IMG/VR virus record: IMGVR_UViG_3300023179_004149 | Coordinates: 62,001-126,000 of that record | Source: a virus | Direction: 5' to 3' (one strand) | DNA length: 64,000 nt | Shown: positions 1 to 64,000 of the stretch, in pieces | How the letters are laid out: the number at the start of each line of letters is the position of its first letter | Numbering within the stretch: position 1 is the first letter of the stretch | The notes under the pieces: generated by a model | Database searches by the model: none | What the model saw: the letters and a program-made list of their open reading frames with translations, nothing else | What the model was told of the DNA's origin: nothing | Made by a program: the position numbers and the translations under genes

Positions 1-436
1 ACTCTAACATCTCAGACCTCATCTGGTTCACAGATATGATAAAGTTTTGTACTTTCTCCAGTACTTCATTGGTTGTAAACTTAAAATAGTTTAAATCATA
101 CAGGTGATTATAATGAGTACTTGATAATCCCTTAGCGAAATTATTGTCATTCACGTCGAATAACATGTAGCTATCAACATAGCCAACATACACACGGTTA
201 AATATGTCTCTGATTTCTTTGATCTTTTTTGTGCTGGTAAAGCGTACTATTATTACAGACTGACCCATGCTAAATCTAACAAGGGAATCGGAATTAATAA
301 CAGCGGATATACCGTGCCTAAAATTCTCTGGGTATCTACCCAAAAAGAATAACATATACTCTCGCTTACGGGACTTAGTAAGTTTCATCATATTTTCCCA
401 AATATGATACTTTAATTTAAAAAGTAGAAAATCCAT
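1..436 (-). CDS. Hypothetical protein, 3' end outside the window
   Basis: An open frame starts with ATG at 436-434 and stays open to the window edge, giving at least 145 residues. The ATG overlaps the TAA of the gp46 C-half gene by one base (TAATG), so it is probably translationally coupled to it. The protein starts MDFLLFKLKYHIWENMMKLT and is rich in basic and aromatic residues, with alternating hydrophobic stretches such as VIIVRF and no signal peptide or transmembrane helix. I do not recognise the family. In T4 the genes after 46 encode clamp and clamp-loader proteins, but nothing seen here shows that this is one of them. Confidence 0.75.
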   Translation of the reverse strand, partial: MDFLLFKLKYHIWENMMKLTKSRKREYMLFFLGRYPENFRHGISAVINSDSLVRFSMGQSVIIVRFTSTKKIKEIRDIFNRVYVGYVDSYMLFDVNDNNFAKGLSSTHYNHLYDLNYFKFTTNEVLEKVQNFIISVNQMRSEMLE

Positions 437-2682
437 TATATCGTGTCTATTAATGTTGAGATGTTATTTTCCTTTTTAACAAGAATTCTGTGGTCGGCCC
501 AATCTTGAATCAATGGATTATGACTGATAATCCAAATGTGTTCAAAGAACTGTTTGAGTTTTTCAAAAAACAGACCGACTTTTTCAAGGTTCTGGTTGGA
601 TACTTTTCCAGTAACTTCATCAAACACTATGATATTAGGTTTTGGTAATGAACATACTTTACTCAACACACATCTTAGTGCTAGAGAACTTACAGTTTTT
701 TCATACCCCGATCCCGCATTAATTGGTTTTTCAACACCTGTTTCGCTATCTACCATCCAGAACTCAACCTCACCCTTTTCATTCATGCGCATCTCAAGAA
801 CAAACTCACAACTATCAGCAAGAAGTATTTTAAGATGGCTATTAATGAGTGGTATCATAGTACTTAACACCATTTTAGAAATACCATTCTTACCGTAAAT
901 ATCCAAGTAAACCTTAAAAATGTGGTCTATCATTTCTTCGTTCTTCAACTCTTTGAGTAGTGCGTTATAACCCTCTATTTTACCATTAGCGGTCAGAATA
1001 TCTCTATCTGTTCCGTTTATTTGTAAAGATACGGTTTCTTTTTCTTCGTTCAAAGAATTCAAAGAGAATTTTATTTTTTGAATATCAGTATCTATTAACT
1101 GGTTCTTCTCAACCCTACTCTTTATATCTCTATAGTTCTTTAACTTCTCATTACCACGGATTAAGCTATCCTGATACGCTTTCAACTCTAAACGGCTTTT
1201 CTCAATTAATAAATTGTTCCTGTTATATAAATCCCAGGCTACTTTTGCTTTATCAAGACCCTCTATCTTAGTATTGGCTATTTTTATAATCTCTTGTGTT
1301 GTTTCAAGAGATTCGTTTTTCTCTTTGAGTGACGTTTCGTTTTTCTCGATTTCATCACTATGATCAACGTTGTCCAGTGCCCTTTTACAAGTCTGGCAAA
1401 TCTCACTATTCTTCAACATATCGATAGTGGCTTCAATCGTATGTATTTCCAGTTTGGTTTTTATCTCTCGTTCTGTATAATCTCGAAGCTCTCCTTTGAG
1501 AGTACCGTATAAATCAATATCATACTCAATTTTAGGTTCTGGCATAGCGTCGATAAGGTTTCTGATACTCTCTTCCTTATCTTTGATAAGAGATTCGAGT
1601 TTCTGTATACCAGTGATGATGTTTTCTTCGCTCGATTTGTATAATTCGGTATCGATATCGTTATATCGAGTTTTATATAATTTTTCTGATTCATCTGTCA
1701 ATTCGGTTATTTTGGTTTTTAGTTCGTTAAGTTTTGAGTTTAAACCAACTAACATACCTTGGTATTGTTTAATATGATCTTCTTCAAGCGTAATTTTAGC
1801 CATAATTTCTTGGCTATTGTTATAGTAAAGCTTTGATTTCTCTTTCCATTCTGTATATTTTTTCTTGGCTATCTTTTCTTTCTCACGGAAAAATTCAAGA
1901 CCTATAAACCTGGTTAATATCCTACCGCGCTCAGTTGGTTTGGTTTTAATTAAATCATCCAGATTATCACCCGTTGTTAAGATCGTAATCAAGAAATCAT
2001 CATAAGTACCAACATATGTTTTGATTAATTCATCGGTATACTTTCTTTGCTCACCATTTAATTGTTTTACGCCACCACGAGGTAAAACCTGATAAAAATC
2101 AACATCACCCTTACAAGTATGGGAACCATCTTTAGCTTTTTTTCTGGTTATTGTTCTTTTGATAATGTAGTCATCACCTTCAATCTCGACCTTACCCTTT
2201 ACCTCAACCAAATCAGAATCAAGGAATCTGTTAAAGACTTCCTCATTCTTATCTGTTTTGGTTGTAGTACCAAAAAATAAGAACAATAATAAGTCAACTG
2301 TCATAGTTGTGTTATGTGAAACAATACCATTAGTGTAATATTGCGCCACCTCGTCCACCTGAATATCATATAAATCACTTTTTTCCTCTAATAACTCAAC
2401 GCTCTTAACTAAACTCACACCATTAATTGTCTGTATGGGTTCACCAACCTTAAGAGTGTTAAGATTAATAAAGTGTCCATCCTCATGTTTCACTTTATGT
2501 AAATCAGCTCCCTCAACAACCATTGCATTTTCAAGTTCGCAACGATAAACATCAGCATTTTTTTCCGTAATACCGCACCATATTATGTCTTTATAACCAT
2601 AGGGTGTGTTTACCTTAATTCCAAGATTACCATATTTTTGATATAGCTCATTTAATTTACCAATCGTTATCTCTTTAATCAT
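436..2682 (-). CDS. 46: gp46-like recombination ATPase, C-terminal half, with split-intein C-part
   Basis: 748 residues. Residues 1-124 are the C-part of a split intein, ending YYTNGIVSHN followed by Thr125 as the +1 residue. From Thr125 on it is the body of an SbcC/Rad50-type ATPase (T4 gp46): TTMTVDLLLF completes Walker A, long coiled coils flank a CxxC zinc hook (CQTC, near residue 428), an ABC signature (AGSGYEK) follows, and then Walker B (IIVFDE, near 680) and a switch His (ISHNPL). The ATP-binding P-loop is missing here; it lies in the separate gene at 3750-4355. After trans-splicing the two halves would give about 796 residues. With gp47 it would resect DNA ends for recombination-dependent replication. 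The start at 2682 overlaps the end of the endonuclease gene by 8 bases. Confidence 0.93.
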   Translation of the reverse strand: MIKEITIGKLNELYQKYGNLGIKVNTPYGYKDIIWCGITEKNADVYRCELENAMVVEGADLHKVKHEDGHFINLNTLKVGEPIQTINGVSLVKSVELLEEKSDLYDIQVDEVAQYYTNGIVSHNTTMTVDLLLFLFFGTTTKTDKNEEVFNRFLDSDLVEVKGKVEIEGDDYIIKRTITRKKAKDGSHTCKGDVDFYQVLPRGGVKQLNGEQRKYTDELIKTYVGTYDDFLITILTTGDNLDDLIKTKPTERGRILTRFIGLEFFREKEKIAKKKYTEWKEKSKLYYNNSQEIMAKITLEEDHIKQYQGMLVGLNSKLNELKTKITELTDESEKLYKTRYNDIDTELYKSSEENIITGIQKLESLIKDKEESIRNLIDAMPEPKIEYDIDLYGTLKGELRDYTEREIKTKLEIHTIEATIDMLKNSEICQTCKRALDNVDHSDEIEKNETSLKEKNESLETTQEIIKIANTKIEGLDKAKVAWDLYNRNNLLIEKSRLELKAYQDSLIRGNEKLKNYRDIKSRVEKNQLIDTDIQKIKFSLNSLNEEKETVSLQINGTDRDILTANGKIEGYNALLKELKNEEMIDHIFKVYLDIYGKNGISKMVLSTMIPLINSHLKILLADSCEFVLEMRMNEKGEVEFWMVDSETGVEKPINAGSGYEKTVSSLALRCVLSKVCSLPKPNIIVFDEVTGKVSNQNLEKVGLFFEKLKQFFEHIWIISHNPLIQDWADHRILVKKENNISTLIDTI
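2311..2682 (-). mobile_element. Split intein, C-part (124 aa)
   Basis: Residues 1-124 of the downstream gp46 half. Visible are a block-B-like histidine region (LHKVKHEDGH, residues 61-70), a turn resembling LKVGEPI, a block F region (LYDIQVDEVAQYYTNG) and block G ending in His123-Asn124, followed by Thr125. No endonuclease domain is present. The length and order resemble atypical split inteins such as AceL-TerL, in which the split lies very early. The split position and family resemblance are inferred by eye. The terminal HN and the reconstituted Walker A are directly visible. Confidence 0.9.
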
Positions 2683-3688
2683 TTGTTTTTATATTTAAAA
2701 ATTGTAAACATTTTTTTATTGTTAATTCTTTATTTTTTCTATAATCAGAATCCCATATTGTCAACACCTCATAACCCTCATCAACCGCAGCCAACTTTTT
2801 AAATTCGTCTTGCTCTTGAATTTCTTTAGCTGTTAAATTTTTTCTAAAAGGATGTGGGTAATCATCTGGTTTATATTTCGAAGGGTTACCATGATAATCA
2901 TCGCCATTATACTCAATAATTTTTTTCATTTTAATATCAGCGAAATCATATAACCACAAACCACCATTTTTTTTATTTAATCTAATTTCTTTATTTTTAG
3001 TAGCGAAATAAACATGCTCTCTGTTCTTTATTTCATATTGTTCTAAAATTAAATAAAATAATTCTTGTGATATTTTAGAGTACCCTATTTTTAAATTACC
3101 GCCAGACGATAAAGATTTTTGCCAATCAATTTGTCGTTTATTAAAAATAAATTTACCTCTTTCCTCACCATGTTTTGCGACACATTTTTCAAGTGTAAAC
3201 GTTCTCTGTTGTTCGGATATTCTATCAATAGCCTCAGCCTCCGTTAAACCCCTTTTCATCCAATATTCCTTTTTTTTGGGGGAAGCATTACCTTCTTTTT
3301 GTTTTCTTTTCTGGTATTTTAATTTACCCACAATATCACCATATTTTTCAATAAACGCCCTTTCGGTATTCATTAAATGACATTCTATTTTAAATTTAGC
3401 TTCTTCTTTGGTAAAACCTTTATCTAGCCAATAATCAATATAAACTGGTTTAAATTTCTTGATTTTTAATTCCGCTTCATCTTTAGATAAACCTCGTTGA
3501 ATCCAATAATTTACCGAATAAGCCGAACCATTTGCAATAGTTATATTATTATCTTTTAATCGTTTTACTATAACTGATTCATCAACACCAAATTCTTTTG
3601 CTATTTTTTTCGTCGATTTTAATTCTTTAGTGTAATCGGTAATGATTTTTTCAACTTGTTCTGTAGTAAATTCATATTTTTTACCCAT
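2675..3688 (-). CDS. Free-standing EDxHD (Vsr-like) homing endonuclease
   Basis: 337 residues, placed between the two halves of the gp46 gene. Residues 5-50 look like a helix-turn-helix (TKKIAKEFGVDESVIVKRL). Three copies of a YWxxRGxxxxEAxxxI-type motif follow (about residues 61-78, 84-101 and 142-159). The C-terminal 120 residues form a Vsr/PD-(D/E)XK-like nuclease with IIEYNGDDYHGNP, matching the E...D-x-H pattern of the EDxHD family (I-Bth0305I). That family was described from fractured, split-intein genes in metagenomes. Its likely job is to cut phage genomes lacking the insertion so that the split intein spreads. It overlaps the downstream half by 8 bases, and its start is buried in an inverted repeat. 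It shows no sign of decay. Confidence 0.85.
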   Translation of the reverse strand: MGKKYEFTTEQVEKIITDYTKELKSTKKIAKEFGVDESVIVKRLKDNNITIANGSAYSVNYWIQRGLSKDEAELKIKKFKPVYIDYWLDKGFTKEEAKFKIECHLMNTERAFIEKYGDIVGKLKYQKRKQKEGNASPKKKEYWMKRGLTEAEAIDRISEQQRTFTLEKCVAKHGEERGKFIFNKRQIDWQKSLSSGGNLKIGYSKISQELFYLILEQYEIKNREHVYFATKNKEIRLNKKNGGLWLYDFADIKMKKIIEYNGDDYHGNPSKYKPDDYPHPFRKNLTAKEIQEQDEFKKLAAVDEGYEVLTIWDSDYRKNKELTIKKCLQFLNIKTND

Positions 3689-3715
3689 ATTTATAGTTTC
3701 TTTACTATAAATATG
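3686..3715 (-). promoter_or_regulatory. Perfect inverted repeat over the endonuclease start codon
   Basis: Twelve-base arms (3686-3697 and 3704-3715) flank a 6-base loop. On the coding strand the 5' arm is CATATTTATAGT and the 3' arm is ACTATAAATATG, whose last three bases are the ATG. A read-through transcript would hide the start codon in a hairpin. The 5' arm contains TATTTATA, the motif repeated before other transcription units. A transcript starting just after it would lack the 5' arm and leave the ATG free. Confidence 0.75.
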
Positions 3716-3749
3716 TCCAGCTAACTAAAAAGGTAAGGGTATTGAAAAA

Positions 3750-4355
3750 TTATTTTAATTCTTCGGGTATAAAACCCAACGTTTTCAATATATAATCCTC
3801 ATTATATTCAATTGTTATATTAGTATTTTCTTTAATACATTTACCGCCATAATTTGGCGGGTCGGATATTACCGACGTAATACCGTTTTTATTTTCATAT
3901 TTGAGTTTATTACCCGAACCATACGACAAGAAATTAGAGAATTCAATCTCTTTGATTTTAAATTTCTTATATCTATTAGTTTGTTCTTTGTAATTCTCTA
4001 ATTCGATATTTACTGAGTTGTCCAGTTTGATGAGATGGGCTGTGTTAATCTCAATGTTGTTATCGATCAAGTATTGTTCGATTAACTTCTTTTGGTAGTT
4101 TTCATCTAAAATAAGCTCAGAAGCGTCCGCTCCACCCTCAGCCACAAGTTCAGAGTTCTTGCTAATAATTGGCTTAAAAATAACTTTAACTTTATTGGTC
4201 TTATACCTGTTTTGAAAATATTTTTCAATTTCTTTTTCTTTTACTTGCGAATGATTATCTAACGTATCTTCCCATATAACTTTTATATAGTTGTTACTAT
4301 CATAAATATCGTCATTTTTGGGCTTAGATGTCGTATATGTCATTGTAGTTATCAT
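3750..4355 (-). CDS. 46: gp46-like recombination ATPase, N-terminal half, with split-intein N-part
   Basis: 201 residues. Residues 133-172 form the first strands and P-loop of an SbcC/gp46 ATPase: IKEIEFSNFLSYG followed by ISDPPNYGGK, where a lone ORF would need S/T after the Lys. Instead the chain continues with Cys173 and 28 further residues that end at a stop: the N-part of a split intein. Splicing to Thr125 of the downstream gene restores GGK-TT. The first 130 residues are a charged extension with no counterpart at the start of T4 gp46; I do not recognise it. The start at 4355 overlaps the preceding small gene by 32 bases; another ATG, four codons in, is possible. Confidence 0.9.
   Translation of the reverse strand: MITTMTYTTSKPKNDDIYDSNNYIKVIWEDTLDNHSQVKEKEIEKYFQNRYKTNKVKVIFKPIISKNSELVAEGGADASELILDENYQKKLIEQYLIDNNIEINTAHLIKLDNSVNIELENYKEQTNRYKKFKIKEIEFSNFLSYGSGNKLKYENKNGITSVISDPPNYGGKCIKENTNITIEYNEDYILKTLGFIPEELK
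3753..3839 (-). mobile_element. Split intein, N-part (29 aa)
   Basis: Residues 173-201 of the upstream gp46 half. It begins with the Cys1 nucleophile directly after the Walker A Lys172 and has the block A pattern C-x4-TNITIEYN. It ends after 29 residues, far shorter than the roughly 100 residues of canonical split inteins such as Npu DnaE or gp41-1. Atypical split inteins (AceL-TerL, about 25 residues) are the closest known design. Confidence 0.85.
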
Positions 4356-4593
4356 TTTCTATTCTTTTATTGGTTACGGTAATTGTGTTGTCTTCTTGTT
4401 TAATTTCTGGTTGAGGTGTTTCTTCTTTTCCTATCGGACTTTGTTTAATCTCAATGTCTGGTTTATTACCGTACTTAAGAACCGAAAAAGCATTCCCAAT
4501 GAGATCATTTAAAAATTTATCTGGATCGCCAATATCGTTAATCTTACAATATAATTCGATCTCATCAAGTTGTTTCTTATTAAGTTTAAGCAT
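4324..4593 (-). CDS. Small hypothetical protein between genes 47 and 46
   Basis: 89 residues from the ATG at 4593, which overlaps the end of gp47 by 8 bases. A TTG at 4620 would add nine residues but lies deeper inside gp47 and is less likely. The first half has a helical pattern (LNKKQLDEIELYCKIN, DKFLNDLIGNAFSVL). The second half is polar and Pro/Glu-rich, probably disordered, ending DNYNDIYDI. It occupies the place of the small 46.1/46.2 genes between 47 and 46 in T4, but I see no sequence evidence that they are related. Function unknown. Confidence 0.7.
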   Translation of the reverse strand: MLKLNKKQLDEIELYCKINDIGDPDKFLNDLIGNAFSVLKYGNKPDIEIKQSPIGKEETPQPEIKQEDNTITVTNKRIENDNYNDIYDI

Positions 4594-5386
4594 TGGTAAA
4601 TATTTCGCAACCCTCTTCAATATCCGAAAAATCAGTTATTTTGAAGGTAAGGTATTTAACGGGATTATCGATATCGTAAAGTTTATAGTCGAAACCATTA
4701 TCAGTAATAGTAAGAACACCATATCCGTGTTGGGACACAGTTTCTCCGTAATTTTGTTGAATCATGCTACCAGGATAGATAACATCTATACCTGATTTGG
4801 TTTTTAATATCTGTCTTTTGTGTATATCACCGCACATTACGATATGACAATCAGCGAACTTTTCAACGTCGACACCATGAGTAAAACTATAACCCATTTC
4901 ATTAACAGCTCCAACTATTACACCATGAAACAACCCTATTTTCTTTTTACCTTTATATGAATTATGATGTAGTTGTTCGGGTGTAGCATGACTATCAAAA
5001 ATAGAATACACGACCCAGGCTACGTCATCATCTTCAATAACATCAGACTTGGTGTAATAGTGAATATTATCCAAATCCAAGGCCTTGATGATTGGTGTTA
5101 ACGCATCCATACGCTCTTTGTTCTGTTCAACAATATCGTGATTACCAGGTATTATAATTACTTTCTTAGTTACTGACGAGCATTGAGTTAAAAACCAACT
5201 GACCTCGTTTACCAACTCAGGGCTTATTTGGTTTCTTGAATGTACTATATCACCAGCGATAACAATCCTATCAGGTTGTATCTTTTTCATTTGGTCGATA
5301 AAGTTTGAACACACAGATCTGAATTCTATGTGTCTTTGGATATTCCTAAAATGAATATCTGCAATATGCGCAATTGTTTTAATCAT
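4586..5386 (-). CDS. 47: gp47/SbcD-like recombination nuclease subunit
   Basis: 266 residues, a Mre11/SbcD-type metallophosphoesterase. All five phosphoesterase motifs are visible: DIHF (Asp10, His12), GDIVHSR (Asp46), GNHD (Asn82-Asp84), LFHG and GDIHKR, followed by YPGSMIQQNYGE. These residues bind two Mn2+ ions. With gp46 it forms the nuclease that resects ends for UvsX-driven recombination. At 266 residues it is shorter than T4 gp47 (about 340), so the C-terminal capping domain is reduced. The order 47, small ORF, 46 is as in T4. The upstream leader is A/T-only, without a Shine-Dalgarno sequence. Confidence 0.95.
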   Translation of the reverse strand: MIKTIAHIADIHFRNIQRHIEFRSVCSNFIDQMKKIQPDRIVIAGDIVHSRNQISPELVNEVSWFLTQCSSVTKKVIIIPGNHDIVEQNKERMDALTPIIKALDLDNIHYYTKSDVIEDDDVAWVVYSIFDSHATPEQLHHNSYKGKKKIGLFHGVIVGAVNEMGYSFTHGVDVEKFADCHIVMCGDIHKRQILKTKSGIDVIYPGSMIQQNYGETVSQHGYGVLTITDNGFDYKLYDIDNPVKYLTFKITDFSDIEEGCEIFTNA

Positions 5387-5399
5387 AATATTTTTATAT

Positions 5400-5825
5400 T
5401 TAACAATGTTCTTTTCTTGAATATTTAGTCCAATGCAGCCAACCTAATGTTTTAGTAATAAAACCCCATTCACGTGTTCTTTTGAAATTAAAAAATAAAG
5501 TATGACATGGTATTTCATTACCATTTTCATCCATCGCTAATTGCAATCTATGTACCCATGTTGCTGGCCTAAAGATTATTGAGCCTGGTTTATACCAAAC
5601 ACTTTTTTGAACCCCGTTATTATCACTAATTTCATAATAACCGCCCTTAAGCACAATACTCATAAAAGCCCAAGGATGGTCGTGCAAACATTCATCATCA
5701 CTTAAAACGATATTATGATGTTTAATCGAAAATAATTCGCCAATAGTTAAAAGAGTTCTCCTTATCAAATAAGGTTTACCATCATCTCTGGTAATAACGG
5801 TTCTTTTAAAGAGCTTTTTTTTCAT
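5400..5825 (-). CDS. Cupin-fold protein
   Basis: 141 residues with a single-domain cupin: motif 1 is HDHPWAFMSIVLKGGYYE (about residues 48-65) and motif 2 is PGSIIFRPATWVHRLQL (about 80-96), with His48, His50, Glu65 and His92 as probable metal ligands. Related small cupins are common in phage genomes and are usually unassigned; sugar-modifying and dioxygenase roles are both possible. It sits 13 bases after the PD-(D/E)XK nuclease gene's neighbour boundary and 14 bases before gp47, so it belongs to the same operon. No substrate can be inferred. Confidence 0.8.
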   Translation of the reverse strand: MKKKLFKRTVITRDDGKPYLIRRTLLTIGELFSIKHHNIVLSDDECLHDHPWAFMSIVLKGGYYEISDNNGVQKSVWYKPGSIIFRPATWVHRLQLAMDENGNEIPCHTLFFNFKRTREWGFITKTLGWLHWTKYSRKEHC

Positions 5826-5827
5826 TT

Positions 5828-7555
5828 TTATTTTAATAATTTTAGTTTAAAATGGTCAATCAACATTTCAGCTTCGCGCTTCATGTATGCAACTGGAATT
5901 AATTTGAAAGTCTGAGAAAACTTATCCCAATAGAATAAACCAGCCCTATTAAACTTACGTCCAGTTTCTCTTTCGTACATTACACCATATACCGACAACT
6001 GTAATGTATAATCGTTGTACTGACAATGAGTCAAATGGTTTACTGGGAAATGTAAATATTCACCATAGGCATTCTCGTATTCAAATTTTTTATTTGTATT
6101 ATGTGTTTTAATATAATTTCTCGTCGCTAAATAAGTGTGATTTTTGCTTTCAACGGCCAAACATTTTGTTGGTACGGTATCTATTTTTTCTATTTTTTTA
6201 ACATATCTAAATTTCGATTTTTCTGTATCAGGTAAACAAATATCATTATAATTTTCCGTTTTACATAAAAAAGGATTCACACCGCCATGAGGTTTAAAAC
6301 AAACGTGAAGCGTCTTTATCTTTTTGTTATTACATGTTGTAAAAGCTTTTATTATTGTTGGTTTAAACCCTAACGAAGATATTAGTGTAGACATACCATC
6401 AGCTTGCCATTGTTGGGTTGTTATCATAACGCACCTGTCCCTTGTTTTATTATAATACCCGTCAGTATCCATAAACCCACGTAATAAATCTAACCTTTGT
6501 TGTTTGGATGCTCGTAAATATATATCAGGTATGTGTTTATTTTTTAATAACCCTAATTTATTTAACTTACCTCGTAAACCATAAATTGTTCTCGATTCGG
6601 CTAAACCACTTGAGCTGCCTGAAACATCTGAGCCTGTATCATACCCCCTATTTTTAAGTTCCTCCCAAATCATTTCGTTCATATTTGTCAAAACCCCACA
6701 GTCTTTTGAACCATCACCCAACCAAACCCCAAATACATAAGGGTCTATCGGTAACTCCAAATTTTTTTCCGTAATGACTTCGGTTGTTTCTATGCGTATG
6801 GGTTGTTTTTGTTTAAACATACCATATAAATCCTCTGTTGTTTTTATTACATTAGAATATTTATATTTTGATAATCTATTAGATATTTCCCATTTATGTT
6901 CGTGATCACAAATTATAGTATCATTTGTATCAAATGTTATTTTATAACATGGGTTATGGTGTATTTCCGATACATGTAATACTTTTGTTAAATTTCCTTC
7001 ACCATCAAAAATAACATCACCCACATTAATATCCGACATTAATTTAAAACCATCTTCTGTCGGTATTTCGGTATCAAGAGATAAACCTTTAAAATCCCAC
7101 ACATTAAATTTATCATAATCTAAGTCTTCGATAATATCGGATGTACCAGCAATACCAAGCTTATCATTAAACTCGTAAGACATGATATATTCTGGTTTTA
7201 AACGATCCGAATTAATCAAACTTAGTTTCTCGTCTGAACACACCTTTTTAAAAGCATTTAAAACCGTTTTTTCGTACTCATCCCTGGGAGAGTATATTCT
7301 ATGCGGCGCAAGTAAAAAGCGCTCTAAAATAGCGTGTAAATTAGTTCCGTATTCATTTGCAAGACGGTTGATTTCTCGCCATTCAGCAATCACCTCTTCT
7401 TTTGTTATTCCTTTTCTGTCCGCCACCCTCTGAGCGTGATAGTCTTCATCAAACTTTTCTTTGTACTTACCCAACATCGTGGTTACCGAAGTGTATTGCA
7501 TGTTTGGAAACTTGTCATTCACATAGGTGTGGGTTTCATGAATTAATTTTATCAT
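5828..7555 (-). CDS. PD-(D/E)XK exonuclease with class 3 intein
   Basis: 575 residues, of which 245 are extein (1-156 and 487-575). The extein is a RecB/Cas4-type PD-(D/E)XK nuclease: an N-terminal helix with GTNLHAILERF, then GIAGTSDIIED (Asp140) and NVWDFK (Asp154, Lys156), interrupted directly after the catalytic Lys156 and resuming with TNKKFEY. A later QLSVYGVMYER fits the QxxxY motif of exonuclease-type members. Splicing gives WDFKTNKK. It probably degrades or trims DNA ends in replication or recombination. It lies between the primase and the cupin/gp47 genes with gaps of 2-3 bases, so co-expression is likely. Unspliced protein should be inactive. Confidence 0.88.
   Translation of the reverse strand: MIKLIHETHTYVNDKFPNMQYTSVTTMLGKYKEKFDEDYHAQRVADRKGITKEEVIAEWREINRLANEYGTNLHAILERFLLAPHRIYSPRDEYEKTVLNAFKKVCSDEKLSLINSDRLKPEYIMSYEFNDKLGIAGTSDIIEDLDYDKFNVWDFKGLSLDTEIPTEDGFKLMSDINVGDVIFDGEGNLTKVLHVSEIHHNPCYKITFDTNDTIICDHEHKWEISNRLSKYKYSNVIKTTEDLYGMFKQKQPIRIETTEVITEKNLELPIDPYVFGVWLGDGSKDCGVLTNMNEMIWEELKNRGYDTGSDVSGSSSGLAESRTIYGLRGKLNKLGLLKNKHIPDIYLRASKQQRLDLLRGFMDTDGYYNKTRDRCVMITTQQWQADGMSTLISSLGFKPTIIKAFTTCNNKKIKTLHVCFKPHGGVNPFLCKTENYNDICLPDTEKSKFRYVKKIEKIDTVPTKCLAVESKNHTYLATRNYIKTHNTNKKFEYENAYGEYLHFPVNHLTHCQYNDYTLQLSVYGVMYERETGRKFNRAGLFYWDKFSQTFKLIPVAYMKREAEMLIDHFKLKLLK
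6098..7087 (-). mobile_element. Class 3 intein with LAGLIDADG endonuclease (330 aa)
   Basis: Residues 157-486 of the nuclease gene. Block A reads GLSLDTEIPT: position 1 is Gly, not Cys or Ser. The class 3 W-C-T triad is present: Trp222 in block B (DHEHKWEIS), Cys465 in block F (TKCLAVES) and Thr484 in block G (KTHN). The end is His485-Asn486, followed by Thr487. Two LAGLIDADG motifs are seen (VFGVWLGDG near 274-282, LLRGFMDTDG 357-366). In class 3 inteins the block F Cys starts splicing, so the missing N-terminal nucleophile does not imply inactivity. Confidence 0.88.
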
Positions 7556-7558
7556 AGC

Positions 7559-8530
7559 TTAATCTACTATTCGTGTTGTTTTATTTTTTAACCAATCTTT
7601 TAAATTATCTTGGCCATAAGTTTGGTTGAAGCTAGAAACATCATGTTCTTCTGGCATCCTATTTATCAGGATTCGATTCATTAGTTTACCGCAATCAAGT
7701 TTATTATATATTTTGACAGCATCATCATTGGCATCGGAATCCAAAACAATAATGATAAAGCTATTGGCTTTGCGGTATATCAAATCCAACAACTTATCAT
7801 ACATTTTCTTACCCAGTAACGGTATGCTGTTTGGTATAACTATATGATCAAAAGCACCCTCAACCAAGAATATGGGTTTATCCCAGTTAATCATATTTTC
7901 ATTGAAAATGATACTGGTTTTATCCACCTCTGGGTTTAAATATTTATATTTCGTATTCTGTTTGCTGATGGATCGTGCAACAAAATAATTGAGATCCCCG
8001 TCGATGTCATAAGAAGGTATGACAATCCTATTTTGATATTTACCATCGAGGCAAAACCCGAGTTTATATTTAGCAATTATCTCATCGGTAATGCCTCTAC
8101 TATATAGATAATTAAAAGCTGAAACAAATAAAATGTGCCCTTGTTTACCAGTTAGGTAATAAAAAGATTCAGGTAATTTTAAAACCCGTTTATCAATCTC
8201 AAACCCCTCATCCTCATAAAAGTCACTATCGAATACGAAATGAGCGTTGATGAATTTCCTTAAAGTTTCTTTATCAGCATATTGCTTGAAAAGGTAATAT
8301 AGTTTACCTTTGGTACCATCTGTTTCAGCGCAAGCCCAACAGTTATATACGCCTAATTCATAATTTATTTCAAGATTACCTTTACCATCGTGATCAAGAC
8401 CCTTCTCATAAGAGCAGTTAGGACAGTCAAAACTGATCTGTCCTCTACTCTCATAGTGTTTTCTAGGTTCCCCAAGAAAATCCTCCAATAAACTTATAAG
8501 TTCTTCGTGCCTATCGTCAGAAACGAACAT
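7559..8530 (-). CDS. DNA primase (gp61/DnaG-like)
   Basis: 323 residues. The N-terminus has a zinc-ribbon: CPNC (Cys36, Cys39) and CWAC (Cys64, Cys67). The C-terminal half is a TOPRIM domain with IFLVEGAFD (Glu224) and IIVLDSDAND (Asp264, Asp266), and a preceding IGFC/RIVIPSYD stretch typical of the primase RNA-polymerase domain. It would synthesise RNA primers for lagging-strand synthesis with the DnaB/gp41-like helicase encoded at 37795-39225. No helicase domain is fused. It follows the RuvC-like gene after a 48-base T-rich leader on the coding strand. Confidence 0.92.
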   Translation of the reverse strand: MFVSDDRHEELISLLEDFLGEPRKHYESRGQISFDCPNCSYEKGLDHDGKGNLEINYELGVYNCWACAETDGTKGKLYYLFKQYADKETLRKFINAHFVFDSDFYEDEGFEIDKRVLKLPESFYYLTGKQGHILFVSAFNYLYSRGITDEIIAKYKLGFCLDGKYQNRIVIPSYDIDGDLNYFVARSISKQNTKYKYLNPEVDKTSIIFNENMINWDKPIFLVEGAFDHIVIPNSIPLLGKKMYDKLLDLIYRKANSFIIIVLDSDANDDAVKIYNKLDCGKLMNRILINRMPEEHDVSSFNQTYGQDNLKDWLKNKTTRIVD

Positions 8531-8578
8531 GATGAGTGATTTTCATCAAAAATAAACAAAAAAAACAAAAAAACCAAA

Positions 8579-9184
8579 TTACTCGATGATCTTTTTCATT
8601 TTCATAAAACCAAGCACACAGGTGTAGCTATCAGCCATATCAAAATTTTCTTTTTTCAGCGCACCCTTAGCATCCAATAACCATTTAATGTTTGGTTCTC
8701 TTTTTGAGACCTTCTCCCAGATTACCATTTTTTTATCGGTGTCTTTTGAGTAAGCACCAAATAATACTAGTTTTTTATTAGACCCTGGTTGCATTAACTC
8801 AGGAAAGGCATTTTTTCTGGCTTCGTATGTACTTACATATTCTGGTACCGCCCCAATAATATCATATGTTATCTTGGTTACCATACCGTTAAATCTAAGT
8901 AGTGTTCCCACCGTATTAACGTTGTTTGAACGCAATAAAGGTTCTTCGATGACAACATGTTTAATCTTGGTTTTCATTTTGGTGTATTTCTTAATAAATT
9001 CAGCATAAAGATCCGCCTTTTTAATCAATTCTTCTGTTTTTGAATCAGGTACTGGTTTAGCCTTTGGTGAGATGTGAGTTAATTCCAGTAGTTGTCCCTT
9101 ATTATCAAAAAGTGACACGCCAATTGTTTTGGTTGACACATCTAAACCCAAAAGATAGTACTCATTATCGTTAGTTTTATTCAT
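8579..9184 (-). CDS. RuvC-like Holliday junction resolvase
   Basis: 201 residues with an RNase H fold. The pattern is YLLGLDVSTKTIGVSLFD (Asp15), HVVIEEPLL (Glu80/Glu81) and FDMADSYTCV (Asp182, Asp185), the four acidic positions of RuvC-type nucleases. It would resolve branched recombination or replication intermediates; T4 uses an unrelated resolvase (gp49). It is the first gene of the 9184-1 recombination block and is preceded by a 97-base gap that probably carries its promoter. A role in other DNA processing is possible, because RuvC-like phage proteins are diverse. Confidence 0.87.
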   Translation of the reverse strand: MNKTNDNEYYLLGLDVSTKTIGVSLFDNKGQLLELTHISPKAKPVPDSKTEELIKKADLYAEFIKKYTKMKTKIKHVVIEEPLLRSNNVNTVGTLLRFNGMVTKITYDIIGAVPEYVSTYEARKNAFPELMQPGSNKKLVLFGAYSKDTDKKMVIWEKVSKREPNIKWLLDAKGALKKENFDMADSYTCVLGFMKMKKIIE

Positions 9185-9262
9185 TTGTTTCTTTTATATT
9201 TTTTTCGGTTAGTGTTTATTAACGCACATAAGAAGCTTCATTTGTATGGGATTCAAATAATC

Positions 9263-9270
9263 TATAAATA
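9263..9270 (-). promoter_or_regulatory. Candidate promoter motif TATTTATA in the gap before the RuvC-like gene
   Basis: The coding strand reads ATATATTTATAGATT, the same core as the motifs before 3688, 11575, 37684 and 44190, but 78 bases from the start codon, further than the others. The 97-base gap (9185-9281) holds no convincing terminator. Weak evidence on its own. Confidence 0.3.
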
Positions 9271-9281
9271 TATAACATATT

Positions 9282-11219
9282 TTAAAGTCTAATACGAATA
9301 TTAAAAGAAACGACATCATACCAATACTTTTTGACTGGTTGTGATGGTTTACAAATAGCCAATAAATTACCATTAGCATCGTGTAAACCCAAACCAGTAA
9401 TAATAACAGGATAAAGTTCATCACTACCAGTTTGGAAATCAGCATATGTTGGTGTGTTTAGTAGATTACTCATCTCCAAACCATATGTTGATGTTGTTGA
9501 ACCTTGTGTTGCTAAACCAAATAACTCTTTTGCTGAATCATTTGTTGACCTAAAAAATTCGTTAGCTGATGCCAAACAAACAATATTCAATGATTTTTCT
9601 GTATTATAACTTTTAAACTCCATATTTGAGGTAATACCACTATAAGTACCAGTTAAACCAGTGAAAATAAATTGTGAGCTGTCCCAATAAACATAATTAG
9701 TGTTATCGACAGTAGTAATCATTTTCGTTGGGTCGGTTTTAACAGCTCCTCTCGTTGTACCAGTCGCTAAAGCGCCGTAGTCATAAACTTTAGTACCGCC
9801 ACTCCAGGTTCCGCTTGATGAAATGGTTCCAGCAAAAACATTTTTGAAGTACGAATCAACTATTAATGGATGTGTTATCACAACAAAACCTTTATCCAGG
9901 GCCACAAAACCGACACATTGGTCGTTAAAATAATCATAAGTTGGTTTTTCGATACCCGCAGTTTCGCTAAATACTTTAATACCTTCCATTAAATCAACCG
10001 TACCACCGCTCCATGAAGAAAAATTAGTATCGTATGGGGCTTTAATTGTATCTGAGAATAATAAAACAACGTTACTTTGATATGTTGTGTCATTAAACGT
10101 TGAGTTATTTAAATCTGGTCTAACACCTATATCCTGTACCGATAAATCGGTTTCGGAAAGTGCTTTGTCCATATTGATAGATCTCGAATAACCAGATTTA
10201 TTATATGTACCGTATATGCTAAGTTGTGTTGGCGTTGACGAATACCCCGTATACGAACCAAATACTTGGTTAATTAATGTGTTACCCGTTACACCAGTCG
10301 CAGCATAATAGGGTAATGTCATTCTAAATGTTTTACCGTCAATTATTTCGCCGTATTCGTTATTAGGTATTTCAAATATCAAATACATATCATTTTCAAC
10401 AGGTAAAGCAGCTTTATTTGTAGACATAAATTCATAGCTACCGATTGTTTGTAATACCGTACCATAGTATTCGCCCGTATATCCGCTTGTGGGGTGTACT
10501 GCTAAAGTAACCCCAGATGTTGAACCTGTGTTTGTCCAAGGTGTCCATGTATATTTTTGACCACCTAAAAGGTAATTATATGTTGTGCCAGTCGCTAACG
10601 CACTTGTACCAAGTTGGCTTCTCTTGTATTTCATTAAATCCAACTCCGTAACAGGTAAATTTAAACTTTTTAATAAATTAGCAAATATCGTATTACTTTC
10701 ATCTCTTTTTACAAGCATAGCCTTAGTGATACCTGTTGTTGGTATTGTACCACCAGTAACTATGTTTGTTATTATATTGTACCCATCAAATAAATCATAA
10801 GGCACTGAGTCAGAAACAACAACGGGCGTTTCTACTGGCTTAAGTACTGTTAATGTTGTTGGGTTTACATCATACTCAATATATCCGTTACAATCACCCC
10901 CATTAATATATGTGGATAGACTAAGATCGGTATACTGTAATGTCATATAGTAATTAAAACCGTCTGTATTCAGTGGTGTTATTGTTGTGTTATCAATGTT
11001 ATATTCAACAAACTTAGCCGTTAACGTGTTTGTTGACTTAGTATTTAAATAGGTTTGAAACGCAGCACCCCTCACATTTGTGTGTGTCACCGTAACCGTT
11101 TGGTTCGCTGATGGTAAATAATTAACTGATTGGGCTAAATAGAAGGTTGCTCTACCGTCGGTACCACCACTTTCTTTTTTTCTAAAGAAAGGAATTCTCA
11201 TTTTTAATATTGCACTCAT
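9282..11219 (-). CDS. Tail/baseplate structural protein with shared C-terminal domain
   Basis: 645 residues, rich in Ser, Thr, Gly and Asn and mostly beta-strand by composition. I do not recognise the fold. Its last 45 residues (GLGLHDANGNLLAICKPSQP, then a strand) match the C-terminus of the 904-aa protein at 13720-16434 (GIYDADDDLVAIGKFSQP). The two share a terminal domain and probably act in the same structure. (S/T)GxT tetrapeptides recur throughout. The gene ends the structural run, followed by the gap before the RuvC-like gene. An alternative start at Met7 is possible. A fibre or outer baseplate component is likely but inferred from context. Confidence 0.8.
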   Translation of the reverse strand: MSAILKMRIPFFRKKESGGTDGRATFYLAQSVNYLPSANQTVTVTHTNVRGAAFQTYLNTKSTNTLTAKFVEYNIDNTTITPLNTDGFNYYMTLQYTDLSLSTYINGGDCNGYIEYDVNPTTLTVLKPVETPVVVSDSVPYDLFDGYNIITNIVTGGTIPTTGITKAMLVKRDESNTIFANLLKSLNLPVTELDLMKYKRSQLGTSALATGTTYNYLLGGQKYTWTPWTNTGSTSGVTLAVHPTSGYTGEYYGTVLQTIGSYEFMSTNKAALPVENDMYLIFEIPNNEYGEIIDGKTFRMTLPYYAATGVTGNTLINQVFGSYTGYSSTPTQLSIYGTYNKSGYSRSINMDKALSETDLSVQDIGVRPDLNNSTFNDTTYQSNVVLLFSDTIKAPYDTNFSSWSGGTVDLMEGIKVFSETAGIEKPTYDYFNDQCVGFVALDKGFVVITHPLIVDSYFKNVFAGTISSSGTWSGGTKVYDYGALATGTTRGAVKTDPTKMITTVDNTNYVYWDSSQFIFTGLTGTYSGITSNMEFKSYNTEKSLNIVCLASANEFFRSTNDSAKELFGLATQGSTTSTYGLEMSNLLNTPTYADFQTGSDELYPVIITGLGLHDANGNLLAICKPSQPVKKYWYDVVSFNIRIRL

Positions 11220-11242
11220 TATATATAATATTATTTAATCTA

Positions 11243-11575
11243 TTATGCTATTGCTGCTGTCGATCTTACTGCAACCAAGTTAGCAGCTGCAGCTGCTGTT
11301 GTAGTTGTTGCCGTAGTCGTAGTTGCGGTTGGTAATCCATAAATTATCTGGTTTTTTATACCAATATTTTTAGATGTCGAGTAAACATTATCATCATAGT
11401 CACCTGTTAGATCTGTGGCCACCTGTGTTAATGTTTCAGTTGCGTTATAGTTAGCGTCTTCATCAGTCAATGAAAAGCTAACTGGCGCAAACCCTTGTCT
11501 CAATAAGGCATCCCTACCCGCATCAGTAAGATAAACCACCATTTCAACCGTGGTACCTGTTGCTATTAAACCCAT
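11243..11575 (-). CDS. Small structural protein with 'LTDxGR' domain
   Basis: 110 residues. Residues 1-45 carry VYLTDAGRDALLRQGFAPV followed by FSLTDEDANY, which matches the N-termini of the proteins at 13151-13720 and 13720-16434. Here the domain stands alone, followed by a linker and a low-complexity tail of Thr and Ala (TATTTTATTTTAAAAAN). The N-terminal domain is probably a docking module for the baseplate or fibre. A CTATTTATA-type motif lies 40 bases upstream of the start, so it may begin a transcript. No function can be named. Confidence 0.78.
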   Translation of the reverse strand: MGLIATGTTVEMVVYLTDAGRDALLRQGFAPVSFSLTDEDANYNATETLTQVATDLTGDYDDNVYSTSKNIGIKNQIIYGLPTATTTTATTTTAAAAANLVAVRSTAAIA

Positions 11576-11615
11576 AGTTTTACGTTTTATTTAAATATAG
11601 TTATTAATATTTTTT

Positions 11616-11623
11616 TATAAATA
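11616..11623 (-). promoter_or_regulatory. Candidate phage promoter motif TATTTATA
   Basis: Coding-strand context AAGACTATTTATAA. These 14 bases are identical to those upstream of the gene at 43972-44190. It lies 40 bases before the ATG at 11575, in a 63-base non-coding gap. Confidence 0.45.
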
Positions 11624-11638
11624 GTCTTTATCTTAGTT

Positions 11639-12262
11639 TTATGATGTTAAGAATGTTGTATTTGTTGACGTATTTATTAAATTGATAGATAATGTCAAAT
11701 CACTATTAATTAGTGTGGTAAACCCAGAGTCCGTATATACATTAATTTTACAATTAATATCTATAATTCCGTTTTTTTTATTTGGGGTTAATTTTGTTCT
11801 TCCAAAATATTGATAATTTATATTATTTATATTTTGAACAATGTATTGAGCGCCAATTTTATAAGATTGGTAAGGGTATAAAACGGTTTTCGACCCGTTT
11901 TTATATCCTAACTCAGTTGAAAGTATTAATTTACCGATTAAGTTACCTCTGAAATAAACATTATACGTTTGGTATTGGTACGTTTCGTCATCGGCAACGG
12001 AATCCAGGGTTGTTTTTAGTGTGGTGTTTAATTCACCATTCCTGTTTCTAAATGTTAAACCCGACAAAGAAACACCACTCACATAAATCGGTGTTGTTTG
12101 TTTGTTCATTATGTAGATAAAATTATTATCTGTTGACGATGTTGATTTAGTTGAATCGGTAACACTTAACCCATGAGTATTTAAATAGAAATCGGATCCG
12201 TCTATTCTAAAACTGAATTTTGGTTGTATGTCAACTTTTCTTATGTATGTAACTGATGGCAT
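11639..12262 (-). CDS. Hypothetical structural protein
   Basis: 207 residues, beta-rich, polar and without signal peptide or membrane segment. It starts MPSVTYIRKVDIQPKFSF and ends with a Thr/Asn-rich strand. Short motifs such as PIYVSGVSLSGLTF suggest Ig-like or fibre-type beta-sandwich structure, but I recognise no family. It sits 13 bases after the 291-aa gene in the same direction within the baseplate/fibre block. A minor structural role is inferred from context only. Confidence 0.7.
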   Translation of the reverse strand: MPSVTYIRKVDIQPKFSFRIDGSDFYLNTHGLSVTDSTKSTSSTDNNFIYIMNKQTTPIYVSGVSLSGLTFRNRNGELNTTLKTTLDSVADDETYQYQTYNVYFRGNLIGKLILSTELGYKNGSKTVLYPYQSYKIGAQYIVQNINNINYQYFGRTKLTPNKKNGIIDINCKINVYTDSGFTTLINSDLTLSINLINTSTNTTFLTS

Positions 12263-12275
12263 GATAAATTAAGTT

Positions 12276-13151
12276 TTATGAGCCTCCGCCTACTACAGGT
12301 ACCGATTCATTATCTGAAGAAACCTGATACCACAAATAAGTATTTGACATTAATTCAATACTTTCAGATGTGTTATATGGGTACGTTGTACCAGTAACAG
12401 CGATATTATAATATTTAATTATTAGTTTATAATCCTTACTATTTGTTGCGACCGATGAAAAATCTGGTAATGATGCTGTAACTTTAAAATTATAACCATT
12501 TGGTCCAAACGCATCATTGAAATAATCAGAATATTTCGCATACCCCCCATCAACACCGCCCGTTGATCCAGTGCCGTAACAAAGATCGATACAAGGTTCA
12601 CCATTTAGTCCAGTATTTAACTTGAATCCCTGTGTTAAACCAGTACTAAACCTGGTGGTTCCAGTTCCGACATATGTCCAACTTGATGATAATGAATTCC
12701 AAAAATACAAATCCGCTAATGATAATGGGATTAAATTAGCACCAAGTTGAACGTATAATTTAACACGTAATCGGTTTAAATGTTTACCGTAATTTTCATA
12801 ACTTATCACCGATGAATCTGGCGTATAACCCCCTAACGATGATCCTGTGAATTTAAAATTAAAAGTAAAAGTATTATAATACATTTTATTTAACGTCAAT
12901 TCATTTGGTTTCGTTATCTCTGTGTATTTGAAAGATGAATTACCACTAGCCCTGTTTGACCCCAAAATCACCCCTGGGTCTGAATATGACGCATTTTTAA
13001 AAACAAACGATAAAGATTCATTTGTTGTTTTCGGGAAAAAATCGGTGTGTTTTATTAGTTTGGTTAAATAATTACTACTATCTACCGTCCCAGTGGGAAC
13101 AAATGAAAGATAGTAGCCATTTAAACCAGAAATATTAAATTGTTTTTTCAT
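12276..13151 (-). CDS. Hypothetical structural protein
   Basis: 291 residues, rich in Tyr, Ser, Gly and Thr. It has recurring (S/T)GxT motifs (TGSSLGG, VGTGTTRFSTG, TGSTGGVDGG) like its neighbours. The start ATG overlaps the stop of the preceding gene at 13151 by one base, so the two are coupled. No domain is recognised. The composition and position fit a fibre or baseplate-peripheral protein. Confidence 0.72.
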   Translation of the reverse strand: MKKQFNISGLNGYYLSFVPTGTVDSSNYLTKLIKHTDFFPKTTNESLSFVFKNASYSDPGVILGSNRASGNSSFKYTEITKPNELTLNKMYYNTFTFNFKFTGSSLGGYTPDSSVISYENYGKHLNRLRVKLYVQLGANLIPLSLADLYFWNSLSSSWTYVGTGTTRFSTGLTQGFKLNTGLNGEPCIDLCYGTGSTGGVDGGYAKYSDYFNDAFGPNGYNFKVTASLPDFSSVATNSKDYKLIIKYYNIAVTGTTYPYNTSESIELMSNTYLWYQVSSDNESVPVVGGGS

Positions 13152-13720
13152 TATATTAGTATATATGTTAATATCGGAGTTGTTGTTTGAGCGACATCTG
13201 GTTCATATAACACATACGATTTTTCTGTGTTATTTTTTATTGTGTATAAAGATTTTTTATACTCTTTATTATCTACTATAGACCCTCTTAGTTTAACCTG
13301 AACGAATACGTCGTTTACATAGTCATCGTTAAATGCGTTATTATTTCCGAGTGATGTTGTTTTAGTACCCGCATGATTTATTACTGGTATTGGTTGTTTG
13401 GTTATAACGTTAGGATCAAACAAAATTTTAGCTTCCCACCAATCGGATGGTGGTGATGATCTTGAACCTGTGCCTATTTTGAATTTGTAATAAGTACCCC
13501 CAGTTACAACATAATCACCAGGTACATAATTGGCAAGGTTTGTACCGTCATATGGTAAAATTTCGTTTGGTTTTGGTACAAAATATTCGTAATTGGCGTC
13601 TGAATCGGTAAGAGAGAAATACTTAACGGCAGTCATAAAACCACCATCAAGAGTTTTTTCTCTACCTAAATCGGTCAAATATATTTCAAAACTATTTGTG
13701 TTATCTTTTATAAAACCCAT
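13151..13720 (-). CDS. Structural protein with 'LTDxGR' N-terminal domain
   Basis: 189 residues. Residues 12-45 read IYLTDLGREKTLDGGF, then KYFSLTDSDANY, the same N-terminal domain found at 11243-11575 and, more divergently, at 13720-16434. The remainder is beta-rich with a central VPGDYVVTGGTYYKF stretch. Its ATG overlaps the 904-aa gene's stop region by one base (TAATG). The shared domain suggests that these proteins dock at equivalent positions on the virion. Function beyond that is unknown. Confidence 0.75.
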   Translation of the reverse strand: MGFIKDNTNSFEIYLTDLGREKTLDGGFMTAVKYFSLTDSDANYEYFVPKPNEILPYDGTNLANYVPGDYVVTGGTYYKFKIGTGSRSSPPSDWWEAKILFDPNVITKQPIPVINHAGTKTTSLGNNNAFNDDYVNDVFVQVKLRGSIVDNKEYKKSLYTIKNNTEKSYVLYEPDVAQTTTPILTYILI

Positions 13721-16434
13721 TAGAAATCTATCGTTGCTTGTATTATTAACATATCAGAATTATATTTTCTAACCAACGGTTGACTAAACTTACCTATAGC
13801 AACCAGATCGTCATCAGCGTCGTATATACCTATTTCGGTAAATGATGCTTTATCTTCATTTGGGTTAAACGTAGGGTTTGCACTATTAATGAATTGATTA
13901 GGCAATACGTTACATGTGAGTATTGTTTTATAAACCATAGCATGAATATCAGTTTCAACGTTACCGTAGAAGAAGTTTTCATCTCCGAATGTCATTCCTG
14001 TAATATTAGTTGAACTTGGGATAGAAATAAAGTTATTTACATTATAAGTTTGTCCAGAACTTACACTAAGGAAAGATTTATCGATATTAACCCTTAAATT
14101 TGCTATGTTTAACGGTGTCATACCATTATCCACGGGCTCAGTACCAAGTCCAGCAGCATCAATATAGAAATAAGTTAAATTACTTCCAGCTGTTGGTGAG
14201 AAACTTAACTGTATTCTTCTATTAGCTGTTGTACCAGTGGTAAATACACCGTAGTACGCCGAATTCAACAATTGTCCGTTATAGAATACCCACACAACAT
14301 TATTATTAGGTATTTCGTTTAAGGTTAAACATACGGCACCTGTTGATCCTGTGTATATTCCATTGGCATAAGTATACGCCAGGTAATTAGATGGTACTAC
14401 CACACTCTGTCTTATTAACGATGATGTTTGGGTCGTACCAGTTACATAGTTAATCATCAGATCCGATGTTGATACGATATCCGTGGCCTTAAACCATATT
14501 GTGGTACCAGTTGTTTGTGTGTCAATATAATATTTGTTTGAGGTACCTATTCCAGTAATTGTATTTGAAGGATCCAAAACACTACCAACGTTACTACTTG
14601 TTAAACCAGAACTAATGAATAAACTACCTATTGGTTTTTGTGAGGTTTGGTATGTGTAATAGTTAGTCCCAAGATATGTTACTGGCGTAACCGATCCTGT
14701 GCCAATGATTACCTCACTAAATAAACCAAAGTATTCTGTGTTGGTTTGGAAACCGCCGTTATATAAACATCCATTGGTCCCCACGTAGTTATTGATATTG
14801 TAATAATTCCAATCGTTTGCCGCTGGTGTGGCGTTAATATCGGTTTTTTGCCATAACATCGTAATAGCATTTGTTCTATAACCCATACCTGTAAACCCAG
14901 TATATGGCATTAAATAACTAAATTCGCTATAAGATAACCCAGTATATCCAGTTGGTTGTTGAGAAAATTGGAATGTAATGTCTTTGGCAACAGTATCTGT
15001 GTTTTTAACTGTTGCGTAATTTTCACAATGTAATCCTGTATTTCCTGATACATCAGCAAAAATGTAGCTCACGTGAAAAGCTTCGTTAGGTTGAAGTGCA
15101 CCTATCGTACTTGATTCAGGACAAACCCCAGGATTAACCATCGTCAACTGCGGGGTCGGTAATGTGTAATTCCTGTTACCCTTATAAGATAACGCAACCA
15201 ATAATTCTTGATCTTCGATTATAACAATCTTCTCGTCAACCAATACTTTACCAACAACTGTTGGTATATACTCCTGGTCTATCAAATCATAATATTTGAT
15301 TGTGTTATTAGCACCCATGTACTTAACTGTATCATCACAAACAAACGTATATCCGATATTGGTGGCTGTACTAATGCCCCCAAATTGTTTTTTATGCCAC
15401 ATTAAATACGGCACTTTTAATTTGAATGTATTACTATAAAACCCCTCAGCATAATAATTACTAACCGATTTATTAGTGTAGTGAATTATACCTATTTTGT
15501 TTTTATCTATCGTAATAAAATAATCGTAATTTATAGCCGTACCCCAATAATTTTTTGATTTATTTCCATACTTACCTTTATATAATGAGCTATCTAAACC
15601 AATTATATCATCAAGAGTAACAATTGTCATATTCCAAACTGGAATGTCATCACCAGACGGTGTGGCCCCTGTTGTGAAATTCAACATACCATTCTGCCAA
15701 TAAGCTGTTGGGTCTTGAGCGTCATAATAATCAGCTATTGTATTTGATCCTGGGTATATAAAGCCATTTACCTTGTATGAATCATACCCTGGTAGTGCTC
15801 TGTCGACCTGGAATTCGATTGCGGTTCCAGAAGTGTAACCCGATAAATTGTAGGTTGATCCGCTGTTTACCGTAACAATTGAGAACATTTCATACAAAAT
15901 AGGTTTGGGGTTTATCGTAACCCCAGATACATCCGTATAATTTGCAGTATATCCGCTTGTTTTGATCTTTAAAAACAAATAATCACCAGTATCAATGGTT
16001 GTCTTATATCCTGTGTTTTTAATGCTATTGCTGTTAAAACGCAATGTGATTTTGTTCGATATTGTGGGTGTTGTACCTGTAACATTGGAAACTAAACACA
16101 AAGAACTATCAATATCTACAGTTCCACCAGTATTATAAGTAAAAAATCCACGCTCTTTAGCAGCAGCATGAATCTCAATAGGTTTTGAGGTAATTACAGA
16201 TATTGGGTTTCTATAATTTGTTCCACTACTTGGAACTGGGTATTGCACATCGTGTTGTGAATCCGCTGGTCTTAAAATGTTTATTAAGCTAGGATCATCG
16301 GACGAGTAATCCATCTCACCATCCCCCAGGGTAAAGTTTACAAACGACAGAGATCCGTTAGATAGATTTCTCCTACCTTTATTAGTTAACTTCAAATTAA
16401 CCAACGGGTCGGTTTTTTTTATTATATAGCTCAT
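13720..16434 (-). CDS. Large structural protein with both shared terminal domains
   Basis: 904 residues. The N-terminus (LKLTNKGRRNLSNG, then FTLGDGEMDY) is a divergent copy of the 'LTDxGR' domain, and the C-terminus (EIGIYDADDDLVAIGKFSQP) is the domain shared with the 645-aa protein at 9282-11219. The centre is a long beta-rich region with many (S/T)GxT motifs. It has the full domain set, while three neighbours carry only one end, so it may be the ancestral form. A motif TATTTATT lies 11 bases before the ATG. It is probably a baseplate-proximal fibre or wedge protein; this is inferred. Confidence 0.8.
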   Translation of the reverse strand: MSYIIKKTDPLVNLKLTNKGRRNLSNGSLSFVNFTLGDGEMDYSSDDPSLINILRPADSQHDVQYPVPSSGTNYRNPISVITSKPIEIHAAAKERGFFTYNTGGTVDIDSSLCLVSNVTGTTPTISNKITLRFNSNSIKNTGYKTTIDTGDYLFLKIKTSGYTANYTDVSGVTINPKPILYEMFSIVTVNSGSTYNLSGYTSGTAIEFQVDRALPGYDSYKVNGFIYPGSNTIADYYDAQDPTAYWQNGMLNFTTGATPSGDDIPVWNMTIVTLDDIIGLDSSLYKGKYGNKSKNYWGTAINYDYFITIDKNKIGIIHYTNKSVSNYYAEGFYSNTFKLKVPYLMWHKKQFGGISTATNIGYTFVCDDTVKYMGANNTIKYYDLIDQEYIPTVVGKVLVDEKIVIIEDQELLVALSYKGNRNYTLPTPQLTMVNPGVCPESSTIGALQPNEAFHVSYIFADVSGNTGLHCENYATVKNTDTVAKDITFQFSQQPTGYTGLSYSEFSYLMPYTGFTGMGYRTNAITMLWQKTDINATPAANDWNYYNINNYVGTNGCLYNGGFQTNTEYFGLFSEVIIGTGSVTPVTYLGTNYYTYQTSQKPIGSLFISSGLTSSNVGSVLDPSNTITGIGTSNKYYIDTQTTGTTIWFKATDIVSTSDLMINYVTGTTQTSSLIRQSVVVPSNYLAYTYANGIYTGSTGAVCLTLNEIPNNNVVWVFYNGQLLNSAYYGVFTTGTTANRRIQLSFSPTAGSNLTYFYIDAAGLGTEPVDNGMTPLNIANLRVNIDKSFLSVSSGQTYNVNNFISIPSSTNITGMTFGDENFFYGNVETDIHAMVYKTILTCNVLPNQFINSANPTFNPNEDKASFTEIGIYDADDDLVAIGKFSQPLVRKYNSDMLIIQATIDF

Positions 16435-16445
16435 TATATTTTTAT

Positions 16446-16453
16446 AATAAATA
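16446..16453 (-). promoter_or_regulatory. Candidate phage promoter motif TATTTATT
   Basis: Coding strand ATCTATTTATTATAA, ending 11 bases before the ATG at 16434, in the 34-base gap after the 2478-aa gene. It is a one-base variant of the repeated TATTTATA core. Confidence 0.35.
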
Positions 16454-16468
16454 GATTTATTTTAACTT

Positions 16469-19400
16469 TTAAAGCTGTGTTGTTTTAATATTAATATTTT
16501 TTACGTTAAATACGTTTTTTGTTTCTACTGTACTTAATGAAATGTTTTCCACCCCAGCGAGAGTTATGTTAATTGTACTATTTGTTGATACATTTTTCAA
16601 TGTTATTACCCTGGTTTCCACATTATTTTCTACACTTATTGACGTCTGTACAAATGCTGTGTTAATTACTGAATCATTTACGAATATTGCTAAATTATCA
16701 ATCGTACCCGATTTAAACGTTGTCTGTTTTTTCGACGTAGAGTAACTTAACATAATCTGTAGATCCGTTTGTGGTATTATACTAAATTTATTATCATATG
16801 TTGTGTATTTATTAACAACATAGTTTTGCGTTATTGGTAATAAATTACTATCTGCCGTTAATACAGATAAGTTAGCTGAAGCATTAGATGATTGGTTAAT
16901 TATCAATCTAACCGTATATGTGTTCAATATTTGAGCTGCCGCAGCAATTGATGCCTTTGGAGTAAGCGTAGTTGTTCTATTTAACTTATCCAGATTCGTA
17001 TTAAATAGCATACCGAAAATAGTTGTTGCCTGGTGACCACAGGCATTTGTTGCTGTTAATTTACCCATAAATTCGCCAGTAACGGGATAACCCACCTGAT
17101 CTTTCGGATAATAGTAATCCATAATAATATCGGTTCCGTTTAATCTGAAATCAAATTCACCGTATTGCGTTACAATTCTTCTGTTTTCATCGGTTACATC
17201 ATAAAACTTATTCAGGGCCGTAACCAATTTAGCATTCGTCGTCGTACCGCTAAATGATTTGCTGGTAAATCCTGTTTTCAAGTTTAAGGAATTATTATAG
17301 AAATATAAATCATTTGTCACCCCCGTAGTTAATGTTTCAATTGTTGATTCGAACACTTCAACGCGAGTTCTATCTTTATAGAACGTAAAATTATTTACTA
17401 AACAGAAATCGCGTTCTTCCCAATTCGTTATATCTAATGCGGGTTCTGTTACACCAGATGCGACAGTAACCGCATCTGGGTTTACATACTTATATAGAAC
17501 ACCTCTGTTAACACTATATTTTTTGGAGTGGAACAATGATGAGGTATCGAAAGTAATTAAATTAGGTGTAACGAACAACCCTGGGTTGTTCCTTTCGTCT
17601 TCTCGACATAATCTTTCAAACAACGGCATTAAACCAATTGCCTCACCCTGGTAAGGTCGTAAATAATACGATCTTGTGTTAAACGAAGCGTCAGTAAAAC
17701 CAGATGCTATTTTAATCGGGTTATACGGTACTGATGGTTTCAAATAAATGTTTGAAACCCCAAGTCTTGAAATACCAAACACGTCATTATAGTTTGTACC
17801 CTCGACTTCGCCGTCACCAGTTGTCATACCCATGGTTGAGCCCGTATAGTAACCCTTTCCAAAAGTACCGTTTGTGTAATAACCGTTGTTGTTTAATATC
17901 TTATTTTGCGTTATAATTTCATAATTATCCAATATGTCATATGATCTATCAATGAATATATGATTTGGTAATAATACACTATTCCAACGACTACTTTCTG
18001 ATGTATAACCACTAACTGAACCCGTTGCAATATAAGGTGTGTTATTTGTAACTGGTAACGTTTTTGGTAATCTGGATGCTGTTGAGCTAAAGTTATATAC
18101 GTTACCCTCATCAACATACGGTACCCAAGAAGAACCTAAGAATGTATAGGTCGTAACACCACTCGCACCAATACCACCAGTTTCACCACTCGCAGCAAGC
18201 GATCTGTGGCTAAATAATTCACTGGTTAATTTAGTCCAATATGTTGTGTTAGATACTGATGTGCCCGATGGCACCGTCGTCTTAGCGTAGAAATACCTAT
18301 ATACCGTCGATGACCCTTCCGTTACTCCGCTTGTTACGAATTCCCCACGAGTATATACTCGTGTTGGTTCATACGTGGTTGATTTATTGTAAACGTATCT
18401 AAAGAATATATTCGTACCAGTATATGTTGCCAGGATTAAATCACCAAATGAATAACTCATAGGTGATGTGGTATCGAATGAAACAATATTACGATATACG
18501 TAATCAATAACGTTAGGTGTTGGGTAACCGTTAACCATACTTTCTTCGTAACCCCAAGGAGTGAAGTTGGCTGGGTTATAACGTTCCAATTCAATAAAAC
18601 ATGATCTCGATCCTCTCGGTCTGTAAATTGGGTGTATTGAACCTGTTGTACCTGTTGTTGAGTAACAATGTGATGTATGTATCTCATTGATACACACATA
18701 TAACTTATATTTTGTTTCCGTCACTATTGTACTACCAGAAACCATTTTATAATCCTCAATCGCCACTTTAACAATATCATTCAACTCATAGTTAATGATC
18801 TGTTCGTTAAACTCTGGAACTGTTGATAACAGATCCTGGTATAGCTCAGTTGAATACACATCATTTTCCTTAGCGTAATATTGGAAGATTGTAGCTCCCG
18901 TTGTATTAAGTATGCCCGTATAGTATCTTCTGTTTAATCTAATTTGATTTAATATATTAGTCGAATAATTCAATTGTGTGTAATCGTTCAACCCATCACC
19001 ATAAGATATAAATGTCTTAGTCGCCGTTGTAGTCGATGTACCCAATGCAGTACCGTTAAGATATGTGTTTTGTGGTACATAATTTACTGTTCTATTATGG
19101 TTTAATAAACGTCTACTTACATTTTTACCAATACTGATTGTGTTGGCTATATTACTGAATTCTGTTTGCTTAGGTGTATTACCCAAATAGTAATCAAAAT
19201 AATTGAAGTCATATGATACTGGTCGACCATTAACACCCGTGGCCGTTGTTGTACCACTTGATGCTGTAATTTCACCAGAATAATCATATATTTTACTTCT
19301 TACACTAAATGTGAAATCAATTTTATCATTACCCAATGGCTTATCATATTCCTTGGTATTGTATTCCAATGTACCAGTTGTAAACTTTTTATAGTAATCC

Positions 19401-22400
19401 AGGTACATTTTATTCATCAAATACGAAGGATCCAATGAATAAGTAACATTAGGTGTTGTTAACACATTATATTTACCACTACCGTAATTTAATTTAAGTT
19501 CATTAAAGCTTAAATCAGCCAGGTTGTATATTGGTTTAAGCGACAAACCTTCACTTCTATACCCAAATTTATTAAATACATTACCTGAATTAAATAACAC
19601 CCTAAATCTTGGGTCATTCAGTGAATCGGCAACATCAGGATTACTATGTGTATATTCGAGTTTTTCATATCTCGATAAAGTACATGGTACCGTTATAGGT
19701 ATGATGTTTAAATATATTTTATCACCAGCCTTAAAGAAGTCCTGGTAAGTGTATTCAAATTGTCTATCGTCTGGTAAATCATCACCATTAAACGTAAATG
19801 ACTGCTCATCGTATAGAACTTGATTACTATTCAATAACTGAATCCTAACCGTTTGTGCTATGTTCGATTGTGACTCAAAATATAATTTGATCTTAATTGT
19901 TAAGAAGTTACTTTTTGTTACGAGATAATAGCCAGGGTTGGTTTTTATCAACGTTAAATCAGTACCGATACTATTAAAGTTTTCGTTTAATGACTGTATG
20001 GATACCGCATTGTTGGTATTCAGCGCCAGGGTTAAAGTATCCTGTAATGTATGTATGAATATACTATCTTCTTTTGGTGTATAGAACGGCCCAACATAAG
20101 CTGGGTTAACTGGATATAAACCATCGAATGTTAATCCGATAGAATCACTCACATATATCTGATTACCAACAAGTGTGTCAGTAACTCTATATGTTGTACC
20201 TGGTGTATCTCCGCTGAAAACGTGAACCAGGTTAAGTGATTTAGTTAAATTTATTGATGCCTTATTAGCAATTGGGTCTAATATTATCTTGTCAATATAA
20301 GCCGTATCAACCTGCATGAACGGATCTGTTGCTGTTCTATCTTCATATCTACCATACAAACCACCTGTTATACCAGTTGTTGTCGAAGGTAAACCATCGG
20401 TTCCAATGTTACTCACAAAAGTAACACCCGTTATAATTGAAATATTTCCATTTGTGGCATACATCGTATCACCAGTAACCTTATATAATTTAGAATCGCC
20501 CGACACGGAAGTACTTATCAACTTACTTGTATCTGTTGAATCTATAAGACCAACATATTCACCGTAGTAGTACGTCTGACCGCTGGTGTAATTAAATATT
20601 TGTTCGTAATTGGTAGTCCAGTTACTAATATAGCCCCTACTTGTACCAGTTGGTTTTGTTGCTGATCTATCCTTACTATAACCAAAATATTTAGGTTGTT
20701 TTATATACAATAACGCACCAGTATTATCAGTAAAGCTCAATAAAGTTGTACCAGTGTAATTGGTTAGATTTATAGTTCTACCAGTAAAGTCAAAGTAACA
20801 TACGTGTGGTTTTGGTGGGGGGCAATCATAAGTTAAACCAATTCGAATAAACGCTTGCGCTGCACCGATACTATTCATATAGAACGATCTTTCAGTACCC
20901 GTAATACCAGTACTATCCTGGAATGATACGGTTCTTGAATCGGTGTTATAATCGATATGATCCCATAGGTATTTAGTTACCCCGCTGTATGTATCCGTTG
21001 CCGCATTTGGTGCCAATCCTTTCGTACCCCCTGTTGTTGTAATACCAGAATAAGAACCCCAGTTAAACAACGCTTTGGTGTTTAATCTATAAACATTATT
21101 TTCGTAAACCACAAATACACCATATTTAGGGCCAGCCGTATTGGTGTTACCGCTGTAAATGGTATCGTCACCATAGTTAACACCAGATGCCCATATTTCA
21201 TACCTACCCTCGCTTTCGTCGCAGAAATCAGAGATAGAGTAGAAGCTACCCAGGTATCTTTCATTACCCATTAATTCACCATATACCTTATCACCTTGTT
21301 TAGCTGTAATAGTATATGATGGAATACTACCATCAATACTTTCAGTAATAATACCTTCATTTGGTAATACCTTATTAGTACCCATATAAACGGGTCTTAA
21401 CGCCAGTTCTTGGAATTCAGAACCATCGGTACCCAACCAATTAACTGATGTGTTTAAACCGTGCTTATATTTGAATTTATTATCATTAAATGCTGAGTTT
21501 TGTATTTTCTTACCTGCATTATATATGGTTGTTGCTGGAATAAACTGTTGAATTAGTTTAATCCAGTGTGTATCGAATTGTCCCAAGAACGCTAAAGATC
21601 TTGAAATATCCATAGGGTTTGTTGTACCACTATAATAATCAAGATAGATCTTTGTTAACGTTGGGTATGTGCTGATTACCTTTCTATTTGTTGGGTTAAT
21701 GAAGTTGTTTACCGATTGTTTAACAAACTCGTTAAACGACATGTTAGTATCATCAAACGATATTGGATTACTGAATGTAAGGTCGGCATTAACCATACCA
21801 AGATTTCTCACATATTGTCTATATATTGATACATCAAGAATTCTATCAGAACCAATATACACTTCAAATTCTTTTGAGTTAATGGTCAACTTAGTGTTAT
21901 CACTATAATAGTCAGTATATCCATTATTCTCATCGTTAACCAGTTGAGTTGTGCTCGTTACCACCATCCAACTCTTACGATCATCGATGGTTCTTTCCAA
22001 TTCAAATAAATGAACCGAACCACTTTTTTTGAAAGCGTTTATATACGCCTTACCAAAATCGTATGGCCCGTAGTTGAACTTATCCTCGATAGCAGAACCA
22101 CCATTACCCTGGTAATGTATGTTAAATGGGGTTGTTGGATAACCTTGAGTATCGAATGGTTGTAAATCCAATAATACCTGCGGATCATCTGTCGAACCAA
22201 CGTAAATTTTATTCAACACATCACCCACATTTAATGGTCTTTCAGCTAAATACACATATTCATTCAATTCAAATATATCATCGGGGAAACCAACTAATTT
22301 GAGAATGAACTCAATTGATTTTCTTGTTCCTTTTGATTTGAAAAGATATGCTGCGTTGATCAAGATTCTTCTCCAGAGTTCAATATCAACCTCAGCAGGT

Positions 22401-23905
22401 GTCATTGTCGTCGAAGACACACTTGTTGTAAATAAAGATTCGATAAGCGTGTTTTCGTCTTCCAATTCATAAGTTTCAAAACCGAGCATATGTGCAAAGT
22501 TTTTCAACAATAAATCAGGTACGTTTTCTACTTTATCGTAACTTACGTGTCTCATAAAGGTAATACCATCGATGTATTTTCTAATCTCATCGAATTGTTT
22601 ACCGTAAAGCTGGAATAATAAATTAACTTTTCTATCCTCTGTATCAAACTCCTTTAATGAATCTGTTGTTAAGAAACGAGCAATTAAATTCGTTTTCGCA
22701 GCATCATAGCTCTCGGCCAGGTCATTTAATTTTGTCGTATATGTATCAAATGAATCAGTGAACATATCAATATTCACATCATCGAGCTTAGGGAAGTACA
22801 CAGTTTCCTTAGTTTCAACAATCACACCATTATCGGATAACGTAGGGAATACGAAATCACTTTTATACTGGTTCGTTGCCAAATCATATGATAGTAAGAA
22901 CGAAGCGAAATCGGATAGTTCACTAAAGAACTCATCATAAACCGCTTGTTTTGGTTTTATATAAAAACTATTATTTGTTTCTGAATTAATGTTTACCAGG
23001 GCACCGAACGGATTACCATTCACAACCACCGTAATACCCGCATTAGCATCCGTTGTAGTTGGTAGTGTTACACTCACAATAGGGTATTCCACCCCATTAA
23101 AATAAATGACGTAGTTACTGTATTGTTTAGCTAAGTTTCTATAAACCGTAATATTCTCATTATCGGTTGATGTTGCGCCAGTGCTAAAATAATTGATACC
23201 AAACGGATTAGCTAAACCAAATAAGCTCACCTTGAATTGTGAACGGTTTTCGTTAGTTATATATGCATAATTACTGATGTTTGGTTTATATATTGATACC
23301 GCATTTGATTTCAACGCCGCTGGGAATTGATTGTATATCTCCATTAAAGAAGTTTTGATTCTTTCTTTCAAAGAAGAATACAATACATGATTATCTAACT
23401 TTTTACGATCAAATAACACCTTAACCGATAAATTCTTATCGATCAGTTGTTGAGTTGTTTCAACATATGGTTTACCGCTAAAATACGATAAATTTCTATC
23501 GGCAATATCATTTATCGTGTATGATCCAACTGGATCATTACCTACTGATTCAGTAGATTGTGCTGGGCTATTTATCTTAGTTGATGTGCTTATGCTGAAA
23601 TTACCCATGGTGAAATATGGGTCACCCTGTATTTCATCTTTTGAATTGGCAAACTGTAAACCAACTAATTTGTTACCGAAGGTATCGTTACCGAACGCAC
23701 CAATAACACCCTGGGCTTTTCTCCACCTCAAAGCGTTTTCATATTGCACATATGATGAACAAGGTACATATTTTGTTTCACCGTTTATCAAATATGTACG
23801 ATAACCATCACACCCCAATGATCTTGATGCTGCGATTGCTTCATCGGCAGTATTATATAAATCACGAATGATTTGTTGGTCATATGTAAAACTAAGATTA
23901 GCCAT
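16469..23905 (-). CDS. Giant (2478 aa) baseplate/tail protein
   Basis: 2478 residues, one uninterrupted frame. Around residues 410-560 there is a helical segment including AYLFKSKGTRKSIEFILKLV, like the conserved KGT-x-x-SIE region of tail protein I (P2 gpI) and related baseplate wedge proteins; I take this as the wedge-binding part. The other 1900 residues are beta-rich and full of (S/T)GxT motifs, with Tyr/Asn-rich strands. T4 gp7, the largest T4 wedge protein, has about 1030 residues, so this one is more than twice as long. The start overlaps the preceding gene by 8 bases. A combined wedge and fibre-like role is my inference. Confidence 0.8.
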   Translation of the reverse strand: MANLSFTYDQQIIRDLYNTADEAIAASRSLGCDGYRTYLINGETKYVPCSSYVQYENALRWRKAQGVIGAFGNDTFGNKLVGLQFANSKDEIQGDPYFTMGNFSISTSTKINSPAQSTESVGNDPVGSYTINDIADRNLSYFSGKPYVETTQQLIDKNLSVKVLFDRKKLDNHVLYSSLKERIKTSLMEIYNQFPAALKSNAVSIYKPNISNYAYITNENRSQFKVSLFGLANPFGINYFSTGATSTDNENITVYRNLAKQYSNYVIYFNGVEYPIVSVTLPTTTDANAGITVVVNGNPFGALVNINSETNNSFYIKPKQAVYDEFFSELSDFASFLLSYDLATNQYKSDFVFPTLSDNGVIVETKETVYFPKLDDVNIDMFTDSFDTYTTKLNDLAESYDAAKTNLIARFLTTDSLKEFDTEDRKVNLLFQLYGKQFDEIRKYIDGITFMRHVSYDKVENVPDLLLKNFAHMLGFETYELEDENTLIESLFTTSVSSTTMTPAEVDIELWRRILINAAYLFKSKGTRKSIEFILKLVGFPDDIFELNEYVYLAERPLNVGDVLNKIYVGSTDDPQVLLDLQPFDTQGYPTTPFNIHYQGNGGSAIEDKFNYGPYDFGKAYINAFKKSGSVHLFELERTIDDRKSWMVVTSTTQLVNDENNGYTDYYSDNTKLTINSKEFEVYIGSDRILDVSIYRQYVRNLGMVNADLTFSNPISFDDTNMSFNEFVKQSVNNFINPTNRKVISTYPTLTKIYLDYYSGTTNPMDISRSLAFLGQFDTHWIKLIQQFIPATTIYNAGKKIQNSAFNDNKFKYKHGLNTSVNWLGTDGSEFQELALRPVYMGTNKVLPNEGIITESIDGSIPSYTITAKQGDKVYGELMGNERYLGSFYSISDFCDESEGRYEIWASGVNYGDDTIYSGNTNTAGPKYGVFVVYENNVYRLNTKALFNWGSYSGITTTGGTKGLAPNAATDTYSGVTKYLWDHIDYNTDSRTVSFQDSTGITGTERSFYMNSIGAAQAFIRIGLTYDCPPPKPHVCYFDFTGRTINLTNYTGTTLLSFTDNTGALLYIKQPKYFGYSKDRSATKPTGTSRGYISNWTTNYEQIFNYTSGQTYYYGEYVGLIDSTDTSKLISTSVSGDSKLYKVTGDTMYATNGNISIITGVTFVSNIGTDGLPSTTTGITGGLYGRYEDRTATDPFMQVDTAYIDKIILDPIANKASINLTKSLNLVHVFSGDTPGTTYRVTDTLVGNQIYVSDSIGLTFDGLYPVNPAYVGPFYTPKEDSIFIHTLQDTLTLALNTNNAVSIQSLNENFNSIGTDLTLIKTNPGYYLVTKSNFLTIKIKLYFESQSNIAQTVRIQLLNSNQVLYDEQSFTFNGDDLPDDRQFEYTYQDFFKAGDKIYLNIIPITVPCTLSRYEKLEYTHSNPDVADSLNDPRFRVLFNSGNVFNKFGYRSEGLSLKPIYNLADLSFNELKLNYGSGKYNVLTTPNVTYSLDPSYLMNKMYLDYYKKFTTGTLEYNTKEYDKPLGNDKIDFTFSVRSKIYDYSGEITASSGTTTATGVNGRPVSYDFNYFDYYLGNTPKQTEFSNIANTISIGKNVSRRLLNHNRTVNYVPQNTYLNGTALGTSTTTATKTFISYGDGLNDYTQLNYSTNILNQIRLNRRYYTGILNTTGATIFQYYAKENDVYSTELYQDLLSTVPEFNEQIINYELNDIVKVAIEDYKMVSGSTIVTETKYKLYVCINEIHTSHCYSTTGTTGSIHPIYRPRGSRSCFIELERYNPANFTPWGYEESMVNGYPTPNVIDYVYRNIVSFDTTSPMSYSFGDLILATYTGTNIFFRYVYNKSTTYEPTRVYTRGEFVTSGVTEGSSTVYRYFYAKTTVPSGTSVSNTTYWTKLTSELFSHRSLAASGETGGIGASGVTTYTFLGSSWVPYVDEGNVYNFSSTASRLPKTLPVTNNTPYIATGSVSGYTSESSRWNSVLLPNHIFIDRSYDILDNYEIITQNKILNNNGYYTNGTFGKGYYTGSTMGMTTGDGEVEGTNYNDVFGISRLGVSNIYLKPSVPYNPIKIASGFTDASFNTRSYYLRPYQGEAIGLMPLFERLCREDERNNPGLFVTPNLITFDTSSLFHSKKYSVNRGVLYKYVNPDAVTVASGVTEPALDITNWEERDFCLVNNFTFYKDRTRVEVFESTIETLTTGVTNDLYFYNNSLNLKTGFTSKSFSGTTTNAKLVTALNKFYDVTDENRRIVTQYGEFDFRLNGTDIIMDYYYPKDQVGYPVTGEFMGKLTATNACGHQATTIFGMLFNTNLDKLNRTTTLTPKASIAAAAQILNTYTVRLIINQSSNASANLSVLTADSNLLPITQNYVVNKYTTYDNKFSIIPQTDLQIMLSYSTSKKQTTFKSGTIDNLAIFVNDSVINTAFVQTSISVENNVETRVITLKNVSTNSTINITLAGVENISLSTVETKNVFNVKNINIKTTQL

Positions 23906-24803
23906 TATTGATTACGTTGTTGTATGCTTTTGTTGTATCTATATTCGTTCTCTTTTTTCTAACTTCATATAGAGGATTATTCAAACTATCTTTGACTTCA
24001 TATAAGTCATACTGAGCGTAAATATTCTTATCGAAATCATAAAGGGTGTAGATACCATCATTAATAGATTTTGACTGATCACCAAACAAACTAATTGCCA
24101 GGCTATCAATATCGTAATTTACCAATTCAAGTTCGATCACTTGTGGTGAGAAACTCGTATTTGTAATAATAACATTTTGCCCTTTGGTTCCCAGGAATGG
24201 ATTTGCCGTCGGTTTAAAACTTGGTGCCGTATTTGGTGTTACAGAACAGAAAAGTAATGTACCTATGTTATTGTAAATATACTTTATACTCTTAGATGAT
24301 GAGTTCGGTGTATTTACCTGTACTGGTTCAGATAAAAATGAAGATGTTATCACTCTGTACAAATTCTGTATTTTAGTACCGTCATTATTCAAGTACTCAA
24401 CCCTATATCCGTCTAAACCATTATTGTTAAATTTATTGGTAAATTCTGCTGGCGCTGTCTTTATATCAAAGACCAATCCATTAACATCTGGATAGGTCGC
24501 TAATTGACCGCAATCAGCTATCGGTATACGTATTTGTGCTGGCCTGATGTAAACAGTATAAAACCCAACCTGGTTAAAGACATCTTTTGGTAATGTCATA
24601 TTATATAATCCGCCCAATATTTCAACAGATGATCCACCTAATGCCGTGCTCGACATTACGGGTTTCATCACCTGAGTACCAGTTAATTTTGTAATTGTTT
24701 GTTTATCTGTAGAATTCCTTGTCTTAGAATATATTACAATTATTTCTATATCACTTGGACTCACATCAGCGGGTCTTTTTACCCCATAAACACCTATAGC
24801 CAT
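23898..24803 (-). CDS. Hypothetical baseplate-region protein
   Basis: 301 residues, beginning MAIGVYGVKRPADVSPSDIE. It is beta-rich, with strands such as FYTVYIRPAQIRIPIADC, and ends in a charged strand (YEVRKKRTNIDTTK). No domain is recognised. It is placed directly before the 2478-aa gene (8-base overlap) and 3 bases after the 367-aa gene, so it is co-translated with them. An attachment or adaptor role for the giant protein is plausible from the coupling but not shown. Confidence 0.72.
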   Translation of the reverse strand: MAIGVYGVKRPADVSPSDIEIIVIYSKTRNSTDKQTITKLTGTQVMKPVMSSTALGGSSVEILGGLYNMTLPKDVFNQVGFYTVYIRPAQIRIPIADCGQLATYPDVNGLVFDIKTAPAEFTNKFNNNGLDGYRVEYLNNDGTKIQNLYRVITSSFLSEPVQVNTPNSSSKSIKYIYNNIGTLLFCSVTPNTAPSFKPTANPFLGTKGQNVIITNTSFSPQVIELELVNYDIDSLAISLFGDQSKSINDGIYTLYDFDKNIYAQYDLYEVKDSLNNPLYEVRKKRTNIDTTKAYNNVINNG

Positions 24804-24806
24804 ATA

Positions 24807-25910
24807 TTATAAATTTTTAAAGTTATAACCCTTTGTATTTATTTTGTAAAAACCTAATCCGTTTTTGCTTAACTCGTTAAGATTTTTCGTATTTTTTAAT
24901 TTTTTTACTTTCTCGAATGGACTATTTACACCTCTATCAATAAATACATCGGATAATATTTTTGGTTCCTCAGAATACCCATCAAATAAAACCATATTTG
25001 CGGTTGTATCTGGTAAATCGTCAACCCTGAGATAAGTAAATATAGTTGTTCCATCGCCTAAATCAACATATTTTATAGGATTTGGTGTATCCAAGTATAA
25101 AACATATTCAGACAATTTGGTTGTGGGTTCATCTTTCAAAATCATGGTCGTAATATTTAGGCCTGGTATATTAAATTTTACATATAATCTAACCACTTTA
25201 TTATCCGCGAGATTTTCTTGAAGAACCGATTGTTTGTTATCATTTGCGAAATCACCAACAAAACGTGAGATTTTGGTTTCTTTTGCCGCCGATAAAGAAA
25301 TATTTGTTTTATGTTGTTTATTTTGTGCTAGTTCTTTAACCTCACTAATATTAATTGCTTGATTTCCATCTTTATCTCTTTCAAGTATTACATTAAATCT
25401 ACTTTGCTGGTTTAATCCCATCGCATAATTAGTTTGTGGAAAAATCATTTTAGGTCTGATTTTTTCTACTGTTTTTATTACATTGGTTTTAGGAAAGTAT
25501 TTGTCAATAATATCAAATTTGCTGCTGGTAATACCAGTAACAAATACTTTATCATTACTTGGTGTAAAGTGATCTATTACAGCATCATATGTTGAGACAA
25601 CGGGTGCTTCAAATTTATCGACATTAAAGTCATATGTTATACCCGAATTAGAAACAGTTAACACCATCTTGGTCATATCTTTAGACAACGGTATAGATTT
25701 AGGCTTAACTTCCTGAAGCATTGATAATTCGGTTCTTGAAGCGTTTGCTATTGTGGTATTAACCATATCAACAATCTTTTCCAATTGTTTTATCTTATAA
25801 TCCTCTGGTTGTTGATATTCAGCGTTTACATAAGTTCCTGGTAAAAACGTGTTCGACTCAAGATGAACAATTATATTTTGTTCAATATCATTTAGTGGTA
25901 TCTGTATCAT
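24807..25910 (-). CDS. Hypothetical baseplate-region protein
   Basis: 367 residues, starting MIQIPLNDIEQNIIVHLESN. There is a helical segment (residues 38-60, IKQLEKIVDMVNTTIANAS) followed by beta-rich sequence. The C-terminus is basic (FEKVKKLKNTKNLNEL). No family is recognised. It overlaps the stop of the 829-aa gene by one base. It contains none of the (S/T)GxT motifs typical of the genes below 23905, so it belongs compositionally with the baseplate genes above it. Confidence 0.72.
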   Translation of the reverse strand: MIQIPLNDIEQNIIVHLESNTFLPGTYVNAEYQQPEDYKIKQLEKIVDMVNTTIANASRTELSMLQEVKPKSIPLSKDMTKMVLTVSNSGITYDFNVDKFEAPVVSTYDAVIDHFTPSNDKVFVTGITSSKFDIIDKYFPKTNVIKTVEKIRPKMIFPQTNYAMGLNQQSRFNVILERDKDGNQAINISEVKELAQNKQHKTNISLSAAKETKISRFVGDFANDNKQSVLQENLADNKVVRLYVKFNIPGLNITTMILKDEPTTKLSEYVLYLDTPNPIKYVDLGDGTTIFTYLRVDDLPDTTANMVLFDGYSEEPKILSDVFIDRGVNSPFEKVKKLKNTKNLNELSKNGLGFYKINTKGYNFKNL

Positions 25911-28399
25911 TATAATTTAAGTTGTGATGTTGTAGATGTAATCTCGCTTAAATATGTTTGAGTTGGTTTATCACCTATATTTAATGTTACATTTATAGGT
26001 ATAAATATATTCTTTGAATTATCGTCGTTTTCGATTCCAACTCTTAATTTACCTTTGATTGTAATTTTTTTGGTATTTAACATTGCCTGAAGAATCTTAT
26101 ACCCAATATTATACTTCAATGAAAAATTTAATTCACCGCCTGGTGTTACATTTTTATCACCTGACACTGTTAAAATGGTGTCAAAAACATAATCCCTCAC
26201 ATCAAAAATATTTAGGTTATTTTCGGTATTTGAATTAAAACCATCGTTTGCTTTAAGTTTGACAACCTCGACATCTAATTCACTTAATATTTTAGCATCA
26301 ACTAGATTAAAATCATTGTTCTTCTTATATATTAAGTTTAAATAACTTGACTTATAAACTGGATAATTCTCCGTTGTAAAGTTGTCATTCACATATTTTA
26401 AAATTTTAGATTTAAATATATCTTTGGTATCAAATTGTAATATGTTTGTTATCTCATTAACTATCATTTTATATTTATTGATGTCACTTTTCTTTATTTC
26501 ATTATAACGAACTAAAAGATACTTTTTAACGTCTTCCATTCTTTCAAAATTATTATATGTGTAACCCAATAGAATAAATAATTTAGCTAACGAAAGATAA
26601 AACCCAGAACCACCAACGAACTCTGCGGCCCAATGAATACAATTGTTGTTTTCGTCGTATTCCACACATTTAGTAAAGTTATATTGAAACATATCGTAAA
26701 TCGCCCTGGGGTTGTTTAATATCTGCTCAAATACATCAACCTCAAAAAAAAGATTTTTTGATAACGCCCATACATTATCAGGTGTTTCGATTATGATTGA
26801 ATCTGACGGCGAAAGGAACGAGTTAACCTCAGCATCTAAAATAGAATTATCAATTACCGTTAGTGCCTCGCACAATATTTGGTCTTTATAGATCGTATTA
26901 GTTGCTGTGTTACCACTAATGATTGAGTTATCTAACCCAATAACCATATCAGTAAAATCAACAGAAGATATTTTCCAGTTAACCGTATCGATATTTTTTA
27001 TTTTAAAATCAATAATATTATTAGAATACCCAGTGTATGTTTTATTTATAACAGGTAATGTAATCGTATTTTTATTCAAACAGAAAAAAGTAAGATAATT
27101 ACTATAAATTGTGTTGATATAATCGTTATATTTTTGAACCAACCCCCCAGTATAGCTCAAGAAAGTTTCATCTTGAGTGAACGATAAATTAAATATATTA
27201 TAATTTATATTAGTATTATCGACTTTATAATAAACGTCACGTATTATATTATTAATTGTAAAATTGAATGGATTTAATGGTGGTGGTGCTGGTTGTGGTA
27301 GCGTTGCATCTACTGGTTTTTTGTTGACGACCCTAAACTCATCAAAATATCTATCAAATGCGAATTCATATAAGTCAAATCCATTCCTGATTAAATCGTA
27401 TGAATTAGTTGTATAGTCATATTCGGCCATCCTATAAGTTTTAGTCGAATAGTTAAGCATATATTTTATGTACAAAGATTCTTGTTTAAAATCGCTGGAT
27501 TTCTGAAACCATTTCTTACTTGTTTCAGATGTCGATGATGGTATTAATGTTATCTTTTTTGCGTTTAGCGCATCCCAAAAAGAAAACTTAACGTACAAAT
27601 CAGTATATACACTGGTATTTAAAAAAAATAAAGAAAACCCATCACAACCATTGGTTAACACAAAACAGGGCCTTTCAACCAGAATATCGTAATTTGATGG
27701 TTTCTCATTTAAATTATATCTTTGGTTTACAAATACAGGTACAGATATCAATCTTTTTTGTTTAAAGTTATCTGGTGAATCAAATATCTCCATTAATAAT
27801 AATGAGTTATAAAAATATGGTTTGTTCTTATATAATAATGCGTTGTCTTTCCAATCGTTGTTGTTATTCCAAAATGGAATCGTAAATGAATTATAAAAAA
27901 CAGGTATACCTGGTTTAACTGGCTTTTTAAGGTTAGCCTGATCCACCTCATTAAACACAGCCATACCAGAATCTGTCAGTACTGTTTTGTTTAGTTTATT
28001 CTTATCACCGTCTTGAGCGGGTGCCCTTAATAAATTATCTTGACGTATATCCAAATAGCTATTATATGCGACGTCTGGCAAAGTACCGTCGTTATTTAAT
28101 AACCCCAAACCAATCTTTGTATTTTTGTAATGTTCTTTAAAATAATATTCGATGTATGGTAAAATATTATTATAGTCTTCAGTTTGAAAATAACGTAAAA
28201 AAAATAAATTAAAATTAATTACTTTTGATCTTTCGGGTTTAAATTCAACAACCTCAGCATCAGTGATACTATTAATTACGTTGTTAGTTGTTAAATTCAG
28301 TAATTTATTATTATAGGAATCCCTATCGGATGAATAGTCTTCCGATAATATTAGATTATTAATATTTTTATCGTTATCGTTTATTGATATTGTTAACAT
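25910..28399 (-). CDS. Large hypothetical baseplate protein
   Basis: 829 residues, Asn-, Lys- and Tyr-rich, starting MLTISINDNDKNINNLILSE. A proline-rich linker (ATLPQPAPPPLNPF, near residue 370) separates two halves. The C-terminal part ends with a beta-domain (VSGDKNVTPGGELNFSLKYN). No catalytic motif or membrane segment is seen. It overlaps the 564-aa gene by 7 bases. Its place between gp6/CarboxypepD-like and the giant wedge gene fits a wedge component such as T4 gp7, gp8 or gp10, but no sequence match is visible to me. Confidence 0.75.
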   Translation of the reverse strand: MLTISINDNDKNINNLILSEDYSSDRDSYNNKLLNLTTNNVINSITDAEVVEFKPERSKVINFNLFFLRYFQTEDYNNILPYIEYYFKEHYKNTKIGLGLLNNDGTLPDVAYNSYLDIRQDNLLRAPAQDGDKNKLNKTVLTDSGMAVFNEVDQANLKKPVKPGIPVFYNSFTIPFWNNNNDWKDNALLYKNKPYFYNSLLLMEIFDSPDNFKQKRLISVPVFVNQRYNLNEKPSNYDILVERPCFVLTNGCDGFSLFFLNTSVYTDLYVKFSFWDALNAKKITLIPSSTSETSKKWFQKSSDFKQESLYIKYMLNYSTKTYRMAEYDYTTNSYDLIRNGFDLYEFAFDRYFDEFRVVNKKPVDATLPQPAPPPLNPFNFTINNIIRDVYYKVDNTNINYNIFNLSFTQDETFLSYTGGLVQKYNDYINTIYSNYLTFFCLNKNTITLPVINKTYTGYSNNIIDFKIKNIDTVNWKISSVDFTDMVIGLDNSIISGNTATNTIYKDQILCEALTVIDNSILDAEVNSFLSPSDSIIIETPDNVWALSKNLFFEVDVFEQILNNPRAIYDMFQYNFTKCVEYDENNNCIHWAAEFVGGSGFYLSLAKLFILLGYTYNNFERMEDVKKYLLVRYNEIKKSDINKYKMIVNEITNILQFDTKDIFKSKILKYVNDNFTTENYPVYKSSYLNLIYKKNNDFNLVDAKILSELDVEVVKLKANDGFNSNTENNLNIFDVRDYVFDTILTVSGDKNVTPGGELNFSLKYNIGYKILQAMLNTKKITIKGKLRVGIENDDNSKNIFIPINVTLNIGDKPTQTYLSEITSTTSQLKL

Positions 28400-30087
28400 T
28401 TTTTATCTTGATATTTAGTGAATGGTTTTATTTTTTCAATATCAAGATTTGTTTCCAAACCAAGATTATCCAATATGTCCGTTAGCTCACTAATGTACTG
28501 GCTACCGTCTTTTGATGTAATATCATTGATATTGAGGGTGTATTTTTTGGTTAACCTTTTTTCACTGGTAACAAAAAATTTTATATCGTTGTGTACATAG
28601 AAGGATCCGTTCGTAAAGGGAAAATCAATTAAAACACCATCCTCGTTTGTTGTACCTATATCGTAAAATTCACGCCATATCCACTTTTGTTCTTTTCTAC
28701 TATAAACCGCATAATCGGGTATCCCTAATAAACTATCACTACTATCAATATATGCCGATTTTAATTTTATTTCTTTTTTAAAAAATGGGTTATAATGAAA
28801 TAATACATCTCTGTGTATTAATCTATGTTTAAAATAACAAATCTCGGTTTCAGTTAGTTGCTCTGTACTATATTCACATATACTATGGAAAAATCTATCA
28901 CCCATCTTCACCACCTGACCTGGCTTATTGTTGCTGGTTATTTGTTCTATACCGTCACCCACTTCAACAAACTCGATATAACGATCCACATGGCTCTCGA
29001 CATTTGAATAAGAAGAGTTTATCGCCCCGTTTTTGATAATACCAATATATAATTCAGATATCGGTTGATTCAGGTGGTTTTTGTAATTACCGATATTAAT
29101 GTCCTTAGTTGAAAACCAGTTTTTTATTAGTGTGTTATAGTTATTTAATGAAAAACCACAATCATCAATTTCATTAATGATATCGATGACCTCAAGGGTT
29201 TTTATATAATATTCTAATTGTTCTTTCTCAACCACTTTGGATACCGTGTATTCGGGTTCAACAAAAGGGTATATTTTAGGTCTTGGTTTATTAATAATAT
29301 CAGGAGCATCATCAGCTTTTAGCTTAAGATTACGCACGGGGAATGTCGAAGCGTCTGTTAACTTTTTAACAACACCGCCAGAACCAGATCCTTTATTGAT
29401 TACCGTACCTAAGTTAACAACCGCCGTAGCATTCTCTGTTTGTTGGGTTTGGTTTATAAATACTCTAATATTATTAGGGTAATCTATCGTTATTTTATTT
29501 AATCCGATTTCAATTACGTTATATATACCATCTGGTAAGTTTATATTTTTACTTTTTATATTTACTTTATCACCAACTTTAAAGTTATGACCCAAGGGGA
29601 AAAATAAACCCACATTTTTTGCCTTAATACCGTTAAAATATGTTTTTGCTGGTAAACCGTTTGTAAGATCCAAATAAAATTTAGTAGTGCCGCTGGACGT
29701 TCTATTATTTATCACTTTAACACCCTTGATGTTAACGTCCATACCACTTGCATTTTTAATAACTGTAGGAACAGATCTTAAAATAACCACCGACCAGTTT
29801 CTTGTGTTTATTTCAAATAAGGTTTTATCCATATTTATTTTCTGTGGTCCAGCGGTTGTTTCATTATACACATCAAAACAATATATAGGATCTATCTTAC
29901 CATACATCCTAAATGTTGAGGCTTGGTTTTTTTCCGTGTCGTATTGGGTAACTTGAGATATGTTATAAAACAAATTATTCTCATACATGATTTTATTTGG
30001 TTGATCAAGTATGATGCGGCTATTTATGTTTGTATTAGATGACCCAACGTATTTTTTATTACCTATTACTTCACTTATGATATCCAT
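28393..30087 (-). CDS. Large hypothetical baseplate protein
   Basis: 564 residues. Around residues 165-215 there is a small beta-barrel-like stretch (FPLGHNFKVGDKVNIKSKN, then GIYNVIEIGLNKITIDY), a pattern typical of short SH3/KOW-like phage modules. The rest is mixed. The C-terminus is Lys-rich (NLDIEKIKPFTKYQDKKC). Its start overlaps the stop of the 767-aa gene by one base, and its end overlaps the next gene by 7, so it is part of one translational chain. A baseplate wedge role is inferred from position. Confidence 0.74.
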   Translation of the reverse strand: MDIISEVIGNKKYVGSSNTNINSRIILDQPNKIMYENNLFYNISQVTQYDTEKNQASTFRMYGKIDPIYCFDVYNETTAGPQKINMDKTLFEINTRNWSVVILRSVPTVIKNASGMDVNIKGVKVINNRTSSGTTKFYLDLTNGLPAKTYFNGIKAKNVGLFFPLGHNFKVGDKVNIKSKNINLPDGIYNVIEIGLNKITIDYPNNIRVFINQTQQTENATAVVNLGTVINKGSGSGGVVKKLTDASTFPVRNLKLKADDAPDIINKPRPKIYPFVEPEYTVSKVVEKEQLEYYIKTLEVIDIINEIDDCGFSLNNYNTLIKNWFSTKDINIGNYKNHLNQPISELYIGIIKNGAINSSYSNVESHVDRYIEFVEVGDGIEQITSNNKPGQVVKMGDRFFHSICEYSTEQLTETEICYFKHRLIHRDVLFHYNPFFKKEIKLKSAYIDSSDSLLGIPDYAVYSRKEQKWIWREFYDIGTTNEDGVLIDFPFTNGSFYVHNDIKFFVTSEKRLTKKYTLNINDITSKDGSQYISELTDILDNLGLETNLDIEKIKPFTKYQDKKC

Positions 30088-32390
30088 TAGATAGAATAAT
30101 TTGTTTCTATATCATATAATGAATTAGCCCCTTTCCATACACCAAAGTAATAGAATCGACCATTATATGAGTTATTATCGTTGATTGTGTTTAATATTGT
30201 ACCACTTTGATTATAAATTACGCCATCCTCTTCAATATAAATTTCAGTATCTTCTATTTGTTGTGATAAATTGATCGGTGCAATATCAACATTAGATAAT
30301 GAACCTTTGTTATAAGATGAGTATACTTGATATTTAATCAAATCTGGTAACTGATCGGTAACATCATAAACACCGATTCTCATTAACGGTATTTTACCGT
30401 TTAGTTCGGTACAATTTAAAAATACACCGAAAGTATTATACGGACTAATTGCCTGGGTATATGGTTTTTGTACTTTAAATGAATTAGCGTTTGAATCTTT
30501 CAATTGTGAAATAGCAACAGCATATAGGGTTGGTGTGAAATTCGTTTCGGAGTTATCACCGTAGTTCCAAGTATTATCAACACCAAAGGAACTAGTACCC
30601 TCATTCCATAAAAAATCTTCAATCTTAAATGTATTTATGAACACATCACCCATATTGAATCCATTTTGTGTTTGTACACCTATACCAAAATATTTCTCAC
30701 AATCTAATAAAGTATGTGAATACGTGCTCGTAAAATAAGGATCAGATGGTTCATTTAATAATCTATTAGCTACATATAAAGAACCATCAGATGTGCCGCT
30801 CGGTTTATTTTTAGATTTAGTTCCATCATCACCCCAAACAGAAAATCTCGGTACAAGGATTGAACCTATTATAGTTGGTACGTCATAGTTTACAACATTA
30901 TCGAGCGTCAACGGAAAATTCCAATAATTTGATGATTTAGCTGGATTAAAGCGTGGTAAATAACCTATGTAATCCCCATCAACCAAAACATCATCAATAT
31001 TATGTTTTGTATGTTCAACAATAACAGTATAAAACTTTCTTTTTCGGTTAATTATATCATATTCAAACAAAGCCCCCTCTTGGTGCCAACCACCTAAATC
31101 AGGATCACCAGTGTTTGATGCTGGTATCCTTACACCAGGTAATACTTCTTGGTTGAAATAACCCCATGCCTTTCTTCTACCATTCCAAGCCTCATCGGTA
31201 TCATATATTTCAAAAGCATAATATCCTTTTGTTGGTATACCGATGGTCGTATCTTCAGTTTTAACTAGATCACCAAATTCATTGGTAACGTAGTAATCTT
31301 GATACATTGGTAGTGTAATTCTAAACACACCGTTATACTTGGAACCAGTAAATACACCAACACGTTTTTTTATTGGTTTATTAATATCATCAATTCTATA
31401 AACAACAATTTCCATTTGCTGAAACGGATAAATATCACCAGAGAAATTGTTTGCGTTATCATATCCAGGTATTTCGTAATTTAGAGTTGTATTGTTAAAC
31501 GCTGAAGAAAATTTATATGATGGTTCTATTGTGAACGCACCACTCGGTGAGTGAATGTAACCAAAGAATATAGCAGATGGTGTATATTTAAAGTTAATTC
31601 TAAAATCACATCTCGATATACCCACATCACAAGCATCTTCATCACCCCAGAAAGGCGATACCATTATCTGTTTTACCTGATGAAACACATTAGGCATTTC
31701 ATCAATATTAGTCTTAACTTCCACCTCAAAATTATTACTACCTTTGTAGATAAAACCTGGTATTTTATTAGATACTGTTGTTTCAACACCAGTTGCCGTT
31801 TCCAGAGCTTTAATTACCTCAGCTGATGTTAACTGCTCAACAAGATCGTTAGCTGTTAAATCAAAAGACAGTGTGTCAAATACATCAAAATCCATTACCA
31901 CATTTTGATTACCTAGTGGCACACCAAAAATCATATAATCACCAGATTCGTTTGTTATAGTCGTGTATTTATAATACTTTTCCATTATCTCAACATATTG
32001 TGGGTAATGGGTGAAATCTGATTCGGTTGGGAAATTACCTATCGCTCTATGGCTTGGATTATTGCTGTTTCTTATTCTTGGGAATAGATTGTACCTTACA
32101 CCATTAGGAAACGTATCATTAACCGTTTGGAATGGATATAGTTGTGTTATTTCATCCTTGGTTTGGTCGTCAGCTGTTATGGGAACAAACACGCTCACTT
32201 TCGCATTTTGAACACCAAATCCGCTGTTTAACATAACACGCCCCACTATGACACCATAATCAGAACAAACACGAGAATACACATCAGAATTGGTTATTTT
32301 CAAACTCAATATTTCAATGTTATCAAATTCCTGTTCAAGGTTTACTCTAATTACTTTATCATCATTTTTTAAATCTACTGGTATTCTCAT
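30087..32390 (-). CDS. Baseplate-region protein with carboxypeptidase-regulatory-like domain
   Basis: 767 residues. Residues 40-180 resemble a carboxypeptidase-D regulatory-like (transthyretin/CnaB-type) beta-sandwich: GVIVGRVMLNSGFGVQNAKV, then VFVPI, and after an insertion TTITNESGDYMIFGVPLGNQ. Such domains are very common in Bacteroidota surface proteins and occur in phage virion proteins. The other 550 residues are Tyr/Asn-rich, with several Gly-Pro turns, and are unrecognised. It follows gp6 after 3 bases. A wedge or peripheral baseplate role is inferred. Confidence 0.78.
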   Translation of the reverse strand: MRIPVDLKNDDKVIRVNLEQEFDNIEILSLKITNSDVYSRVCSDYGVIVGRVMLNSGFGVQNAKVSVFVPITADDQTKDEITQLYPFQTVNDTFPNGVRYNLFPRIRNSNNPSHRAIGNFPTESDFTHYPQYVEIMEKYYKYTTITNESGDYMIFGVPLGNQNVVMDFDVFDTLSFDLTANDLVEQLTSAEVIKALETATGVETTVSNKIPGFIYKGSNNFEVEVKTNIDEMPNVFHQVKQIMVSPFWGDEDACDVGISRCDFRINFKYTPSAIFFGYIHSPSGAFTIEPSYKFSSAFNNTTLNYEIPGYDNANNFSGDIYPFQQMEIVVYRIDDINKPIKKRVGVFTGSKYNGVFRITLPMYQDYYVTNEFGDLVKTEDTTIGIPTKGYYAFEIYDTDEAWNGRRKAWGYFNQEVLPGVRIPASNTGDPDLGGWHQEGALFEYDIINRKRKFYTVIVEHTKHNIDDVLVDGDYIGYLPRFNPAKSSNYWNFPLTLDNVVNYDVPTIIGSILVPRFSVWGDDGTKSKNKPSGTSDGSLYVANRLLNEPSDPYFTSTYSHTLLDCEKYFGIGVQTQNGFNMGDVFINTFKIEDFLWNEGTSSFGVDNTWNYGDNSETNFTPTLYAVAISQLKDSNANSFKVQKPYTQAISPYNTFGVFLNCTELNGKIPLMRIGVYDVTDQLPDLIKYQVYSSYNKGSLSNVDIAPINLSQQIEDTEIYIEEDGVIYNQSGTILNTINDNNSYNGRFYYFGVWKGANSLYDIETNYSI

Positions 32391-32393
32391 ATT

Positions 32394-34211
32394 TTAAAAG
32401 CCTGTTACTTTTTGTGTAACAGGTATTATCGTTATATCATTTTCTGGGTATTTTATTTGTAAAAGCTGTTCAGCACCAACATTAATAGCCCCGTTAGATA
32501 AATCAATTTCATTTGTAGTGGTGTTGATTATTTGTGTTGAATCTAATGATGATGATGAATATTCTCCACCAACTTTATTAAATGCTTTAATATAATTCAC
32601 ATTTAACACACCTGGGACCTGAGTTATCTTTTTTATAAGAGCACCAGTTAAATAACTTTGTCCGAGTTGTTGATTAGTCTGAGCAAACTCAGATTTAAGT
32701 ATGGTTACTATATTAGATATGGCACTAACCTGAGAACCAGATTGCGTTAATATAGATATTTCAAAGCCAAGATTTATTACCTGTGCTGGCCTTGTAACAA
32801 CGTAGTCATTGATCATTCGGTATCTCGATACATAGTTCGCTATGTTTTGTAATATTACCGATGAAACCATCTCAGTGGCTAAACCATTAACATCGTTAGT
32901 TAAAACAGAAACGTTAATTTTATTTTGTGATTCTGTCACCGCTACTTTTGTAGGTACACCGTATTTAGCTGGCATACCCATAATAATTGATTTATAGTCA
33001 TTCAAGGTCACGGCCCTGTTTTGAGCGGCAAAGTTATATGCTATATAATTCCTGAGTTCTTCAATTGAAGGAGCGTCAGAACCACCAATAGCTGGGGTTA
33101 CGTTTGTTACTGTTAACGAACCCTGAACAATAGCATTTGTTTGCGGATTGGGACCCGTTATTCTCATAGCAACCTGACCAACCGTATTGATTGTACCAAC
33201 ACCAACATTTGTTCCTGTACCACCACCAACTCTATATTTAACATACATCGTTGTATTATTTAATGGTGCCCAACCTAAACTGTTATTATTAACGAAAGAT
33301 TTTAGATCAAATATACCCGCTGTGGCAAAAGTATCTAATATATCAAGACCTTGACTTACTTGTGAACCGAATGTGAGTGTACAAAATCCATTAGGTGCGT
33401 ACTCTTTTATGAACCTACGATCAACTTTAATGTAATCCCCAGGATATACACCGTTGGTATCGGGTATCGAATCTTGGTTTTCAACAAATACGTTATCTTC
33501 CGCCAACGAATTTACTTCGTACCATTTATTTACTGACCCGTTAAACTCGGTTAACGTAGGTAATGTTTGATAGTTAACACCATTTTTATGGATAACCGAC
33601 TCAATTGATAGTACATTATTTTCTGGTAATGTTATTTGATAGAACGGTTGTGTGTTTCTAATAACTTGAGTATATATTTTAGTTGTACCCGCTATCAGTA
33701 TAGCTGTTTTTGTAATAGTATAGGCACTTAATATACCGTTTACATAAACGGGAATTTTGGTTCTATCCACATTATTAGAAATGTTAAAGTTTGAAGCAAA
33801 GTCGACATCGTATAATAATTCAAACGTTTGATCATCAGTCAAAAATTGAGAACCAGCGTAAAGTAATGGTAAGTATCTTTTATCTTCCGCATCCCCTCTT
33901 ACTGGTACTTGAATTGATAATGTCGCAACAGCGACACTTGCTGATGAACTAGGTAGTTTAAGACCATAGGTTTTTGCTATATTAAACAATGATTGCCTTT
34001 CCTGCGCGTAATCCAAAACCGTTTCCTGTAATGAGCGGTCGATATGAAATTGTAAGTTATCGGCAATAGCAGCATTCAAATCAAGAAATACTGAAAGTAT
34101 TGAAGCATCATTGTAGTTTTGAACAATACCTGGGTAATACTGTTTAATATAATTTATTTGAGATTGTTTTAACGACGCGAAATCTCTCTGTGAATAATTA
34201 ATCGTTGCCAT
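32394..34211 (-). CDS. 6: Baseplate wedge protein gp6 (baseplate J-like)
   Basis: 605 residues, close to T4 gp6 (660). The N-terminus has the family pattern YSQRDFASLKQSQINYIKQY, then YNDASILSVFLDLNAAIADN, then HIDRSLQETVLDYAQERQS. A later SDAPSIEELRNYIAYNFAAQ and AVTLNDYKSIIMG segment is the typical baseplate J-like core near residues 377-410. gp6 forms the inner ring of wedges around the hub and is a hallmark of contractile-tail phages. It overlaps nothing and directly follows gp25 (start 34211, gp25 stop 34212), the T4-type 25-6 pairing. Confidence 0.92.
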   Translation of the reverse strand: MATINYSQRDFASLKQSQINYIKQYYPGIVQNYNDASILSVFLDLNAAIADNLQFHIDRSLQETVLDYAQERQSLFNIAKTYGLKLPSSSASVAVATLSIQVPVRGDAEDKRYLPLLYAGSQFLTDDQTFELLYDVDFASNFNISNNVDRTKIPVYVNGILSAYTITKTAILIAGTTKIYTQVIRNTQPFYQITLPENNVLSIESVIHKNGVNYQTLPTLTEFNGSVNKWYEVNSLAEDNVFVENQDSIPDTNGVYPGDYIKVDRRFIKEYAPNGFCTLTFGSQVSQGLDILDTFATAGIFDLKSFVNNNSLGWAPLNNTTMYVKYRVGGGTGTNVGVGTINTVGQVAMRITGPNPQTNAIVQGSLTVTNVTPAIGGSDAPSIEELRNYIAYNFAAQNRAVTLNDYKSIIMGMPAKYGVPTKVAVTESQNKINVSVLTNDVNGLATEMVSSVILQNIANYVSRYRMINDYVVTRPAQVINLGFEISILTQSGSQVSAISNIVTILKSEFAQTNQQLGQSYLTGALIKKITQVPGVLNVNYIKAFNKVGGEYSSSSLDSTQIINTTTNEIDLSNGAINVGAEQLLQIKYPENDITIIPVTQKVTGF

Positions 34212-34631
34212 TTAGAATGTTAGTGTTACTATATCTGATGATTGGAATGTACCAGATGTTATTGTATAATCTATACTTACCGTTACAGTATGTCTTTTTT
34301 GATCGTCCCCTGTGTATTGTGGGTCATCAAAAAATTGAGTAATGGTTATCTTATTTATTTTAAGGTTAGGTATATACCTATTCACCGCATCATTGATCTC
34401 ATTTTCAATGTTGTTTTTTACAATTTCATCCAGTGGTTCAAATATATACTGATATAAATTGGTACCAAAATCAGGTAAAAAATAACGACTACCCTTTCTC
34501 GTCAATAACAAGTGAACCAAATTAGATTTGATTTCCCTTTCTGGTATCTCAGTCAAATATAAAAAATCACCATTTGTACCGTCTTTAAAGGGAAAATTTA
34601 TTCCGTAGGTTTGTTTTCTGATGTTATTCAT
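34212..34631 (-). CDS. 25: Baseplate wedge protein gp25
   Basis: 139 residues, as T4 gp25 (132). Pattern: an N-terminal YGINFPFKDG, then SNLVHLLLTRKGSRYFLPDFGTNLYQYIFEP, the gpW/gp25-family core with G-x-R-x-x-x-P-x-F-G-T-x-L. The C-terminus is two beta strands. It links the sheath to the wedge. The gene begins a long co-directional structural operon: it is preceded by a terminator (34675-34707) and by a TATTTATT motif ending 14 bases before its start codon, so it very likely starts a transcript. Confidence 0.93.
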   Translation of the reverse strand: MNNIRKQTYGINFPFKDGTNGDFLYLTEIPEREIKSNLVHLLLTRKGSRYFLPDFGTNLYQYIFEPLDEIVKNNIENEINDAVNRYIPNLKINKITITQFFDDPQYTGDDQKRHTVTVSIDYTITSGTFQSSDIVTLTF

Positions 34632-34645
34632 CTTAGTTATTTTAT

Positions 34646-34653
34646 CAATAAAT
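34646..34653 (-). promoter_or_regulatory. Candidate late-promoter motif before gp25
   Basis: Coding strand TTACTATTTATTGATAA, ending 14 bases before the gp25 ATG and directly after the nrdJ terminator. This is a logical place for a structural-operon promoter. It differs from the TATTTATA core by one base. Confidence 0.45.
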
Positions 34654-34674
34654 AGTAAGAAAGTCTGTTTTTTT

Positions 34675-34707
34675 GTAAATAAAAAAACCTGGCTCGGGCC
34701 AGGTTTT
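34675..34707 (-). terminator. Rho-independent terminator after nrdJ
   Basis: On the coding strand AAAACCTGGC - CCGA - GCCAGGTTTT forms a perfect 10-bp stem (arms 34684-34693 and 34698-34707) with a 4-base loop. It is followed by TTTTTTTATTT. It lies 29 bases after the nrdJ stop. This is the clearest terminator in the window. Confidence 0.92.
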
Positions 34708-34735
34708 ATTTATCTTATTTATTTTAGTTCTTAAA

Positions 34736-37684
34736 TTATTTAACCTCACATCCAGACGCTCCGCAGGCTAACTCACCTGTAAGGTCCGTATTATCATCGA
34801 ATTCAATTACCTTTGATAAATCTATATTGGTTAATGATTTCATCATCCCATCATACTGTTCCTTTGTACAGTCGGAAAACGGTGCCTGAATGTAACTACC
34901 ACCATCATAAGGTAATACTGATAAACCATTGTAAAACTCTTTATTTTCCCACATCCATAAACCAACAAGATCCCATTCGTTTTCTTTAATGTTAATTGTT
35001 GCCGATACGTTATGTGTGTTTTCACCTTTTCTGTGACCAGTTCTGATCCATTCCTTACTTACCTTTTTAACCCTTTCCAAAGTAGAAATAGCTGATTCGG
35101 TTCTTAAGATTGAATCTTTTGGTGCCATCTGTGGTACGCTGATTACAGCCGTATCGTGTGGGCGGAAGTACTCGTCTTCAACCAATTCTGGATGGTATGT
35201 TGCCAAGTAATAATAAATCGCTTCATTCTTACCAACACGGATTCTACGTATATAGTAATCGTTGTGCCAAGCGTGGATACCAGATGATGTACCAAGAACC
35301 AATGAAGATGTGCCCGATGGTTTAACTGTTGTTGATCTCGCAGCTGCATTTATACCTATTAAAGCAGCAACACGTGCGTTTTCTTCTTTTACGATATTAG
35401 CGGCTTCAACCATATCATATTCAAGTACAACACCTGAACCAATACCAGTCATGCCAACACCTATTAGGGCCTCTTTTTCGGTTGTTCTCTTCCATATCTC
35501 ACGTAAGTAATGGAAGTCAGTATAACCAGCCTGTAATGTACCTATAAACGCAGCGGCTTTAACTCTTTCGTTGTAATCCTCTTGTGAAACAATATCTGAA
35601 ACATTTACCTCAGTCAAATTACAAAATTGATTTGGTCTTAACGAAATTTCACAATTATGAGCTGAGACACCATTTAAATCAAATTCATGTACATCATCGA
35701 CAGTTACATCATAAACATCCTCAACAGCATCAACTTCAATCGATATAATTTCATCATAAAATCGTGTTCTATTGTATTTCCTCTTATATCCAGATAAAAT
35801 AGTTTTTAATTTATTTTTTTTAATTGGTTCATCAAAACCAATAATTTGATTATATATTTGAATATTATCGTTACTAATAATTAATTCAAATAACTCTTTA
35901 CAGAAATAATCGGATTTAGAACCTTTACCGTTTGGTAGTGATTTAAATTTTTCATTACTCCTTTTAAAAATTGAAGATACTATACCAAACCTAATTAATA
36001 TTCTTTGTACCCTTTTCAAAAGATTTTCATCAGCTTGTGTGAGTCTAATAGAATAACCTTTTATAAAATTACCCTGAACAGACCCGTCAGCATCAAATAA
36101 CCCTCTTAATAAACCCTGTAAAAAAACGTAAGAGGCGCTTTCTATTTTATCCGTTATTTTCTTATTACCATAAATAACATCGAACTTATTGGCTAACTTA
36201 CTAATGCCAACACATTTGATTCTTTTTTTATCATAATTGGTTATGTCTTGAATTTGTAGATCTGACCTGTGATCAACATTATCGATAATTCTTTTATAAG
36301 CTATTTCAGACATAACATCTTTAGTTTCACCCCAAAAATCAAGTGAACTATCGTTGATTGTCATAGCACCATCACCTATTAACGAACCTAAAATCCAACC
36401 CTCATCAAAACTACCATTGCCAGACCACTTATGTATATCTCTATGGTTTGAAAGTGATATTTTATCACCTATTTTCAAATCTTTTAATTCTTTCCATTCA
36501 TTAAGTAATAATTTTCTTGTTAATTTAGAAATATATTTTAACTTATGATCATTAGTTATTCTAAATTGGTATCCCTTTTTAGTAGTGACTTTATATAATT
36601 GTTTCGTTCCCGTTTTCCAAAAACCGTTCGATAACGTATTATACATTTTACCATTACTAACACAATTAAAATTAGTATTTACCAAATCAGTTACTAATTT
36701 AGCCCCAGTATCTGTCATAACCCACGAATCACCAGCCACACAGCATGGATTGGTTCCGAGACTCTTATCATTTGTAAAAAAAATACCTGGCTCACCTGAA
36801 CCTGATAATTCAATTCGTTTCCATAAATCATCAAAAAAATCTTTTGTTATACGGTGTCTTAATAAGACAGCCGAATTGTTAGCGCGACCTCTCTGTGGAT
36901 TAGATTCCCACCATTCGCCAGACTTACATGAGATCATCTCATCATCATCAGCGGAGAATAAACAAATTAACGCGGCCCTACGAATACCACCAGCTAAAAC
37001 AGCGTCGGCAATATAACAAACCATATCATGCACTTCTATCGAAGTTAATCTGTCACCATCATTTTTACTATCTAAAATCTTTTTTACGTTATGGATACAG
37101 TCTTTTAATGGTTGAGGGCCTGGTGCCTTACCACCAGATGTTATTAATCTAGCTCCCTTTGGTCGTATATCAGAATAATCAAATTGTGGTGTTGATGTTA
37201 TATCGCCAGTATACGATTTAAATAATACCTTAATTGCATCAGCCCAACCTTCAATAGAATCATTTATTAAAAACCTTCTGTTTCTATCCGCTTTTGGTTT
37301 ACGTATATCGGGTAATTTCTCAATATCATGTTTCTGTACTGAATAACCAACACCAGTACCACCCAATAATAAAAACATTATCTCAGCAAATGTATCGATA
37401 TGGTCTATTGGGGTGTAAGCACAATTAAATATCCTATTAGGTGATATTTCGATTGGTTTGCCGCCGAATTGAAGTGATCTCATGGAAGGTAGTACCTTCT
37501 TGTTATAAACCATCTGGTAGTTTTTTATTATCTCGTCTTTCAACATTGGATACTTTTTAATGTGCATATCCATGTTCCTGGTTACTAATTCATTCCAGGT
37601 CTCTCTTCGTTTCTCATCTGGAAGATACTTGGCGTACTTCATGTACACCGTAATTTCGCTTAAAATCTCTTGTGATAAATCCAT
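34736..37684 (-). CDS. nrdJ: Class II (B12-dependent) ribonucleoside-triphosphate reductase with intein
   Basis: 982 residues, of which 619 are extein. It reduces ribonucleotides to deoxynucleotides for phage DNA synthesis. Visible are FLLLGGTGVGYSVQ (residues 104-117), RIFNCAYTP (Cys88), the active-site NPC (Asn312, Cys314), interrupted by the intein and resuming CEI (Glu679), RPNQFCNL (Cys688, the partner of Cys88), KPSGTSSLVLG, and a C-terminal CGASGC redox pair (Cys974, Cys979). The length and motif order match monomeric adenosylcobalamin-dependent RTPR (about 740 residues in Lactobacillus), a little shorter. It has its own upstream motif and terminator, so it is probably a single-gene transcript. 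No small-subunit gene is in the window. Confidence 0.9.
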   Translation of the reverse strand: MDLSQEILSEITVYMKYAKYLPDEKRRETWNELVTRNMDMHIKKYPMLKDEIIKNYQMVYNKKVLPSMRSLQFGGKPIEISPNRIFNCAYTPIDHIDTFAEIMFLLLGGTGVGYSVQKHDIEKLPDIRKPKADRNRRFLINDSIEGWADAIKVLFKSYTGDITSTPQFDYSDIRPKGARLITSGGKAPGPQPLKDCIHNVKKILDSKNDGDRLTSIEVHDMVCYIADAVLAGGIRRAALICLFSADDDEMISCKSGEWWESNPQRGRANNSAVLLRHRITKDFFDDLWKRIELSGSGEPGIFFTNDKSLGTNPCCVAGDSWVMTDTGAKLVTDLVNTNFNCVSNGKMYNTLSNGFWKTGTKQLYKVTTKKGYQFRITNDHKLKYISKLTRKLLLNEWKELKDLKIGDKISLSNHRDIHKWSGNGSFDEGWILGSLIGDGAMTINDSSLDFWGETKDVMSEIAYKRIIDNVDHRSDLQIQDITNYDKKRIKCVGISKLANKFDVIYGNKKITDKIESASYVFLQGLLRGLFDADGSVQGNFIKGYSIRLTQADENLLKRVQRILIRFGIVSSIFKRSNEKFKSLPNGKGSKSDYFCKELFELIISNDNIQIYNQIIGFDEPIKKNKLKTILSGYKRKYNRTRFYDEIISIEVDAVEDVYDVTVDDVHEFDLNGVSAHNCEISLRPNQFCNLTEVNVSDIVSQEDYNERVKAAAFIGTLQAGYTDFHYLREIWKRTTEKEALIGVGMTGIGSGVVLEYDMVEAANIVKEENARVAALIGINAAARSTTVKPSGTSSLVLGTSSGIHAWHNDYYIRRIRVGKNEAIYYYLATYHPELVEDEYFRPHDTAVISVPQMAPKDSILRTESAISTLERVKKVSKEWIRTGHRKGENTHNVSATINIKENEWDLVGLWMWENKEFYNGLSVLPYDGGSYIQAPFSDCTKEQYDGMMKSLTNIDLSKVIEFDDNTDLTGELACGASGCEVK
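35654..36742 (-). mobile_element. Class 1 intein in nrdJ, with LAGLIDADG endonuclease (363 aa)
   Basis: Residues 315-677. It begins CVAGDSWVMTDTG (Cys1 nucleophile) and has a block B His380 (ITNDHKLKY). It ends FDLNGVSAHN (His676-Asn677), followed by Cys678 as the +1 residue. Two LAGLIDADG motifs are present (GWILGSLIGDG, about 429-439; LLRGLFDADG, 525-534), so it is a full homing intein. It sits between catalytic Cys314 and Glu679, a site used by several ribonucleotide reductase inteins. Confidence 0.93.
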
Positions 37685-37701
37685 ATCTTTTTTTTTGTTT
37701 T

Positions 37702-37709
37702 TATAAATA
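37702..37709 (-). promoter_or_regulatory. Candidate promoter motif TATTTATA before nrdJ
   Basis: Coding strand CACCTATTTATAAAAAC, ending 17 bases before the nrdJ ATG and just after the AT-rich hairpin that ends the helicase operon. It has the same core and similar spacing as the motif before the homing endonuclease. Confidence 0.5.
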
Positions 37710-37739
37710 GGTGTTAAATCACCCCAAAGTTTACAAAAA

Positions 37740-37779
37740 CAAAATTTTATAATTGTTATATTTTAATTATAAAATTTTG
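37740..37779 (-). terminator. AT-rich terminator-like hairpin after the helicase gene
   Basis: Perfect 15-base arms, 37740-37754 and 37765-37779 (coding strand CAAAATTTTATAATT and its complement), flank a 10-base loop. TTTTTG follows on the coding strand. It lies 16 bases after the helicase stop. The stem is almost purely A/T, so terminator strength is uncertain. A second perfect palindrome (37781-37798, GTAAATAAATTTATTTAC) overlaps the stop codon. The 110-base gap holds nothing else except the nrdJ promoter motif. Confidence 0.55.
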
Positions 37780-37794
37780 GGTAAATAAATTTAT

Positions 37795-39225
37795 TTACTC
37801 TACTTTTGTTGTGTTTTCAGCTTCAACCCCACCATTTTTTTCACGTTCTTCGAGTACCTTGCGATACGTTTCGTTATGTTTATCGCGCAATTTTTTCTCT
37901 TTATCTTTTTCCATGCCGTTGATGGTTACTCTGTGACCAGTGTCGATTTTCAGAGTACCGTTATCGAATATGCAATTTTCAAACACCATACCATCTTTAC
38001 CCAATCGGTTTTTTAGGATGGCAATAGTTGCCAGGTCAGCTTCTTTTTGCGGTAATGTTTTAGCTATTGACATAATGAAGTGAGCTATTTGTGCTTTTTT
38101 AAGTGAACCACCCATATTTTCAGTCTTTACGACATCAATGCTTGTTGATGCCCTATTACCCTGTGTAGCTGTCCAACAAGCAACATCCATCTCTTCAATC
38201 ATGGTTTCAAGTTGGCGCATGATCTTACCTTCGTTTAACCACTCTTCAATACCTGCCACTTCTTTCTCCATGGAAAGACAATCAACATAATCCAAAATAA
38301 GCATATCAATCTTATGACCCTTAGCATTAAGCTTTTTGATTATGTTTTTTATCTTTGCTATGGTAACTCCGTCAGCGGGTAATTTTTGAAAGAACAGCTG
38401 ATTGTCGTGTCTTTTCTCGATTTTTTCTTTCACATTATTCATCCTATTCATAACGGCTTCTTTGTTAAGCCCCAAATCCTGTAATGGTATTTTTGAAATA
38501 ATCGAATAGTGTTTACGTTGTACCGCCTTTTCTTTATCTTCAAAGAAAACCTGTAATACATTTTTACCACTCATATAAGCGGCATTAGCTACTTTACTAA
38601 GGAATGTTGTTTTACCAACACCCAATGGTGCAATTACTAGGGCTAATTCTTGTTTTGCTAACCCTCCGTTCATAATCTCATCTAGCCCTTCTATACCCGT
38701 TGGAATAGGCTCACGGTAATCGTCAGATAATACGTTTTCGAGGTTATGATATAACGTTATAGCATCTTCAACATCTTTGAAGACTAGAGCGTCTTTTAAT
38801 TTCTTTTCGATTATATCATAATCATCAACAATTCCTTTATCAACTTTCTTAGATATATCCTGTAGTACATGTTTTAATGTTTGTAGTTTTACAAACTTAG
38901 TAGCGAACTCTTGTACGTTTTTGTTTGTTACTTTTTTACTTTCAATTTCGATAACCGTATCAATAAGTTGTGACCTTAATGTTGATTCAGGTACCTGCAT
39001 CTTAATTTCCGTTTTGAGGTTAGGAAAATTAAGGATAGTTTCGTGTTTTTCGTAATACTTTTTAAGTATAACCACTAATTTCTGGTAAGCCTCCACGTTA
39101 AAGTGAGAGGCTTCCAGTTTTTCAATAACAGTCTCGCCGAATTTTGTATCTGTTATTATCTCGTAGAATAGGTCTAATTGGAAACCTCTTCCTAATTCGG
39201 TGATTGATGTTGCGTGACTTTTCAT
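37795..39225 (-). CDS. 41: DnaB-type replicative helicase (gp41-like)
   Basis: 476 residues, as T4 gp41 (475). The N-terminal 150 residues are helical (DnaB N-domain and linker). The RecA-like core has Walker A APLGVGKTT (residues 199-207), a Glu after VLQVFFED, Walker B DMLILDYVD (Asp312), a QGNRAS loop and an arginine-finger region KNRLGKDG. It unwinds DNA ahead of the fork as a hexamer and would work with the primase at 7559-8530. The C-terminus is a charged tail (KDKEKKLRDKHNET). It ends the SSB-UvsX-exonuclease operon. No intein is present, although gp41 helicases are frequent intein hosts. Confidence 0.93.
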   Translation of the reverse strand: MKSHATSITELGRGFQLDLFYEIITDTKFGETVIEKLEASHFNVEAYQKLVVILKKYYEKHETILNFPNLKTEIKMQVPESTLRSQLIDTVIEIESKKVTNKNVQEFATKFVKLQTLKHVLQDISKKVDKGIVDDYDIIEKKLKDALVFKDVEDAITLYHNLENVLSDDYREPIPTGIEGLDEIMNGGLAKQELALVIAPLGVGKTTFLSKVANAAYMSGKNVLQVFFEDKEKAVQRKHYSIISKIPLQDLGLNKEAVMNRMNNVKEKIEKRHDNQLFFQKLPADGVTIAKIKNIIKKLNAKGHKIDMLILDYVDCLSMEKEVAGIEEWLNEGKIMRQLETMIEEMDVACWTATQGNRASTSIDVVKTENMGGSLKKAQIAHFIMSIAKTLPQKEADLATIAILKNRLGKDGMVFENCIFDNGTLKIDTGHRVTINGMEKDKEKKLRDKHNETYRKVLEEREKNGGVEAENTTKVE

Positions 39226-39226
39226 G

Positions 39227-39245
39227 AATTAAATTAAATTAAATT
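39227..39245. repeat. AAATT microsatellite across a gene junction
   Basis: Nearly four tandem copies of AAATT lie between the stop codon of the 153-aa gene and the helicase ATG. They form the helicase leader (AATTTAATTTAATTTAATTC before ATG). No Shine-Dalgarno sequence is present. Copy-number change here would alter the leader length. Confidence 0.6.
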
Positions 39246-39695
39246 GTATTCCAAATAGGTTGTCTCGAGTTTATCTGTTTTTTCTGACAGACACTTTTGA
39301 ATGCGGGTAATAATGTCGTAAATATATTGACGTATATCAACCGTATACCTAATCTTAACTGGGTAAATGGTTGCATCCCATTCACGGTATCCTATAACCC
39401 TTTCATTCATCTTAACAACCATTCTTATTTTGTCATTATTTTTGTTTTGGTCATAAGAAGGGTTCTCGTAATACTGACGTGAATTTTCAGTCATGTAATC
39501 AAGTGTCTTGTTTTTTAAATGGAGCTTGATTATCTCTGTGTTAATATCAAGAGCTTCTTTGAAGCCCAAAGATCTGAGTGCTGTATTGTTATACCCTATT
39601 ACATTGAAGTATCTTTGCACAATTATGTTATCGTTAAGATACAATGTAAACTCAAATTGTTTTTGATCCTTTTTAATCTGTGTTGTTGTGTTCAT
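39234..39695 (-). CDS. Conserved-looking hypothetical protein in the replication operon
   Basis: 153 residues, mixed alpha/beta: strand-rich first part (FEFTLYLNDNIIVQRYFNV), a polar centre (SYDQNKNNDKIRMVV) and a helical end (YIYDIITRIQKCLSEKTDKL). No catalytic motif is visible. It overlaps the exonuclease gene by 23 bases and lies 8 bases before the helicase, so it is expressed with the replisome. It could be a helicase loader or accessory factor by position (T4 gp59 is of similar size, 217 aa), but I see no gp59 signature. Confidence 0.78.
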   Translation of the reverse strand: MNTTTQIKKDQKQFEFTLYLNDNIIVQRYFNVIGYNNTALRSLGFKEALDINTEIIKLHLKNKTLDYMTENSRQYYENPSYDQNKNNDKIRMVVKMNERVIGYREWDATIYPVKIRYTVDIRQYIYDIITRIQKCLSEKTDKLETTYLEYNLI

Positions 39696-40743
39696 TTTGT
39701 CCTTTTTTAGATTGTTCGTAAAGTTTTTTCTCTTTATTTATAATAGTAATAAAACTTGACCAAAATGTAAAAAAACCGTCATCATATTTTGGTAAGAATG
39801 TTAAAATTTCGTCTTCTTTCATCATATCCATAATTGTGTTTACCCCGCCTCTACCATCTGGTATGAGGTATTCTTCAACCATTTCTTTAATCGCCTCTTT
39901 TAATTCATCGGTAACATTTGGCGTTTCCAGGTTTATTACTTTACTCATTACAAGGAAGTAATCATTACCGTAAGCACCCCATTTTGTTTTTCCTTCTTTT
40001 ATAGTCAGCAACGCTTTATTACTATCATCCTTAGACAATAACTCATTGGTTCTTTCTAAGACCCAATCTGTTGTTTTTGGTTCTTTTTTTAACTCAGGAA
40101 ACAACTTAAGTACTTTTATTTCCCCTATGTTTTCCAACCCAGATATGTTGTCGGAAGAATCCCCAGCTAACATTTTTATTATACCCACATTTTTGTAGTG
40201 GTAGTCAAAATAATTAGTGAAGTTATCCTGATTGAGGATAGCCTTTTTGTTTGAAAGGTAAACTTTGGTGTCGTCAGATATTAGTTGTAGAAGATCTCTA
40301 TCGTTTGTAAAAATCAACTTATTTTCATTGGGTGAGTTCCTTACATAATAGGCAATACCATCGTCAGCCTCGCATCCATCAATCTCAACTTGTCTTATAA
40401 ATAACTCTTCGAGGTATTGTTTTACTCTAATTCTTTGTCGATCAAGGTCATGTTTTTGGTTTTCATCCTCAAATTTATCCTCTCTATTCTTTTTATAGTT
40501 TGGATAATAACATTGTCGATAAATTTTAGAGTCTTTTCCTTCCCAAAACACAACAACTTTTGTAATACCAAAATCCTGGTAAAATCGTTTTATTGTGTTT
40601 ATGAAGTGGAATATGGTGCCAACGCTACCGTGTTTCATTTGGACTTGTTTGGCACCATAAAATCCCTGTTTCAATAAACCTTCGCCGTCGATCAATAAGG
40701 TATTAATCTTCGTAATCGACTTGGGCTTCGTTTTGAACTTCAT
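39673..40743 (-). CDS. rnh: 5'-3' exonuclease / RNase H (FEN family)
   Basis: 356 residues; T4 RNase H has 305. It is a PIN-like flap nuclease with LLIDGEG (Asp19), VVVFWEG, an arch region with KKNRED, EIDGCEADDGIAYY (Glu125, Asp127, Asp128) and FTNDRD (Asp148, Asp150). A helix-3-turn-helix with GDSSDNISGLENIG (Asp195, Asp198) follows. It removes RNA primers and flaps from the lagging strand. It overlaps uvsX by 41 bases and the next gene by 23, so the three are tightly coupled. The C-terminal 100 residues are helical and may contact the SSB. Confidence 0.93.
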   Translation of the reverse strand: MKFKTKPKSITKINTLLIDGEGLLKQGFYGAKQVQMKHGSVGTIFHFINTIKRFYQDFGITKVVVFWEGKDSKIYRQCYYPNYKKNREDKFEDENQKHDLDRQRIRVKQYLEELFIRQVEIDGCEADDGIAYYVRNSPNENKLIFTNDRDLLQLISDDTKVYLSNKKAILNQDNFTNYFDYHYKNVGIIKMLAGDSSDNISGLENIGEIKVLKLFPELKKEPKTTDWVLERTNELLSKDDSNKALLTIKEGKTKWGAYGNDYFLVMSKVINLETPNVTDELKEAIKEMVEEYLIPDGRGGVNTIMDMMKEDEILTFLPKYDDGFFTFWSSFITIINKEKKLYEQSKKGQNEHNNTD

Positions 40744-41842
40744 ATTCTTCTAAGATAAAGTTTTCATCACCGAGTCTTTCTGACCAGTAATCTTTTGTTT
40801 CTGCTTTGTATTTGTTCAGTGCTGCTTTGTTATCACGCTTATCATCAGTAATAAAACCGTGAGGTGTAACGATAATTCTTGAATCAGCATAACCTAGGCC
40901 ATTGATGTGGTTTTTATCAACTGTTACTTTTGTTTTAGTTGCAAAATTGATAGTTCTACCGTTACTTGTGGCATCAATTTTTGAAATACCAGCATTTGCT
41001 TCGTTACCGAAACGGAATACCAATGTTGAACACTGATAGATAGCTTCACCACCTTTAGGTTTTATCTTTGGTTTACCCATGGGCGAGTCTGGTAACGCAA
41101 CCCATGGTAAATTACAGATTACAATACCATTGGTGTGCTTTGATGTTTCTTTACGGCTGTTGTTGATTTTCTGATTCAAACCCATGTTGAACTTTTCAGC
41201 TAATACACGTGCTGTGTGCTGTGTGCCTCCTTTACCTTGCCATGTCATTTCACACGGCACTGAACCCACCGAGTCCCAGAAGAAGCAAATATCATATGGT
41301 ATTTCACCCTTATCTTGCTTAGCCAGTACATCATTGATATAATCGGTAACCTGTTCAATGTAATTGAAGTCATCACGGTAGAAGAAGAATCCATCCCATT
41401 CTCCTGTTTCCTCATTTTTATCGCATTGAAGACCCATTAATTTACAGTGATCAAAAGACCACTTCTTTTCTGTTACCAGGAAGATTGGTAGGATACCTTG
41501 TTTCTGAGCATCTACCGCCGCAGCTATCAATGCTGATGTTTTACCTGCATTTGAGTGACCGAGTAACATGTTAACATGTCCCATTGCAGGGCCTGGTAAA
41601 CCAGATGCTTCTAAGAACGCTTCACCACATGATAAAAACTGATCAGGTTTATACTTTGTTGATGTACTCATTTTAGCTTTTAGTGACTTAAAATCGAACT
41701 CCTTTTTAGCCACACCCTTTTTCGGTTTTTTTTCCTCATTAGCACCATTTTCTGGTGTATTAGTTTCTTTATTCATATTTGTTGTGTTTTCAAAAGATAT
41801 GGGTATCCCCTTTGACTTTTTACAGTCATCAAAGATACCCAT
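40703..41842 (-). CDS. uvsX: UvsX-like recombinase (RecA family)
   Basis: 379 residues from the ATG at 41842. Walker A is LGHSNAGKTS (residues 94-103) and Walker B CFFWDS (Asp190). A KGGEAIYQCST stretch and a C-terminal acidic tail (VQNEAQVDYED) fit phage recombinases. It forms filaments on single-stranded DNA and performs strand exchange for recombination-dependent replication with gp46/47. A Lys/Glu/Asn-rich leader precedes the core. The first 22 codons overlap a strong hairpin that also contains the ATG; Met23 (ATG at 41776, leader AACAAAT) is a serious alternative start, giving 357 residues. Confidence 0.92.
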   Translation of the reverse strand: MGIFDDCKKSKGIPISFENTTNMNKETNTPENGANEEKKPKKGVAKKEFDFKSLKAKMSTSTKYKPDQFLSCGEAFLEASGLPGPAMGHVNMLLGHSNAGKTSALIAAAVDAQKQGILPIFLVTEKKWSFDHCKLMGLQCDKNEETGEWDGFFFYRDDFNYIEQVTDYINDVLAKQDKGEIPYDICFFWDSVGSVPCEMTWQGKGGTQHTARVLAEKFNMGLNQKINNSRKETSKHTNGIVICNLPWVALPDSPMGKPKIKPKGGEAIYQCSTLVFRFGNEANAGISKIDATSNGRTINFATKTKVTVDKNHINGLGYADSRIIVTPHGFITDDKRDNKAALNKYKAETKDYWSERLGDENFILEEYEVQNEAQVDYED

Positions 41843-41844
41843 AT
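41797..41844 (-). promoter_or_regulatory. Hairpin at the uvsX start (11-bp stem)
   Basis: ATATGGGTATC (coding strand, 41844-41834) pairs perfectly with GATACCCATAT (41807-41797). Inside it CTTTGA can pair with TCAAAG. The stem contains the first uvsX ATG and begins 12 bases after the SSB stop. It could repress translation, mark an RNA processing site, or be a leader if translation starts at Met23. No clear T-run follows, so a simple terminator is less likely. Confidence 0.65.
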
Positions 41845-41856
41845 GTTATTATATAA

Positions 41857-42774
41857 TTAAAACGGTAAGTCATCAACCGACAAAGAAACTGGTTCTTCGT
41901 TGTAGTGCTCCTCAACCAGAGTGTTAGTTGGAGATTGGTAATTAGCCTTAGAAGGTTCTTTTAATGATGGTGTTGATACTTGGTTATCTTCTGACTTAGC
42001 TACAAATTTCTTAGCTTCTGAATCCCAAATAGGTTCACAACCTTGTGCTACTATGCGCAGATATTCTATTGGTTTCTTTTTGTATACGTCTTTCCATGTA
42101 ATCTTATCATTTAACCAAGCATTCGCTTGATCTTCATCATTACTAACTGGTGATGGGTCATCAACCATAATTTGTGATACTTTCGTGAATCCTTTAGATA
42201 CGTCACGAACTGTTGTGATAGCGATATCACGACCCATACCATCTGGTCTCCAGATTGCTCCACTTCCTGGGTTCTTATCGTCGAGTCGCTTCATTAATGG
42301 GATTAATTTATCCATAATTCCTGAACCGTCACCAACTTTGTTAAATCTCCAAAATTTTGGACCCTCATGTTCCTTACCGCGTTCAATACCACGAACGATA
42401 TAAAAATCACGTGATCTGTAATTTCCCGCTAATGCTTTATCATCTTTATCACCGCTCTTAACTAGGATATTGTACATATCGTTAAGAGGTGATTCTTCAC
42501 CATCCTGTGTAGGATCGTATAGTTTCTGCCATTTCTTACCTATCTTTAGGTTGTGGAATTTAACCAACGCGAAATAAGTAAACGGATCGTCCGCTGTTAA
42601 AGGTAATATTCTGAATACCTTTTCTTCTGTGTTAACCCCATCTGGCAGAGCCAGAGTAAAATACTTTGTAAGGTCAACTTCATTTTTCGCCGTAGTTGTT
42701 ACGGTCTTTGCTTTTTCGTAGTCAGCCAGTGTGTTTTGTACGGCTTTGTTCCAATCAATGTTTTTGTAATCCAT
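41857..42774 (-). CDS. 32: Single-stranded DNA-binding protein (gp32-like)
   Basis: 305 residues from the ATG at 42774, starting MDYKNIDWNKAV. The order resembles T4 gp32 (301 residues): a helical N-terminus, an OB-fold core with EKVFRILPL and KFHNLKIGKKWQKLYDPTQDG, a GPKFWRF strand, then a disordered linker and the acidic tip SVDDLPF, the partner-docking tail typical of SSBs. The zinc-binding Cys residues of T4 gp32 are absent. An in-frame TTG at 42819 would add 15 residues, but these overlap a promoter-like sequence, so I reject it. It is the first gene of the replication operon. Confidence 0.85.
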   Translation of the reverse strand: MDYKNIDWNKAVQNTLADYEKAKTVTTTAKNEVDLTKYFTLALPDGVNTEEKVFRILPLTADDPFTYFALVKFHNLKIGKKWQKLYDPTQDGEESPLNDMYNILVKSGDKDDKALAGNYRSRDFYIVRGIERGKEHEGPKFWRFNKVGDGSGIMDKLIPLMKRLDDKNPGSGAIWRPDGMGRDIAITTVRDVSKGFTKVSQIMVDDPSPVSNDEDQANAWLNDKITWKDVYKKKPIEYLRIVAQGCEPIWDSEAKKFVAKSEDNQVSTPSLKEPSKANYQSPTNTLVEEHYNEEPVSLSVDDLPF

Positions 42775-42796
42775 AAATACGTTAATTTTTATGTTA

Positions 42797-42827
42797 CAAT
42801 AGTAAGTATGATTGTTCAAAAAGTCAA
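42797..42827 (-). promoter_or_regulatory. Promoter of the SSB-uvsX-rnh-helicase operon
   Basis: Coding strand TTGACT, 17 bases, TACTAT; read the Bacteroidota way it is TTG, 20 bases, TACTATTG (consensus TAnnTTTG, one mismatch). Transcription would start near 42790, leaving about 16-20 bases of leader before the ATG at 42774. Confidence 0.55.
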
Positions 42828-42845
42828 GAAAAAAGATGGTGTTTT

Positions 42846-43172
42846 TTACGTAAACATGGTATTACCGAATAAGTTCTTATATCGTTTTACTCCGACAACT
42901 AATATACCCACATAAGGCGCTGGGGCTGGGGAGGTCGTATTTCTTTCAATACTTCTAACACTGATTGATGATATTGACATATCCACCTTACCTAACATCG
43001 AAAAGGTTAAACCAGTTACCCCATTAATGTCTAGGGTTACCGTATCGTTTGTATTACCTAATGTAATAAATGATTGATAATTTATTGAATAGCCCGTAGT
43101 TTCCACCGCTGTTACAGCAGTATCTCCAGTTGTTATTTTTGTTAATACTAATTCTTGTTGATAATGTGGCAT
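42846..43172 (-). CDS. Small hypothetical (probably structural) protein
   Basis: 108 residues, beta-rich: HYQQELVLTKITTG, then a YQSFITLGNTNDTVTLDING strand pair, and a Pro-Ala linker (NTTSPAPAPYVGILVVGV). No cysteines, no signal peptide, no recognised domain. It is 6 bases downstream of the acidic protein gene and precedes the SSB promoter, so it probably ends the structural transcript coming from the hub genes. Confidence 0.7.
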   Translation of the reverse strand: MPHYQQELVLTKITTGDTAVTAVETTGYSINYQSFITLGNTNDTVTLDINGVTGLTFSMLGKVDMSISSISVRSIERNTTSPAPAPYVGILVVGVKRYKNLFGNTMFT

Positions 43173-43178
43173 AATATA

Positions 43179-43970
43179 CTATATATTTTTAAATGGATTA
43201 TCTTGTGGTGAATAGAAACTATCTTTCACTTGGCTATCATTGTAATCCGACATAATTGTTTTCATCATTGACATTTTTGATTTTTTTTCCATATCTGTCT
43301 GTGTTTTTTCACCTTGCCCTTTTGAATAGTCATCCAGGGTTACGCTAAAAGGATATGAGTCTTTTGCCAATGATTGTCTTCTTTCCATTTCGGTTGGTGG
43401 TCTCATTAATTCAACCTGTTTTGTCAAATCTTGCATTTTATTAATTAATGAATCCATTTTGGTTACGTTATTTTGAATGGCATCCACACGGCTCATTAAA
43501 TTATTAAATTGCTGAGTTGATTGATCAACTTTAGATAAAACATCTTGAACCTTCATTTTAAGTTCGTTGGTACCGTTTACGAGCTCAGTAACATCAACCT
43601 CCGTGGTATCATCATCACCACCCATTTCAACCCCAGATTCCATACTGTCATCACCCGCGCCACCCGTGTCATCCATACCAGCAGCAGGCGCTTCCGCATC
43701 AGCATTCATATCCAATGGTTCATTTGGCACCCCAACTTCACCAGTTGGATTATTCGGGTCAATACCTGTTGGTTCATTTGTATCCATATCATCAGCTGGT
43801 TCAGCAGCTGGTTCTTGCACTGGTGGAGGTGTATTCGGATCTTCCTCAGCTTCTGGAAGTTGCTGATGGAAATAGTATTGACCTTCTTTAATCAAATTAT
43901 CTTGATAGGATACTATTTGGCGGAAACGGCCAAGTTCTTTAGATAACGCCTCATTTAGCTTTTTGCTCAT
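43179..43970 (-). CDS. Acidic, disordered plus coiled-coil protein
   Basis: 263 residues. Residues 38-125 are a Pro/Glu/Asp/Gly-rich, probably disordered segment (PEAEEDPNTPPPVQEPAAEP and DDTGGAGDDSMESG). Residues 128-200 form a likely coiled coil with heptads (ELKMKVQDVLSKVDQ, NNLMSRVDAIQNNVTKMDSL). The disordered segment is coded by a patch clearly richer in G and C than its surroundings. Such a layout suits a scaffold, chaperone or connector protein, but nothing identifies it. It is coupled to the 72-aa gene, 1 base apart. Confidence 0.72.
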   Translation of the reverse strand: MSKKLNEALSKELGRFRQIVSYQDNLIKEGQYYFHQQLPEAEEDPNTPPPVQEPAAEPADDMDTNEPTGIDPNNPTGEVGVPNEPLDMNADAEAPAAGMDDTGGAGDDSMESGVEMGGDDDTTEVDVTELVNGTNELKMKVQDVLSKVDQSTQQFNNLMSRVDAIQNNVTKMDSLINKMQDLTKQVELMRPPTEMERRQSLAKDSYPFSVTLDDYSKGQGEKTQTDMEKKSKMSMMKTIMSDYNDSQVKDSFYSPQDNPFKNI

Positions 43971-43971
43971 A

Positions 43972-44190
43972 TTATCTGATAAAATTTCTATTTGAATTAC
44001 TTATTGGTCTTTCTTCTCTTAATAATTCTCTACCGTCTTCGAGAACTAATTTCTTTTCAATGATTGTTCTTTCAATTAAACCGTCCTTGCTCTTAATATA
44101 ACAGACACCAGTCTTTAAATCACAAACTTCTTGTCCTTCGGCTGGGTTTTCACCCAAAAAATCGTTAATTTGCTTGTTTATCTGATTCAT
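43972..44190 (-). CDS. Small hypothetical protein
   Basis: 72 residues. A Cys pair (CDLKTGVC, residues 23-30) is followed by a charged beta-hairpin pattern (LIERTIIEKKLVLEDGRELL). The ATG lies 13 bases after a TATTTATA motif, so this gene may begin a transcript that also covers the next two genes. Function unknown. Confidence 0.65.
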   Translation of the reverse strand: MNQINKQINDFLGENPAEGQEVCDLKTGVCYIKSKDGLIERTIIEKKLVLEDGRELLREERPISNSNRNFIR

Positions 44191-44203
44191 AAAAAATATT
44201 TCT

Positions 44204-44211
44204 TATAAATA
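44204..44211 (-). promoter_or_regulatory. Candidate phage promoter motif TATTTATA
   Basis: Coding-strand context AAGACTATTTATAA, identical over 14 bases to the site at 11616-11623. It ends 13 bases before the ATG at 44190, in the 32-base gap after the hub gene. Confidence 0.5.
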
Positions 44212-44222
44212 GTCTTATTTTT

Positions 44223-47200
44223 TTATAAAGTACTTAAAACCCCACTGAATGAATTAAATAACGCATCACCTGGCCCAGGGTGTTTAGTTAATTTGGTTTT
44301 CTGACCAATTACAGTGAAACCCTTCGATTCATACAGTTTAATAAATGTATCAATTTGTCTTTCCCAGCTACTATCATTTACGGTGGTGGTACTTTTTAAA
44401 TTACCCCAACCATAGCTACCATTTAAAATGTAATATTTAGCATTAGGGTACTTTGTTTTTATTAAGGTTATTAATTGATCGGCATTCGTGTTGTTTACAG
44501 ACCATCCGTCATTTGAACCTATAGATAATACCACTTTAGAAACTTTAGCATCAACATTTGCTTTATTTAAAGCTGATATTAAATTAACTGTTGTCCAACC
44601 AGTCACACTTAATGTTGTTGGGTTGGTTATTTTAGATATATTTGAATATTGTTGACTAACAGCTAAAGAAATAGAATCCCCGATTGTAATCGATGTACTA
44701 CCAATGTTTGTTGTATCACTATCCCAATACAACGGGTCGCTAACGTCATTAAATTTGTTAGCATACAATTCAGCCGTTGTACTCCTTCTTAATACATTAG
44801 GATCCGTTAATTTGGATGTGTATATTGACCTATCTTTAACAGTGATTACGAAAGATTTATCATTTGTATCACCACAACCTTTACATATTTCAACTTTTTT
44901 AGCAAATAATAATGCGGCATCATACGGATTTAAATTAGTACTATTATCAACCCAATCACTAAAATTGAAAGTTTTATTATATAAAAAATCTAATTGATCC
45001 TGTACGGTTCGACCAATAATATCCAGTATTTTTTCTGGATTGAAGGTATTCCCATAAGATATACCATTCCACTGTATTAAACCAACGGATGGATATCCAT
45101 CCGTATCTTCATCGTTGGTTTTCGTTGGATTGAATAAGCCGATGGTTTCAACATACATATTACCCATTATACCAGCAACTTGAGATTTTGTTAAACCTTT
45201 AGACTTCAAATAGTTTTTAATTATTATCTGATTATTAATATTTTTACCGTTAATAGCATTGTATCTAAATTTCAATTCTCTATCTGTTGCACTTTTAGGT
45301 AATCCACTCGTATTAACTATGTCGAAATAAAGCGCATTATTGGTGGTTGTTGTACTAAAAAATGATAAAACATTAGTGTCCCCACTAAATGTACCAACAT
45401 ATGTAACTTTAGCCAGATCTAAAATAGTACTCACTAAATCACTGATCTTTATTTTTTTATCCTTACTAAAATCTTTACTACCATTAAAGACATCAAATAA
45501 TTTTTTACTACGTGGTAGACTAAGTGGTGTTTCATTATATTTTGAAAATCCACTTTGTATAAACATATTGCACAACGATAAATCTATTGAATTAACATTG
45601 ATTTTGCTATCTATACGATAGTTTACCTCAGTATCATTTGTTATCTCAGTATCTGAAACAATACCATATACCGTATCTTTTAAATTATCAATTTTTATTT
45701 CGGATTGATAAACCGTTGCTGAAGCAATTTTATCTAATAAAACAGATAAACCAGATTGTCTGGAATAACCACCTTCGTTACTTTTATAAAGTTGTGACAA
45801 AGAAGCATGAGTTTTATTAAATTTATCTTTATACCTATCATCTTTGACTCTTTCCATATTCATAATAGCAATACTAACCATACCATCCAATATCTTACGA
45901 TGATCATTTGTTGTTGAATTTATTACATATTTTGATGTATTATATAAGGTGGCGATTATTGCTTTATTTGTTATATTATTACCAGTCGATTTACTTAAAG
46001 AGTAAATATAGGTACCCAATATATCCTTACCGTCAAAATCTTGGTAGAACGTATCGTTAATAATTTTTTGTAAGTATTCACCATATGGTTTATTAGAACT
46101 TTCAATTTTAGTGATTGGCCCGTAAGTATCTTTAATACCAATGGTTTGTATCCTGTTAGCCACTGGGACAGCTTGTTCAATTTGCCCGATTACTTTTTTT
46201 AACTGTTCAAGTATTACACGTCTTCTATCATCTTTAGTCGCTATTGGTTGTCTAACACCTTTGAAGGTCGTATACATTGAATTGGTTGATATTTTATGTG
46301 AAACATTGGTGATCCAATAGGTGCCATAAAACAGCGGTACGTTTTTCAAATAAAAGTAACTCAAGGGTTGAATTGTTGCATTACCTAATCCAGAAACCTG
46401 GCAAGTATACATATACTTTTCATATATAGGGAATAAATTACTTGTTTTAACGGTATTTGTTCCAGCGGATTTATTACTGTTATTAATATAATCAGTCCAG
46501 TTTAATATAGCTGATTCGGTAAATGAAAACTGAGAACTATCCAGTTCAAGTGATGTAAACATTTGTTGGTTTTGTTTGCCAAAATCAACAATAAATGATG
46601 TTACATTAGAATCTTTTATTTCATTTGGTGCATTTTCAGCGTTAAGAGTGTAGTCTTTATTTTTATCATCAAACGATATATCCAAACAAAATGAGTTCAA
46701 ATAATATTTGGTTGCTTTTTGTTCGGGTTTTAATCTATTTAATTCAGATGGTGTATTACCAACCTGAAAAATATAACCTGGTAAACCAGATAACCCACCA
46801 TAATAAGTTCCTTTATTTTCACCAACTATATCCTCACCAAATAATTCAGTATCTGTATGTGTTCCGAACATTTGATCAACAACATTACTCATACCAAATG
46901 ATGTTGATTGTGCTATAACACTACTCATGTTTAAATAATTAGGTATCCTCAAGAAATTAAAACCACTACCAGCTGCAACGGTACTATATATCTTATCCAC
47001 AGCTGTTGATATAATGTTTGAGAATGGGTTATTACTCGATGCGTTGTTTAAATCCTTATTAACAATAATATACTCATTTGAAAAGTCAGTATATAAGGTA
47101 TTATATAATGCTGGTAAATCCGCTAATACTTCAGTTCCAATATCGTTATTACCCCTATCCAAAATTTGGAATATTTGGAATAAATCGTAACCCTTTTTAT

Positions 47201-50200
47201 TTTTTGATGGTTCACAATCTTTATCACCAAAACTAATGAGAGGGAATAAATTATAATCCTTTATGTTGCTGATTTGTAATTGATCTAATTTACTAATTCC
47301 TTGAATATCGGTAACAATTGAGTCTGTGGTATACTCAAGTTTATCATATATTTGCTTGAAGTTGTAATAAGTTGTCTTTTTAAAATCATCAAAATTATCA
47401 TCACGTAATTTATTCTTATATGAATTAGGATTTGATGGGTTAGATGCGTCTGCGTAATATGTGTTGATTGTGTTAATAAACGAAGACATACCCCCAAGAG
47501 TATTGTTAACTGTTTTTTTCACAAAATCAATAAAATATTTCTGCTTATCCGATTCTGAAATAGTATTAAGGAAATCAATATTTTTAATTGGTTGATTTAA
47601 TCTACTGTCATTCTGAGGGTCATTCATTGGTTTAAGATAAACCTGAGATAATTTTAAATATTCCTGATAGGGTTGAATTGCGTTACCAGGTAATAAAGCC
47701 TCATTAATATATAATGTTGGTGTTTTTTCGGTTTTAAATTCATTATTCGATTTATTACTAATTTGTACTAATGTAATATATACGTATGATCTAATTATTT
47801 TTAATAATATTTTATATGTTTTTTCGTCAAATTTAATATTTAATGATCTATAAAATTGAGTTACAATATTATAGTATAAGTTGTCGTAAAACTTGGAATC
47901 ATAAGGATTTTTATATAAAGCTGACCCATAGAATCTTGGGTCAGCACCCTCATCAACTACCTTGATGTATGAATTATTTTGTATATATTTTTTATTAAGA
48001 TTAATTAAATTATTCTTCTCATCTTGTGTTGGTTCTGTGAAGCTTTCTATGTATTGATCAGAAAAAAGTATTTTTCTCATCATATATTTAACTATATCAA
48101 ATTCACTAAGAGTATCATCTAAGTCCTTATATGATTTAATTAAAGTATCATAATCCGATTTGTCAGATAACATTATATCTGGATTAAACGGGAATAAATG
48201 AGGGGTGAATTGGAGGTTGTTGTGTTCTGTAGATCCGAGCGGTGAAAAATTAGCTATTGTTTTTTTCATGCCACAAAACCCTTTTATTGCGGCTTCCGTT
48301 TTATTTAATTGCGCAAGCGTCAAAGCACCATTCATAAATTTATTAATACCGTATTTAGCCACAAAGTCATAAAAATACATTGAGTTACCTATTAGTAATA
48401 AGTTTATTTCATCGGCTGTTAATGTATAACCATCATCATCATAATCTTCGATGTCATTATACGCAATAAGTGATGATGCCATCATTAACGTGCGAAGATT
48501 AAATGTACCACTTTGATCCCTGGTTGCAAATTTTAAAAATTCATCCTTAAACGCTTCCAATTTTTCAATATCCAATGAATCTAATAATTGATTAAACGCA
48601 AACTGATCACCAAATAATGGGCCGTCACCAGTAAAATATTTTTTATATGTATCATAATCATCTATATTAAAATAGTTTTTTGTAAAATAATCACCATTAT
48701 TCAACATCTCATCCATACCATTATCAGAATCATAATAAAACCCATCTGTTTCATTATAATCGGGTTTTAATGAATAATATGATAACGTGGGATCAAACCA
48801 AAAGAATCTGGTTGTACCTTTCAATATTGTTTCATTATTAAATGCGTATTTAGTTAAAAAATTAGAATCGTTAAACGAAGGACTAACTAAATATTTTGGC
48901 TTTGCTGGATTTACATTACTGTCGTCAATATAAGATTTATTTTCCTTAAATACTCTGTTAATGACATCAATAAATGATTTTTTTGATGTTTCAACGCTAT
49001 CAAATTTACCATCTTTAAATTTAAATAACATCAAATCATTACTATTACCAGACTGTTGGTAAAAATTATTACTGAACGCATTTAAGTAGTATCGATTAGC
49101 TTTTTTATTTACTATACCATCAAAACCATAAAATTTTTCAGCATCAGTTTGATTCTTTTGTATTAAATCAACATGATCTGTAATAAAAGTACTGTCGTAG
49201 CTATTACTTAAAACGTTTTTATTATCATACGTAAAGCGAATATCATCCAAATTCTGATCATTCGATTTGAATAATTCAAAAGGGTCGATAAACCCACCAG
49301 ACGATGGGTATAAACCATATACCGCCATTGAGTCGATAGTTTCGTGATTTTGGATCTTATTTAATCGTTCAAGTGACCATAACTCTTTAAAATAATTGGT
49401 TATGTTTGTAGCTATTTGATTAACAGCATCCTCAATACCGATAGCCGTGTTATCCTTAAGTTTGATGGATGTGTCAAACTGAAGTTTGGCGTACTCTTTG
49501 TTAAAATAATAATTCTCCATCAAATACAATAGATATGGGTACCTTTGATTTCCAAATACCCTTAAACTACATATTTTAGAAAAATATGATAATAGTTCTT
49601 CATCGGTGATTGCATCACTAAGATATAACGCCTTAATCTTGGCCAGGGTTATAAATGATTGGATCATCGATTTACGTCGATCCGTATTAATTATATTTAT
49701 GGCGGTAGTAAATTGTGAATATAAAAAATCTGGTGTATATTCTAAGTTATTTTTAGAATACCCACCAACCCAACTATTTCTATAGAAAGCCGTAAACTCC
49801 ATTATGTTAGAGTCAAATGTTTTTATTGGTTTACTTATACCGCAATGGCCACCAATTAATGAATGGGGTTTATTGTTATTATATTGGCTTTTTTCTACCT
49901 TACCATTCAAATAATCACCATAAATAAATTTATTATATTCATTTAAAAAATTATTCTGTATACCATACCCAACGGCTGGCATAATATTAGTTGTGTTTAA
50001 TGTGATACTGCTATTAATCTCCAGATCATTGTCATACCCAATCAAATAATCAAAAGAATATTGTTGTTCTTTAATTAATGATCTGTCAACAATACGTGTT
50101 GATGGATGATAAATGGTACCAAATAAACTATCTGTTATCGTTGTTAATAATACCGATTTTCGTGTAATAACCTTACCTTTATACATTTTAGGTGTTCTTA

Positions 50201-50705
50201 ACAACTCATTAGAATAATACAGATCTTTCGTAATTTCTGGTATATCGGTTGGTATTAGAATTTTATTAGTTCTATCAAACACAGTGGATTGATCCACTAC
50301 ATTTGTGGTATTATTATCAAAGTTATAAATACTAAACTTTTGTTCATTAAAATAGTGTAAACCACCCAGGTATAAAATAAAAGGATATGGTAGCTCGATT
50401 AGTTCTTGGTTTTTATTAAAAAGCTGATGTAGATTTTGTGTTGAAACTGAATATTCACCTTCTTTTAATAATTGTTGCATATATGTTTTAACAAACATAA
50501 AAGCAACTTCTGGCGAGTTCGTCCTACCGCCATCCATTGATATTACCAAAGTATCAGCAAATGACGTTGTATTTAGAATAGTCGGCCCTTTAAATAAATC
50601 ATTCTCAACCGAAATATTTGTATTATCGGGTTTATTTACTATGGCACTATTATAATCAATAGTATTATTTTTATTATAATATTTAACTAAATTATCTAAA
50701 TTCAT
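44223..50705 (-). CDS. Giant (2160 aa) tail hub protein with lysozyme and SGNH esterase domains
   Basis: 2160 residues. Residues about 1833-1985 match a phage tail lysozyme: LKSKGLTKSQVAGIMGNMYV followed by ET (Glu1853 as probable catalytic acid), then VGLIQW. Residues about 2005-2160 form an SGNH/GDSL hydrolase: ITIGDSIS (Asp2010-Ser2011), LSIGSNDG (Gly2063, Asn2065) and a late HPGPGD (His2142). The first 1800 residues are Asn/Tyr/Asp-rich; part of them (near residue 1450, VPLFYGTYWITNVSHKIS) looks like hub beta-structure. By order it corresponds to T4 gp5/gp27 functions: local cell-wall digestion during injection. The esterase probably deacylates surface or envelope polymers; its substrate is unknown. 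Confidence 0.85.
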   Translation of the reverse strand: MNLDNLVKYYNKNNTIDYNSAIVNKPDNTNISVENDLFKGPTILNTTSFADTLVISMDGGRTNSPEVAFMFVKTYMQQLLKEGEYSVSTQNLHQLFNKNQELIELPYPFILYLGGLHYFNEQKFSIYNFDNNTTNVVDQSTVFDRTNKILIPTDIPEITKDLYYSNELLRTPKMYKGKVITRKSVLLTTITDSLFGTIYHPSTRIVDRSLIKEQQYSFDYLIGYDNDLEINSSITLNTTNIMPAVGYGIQNNFLNEYNKFIYGDYLNGKVEKSQYNNNKPHSLIGGHCGISKPIKTFDSNIMEFTAFYRNSWVGGYSKNNLEYTPDFLYSQFTTAINIINTDRRKSMIQSFITLAKIKALYLSDAITDEELLSYFSKICSLRVFGNQRYPYLLYLMENYYFNKEYAKLQFDTSIKLKDNTAIGIEDAVNQIATNITNYFKELWSLERLNKIQNHETIDSMAVYGLYPSSGGFIDPFELFKSNDQNLDDIRFTYDNKNVLSNSYDSTFITDHVDLIQKNQTDAEKFYGFDGIVNKKANRYYLNAFSNNFYQQSGNSNDLMLFKFKDGKFDSVETSKKSFIDVINRVFKENKSYIDDSNVNPAKPKYLVSPSFNDSNFLTKYAFNNETILKGTTRFFWFDPTLSYYSLKPDYNETDGFYYDSDNGMDEMLNNGDYFTKNYFNIDDYDTYKKYFTGDGPLFGDQFAFNQLLDSLDIEKLEAFKDEFLKFATRDQSGTFNLRTLMMASSLIAYNDIEDYDDDGYTLTADEINLLLIGNSMYFYDFVAKYGINKFMNGALTLAQLNKTEAAIKGFCGMKKTIANFSPLGSTEHNNLQFTPHLFPFNPDIMLSDKSDYDTLIKSYKDLDDTLSEFDIVKYMMRKILFSDQYIESFTEPTQDEKNNLINLNKKYIQNNSYIKVVDEGADPRFYGSALYKNPYDSKFYDNLYYNIVTQFYRSLNIKFDEKTYKILLKIIRSYVYITLVQISNKSNNEFKTEKTPTLYINEALLPGNAIQPYQEYLKLSQVYLKPMNDPQNDSRLNQPIKNIDFLNTISESDKQKYFIDFVKKTVNNTLGGMSSFINTINTYYADASNPSNPNSYKNKLRDDNFDDFKKTTYYNFKQIYDKLEYTTDSIVTDIQGISKLDQLQISNIKDYNLFPLISFGDKDCEPSKNKKGYDLFQIFQILDRGNNDIGTEVLADLPALYNTLYTDFSNEYIIVNKDLNNASSNNPFSNIISTAVDKIYSTVAAGSGFNFLRIPNYLNMSSVIAQSTSFGMSNVVDQMFGTHTDTELFGEDIVGENKGTYYGGLSGLPGYIFQVGNTPSELNRLKPEQKATKYYLNSFCLDISFDDKNKDYTLNAENAPNEIKDSNVTSFIVDFGKQNQQMFTSLELDSSQFSFTESAILNWTDYINNSNKSAGTNTVKTSNLFPIYEKYMYTCQVSGLGNATIQPLSYFYLKNVPLFYGTYWITNVSHKISTNSMYTTFKGVRQPIATKDDRRRVILEQLKKVIGQIEQAVPVANRIQTIGIKDTYGPITKIESSNKPYGEYLQKIINDTFYQDFDGKDILGTYIYSLSKSTGNNITNKAIIATLYNTSKYVINSTTNDHRKILDGMVSIAIMNMERVKDDRYKDKFNKTHASLSQLYKSNEGGYSRQSGLSVLLDKIASATVYQSEIKIDNLKDTVYGIVSDTEITNDTEVNYRIDSKINVNSIDLSLCNMFIQSGFSKYNETPLSLPRSKKLFDVFNGSKDFSKDKKIKISDLVSTILDLAKVTYVGTFSGDTNVLSFFSTTTTNNALYFDIVNTSGLPKSATDRELKFRYNAINGKNINNQIIIKNYLKSKGLTKSQVAGIMGNMYVETIGLFNPTKTNDEDTDGYPSVGLIQWNGISYGNTFNPEKILDIIGRTVQDQLDFLYNKTFNFSDWVDNSTNLNPYDAALLFAKKVEICKGCGDTNDKSFVITVKDRSIYTSKLTDPNVLRRSTTAELYANKFNDVSDPLYWDSDTTNIGSTSITIGDSISLAVSQQYSNISKITNPTTLSVTGWTTVNLISALNKANVDAKVSKVVLSIGSNDGWSVNNTNADQLITLIKTKYPNAKYYILNGSYGWGNLKSTTTVNDSSWERQIDTFIKLYESKGFTVIGQKTKLTKHPGPGDALFNSFSGVLSTL

Positions 50706-50707
50706 AA

Positions 50708-53377
50708 TTATATCTCTTTATATATGTCGAATACATTATTTATTGATTCAGCTTTATTCAATATAATATCGTCAGCGGTACTACTAAACGTCAGTGTATT
50801 AACTGTGGTATCATCAAATGAAACTTTAGCTGAGGTAAAGTTAGTATCAATTGCTATTGTATTTAATTTTTTATTAAGATCTTTAAGGAACCCCTGTATT
50901 AAATTAGCATCTTCACTTGAATTAAGTGAATTGTTAAATGGTTCTGGGTATTTATCGCTATAATAAATTTTGTTATATTTAAGATCTGGTATAATAGATG
51001 TTTTATTTTGTTTACCGTTTTCTAAAGCAATAGAATAGAGTTTAGGGGATGTGGTATTATATAACTTAGCGAATTTATTATTTGTTATTATAGCATTTTT
51101 TTTGTTAATAATTTCATCAAACTCTTTTTCACTAAATTTACTTTTATAGAGCTTTATCTCGTTTATAGTTTCTTTCTTATAAGTATCGGCATCATTTTTT
51201 TTAACATTGAAGAATGAATAACCAAATGATGTGAGGTTGTTTTGGAATTCATTTTTATCTGTGTATTTTTTTATAATTGAAGCCAGTAAATATTTTTGAT
51301 TAATACTGGTAATGGTGTTAATAACGTTATCGTCAATCAAACCAATTTCATAGTTAGCCATTGAGTTGGCATAATCACTTAAATTATTTGATCTGTAAAT
51401 AAAACCAGAATACATCAAATGCAATGTATATTTTTTAAATAACTCAAGCATAATATCATCCGCTTTTTTCTTATCCTCATATACACTCAAATCATCATAG
51501 TTAGAGTTACCTAAACAAAAAACCGATATAATACCAGTTTTTTTATTGCCGAAGAGATTATTCTGATCAGCACCGCCCATCTCTTTATGTAATCTACCTA
51601 TCGCATTATAAAATTCCTCCACAAATTGTACTTCAAACCAATCATCCGTTGCCGTATTTTTACCAGGGTATACCTGGACATTCATTTCAACATCCTCACC
51701 ATTTAAATTTCTTTTTTTGCTTTCATAATAATTGGGGAATGCTGAATATATTTTTGATTGATTTTTGTTTATAACAACAGTCGTATTTTTATCCTGAATT
51801 AATTGTCTTAAACCATCTTTCTCAATTTGGTTTATCGCCATCTCAGACACAATACGCATAAGTAACAGAAACGTTTGTATATTATTACTTATTATCCTAA
51901 CCACATTACTTAAATTTGGTTCGTATTTTAATGAATCTTTAATATTCTTTATCGTAATATCATAAGATTTATCCTCAATCTCTTTCAAAATATCATCCAA
52001 TAATAAATCAACCAGGGTTATGATATTGTTAAAATTATCTAAAAATAAACTATCACTATTTTTAAATTTAAAAATATCCTCAGTTAAAATATTATTTATA
52101 TCAGGTTTGGGTTGGTATGTTTTTACAGACCCATAAAATTTATTTATATTATTGGTGTAATTATTATACTGGGATAACGAGGTTATCTTTTTTAATTCAT
52201 TGTTAATATCGGATATACAATTAGCCGTTACCTGATCAAAAATACCGTTATCGGGTTTATCAATTATCTTATAAAGATATAACGAATTATTGCTATCTCT
52301 TTCTTTTGTATAAACTGTAGTATCGTTAAAATTAGCCCTGATCAATTCAACATTAGATTCAATAAAGTATTTTATCCTCAGTAAATTATTATTATCTTCT
52401 TCATTGTTGAGGTTGTCTGAATTATTAATTATTGAATCATATTGTATGCTTTGTAACGCCCTGGCTAAGTTAGTTAGCTTTGGAGCGCCCAATATTTCCA
52501 ATTTACTATATTTGTTAGAGTTTGAACCAAATTGATTAGCTAACTCTTTATTTTGGTTTTCGTATAATTTTTTAAGTATCTTATTACCTAAATAATCACC
52601 GTCTGAGGTTGCAAACATATATGGTGCCGCATAAGCATATATTATCAATATACTATTTAACAAAGAAAACACATCAGATTTGAAGTTACAGGTAATTGTA
52701 TAGTCACCAGTATTTGGATCAAATCGGTAATTTGATTGTATTAATACTAATTGTGTCTCAACCGTTTTACCATAATAACCCTTATATTTTAGAACAAATT
52801 TAGGATATGGGTAGGTGAAAAATATATTATATGGGTTATTTTCATCATTACCTCTTTCAAACAATGTTCTACCTTGAATATCAATAAATGTTATAGTCAT
52901 TGTTGGCTGAAAATCAGCATTTATGGCTATATCAATTGATGAAATACCGAATGTCTCTGGATCAACTATAAATGATTCACTTAATGGATTGTTAGTTATA
53001 TCGTTAGTAAAAAATTCACTCCACTGTGTCGTTAATTTATTTTTATACTGCGCTTTAGTGGTATTAGTTGCATTTTTTTGCAACGGGTTTAACATATTAA
53101 TTGTGATGAAATCATTATTAGGTAATATCGTTGTCTTCTCATTATCTTTAATAACACTATATTCTGGTTTTTTAAAAACCTTTAATTCAGCATATATTGT
53201 CAAGTCTTCCTGTTTGATATAACGGTCACTAACCACACCGTTTTCATCCATAACTTTATTCGGATCAATAACGATAGCACCCCTATCCGATTTTCTTTTA
53301 TCATCGGTGTTTATAACACGCTTCCATAATATATTTTCTATTAAACCCTTTTGCGGTTTTATAAATGTATTAGCCAT
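50708..53377 (-). CDS. Large hub/baseplate protein
   Basis: 889 residues, Asn/Ile/Lys-rich. Residues 145-240 contain a beta-rich block: FGISSIDIAINADFQPTMTI, then FIDIQGRTLFERG, YPYPKFVLKYKGYYGK and VETQLVLIQSNYRF. This looks like a tail-tube-type or gp27-like hub barrel; that is a judgement from pattern, not a match. The rest is helical with many Asn runs. It overlaps the gp53-like gene by 8 bases and is 2 bases before the 2160-aa hub, with which it probably assembles. Confidence 0.75.
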   Translation of the reverse strand: MANTFIKPQKGLIENILWKRVINTDDKRKSDRGAIVIDPNKVMDENGVVSDRYIKQEDLTIYAELKVFKKPEYSVIKDNEKTTILPNNDFITINMLNPLQKNATNTTKAQYKNKLTTQWSEFFTNDITNNPLSESFIVDPETFGISSIDIAINADFQPTMTITFIDIQGRTLFERGNDENNPYNIFFTYPYPKFVLKYKGYYGKTVETQLVLIQSNYRFDPNTGDYTITCNFKSDVFSLLNSILIIYAYAAPYMFATSDGDYLGNKILKKLYENQNKELANQFGSNSNKYSKLEILGAPKLTNLARALQSIQYDSIINNSDNLNNEEDNNNLLRIKYFIESNVELIRANFNDTTVYTKERDSNNSLYLYKIIDKPDNGIFDQVTANCISDINNELKKITSLSQYNNYTNNINKFYGSVKTYQPKPDINNILTEDIFKFKNSDSLFLDNFNNIITLVDLLLDDILKEIEDKSYDITIKNIKDSLKYEPNLSNVVRIISNNIQTFLLLMRIVSEMAINQIEKDGLRQLIQDKNTTVVINKNQSKIYSAFPNYYESKKRNLNGEDVEMNVQVYPGKNTATDDWFEVQFVEEFYNAIGRLHKEMGGADQNNLFGNKKTGIISVFCLGNSNYDDLSVYEDKKKADDIMLELFKKYTLHLMYSGFIYRSNNLSDYANSMANYEIGLIDDNVINTITSINQKYLLASIIKKYTDKNEFQNNLTSFGYSFFNVKKNDADTYKKETINEIKLYKSKFSEKEFDEIINKKNAIITNNKFAKLYNTTSPKLYSIALENGKQNKTSIIPDLKYNKIYYSDKYPEPFNNSLNSSEDANLIQGFLKDLNKKLNTIAIDTNFTSAKVSFDDTTVNTLTFSSTADDIILNKAESINNVFDIYKEI

Positions 53378-53687
53378 AATAATTTAAACGCTGCCTTAAT
53401 TTTCTTTCATATTCCCTCAAGGTATCCTCAAGCGGTAATGGTATTCTAACGGTTTGCCCATCGAGAATGTTCCATTCCTGTCCACCGAATTCTGGATTAA
53501 CCATCAGTATTAACCAACCGTAATAAGGTGAATCATAATAATTTTGACTCACCTTATCCAATCTGGTTTTATTTTTATCATATATAATAAAATCATCCGT
53601 TTCTTTCGGTGTTAATGCAACATAAGGCGGAGATATGATTTTATCATCCGTATTTAGTTTTCTGTAACGATTATAATACCCTCCCAT
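53370..53687 (-). CDS. 53: gp53/LysM-like baseplate protein
   Basis: 105 residues. Residues 42-85 match the LysM-like part of gp53 and tail protein X: RLDKVSQNYYDSPYYGWLIL, then NPEFGGQEWNILDGQTVRIP. The remainder is a short basic C-terminus (REYERKLRQRLNYYG). T4 gp53 (196 residues) joins wedges to the hub; this one lacks the extra length, so it is also close to the smaller tail protein X/LysM class. It starts at the stop of the 2591-aa gene, with a shared T at 53687. Confidence 0.8.
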   Translation of the reverse strand: MGGYYNRYRKLNTDDKIISPPYVALTPKETDDFIIYDKNKTRLDKVSQNYYDSPYYGWLILMVNPEFGGQEWNILDGQTVRIPLPLEDTLREYERKLRQRLNYYG

Positions 53688-56600
53688 TATTGACCCATTT
53701 CATATTTAGTTAACTCAGTTTGGGTGGAACCAGTATCTGGTAGTGGCCCAATTATAGTTTGTTTATTTTCGTTAGTGTTGATAATATTAAACCTATTTTT
53801 GTTATTAATAAATAGTTTATAGTTATCTTTAGCTGTATTTATTATATTTTTAGTATCACGCATTGATAATTTATAATCTTCTTCAGAACCTTTTATCAAA
53901 GTGGGTACTATTAAATCAGTAGATATATCTTTCCAAGTCGCACCTGTAGTAAATACGGTGTTAACTTTTGTCTTAACCACATCGTAATTTGAATTATACT
54001 TATCCGCAATACCACCTAACTTAATAACAGCTGAATCACTATAATTTTTAATGATTGTAAATGTTGAATCCAATATGGTTGATATTTTATCATACCTATC
54101 ATTTAATTGTTTAGCTGATGTTTTAGGATCCGTACTAATACCAATCACTGGTTTATTTTCTGGTTTTTTAATATCTTCCATGATTTTAGCTTTATCAGCA
54201 TTACTGATAAAACTAAAGAAATCTAAAAATAAAACATCCAATAATCCAGTCATATGTATATTTTGTCCTACTAACGCTGTATCTGTTAAATTTGATTTAC
54301 TGAAAAGTTCTTCAGTAATTGGAATATCATACATAAGAAAATTATTTAAAGTACTAACCTCACTATCAATTATCGACCCTGATGGTACTTGATATGTATA
54401 ATACCCAATATATGTTGTTTTATAGTCTAATCTATCAGAGGTGTAAAATAATTTAGTACCATCTGATGTTAAACCAGTTACTTGGTTAATAAAATTATTA
54501 CCCGCAGTGATTAAAATATCCAAATTAAATCCATCATGTATGAAATTATCATTCATCATTAAATCTAAAGTTCTATTTGAAAATTCAAATAATTCATAAC
54601 TTAGTTTTTCGAATGTATAGGTCATACCATAAAAATTATTATAGGTACCCCCGTTATCTGTTAGCGTCTTAACTGTTGTTTGACCAGCTGCGGCTGTATA
54701 ATCTTGGTTTGTGTTTATTGTTACACCAGAAGTACCAGTGGCGCCAGAATATAACGTGAAGTTTGCTGTTGTTCCGTAATTATTAATTACCGTATAATCA
54801 TTTAAACCAACTGATTGCACTAGTGTGTTGTTATAAGTATAACCAGTTTTAGCTATTTGTTGTATTGATGGGTTATTCGTAATTTGTTTAAATAAATAAT
54901 TACCGTTACACATTTTTAAAAAGTTAGCTTTATCGATATTACTGATTCCACTTTGTACCGCCGTATCTGTAAAAGTAGCACAAACAGCGAAATCTATAAT
55001 AGATATAATACCGTTATAAATTGTCTTATATTCATTATATGGTTCATAACCAAAAATAGATTTTCCATTTTTTGACAATTTTTTACCATTAGGTATTACT
55101 TCATAATAAACTGATTGATTCTTTTCATTTAATCTAACATCATATCCCTCAGCTACAACAGATAAACCTGTCAATAACGTAGCAAATTTACCTGTGTTTT
55201 CAGTTACGTCATTTAATGTTGTATTAAGGGTTTCAACCAAATCATTATAATAATTATCCAATATAGCTATGAGGTAATCCGTAAATATTTTTCTATGTGG
55301 TGTTTCAAAATAAGTTAAATAATTTTTATATACATTTAAAGTTTCTGGTGATTTAAACCAAAAATGAGATAATTCCAATTTTAATTTAGCCTTCATCTCC
55401 TCTTTTAATAGATAAAATAATGAGTTAATGTTTTGGCTATAAAAACTGTAATCTTTAATATACAACCCAGCCGCTTCACTATTTTTACCGTTACCACCAG
55501 TTAAGTAACCTGGGTTAAATCTAGAATCATCATTGTAAAAACCATTAACAATATGGTTACCGTTACCTATCTTATACATATATTCTTGTGGATATAAGTG
55601 TATTCTAATTGGGTTCGGGTTAAAATCATATCCACTTATACGTGACATTAAACCATCAATATTACCATATTCTACATAATTTCTATTTTTAGCTTCAATA
55701 TCAAAAAAATTATATAAATAGAATTTACTATCGTTCGCACCAGGGGTTAATACATTAGCTGAATCATATATATTATTAGATTGTGTTGGTAAATTATTAA
55801 AATCTGTAATACTTTTTGTTGTATCACCAATGATATATTTATTATAGTTTTTATTTAACAACAATAATCTTAAAACCGATGTTTTATCTAATAATTTATT
55901 ATACTTGAAGTTATCAACAATCAATTTAGAATAAGTCGTATAGAGATCTTTAAATAAACCGTAATATTGAATCTCATAGGTTTCAAAATATCTTTTATTT
56001 AAATATGTGTCAGATGTAGGATCATCTTTAGTTATTGTTTCTTCGGTATTACCCAAATACTCAAATAAGAAACCTTGTTCACCATAGTTTCTCCATTCTA
56101 TCTGTATCCAATAAGTTGTATCAGTTGGTGTTTTATTGCTTAATGTATTACCATATATCGCATACGTTGCATTATTATCAGCCTTTCTCTGGTAAAAATT
56201 ATTATCATAGTAAACCACATCATATACTTGATACACGGTACCACTATTATATGTTGTTGAATTATTAATAAAATCAGTGTATATACCACCTGGTGGTGTT
56301 GGTTGATTAACTAATGTTACAACACCGATGGTACCACCTGGTAATGTTTCATTAAATTTATCCTGAACATATTTTTCACCTGTAGCAATTATTGGAATGA
56401 GGTCTAGTTGATTACCATCAAAGAAACTCCTTTCCATGTTGATGAGATTTCTTTCTGACTCATTTGTATTTGCATACGTTCTACCATCGTATATATCCGC
56501 ATTAGCATAATAATTGAATGTTAAAGCATTCTGTAATTCCTCAACGTATGTTCTTAATCCAGAACCACCTATGTATTTTATTGACATACTTACGTTAGCA

Positions 56601-59600
56601 ATCATTGGTTGAACACCAATACCTTCTGGGTTTAAATCCCAAACCAAAGGATCATAACTAATATTCAAATTAGTTATAAGCATTTTGGTATTATACATAT
56701 CACCCAATCTTAATACACATATAGGTGGTTTACCGAATGCAGTATTTGATGCGTCACAAGTATCTGTTTGGCTACGTTTAATGGTATTACCTGGTCTCAT
56801 ACACTGTTGTAGGAAAGTCAATCTACTATTTAAACCTTCTGGTGTCATCGAGTGCATACCTGGAATGAAGTATTTTAACTTCTCTTTCATACTTTTATAA
56901 ACAGTGGGTGCATCTTCTTTTAATACTTCAAAATAATCACATTCTGTAATTAGTTTATCTAATATTCTTTGAGCTATATCTCTTTTAGTGATATTAGTAT
57001 TATCTAACGTCTTCAATGAGGCTACCGTAATAGTTTCTGGTTTTTTAACTGCTTCTGGTTTATTTGGTATTACTGGTTTTATTTGTGGTGTAACAGTAAT
57101 ATCAACTCTTCTCGCATATGAACTTTCTATCGATAAAGCACCACATACTGTATCAGCATATGTATAAGCTGTTTTACCCGCTGGGTTAAACGTACCAATT
57201 TGTGTTTTATCAACAGTTTCAGTAACACCTATTTTAGTTGGATCTGTAATATAAGTATTTTTTATATCACTTGTTTCAAAACAATAACAATCTTTTTTTG
57301 TTAGTTTATCTTCTGATGGTGCATTACGAACCATGAAGTAAACGTCACCAGAAGTTGTCTTCAGGTTAGTCGCTGTTGGGTTAATTTTACTTATCGCTTC
57401 AGTAAATGATATTACTGTTGATGCATTAATATTAAATGTGATTTTATCTCTGGTGTTATTAGGTTGTGCTGGGTTAGCGGGTGCTTCTCTCCATACCACT
57501 AAAGAAGTTGTTACATCCTCTAAAATAGAGTCAATATTACTTTTGGTTATTTCATCACCCGCTTGATCCTTATTAAATATCTTATTGGTTGCCGATCCCA
57601 TTATATTATCGGTTAATAACCATTTAATAACCGATTTAGCTCTTCTAATACCTAAATTTTTATTATATTCAGATGGTAATTTAGAACCTAGAGCACTAGA
57701 ATATGCTGTTAAGTTAATAGATAAATCAAAATTATTATATTTTGAATCTTTTAACTCATTAATTACATCTGTTTGTTGTTTATTAAAACCATAATATGGT
57801 TCGGTATGATCTGTGGCCATAAAATAGTTATCCCCACTATCAATACCTAACGTATAAAAATATCTTAACCACTCTGAATTAACAGCATATTTATCATTGG
57901 TTTTTTTAACCGCCTGTGCGTTGGTTGAGATGTCAGATAAATTTAATTTCTTATATTGATCAAAATACACACCGAATGATTCAATAGTACCACCGTAAAC
58001 ACCTGTTTTAGTGCTATATACTGTTGGGTCTAACGGAACATCATTTTCGAAAAATAACCCCTTTGTGAAACTTGGTGGTGGTGTTAAATCATTTGTATTA
58101 TTGAAAGTGGGTTCATCCACAGATTTATTCACTAAAGCGTTAGTAAATTGTGGTGTTAATAAATCATTTGGTTTTGATTTATTAACACCATTTAAGACCG
58201 CTTTGAAATATTCGATATCTGATTGTGAGAATTGATTCCATATTCTTGCAAGTTCAAAAATATCAAACTCCTGGCAACCAGCCCAGAAAGCGTTTAATAT
58301 CTCATCAACTTCACCATCAGTCAATTTAGCCAGTTCTTTTTTAACTAAAAGATTCAAAATACTTGGATGGTCAACAACTATCTTAAATGATATCGTACCA
58401 CTCCTTTCAGTATTATTGTAAGTGTATATTGGTTCTGGTCTACCCAAGAACTGGTGAGTTGTCCAATTTGAAGAGGTGTCATCAGTGAATTTAATATCAT
58501 ATGGCGGGAACCACATAATTCTACCACCATTCGGGCCAATTTCACATTTTTTTAATTCTTTTTGTTGTTGTGAATCTCTCCAAGCCAGGTTTTCTATCGA
58601 GAACATGTATTTCTTAGCTGATCCACCATTTACATTAAGTTCACTTGGAAATATATTTAAATTACCAAATCTATCCAATACTGAATTTCTTTCACGTCTA
58701 ATTAATTCTTTATATCTTATTGCACCCGTTATATTTGAATATGACCTACCTTTAGTCCAAACACGACACAACTCGGCTTGTTCATACATTTTCTTATCAT
58801 CACGCTTACCTGTTTCATCTAAACCAGGAACTATGTATCTGTTACCTATCGTATCACCTTTTGAATTTTTCTTAGGTATTACTTTTGGTTTTATTGTTGC
58901 GTTAGCTCTTGATGTAAAACTATACCCGTCGTAAAACTTAGTAAGTGTTTGGTCAATTGGTGAGTTGTATTGATTATTAATCGATTTATCCAATAATCTT
59001 TGTGTTTTATCTAAAATAGAACATTCGATAAAATTAATATTATTTGATAGACTATCCTTGTTTCTAATACGATTTGATGGTGTTAATGTGCTGCCAGTTT
59101 CACCTTTTAACACAAAAACTTTTTCGGTTGCTGCATTCTTTGACCAAACAAAATTAGTTTCAATAGAACCATATTCGGATACTTGATTATAGCCTGGTTC
59201 TATTTTATTTATCTGTTCTATTGTATTACCATACACACTACTCGTTATTAACGCCTCAGTAACTTTATCATTTGTATTAACAATATCACCATCAGAATCT
59301 TGCATAAGATAAAACGGATCAATCTTATCCTTTTTACTACCAATATAATAATCACCAACAGGCCTTTTGCCAGAACCCAAACCTAAGAATGCCGTTACAC
59401 CTCTTATTATTTGAGCAACCGACTCACCCGCCTGGAATAAACCACTTTTGTAATCATTCGTATAATTTGGTGAATATTTGTTAATCGATATATTTGCAAA
59501 TAAAGCCGCCTTTTGACCGTCACCAGTATGATTTAAAAAATACATGTCACGTTCATTTCTGGCTGTTCTACCACTAAGATCACTAATAAACTTACCAAAA

Positions 59601-61462
59601 GCCGTTTTAGGCATTTTTTGGTTTGTGTTATAAAATTCATTATTAAAACATTGTGGTATATAATCTTTTGTTTTATAGTTAATATATGAGAATGGTAAAT
59701 TAACACCAGCTAAATGTTCAGCAAACTGTACAGCTTTACCAACTGGATTACTCGATACGCTGATAGTGTTATCCTTTTCAAACCAAGATTTTGGGTTTGA
59801 CAATAAATCAAACAAAGTATTTGGGTTTGTTAAGGATTCATCCAATTTAGTTTTTAATACTGTTTCTTGAGCTATGTTCTGTAACAATCTCGCTTCGAGA
59901 TTAAACTTCAACTGTAAAGCAGCAATGTTCATCAATAATGTTTCATCCTTCAATGGTTGTGTAACAGAACCATTTAATAAACTCTCCATACGATCAACGT
60001 TAGTAAGTATAGATACAGGTGAAACCGCAGCACTTATATTCAAGAATTGACTCGGTTCATATGTGTTTGGTTGGTCAAACGAATAAACACCAGATTTATA
60101 GGCTTGAATGTACGGTTGTATATTTTGATTATTTAATATACTATTAACGACTGGTTCATAAGTGTTTATTTCAACTGGTAAATATCTATTTTGTTGTAAT
60201 ATTAAATTTAATGCAACTTCAGGTGGTTGACCGCTTGAAATTATCAAATCTAAACTATTTGGTATATTATAATCATTTATAGTTGTTACCTTACCAATAG
60301 TTGTTATTAAACTATTATATATATAACTATATTCACCAGTATATAACGGATCATTAAATGGTTTATTTTTAACCATCAATTTCTTAAGTTCCTTTGTCGC
60401 CGTATTATCTAGATATGCACCATCATCAACGACTTTATAATCGCTTAATGTTGTTTGAATACCTTTATCATTTGAAAATGATTTATACCCATCTGGTGCT
60501 ATGTTTGGATTATTTCTACTGAAATCAAAATTTCTCGGTTTATCCGATGTGTTATTGATCGTATCTGGGTTATTTACTTTGTAATCGTTAATAACCGAAT
60601 CAGTACCCAAATCACTTCTGTATGAGCGATATCCCTCTGGTGTTATTTTTTTATCATTTCTACCAAGATCTTTTTTTCTTGGGTCTACCGATGCTTTATC
60701 GATATCACCAGGATCTTTTATATTGTAATCGCTAATCGTTATTTCTTGACCCAAGTCATTTCTATACGCACCATAACCAAATGGAGTTATGTTAGGAAGA
60801 TTTTTAGTTAAATCCCTATTTCTCGGATCCTCAGATTCAGATGTTATATTACCAGGGTTCGTAACACTATAATCACTTATAGATGTATCGTTACCCAGAT
60901 CAGCTCTGTATGAATTATAACCATCTGGTGTTATCTCTGATAGGTTTTTAGTTAAATCTTTATTTCTTAGGTCTATTGATTCTGAAGTTATATTACCAGG
61001 GTTTTTTACATTATAATCACTAATAGATACTTCAGTACCTAAATCAGCTCTATATGAATCATAACCGTCTGGTGTTATATCATTAAGGTTTTTGTTTAAA
61101 TCAGATGTTCTTGATAATGTTGATGTTGTATCAATATTACCTGGTTTGGTAACATTGTAATCATTAATAGATACTTCAGTACCTAAATCAGCTCTATATG
61201 AATCATAACCAGTTGGTGCGAAGGTGGCATCATTTCTTCCTAAATCTAATTGTCTTGGGTTGGTTGCGTTGGATGTGACATTACCTGGGTTTTTAACCAT
61301 AGATGAGTGTATCATAGCATCTTTACCTATAGCATCGAGATATGACTGTAAATTAGATGTACCGCTCAGGTCTGTTAAACCCTGAATGATATCATTTGGT
61401 GTTCTTAAATTTAAAGCCAATACATTTTGTCTGTATTGTTCCGAAATCGTTTTTAGACCCAT
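53687..61462 (-). CDS. Giant (2591 aa) baseplate protein with 48-aa repeats and an OmpA-like segment
   Basis: 2591 residues. Residues about 55-361 hold six 48-residue tandem repeats (ITPDGYxSYRADLG, SDYNVxNPGNIT, RNKDLTKNL), the last degenerate, after a half copy. Near residue 985, IMWFPPYDIKF and RSGTISFKIVVDHP mark a conserved beta-domain. Near 1240-1290, INLTAYSS, YNKNLGIRRAKSVIKWLL and later ARRVDITV fit an OmpA-C peptidoglycan-binding domain with an insertion. Near 1555-1620, VLRLGDMYNTKMLITNLNIS and VQPMIANVSMSIKYIG look like a tube-initiator/LysM-adaptor type fold. Placed between the tape measure and gp53 genes, it probably builds the baseplate hub or tube initiator. No T4 protein is of this size. 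Confidence 0.8.
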   Translation of the reverse strand: MGLKTISEQYRQNVLALNLRTPNDIIQGLTDLSGTSNLQSYLDAIGKDAMIHSSMVKNPGNVTSNATNPRQLDLGRNDATFAPTGYDSYRADLGTEVSINDYNVTKPGNIDTTSTLSRTSDLNKNLNDITPDGYDSYRADLGTEVSISDYNVKNPGNITSESIDLRNKDLTKNLSEITPDGYNSYRADLGNDTSISDYSVTNPGNITSESEDPRNRDLTKNLPNITPFGYGAYRNDLGQEITISDYNIKDPGDIDKASVDPRKKDLGRNDKKITPEGYRSYRSDLGTDSVINDYKVNNPDTINNTSDKPRNFDFSRNNPNIAPDGYKSFSNDKGIQTTLSDYKVVDDGAYLDNTATKELKKLMVKNKPFNDPLYTGEYSYIYNSLITTIGKVTTINDYNIPNSLDLIISSGQPPEVALNLILQQNRYLPVEINTYEPVVNSILNNQNIQPYIQAYKSGVYSFDQPNTYEPSQFLNISAAVSPVSILTNVDRMESLLNGSVTQPLKDETLLMNIAALQLKFNLEARLLQNIAQETVLKTKLDESLTNPNTLFDLLSNPKSWFEKDNTISVSSNPVGKAVQFAEHLAGVNLPFSYINYKTKDYIPQCFNNEFYNTNQKMPKTAFGKFISDLSGRTARNERDMYFLNHTGDGQKAALFANISINKYSPNYTNDYKSGLFQAGESVAQIIRGVTAFLGLGSGKRPVGDYYIGSKKDKIDPFYLMQDSDGDIVNTNDKVTEALITSSVYGNTIEQINKIEPGYNQVSEYGSIETNFVWSKNAATEKVFVLKGETGSTLTPSNRIRNKDSLSNNINFIECSILDKTQRLLDKSINNQYNSPIDQTLTKFYDGYSFTSRANATIKPKVIPKKNSKGDTIGNRYIVPGLDETGKRDDKKMYEQAELCRVWTKGRSYSNITGAIRYKELIRRERNSVLDRFGNLNIFPSELNVNGGSAKKYMFSIENLAWRDSQQQKELKKCEIGPNGGRIMWFPPYDIKFTDDTSSNWTTHQFLGRPEPIYTYNNTERSGTISFKIVVDHPSILNLLVKKELAKLTDGEVDEILNAFWAGCQEFDIFELARIWNQFSQSDIEYFKAVLNGVNKSKPNDLLTPQFTNALVNKSVDEPTFNNTNDLTPPPSFTKGLFFENDVPLDPTVYSTKTGVYGGTIESFGVYFDQYKKLNLSDISTNAQAVKKTNDKYAVNSEWLRYFYTLGIDSGDNYFMATDHTEPYYGFNKQQTDVINELKDSKYNNFDLSINLTAYSSALGSKLPSEYNKNLGIRRAKSVIKWLLTDNIMGSATNKIFNKDQAGDEITKSNIDSILEDVTTSLVVWREAPANPAQPNNTRDKITFNINASTVISFTEAISKINPTATNLKTTSGDVYFMVRNAPSEDKLTKKDCYCFETSDIKNTYITDPTKIGVTETVDKTQIGTFNPAGKTAYTYADTVCGALSIESSYARRVDITVTPQIKPVIPNKPEAVKKPETITVASLKTLDNTNITKRDIAQRILDKLITECDYFEVLKEDAPTVYKSMKEKLKYFIPGMHSMTPEGLNSRLTFLQQCMRPGNTIKRSQTDTCDASNTAFGKPPICVLRLGDMYNTKMLITNLNISYDPLVWDLNPEGIGVQPMIANVSMSIKYIGGSGLRTYVEELQNALTFNYYANADIYDGRTYANTNESERNLINMERSFFDGNQLDLIPIIATGEKYVQDKFNETLPGGTIGVVTLVNQPTPPGGIYTDFINNSTTYNSGTVYQVYDVVYYDNNFYQRKADNNATYAIYGNTLSNKTPTDTTYWIQIEWRNYGEQGFLFEYLGNTEETITKDDPTSDTYLNKRYFETYEIQYYGLFKDLYTTYSKLIVDNFKYNKLLDKTSVLRLLLLNKNYNKYIIGDTTKSITDFNNLPTQSNNIYDSANVLTPGANDSKFYLYNFFDIEAKNRNYVEYGNIDGLMSRISGYDFNPNPIRIHLYPQEYMYKIGNGNHIVNGFYNDDSRFNPGYLTGGNGKNSEAAGLYIKDYSFYSQNINSLFYLLKEEMKAKLKLELSHFWFKSPETLNVYKNYLTYFETPHRKIFTDYLIAILDNYYNDLVETLNTTLNDVTENTGKFATLLTGLSVVAEGYDVRLNEKNQSVYYEVIPNGKKLSKNGKSIFGYEPYNEYKTIYNGIISIIDFAVCATFTDTAVQSGISNIDKANFLKMCNGNYLFKQITNNPSIQQIAKTGYTYNNTLVQSVGLNDYTVINNYGTTANFTLYSGATGTSGVTINTNQDYTAAAGQTTVKTLTDNGGTYNNFYGMTYTFEKLSYELFEFSNRTLDLMMNDNFIHDGFNLDILITAGNNFINQVTGLTSDGTKLFYTSDRLDYKTTYIGYYTYQVPSGSIIDSEVSTLNNFLMYDIPITEELFSKSNLTDTALVGQNIHMTGLLDVLFLDFFSFISNADKAKIMEDIKKPENKPVIGISTDPKTSAKQLNDRYDKISTILDSTFTIIKNYSDSAVIKLGGIADKYNSNYDVVKTKVNTVFTTGATWKDISTDLIVPTLIKGSEEDYKLSMRDTKNIINTAKDNYKLFINNKNRFNIINTNENKQTIIGPLPDTGSTQTELTKYEMGQ
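60380..61300 (-). repeat. Six in-frame tandem repeats of 144 bases
   Basis: The repeats lie inside the 2591-aa gene with a 144-base period (48 codons). Copies begin at codons about 81, 129, 177, 225, 273 and 321, with a half copy before codon 81. Two copies (61021-61066 and 61165-61210) share 46 identical bases; others diverge, the last strongly. A natural substrate for unequal recombination. Confidence 0.9.
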
Positions 61463-61474
61463 AATATTATATTA

Positions 61475-64000
61475 TTAAACTAATGGTTTAATTGGTACGG
61501 TATTGGTATTATGATAATCACCAAAACCATTATTATATGATTGTTGTACTGATTGTATTGACGCACCAACCATATCACGAGCACCATACATTTGATCCCA
61601 TGTTACCACCTTACCGTCCGATGATTCTATTCTTATTGTACCACTATGATTTATTGAAGCGGTTCCACCACCATAATTAGTATTTGATCTCTCATACGCC
61701 GCCTGGTCAATAAAATTACGTATATTACTGTTATCATATCTCCCAGCGTTTGATGTAACGTTTGGTGTTTGATTTGCATTATATAATTCTCTACCAATAT
61801 CAGCAGCATCTAAACCAAGAGCTATAGCGGTACCAACCCCAGGGAATAAATTAGCTATTGCTGAACCCCCTTGTAACGCTGCGCCAGTATAGTCACCTTC
61901 AAGTAAATCACCTATTGCAAATCCCGCACTAATCAATGAACCGAGTACTGGTATATGTGAAAGTGCTTTACTACCCATTTTTGTACCAATCTTACCAAAT
62001 AAACTAACAGCACCCTTTTTACCCGCAAAACTGGCTAATTTACCAGCACCAAATTTGGCAGCACCCGATATACCATGAATACCCCCCTCAAATAGACCAG
62101 TTTTTATTATACTACTTGTCGGGTCTACCATGCTATTAGCTATATTAGTTTGTGCGTCTTTACCATAAATACCGCTTAAGATACCAGTTGTGTCGGAAGC
62201 GATACCCTCAGATTGCATCTTTAGACCCGCATTTTTCATTTTATCACCACCTAACCAGCCAGGTAACGCACCACCAAGTAATTCAATTAGCTTACCTAAA
62301 CCAGTTTTTAAAATCGGCGCAACATATTTTATGACTTCAGAAATTATGGGTGCTGCAACATCATGAAATAAGGTTTTAATGGTTTCCCCTATTTTTTGTC
62401 CTAACCCACCAGGCCCTTCAAATATACTTACTATTTTATTAAATATATTTTCACCCTTTTCTAAAATTGATTTGAATTTAGCACTTAACCCATCATTACC
62501 CATAATATCCTTTTGAATAAATTCAGCTATTTTTATTCCAGCCTTTTCAACCATTTCAAGGAAACTATCAAAATCAGTACCGCCGAATAATTTATTCATA
62601 ACGGATGAAAAACCTAACGTAAATCTATCAGCTATTAATGATAATCGTTCAGCTAAATTATTTCTTTCTATAGCGGCTTTATCGTTCTTTTTTCTAGCAT
62701 CAAGTATAGCATTTAATTGGTTTTTATCTGTCATTTCAGATAATAACATATCAACACCAGCTGAGTTTTTTATAACATATTGACCTTTTTCGTTTAATTT
62801 CATTAACGAAGCTAAGGCTGGTTTATCTTCATCTTTAATACCAAATAAATTAAAACCAGCTTTACTTAACACGGTCATTTTATCCGCTATTTTAGCTTGT
62901 TCAATAGCTGTATTCTTTATATTTTCATAATCTTGTCCAAGCGCCTGAGCCGCTAATTGTAATTGTTTTCTCGCAGCTGGAGAAATTAAAAAATCACCCG
63001 TGGCCGTTTTTGTTACCATACCGTTAACAAGGTCTGCGTATTTTTCGGCTAACGCAGCTGGGTCATTCATTGATTCAAACGCCAATTGCATAGGGTCACC
63101 AAAACTTGAAGCAAACTTACCACCAAGTACTTGCATCTGTGCTGCCGCTTCAGCCGCTTTTTCTGGGTCGAAAAACGCATCTTTAAACGCCTCCGTTGAT
63201 TTAACAATATCAAACCTAATCGCTTGCGCTTTTGCGGCTAACTTAGTTAAATTATCTAAACCTTTACCAAATCCAATACCAGTTAAACTTGTGACTAACT
63301 CATTATATGTTTTTAATACAGCTGTGGTATTGACATTATACCTGGCCGCCATATTTCTGGCTTTATCCGTTAATTTAATCGTCTTATCCAGTGATATACC
63401 AATATTATCAAAACTCGCTGCTAATTGAGCGGCCCCTTCAACACCTAACCCAGTACCTTTACCTAATTCGGTAAGTAATCCTACTTCTTCTTTTGAGAAA
63501 AATCTATTTTTACCTGTCGTTTGACTAAACTCGCTGAATATAGTGGCCACATCTTTCATTGAACCACCGTATTTAGATGCCTCTAACGCAAGACCACTCA
63601 TATTTTGTAATAAACCATGTGATTCTTGGTGTGTTAAACCAATATCCGCAGCTAAATTACCGACTGTACTTTGTATTTGTAAAAACGTATCAAATACCTT
63701 TTTTATTGGAGTGTAGAATAAATTAAAAATTGTTTTTCCGAGATTAAAAATGGTTTTTACTAAACCTGAAACAAATCCAACAATATCTGATACAAGACCA
63801 AATACTTTTTTAAAACCCTCACCCATCGATACAATTGAATCGGATACCATTTCTCCACTTTTACCCATTGAACTAAATAACGGTATTGTTTTCCTTATCT
63901 GTTTTTGGTTTAGTTTAGTTAACACCAAATCAATTTTTTTACGTTTCAATGCCTCATTAATAATATCTAATTCACCACCACTCGCTGTTTTCTTTTGTTT
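61475..64000 (-). CDS. Tape measure protein, 5' end outside the window
   Basis: The frame is open to the window edge at 64000 (at least 841 residues); a TTG at 63949 is internal, not a start. It is helical, with hydrophobic heptads (GLVSDIVGFVSGLVKTIFNL and IFNLFYTPIKKVFDTFLQ), a segment DIGLTHQESHGLLQNMSGLA typical of tail tape measures, and Gly/Ala-rich hydrophobic stretches (AAPIISEVIKYVAPILKTGL, ALPGWLGGDK and AGFAIGDLLEGDYTGAALQG) that could insert in the host membrane. It sets tail length and exits first at injection. It is followed after 12 bases by the 2591-aa baseplate gene. Confidence 0.88.
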   Translation of the reverse strand, partial: KQKKTASGGELDIINEALKRKKIDLVLTKLNQKQIRKTIPLFSSMGKSGEMVSDSIVSMGEGFKKVFGLVSDIVGFVSGLVKTIFNLGKTIFNLFYTPIKKVFDTFLQIQSTVGNLAADIGLTHQESHGLLQNMSGLALEASKYGGSMKDVATIFSEFSQTTGKNRFFSKEEVGLLTELGKGTGLGVEGAAQLAASFDNIGISLDKTIKLTDKARNMAARYNVNTTAVLKTYNELVTSLTGIGFGKGLDNLTKLAAKAQAIRFDIVKSTEAFKDAFFDPEKAAEAAAQMQVLGGKFASSFGDPMQLAFESMNDPAALAEKYADLVNGMVTKTATGDFLISPAARKQLQLAAQALGQDYENIKNTAIEQAKIADKMTVLSKAGFNLFGIKDEDKPALASLMKLNEKGQYVIKNSAGVDMLLSEMTDKNQLNAILDARKKNDKAAIERNNLAERLSLIADRFTLGFSSVMNKLFGGTDFDSFLEMVEKAGIKIAEFIQKDIMGNDGLSAKFKSILEKGENIFNKIVSIFEGPGGLGQKIGETIKTLFHDVAAPIISEVIKYVAPILKTGLGKLIELLGGALPGWLGGDKMKNAGLKMQSEGIASDTTGILSGIYGKDAQTNIANSMVDPTSSIIKTGLFEGGIHGISGAAKFGAGKLASFAGKKGAVSLFGKIGTKMGSKALSHIPVLGSLISAGFAIGDLLEGDYTGAALQGGSAIANLFPGVGTAIALGLDAADIGRELYNANQTPNVTSNAGRYDNSNIRNFIDQAAYERSNTNYGGGTASINHSGTIRIESSDGKVVTWDQMYGARDMVGASIQSVQQSYNNGFGDYHNTNTVPIKPLV

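Follow-up and report, generated by a model that had tools for sequence, protein, structure and literature searches.

We propose that the gene for a PD-(D/E)XK exonuclease in a jumbo phage genome carries a mobile class 3 intein within the active-site motif of the encoded protein, that this intein would splice via Cys465 and spread by LAGLIDADG homing, and that the glycine at its first position has no catalytic role, a reading to which we give a probability of about 0.92. The window, by which we mean the whole stretch of 64,000 nucleotides that was analysed, covers positions 62001-126000 of a 320,934-bp IMG/VR virus record (G000:C1), and the features discussed are collected in Table 1. By all sequence criteria and by its predicted fold, the assignment of the insert to class 3 is well supported. 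The single find is ordinary, as it represents a further class 3 example at a known kind of site, and together with its relatives it corrects the view of class 3 as rare and of Gly1 as unusual.

Table 1. Features of the exonuclease intein and other intein loci of the virus record. Positions are those of the window unless a locus is given; several host protein names of the other inteins were assigned by eye from sequence and not by family search.
Feature	Position	Strand	Basis or details
Precursor gene, PD-(D/E)XK (RecB/Cas4-like) exonuclease plus intein, 575 aa	5828..7555	minus	ORF; family matches of spliced sequence
N-extein, residues 1-156 (...GTSDII...NVWDFK), with the acidic motif and, at -1, the lysine of (D/E)xK	7088..7555	minus	empty-site orthologues L008-L014
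Class 3 intein, residues 157-486, 330 aa, Gly1 ... Thr-His-Asn	6098..7087	minus	empty site, alignment, profile, AlphaFold model
C-extein, residues 487-575 plus stop, begins TNKKFEYEN	5828..6097	minus	empty-site orthologues
Gly157, intein residue 1, not a nucleophile	7085..7087	minus	position check; Gly1 in 34/38 same-site inteins
Block B, His220 (B:10)-Lys-Trp222 (B:12)	6890..6898	minus	alignment, position check
LAGLIDADG homing endonuclease core (approximate limits), Asp281 and Asp365	6302..6754	minus	weak LAGLIDADG_3 match, profile, alignment, fold
Cys465 (F:4), predicted initiating nucleophile	6161..6163	minus	unchanged in every relative in which the block can be seen
Block G, Thr484 (G:5), His485, Asn486 (terminal, for cyclisation)	6098..6106	minus	alignment, position check
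Thr487, +1 residue, predicted second branch point	6095..6097	minus	alignment, position check
SbcC split intein, whole locus	436-4355	minus	
SbcC intein N-half, 29 aa, ends ORF	3750-4355	minus	GGK|CIKENTNITIEYNEDYILKTLGFIPEELK
Separate endonuclease-like ORF between SbcC halves	2675-3688	minus	by eye similar to Vsr/PD-(D/E)XK types
SbcC intein C-half, starts ORF	436-2682	minus	...SHN|TTMTVD
NrdA (ribonucleotide reductase large subunit), apparent class 1 intein, LAGLIDADG	34736-37684	minus	NPC|CVAGDSW ... VSAHN|CEISLRP
SNF2 helicase with W-C-T intein, Cys1	L035 647-3535 (G000:C1 about 135.2-138.1 kb); intein at about 135.7-136.9 kb		
TerL split intein	L295 218-3638 (G000:C1 about 174.7-178.1 kb)		30-aa N-part, 37-bp gap only
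TerL second, cis intein	L295		DD|CLKEG ... VVHN|CIMAL
PhoH-like protein, two class 3 inteins			Ala1 and Pro1
AAA ATPase, class 1 intein			
Prohead-protease-like protein, intein			
UvrD-like helicase, intein			
Nucleotidyltransferase-like protein, intein			

Boundaries of the Intein and Its Host Gene

Relatives of the exonuclease protein are encoded at eight IMG/VR loci, of which seven (L008-L014) are without the intein. Matches by tblastn to the seven intein-less orthologues stop exactly at residues 156 and 487, which fixes both intein boundaries and shows that the insert is sporadic, and the ends that the sequence-only reading had given for it on the minus strand are right to the base. The gene in L008 is 86% identical at the DNA level, and its extein join (TTTAAA|ACAAAT) has no extra base and no scar. 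The precise in-frame insertion, the empty allele and a HINT fold identify the insert as an intein, that is, a mobile protein-splicing element. When nucleotide identity near the insertion site was compared between L008 and the window it did not clearly rise, and hence no recent co-conversion tract is evident between the two. The insertion point lies between the lysine of the (D/E)xK sequence (DFK) and the threonine that follows, inside the PD-(D/E)XK active-site motif.

Once joined, the exteins form a protein of 245 residues that matches PDDEXK_1 above the cut-off (E 2.2e-6) as well as phrog_298, a family of phage exonucleases (E 1.6e-22), and these family matches, with the D...(D/E)xK motif, confirm the PD-(D/E)XK nuclease that had been named as the host protein. 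The neighbouring genes are also of DNA metabolism and encode SbcC/SbcD-like nuclease subunits, a DNA primase and a RuvC-like resolvase. A GIY-YIG endonuclease-like gene is present near the RuvC-like gene in L008 (2627-3364); none was observed at the corresponding spot of the window.

Catalytic Residues and Class Assignment

The residue position check agrees with the earlier placement of Gly157 at position 1 of block A and of Trp222, Cys465 and Thr484 as the W-C-T triad. The intein thus combines a residue 1 that is not a nucleophile with Trp B:12, Cys F:4 and Thr G:5, and the companion residues of class 3 are present as well (His B:10, the penultimate His485, the terminal Asn486 and Thr at +1), all of which match the published signature of the class (PMC5222942, PMC7891396). 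In an alignment-profile search, the class 3 DnaB inteins 6rix, 6bs8 and 6riy are the best matches (E ~1e-38 to 1e-39), compared with E ~4e-13 for PI-SceI and E 1.7e-13 for the class 1 intein gp41-1. Alignment with class 3 inteins had been proposed as a check on the assignment, and it retains the W-C-T residues and puts the DnaB class 3 structures at the top. Common descent with class 3 inteins is indicated by these profile E-values and by the place of the intein among 180 W-C-T sequences, in a tree built from class 3 inteins. A chance motif match is ruled out by the exact empty site, the profile E-value of ~1e-39 and the occurrence of W-C-T in 180 of 180 sequences.

A glycine at residue 1 would also suit a class 2 intein, as members of that class likewise have no nucleophile there, but the known ones are all KlbA orthologues that have Cys at +1 and in which F:4 is Asp and G:6 is Ser (PMC4031507), whereas the intein in the window has Thr, Cys and His at these positions and groups with class 3. 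Class 2 membership is therefore extremely improbable. Alternatively, the intein could be dead or decaying, with splicing lost and the gene either inactive or yielding cleavage products only. A pseudogene intein of the W-C-T lineage is indeed known, Arth_1007 of Arthrobacter, although it is without both Cys F:4 and His B:10 (PMC3196547). In the window the frame is open, none of the catalytic residues and neither of the endonuclease aspartates has been lost, and the extein shares 95% identity with an orthologue that has no insert; we consider such decay very unlikely and reject a pseudo-intein on the grounds that all catalytic residues are intact.

Endonuclease Domain and Predicted Fold

The class 3 intein of the window contains two LAGLIDADG motifs, WLGDG (Asp281) and FMDTDG (Asp365). 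Both catalytic acidic residues are kept, and together with the profile and fold matches to PI-SceI they identify the domain as a LAGLIDADG homing endonuclease. This intact two-motif endonuclease was absent from the sequence-only reading. The Pfam match to the endonuclease (a weak LAGLIDADG_3) and that to the splicing domain are both under the cut-off, and Pfam and NCBIfam by themselves did not suffice to recognise the intein; the domains are therefore assigned from the alignment profile and the predicted fold. An AlphaFold2 model of the intein, built on an alignment of 54 relatives, has a pLDDT of 92.7 and a pTM of 0.90, and its predicted architecture is HINT plus LAGLIDADG. The best fold match found by Foldseek is PI-SceI (E 3.5e-17), over both the splicing and the endonuclease domains, while the splicing domain matches the class 3 DnaB inteins 6bs8, 6riy and 6rix. 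The intein is probably mobile.

Proposed Splicing and Mobility

The order of splicing steps for the intein in the window is one that we infer by homology with class 3 members. After the HINT domain has folded within the precursor, Cys465, aided by His220, Thr484 and Trp222, would attack the Lys156-Gly157 bond to give the block F branched intermediate, from which the N-extein would pass to Thr487; Asn486 would then cyclise, and the joined exteins would form the active nuclease of 245 residues. For other class 3 inteins it has been established by experiment that changing Cys F:4 to Ala abolishes both splicing and cleavage (PMC5222942). Gly1 would play no catalytic role in this scheme and would be inherited within the family of inteins at the same DxK|T site. 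Mobility would be provided by the LAGLIDADG domain, which would cut an intein-less allele in a co-infecting phage, with repair then copying the intein in.

It is also conceivable that the intein is competent in splicing and has been kept as more than a mobile element, namely as a conditional switch of the nuclease that senses redox state or metals via Cys465. The intein does block the active-site motif of the nuclease, and redox and zinc control has been reported for mycobacterial class 3 DnaB inteins (PMC6195587, PMC7360933). Such a switch nevertheless appears unlikely here, as the insert is sporadic and is absent from the close relative L008 and from six other near orthologues, and sporadic presence together with an intact endonuclease is what a selfish element predicts.

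Distribution of Class 3 and Closest Known Systems

As of 2020, 1701 class 3 inteins had been found in nr, 82.5% of them with a LAGLIDADG endonuclease (PMC7891396), and class 3 inteins in mycobacteriophage RecB/Cas4-like PD-(D/E)XK exonucleases, inserted within the PD-(D/E)XK motif, were described in 2016 (PMC5050341). Two scans in the present analysis gave at least 575 and at least 535 confirmed class 3 relatives, and among the matches listed the hosts include Actinomycetota, Bacillota, Methanobrevibacter, Acidobacteria and others. Terminase class 3 inteins also occur in T4-like phages of the Straboviridae and Kyanoviridae, for example Krischvirus ELT3 and Kyanoviridae B23. Class 3 is thus spread over numerous bacterial phyla, and its description as rare and as mostly reported from mycobacteriophages and actinobacterial DnaB does not hold against these data, and we dropped the idea of a rare or purely actinobacterial class. 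The novelty claimed for the exonuclease intein likewise fails.

The mycobacteriophage RecB-like/Cas4 inteins (PMC5050341), such as those of Traft412 (L017) and ScoobyDoobyDoo (L022), resemble the intein in the window in the W-C-T triad, the LAGLIDADG domain, the PD-(D/E)XK host protein and the insertion at (D/E)xK, and they differ from it in phage lineage and host and in sequence, with ~35% identity or less; Traft412 shares Gly1 whereas ScoobyDoobyDoo has Ala1. The exonuclease inteins of Streptomyces phage Frankenweenie (gp79, L016) and of the human faecal phage MT835539 (L015) share the site (DxK|G ... THN|T), Gly1 and W-C-T at 36-38% identity, and their records do not describe them as inteins. 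The nearest relative group is that of IMG/VR contig 3300033552_000001 (L007/L137), which is ~52% identical, has the same site and Gly1, and has a more divergent extein. The DnaB inteins of Mycobacterium smegmatis and M. chimaera (6bs8, 6rix, 6riy) have the HINT fold and W-C-T in common with the intein in the window but are mini-inteins without an endonuclease, with Ala1 and Ser+1. PI-SceI, the VMA intein, likewise combines HINT and LAGLIDADG but is a class 1 intein with Cys1 in a yeast ATPase.

Variation at Intein Residue 1

A comparison set of 182 class 3 sequences was assembled from phages, viral contigs and genomes, and each of the 180 whose blocks are visible has the full W-C-T triad. Residue 1 is Ala in 113 of the 182, Gly in 43, Pro in 9, Gln in 5, Arg in 3, His in 2 and Leu in 2, with five other residues found once each. 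At the DxK|T exonuclease site, as assigned by the DxK motif, Gly1 is present in 34 of 38 distinct inteins (the others being Ala in two, His in one and Cys in one), and the tree group of 33 leaves that includes the intein in the window (support 0.91) consists entirely of DxK|T-site inteins. PDDEXK_1 was found in five of eight other exteins at this site that were run against Pfam, and those of L016 and L017 bear the annotation Cas4 exonuclease. Gly1 is hence the norm at this site, and the suggestion that a Gly1 member in such a phage would extend the class is not supported. We regard Gly1 as non-catalytic and inherited within the same-site family, although its near-constancy could instead represent a structural preference.

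The only Cys1 among the 38 is in L179 (NWK|CLALDT ... THN|T), which has the full W-C-T and an unusually long N-side open frame of 547 residues. Two other class 3 inteins, L216 and L229, from Actinoallomurus and a Paceibacterota MAG, have replaced the penultimate His by Cys (TCN rather than THN).

A sister family at a site in SNF2 helicases, represented by 80 viral loci (L055-L134) and by the phage of the window, has Ala, Phe, Cys, Met, Gly, Ser or Leu at residue 1, with at least 21 changes by parsimony among 55 distinct sequences and at least six between Cys and non-Cys. His B:10, Cys F:4, Thr G:5 and the following His and Asn are invariant in this family, and the Trp is replaced by Phe only, in three members. 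Cys1 occurs in 13 of the 76 in which the residue is visible, including the copy in the phage of the window, so that one phage combines an exonuclease intein with Gly1 and an SNF2 helicase intein with Cys1. As residue 1 varies while the catalytic positions are fixed, some W-C-T inteins have Cys1, and a class 3 filter based on the absence of Cys1 would lose them. The set amounts to a natural mutagenesis of intein residue 1, and this variation points to a non-catalytic position 1.

More tentatively, and with considerable doubt, position 1 of W-C-T inteins may alternate between nucleophile (Cys, Ser) and non-nucleophile, with the Cys1 forms keeping or regaining the class 1 first step beside Cys F:4. 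If so, the Cys1 W-C-T inteins would be natural intermediates between class 1 and class 3. It has been argued that class 3 could not arise stepwise from class 1, and such intermediates would run counter to that argument. The Cys1 forms are thus test cases for the mechanistic relation of the two classes.

Other Inteins of the Phage Record

The description of the virus as T4-like is right only in a loose sense, as the closest T4-like cyanophage sequences share no more than 35% identity with its TerL, over 68% of the N-terminal part, and its DnaB is ~26% identical to those of mixed phages. Searches of the record located at least 12 inteins, which include class 1 and class 3 members and two that are split, and more may exist. 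Up to three inteins have been reported for crAss-like Zeta phages (PMC7886860), and at least 12 in one phage is an unusual concentration. The sbcC gene of L008 is uninterrupted at the position of the split intein. A free-standing LAGLIDADG gene is also present near 303 kb of the record.

Follow-up and report, generated by a model that had tools for sequence, protein, structure and literature searches.

Why should a large phage place, at the very end of one long protein that is probably part of its tail, first a lysozyme and then a putative esterase? The question is raised by the window analysed here, a stretch of 64,000 nucleotides (positions 62,001 to 126,000 of IMG/VR record IMGVR_UViG_3300023179_004149), in which a frame for a protein of 2160 residues runs without interruption on the minus strand (44223-50705); the identical frame is unbroken in the parent virus record of 320,934 bases. 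The original prediction, that two hydrolases lie at the C-terminus of this protein, was confirmed with the order PF18013 lysozyme and then SGNH domain; the span first proposed, 44223-45220, ends off a codon boundary at 45220, which is immaterial to the claim. An assembly artefact as the source of the fusion was ruled out, because the tandem recurs in the independent viral contigs L105, L112, L115 and L123. The locus contains the following features.

44223..50705, minus strand: presumed baseplate hub, C-terminal half, 2160 aa, bearing both enzymes
44226..44711, minus strand: SGNH hydrolase domain, aa 1999-2160 (PF13472, AlphaFold2, VIA, ten homologues)
44874..45233, minus strand: Phage_lysozyme2 domain PF18013, aa 1825-1944 (E 3.1e-12)
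46206..46625, minus strand: conserved hub core, aa 1361-1500 (55 distinct relatives, aligned)
50708..53377, minus strand: presumed N-terminal half of the hub, 889 aa (fused to the C-terminal half in contig L009)
53370..53687, minus strand: gp53-like baseplate wedge protein, 105 aa, adjoining the hub (phrog_7145, E 1.9e-6)
53687..61462, minus strand: conserved baseplate protein, 2591 aa, encoded upstream of the gp53-like protein (matches L009 at 30% over 705 aa)

The 2160-aa protein is probably located at the tail tip. Its gene lies next to the gp53-like gene, with gp25 and gp6 in the same block according to PHROGs matches, and its core (aa 1137-1513) can be aligned with a 2178-aa protein of L009; the 889-aa protein matches aa 22-256 of the L009 hub (34% over 250 aa), and the gp53-like protein is similar to its L009 copy (43%). 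The term hub, which was already applied in the original prediction, is supported by this synteny and by the alignable relative, and not by similarity to T4 gp27 or Mu gp44: hhalign of the hub core against these two proteins gave p 0.23 and 0.58, below significance, and a profile search of the PDB with the hub core returned no match.

The gene boundaries of the hub shift among relatives (44223-53377 in the window; L009:6164-12700; L105:805-11795; L107:4746-15871), the hub being encoded by one open reading frame in L009, by two in the window, L106 and L108, and by three in L105 and L107. Tandem repeats of 144 bases, corresponding to 48-aa units, are found at 60749-61288, near the N-terminus of the 2591-aa baseplate protein. 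Elsewhere in the window, the class II ribonucleotide reductase gene (34736-37684, minus strand) contains an intein with a LAGLIDADG endonuclease at about aa 315-677 (PF14890, PF14528), and the L009 ribonucleotide reductase, which is 76% identical on both flanks, has no intein. A terminase-like frame (5828-7555, minus strand) matches an exonuclease family over its N-terminal 150 aa and terminase/helicase-like profiles over the remainder.

The first of the two enzymes is a lysozyme, as had been proposed: the PF18013 domain scores 47.3 bits, above the curated Pfam cut-off of 28.2, and its nearest solved relative is phi29 gp13 (3csr, E 1.9e-4). The GNMYVET stretch of the window protein aligns with GNMQSES of phi29 gp13 (3csr/3csq), including the Glu that we take to be the catalytic residue of the phi29 enzyme.

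Identification of the second enzyme is less direct. When the last 194 aa were searched alone, PF13472 (GDSL) matched with E 1.2e-4 and 23.1 bits, below the curated cut-off of 32.9; such a match by itself would be suggestive only, and homologues and a fold were therefore needed. An AlphaFold2 model built from seven sequences has pLDDT 89 and pTM 0.86 (a single-sequence model of the last 366 aa was poor, with pLDDT 41, and was discarded), and in this model the Ser begins the first helix following strand one and the His occupies the loop leading into the final helix, which is the layout of SGNH enzymes. Foldseek against the PDB placed the Phocaeicola sialate O-acetylesterase 7pzh first (E 5.8e-4, prob 1.00). 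VIA-align gave Z 12.1 to the GDSL esterase 7e16 (rmsd 3.2, 151 aligned), Z 11.0 to TesA/lysophospholipase L1 and to Streptomyces phospholipase A1, and Z 10.8 to the C-terminal domain of the peptidoglycan O-acetyltransferase OatA, and carbohydrate O-acetylesterases are among the VIA matches; likeness of a modelled fold to acetylesterases and OatA would not be proof of the substrate. The best match among viral models was a 668-aa 'Lysozyme' from an uncultured Caudovirales phage (E 5.9e-7), so that a similar pairing may already sit undescribed in databases. The residues that define the domain, with their conservation in ten copies, are as follows.

44673..44681, minus strand: block I Gly-Asp-Ser with the predicted nucleophile Ser2011, invariant in 10/10
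44598..44600, minus strand: block II Gly2036, predicted oxyanion hole, 9/10 (Ser in L120)
44511..44513, minus strand: block III Asn2065, predicted oxyanion hole, 10/10
44406..44423, minus strand: NGxYGW motif, aa 2095-2100, signature of the subfamily, 10/10
44280..44282, minus strand: block V His2142, His in 10/10

The SGNH identity is settled by these ten homologues, in which Ser, Asn and His are invariant, together with the confident model of an SGNH/GDSL fold, and by fold and residues the domain is placed in the SGNH/GDSL superfamily, outside PF13472 proper. Two Trp besides that of NGxYGW and an Asp five residues past the His are also invariant, and the block III Asp is missing in four of the copies. 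Three residues before the His the ten copies have L C V C V C V T V L, and because the block V Asp is therefore absent in all ten, the sequences make a Ser2011-His2142 dyad likely, rather than a Ser-His-Asp triad. An Asp at this position is not universal in the SGNH superfamily, so its absence is not disqualifying; the SGNH esterase CtCE2 has an active Ser-His dyad without the Asp (PMC2661963), as has the Streptomyces rimosus lipase an active dyad (PMC10779480), and further active members without the block V Asp are known (PMC9487903). The call of an SGNH esterase thus holds for the fold and for Ser2011 and His2142, which had been correctly singled out, and does not extend to a full triad.

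Other searches with this domain gave little: a sequence search of the PDB found nothing credible, no PHROG family was found, and a match to PatB/DUF459, at E 0.04-0.07, was not significant. A lectin match of the SGNH profile (E 6.5e-4) was rejected as one to a repeat protein with no single stretch past the threshold, and an omptin NCBIfam match at the C-terminus of the window protein was far under the cut-off.

The homologues were collected by aligning the gp53-like 105-aa protein with its L009 counterpart and scanning viral contigs, which gave 80 loci; for the closest relatives whole records were searched and the hub ends taken, and three SGNH alignments then added loci. Since most of the ten copies were found via the SGNH domain itself, the independent sample is small; L115 is a near-duplicate of L105, and the L112 domain of the L106 domain. 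Among the five gp53-found close relatives with a full hub, three have a cutter and SGNH, and the other two, the near-identical L108 and L109, have DUF2272 and an unnamed C-terminal domain and are without SGNH. A single-sequence SGNH scan of the viral contigs found none, relatives having surfaced via the gp53-like neighbour and then the SGNH alignments; tblastn of the domain against 50,697 phage records gave no match at E 1, and two pattern scans of GTDB genomes, which can miss distant bacterial relatives, gave no SGNH relatives. PF13472 over the whole parent record revealed no second copy, and the same search initially overlooked the window copy too. The ten copies occur in the following arrangements.

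PF18013, SGNH: window and L123
DUF2272 (PF10030), PF18013, SGNH: L105, L112 and L115
DUF2272, endolysin-like domain, SGNH: L106 and L107 (phrog_90, E 5e-14 and 7e-14)
Endolysin-like domain, SGNH: L116
Different hub-like protein with internal PF18013, a cysteine-peptidase-like stretch (by eye only), SGNH: L120
Duplicated spike-like gene, one copy ending in endolysin-like and CHAP domains, the other in SGNH: L122

SGNH is the last domain in every copy, and a glycan cutter accompanies it in 10/10, on the same polypeptide except in L122, where the cutter is on an adjacent paralogue. With our own HMMs, every SGNH domain found had a glycan cutter in its own protein or in an adjacent paralogous one, and 72 complete hub frame entries, duplicates included, had neither. 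Apart from SGNH, BLASTP finds nothing in the L120 and L122 scaffolds that resembles the window hub, and across the three unrelated scaffolds the identity of the domain between lineages is 31-66%. In L122 the pairing is split over two genes, tandem spike-like paralogues (L122:5746-10474) that are 78-82% identical over their first 486-546 aa; a phosphatidylserine decarboxylase NCBIfam match there was far under the cut-off.

The enzyme end of the hub is exchanged quickly, and yet a cutter with an SGNH domain of one subfamily recurs. L106 and L112 have UvsX-like proteins that are 100% identical over 229 aa and SGNH domains about 97% identical, and their cutters differ; the codons of the two domains differ synonymously at 18 places and non-synonymously at 6, a pattern suggestive of purifying selection on the domain. 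L116 and L123 also differ in their cutters, with 98% identity in the UvsX-like protein, 91% in the hub core and 35% in SGNH, and between L106 and L108 the hub core is 88% identical and the enzyme end has been replaced. Retention of SGNH beside swapped cutters suggests that the phage removes acyl groups from the envelope sugars of its host to allow the cutter to act.

The reading to which we give a probability of about 0.5 is that the domain is a tail-tip O-acylesterase of a T4-like jumbo myophage which unmasks the wall glycan for the adjoining lysozyme. The tail tip would enter the envelope carrying the lysozyme and then, at the end of the protein, the compact SGNH O-acylesterase, in which the Ser2011-His2142 dyad and the oxyanion hole of Gly2036 and Asn2065 would perform catalysis. 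O-acyl groups, most likely O-acetyl, would be taken off the wall glycan beside the lysozyme, and the lysozyme, otherwise blocked by O-acetylation, would then pierce the wall so that the tail tube can pass. The substrate is most likely peptidoglycan. When MurNAc carries O-acetyl groups, lysozymes are blocked and the action of lytic transglycosylases is precluded (PMC6174289), and the wall is O-acetylated to 69% in Bacteroides fragilis and 27% in B. thetaiotaomicron (PMC1199599). The original idea of deacylating and then cutting is the best supported one, because every SGNH copy accompanies a glycan cutter; the original interpretation as a whole is partly supported. L108 and L109, which have the hub and DUF2272 without SGNH, count against the unmasking reading, as does the absence of the block V Asp, whereby the predicted activity would depend on the dyad.

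The host may belong to the Bacteroidota. Shine-Dalgarno sites precede 2 of 35 window genes, with 0.95 expected from shuffles, which is no clear enrichment, and Bacteroidota genes are likewise without such sites (PMC6847099), a trait that is not unique to this phylum. An A is found at position -3 in 23 of the 35 genes. Among cultured phages with scaffolds related to those of L120 and L122, some infect Flavobacterium and others cyanobacteria.

The alternative that survives best, although it is unlikely, is that the target of SGNH is a surface polysaccharide (capsule, O-antigen or exopolysaccharide), deacetylated before the tail reaches the wall, and that its fusion beside the lysozyme is incidental. 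Virion O-antigen deacetylases are known in Salmonella phage c341 and the Vi phages (PMC5380687), the nearest folds include the Phocaeicola sialate O-acetylesterase, and the rapid exchange of the enzyme tail between close relatives could equally reflect variable surface polysaccharides. Against this, all ten copies lie by wall cutters and none is on a fibre or spike without a cutter nearby, identity of 31-66% on three unrelated scaffolds fits a common substrate, and a position at the hub end would probably act late, after surface binding.

It is distinctly improbable that SGNH is a glycan-binding module or a catalytically decayed domain, with no active esterase. Such a role would agree with the lack of the block V Asp in 10/10 copies, the loss of the block III Asp in 4/10 and of the block II Gly in L120, and the active centre of the CtCE2 esterase also binds cellulose non-catalytically (PMC2661963); however, Ser, Asn and His kept in 10/10 at 31-66% identity are hard to explain without catalysis, and dyads are active in CtCE2 and the S. 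rimosus lipase. Still less probable is that SGNH acts as a phospholipase or lipase and weakens the outer or inner membrane where the phage enters, because, although TesA/lysophospholipase L1 and Streptomyces phospholipase A1 match at similar Z and the latter also has a dyad (PMC10779480), at about 160 aa the domain is small, the invariant NGxYGW and two other Trp would better suit a sugar-binding cleft, and the association is with wall cutters only.

A wider proposal can be made tentatively, at a little under even odds: the phage-only SGNH subfamily with NGxYGW, HPxxxD and a Ser-His dyad would be a mobile tail-tip de-O-acetylase that travels between unrelated scaffolds, combined now with one wall cutter and now with another, as an answer to wall O-acetylation. 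This modification is otherwise discussed mainly as a means of resistance to animal lysozyme and of autolysin control. Were SGNH to strip O-acetyl groups from the wall, the virion would carry an enzyme directed against a modification that shields walls from muramidases, and a role of wall O-acetylation in protecting bacteria from phage entry would become testable. The swaps between close relatives are natural chimeras for such tests, and a compact 160-aa domain with a named residue set is suited to expression. We found no earlier description of this subfamily, of a lysozyme paired directly with it, of its presence on unrelated scaffolds or of the exchange of the cutters beside it.

Each part of this arrangement has a counterpart in known systems. 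T4 gp27-gp5 bears a wall lysozyme on the hub or spike of a contractile tail, as the window protein is proposed to do, and the gp25, gp6 and gp53-like neighbours match by PHROGs; unlike the window protein, it has no SGNH domain, and the hub cores have no significant sequence link. In phi29 gp13 (Morphogenesis protein 1), a tail-tip lysozyme of the same family is likewise fused to a second envelope enzyme, a peptidase and not an SGNH domain, and the protein is not a hub. The SGNH fold and the Ser-His dyad are shared with CtCE2, a CE2 acetylesterase, and with Streptomyces dyad SGNH lipases, whereas CE2 enzymes possess an extra domain at the N-terminus and have Trp in block V, and no close sequence relation was found. 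Ape O-acetylesterases and the OatA and PatB O-acetyltransferases act on the C6 O-acetyl of MurNAc, and OatA matches in fold (Z 10.8), but they are bacterial enzymes with no significant sequence match. The view that a GDSL esterase on a hub is unusual was overstated, because the gp27-like hubs of the staphylococcal phages phi11 (gp44) and 80alpha (gp59, Tal) have an SGNH/GDSL domain of putative activity at the C-terminus (PMC4876445, PMC7048315), with a predicted wall-cutting function as in the window protein (PMC4876445, PMC7048315, PMC5380687). These are siphophages of Gram-positive hosts, with no lysozyme between the hub and an SGNH domain of about 240 aa, whereas the window belongs to a jumbo myophage whose 160-aa SGNH domain forms a separate subfamily and is accompanied by exchangeable cutters.
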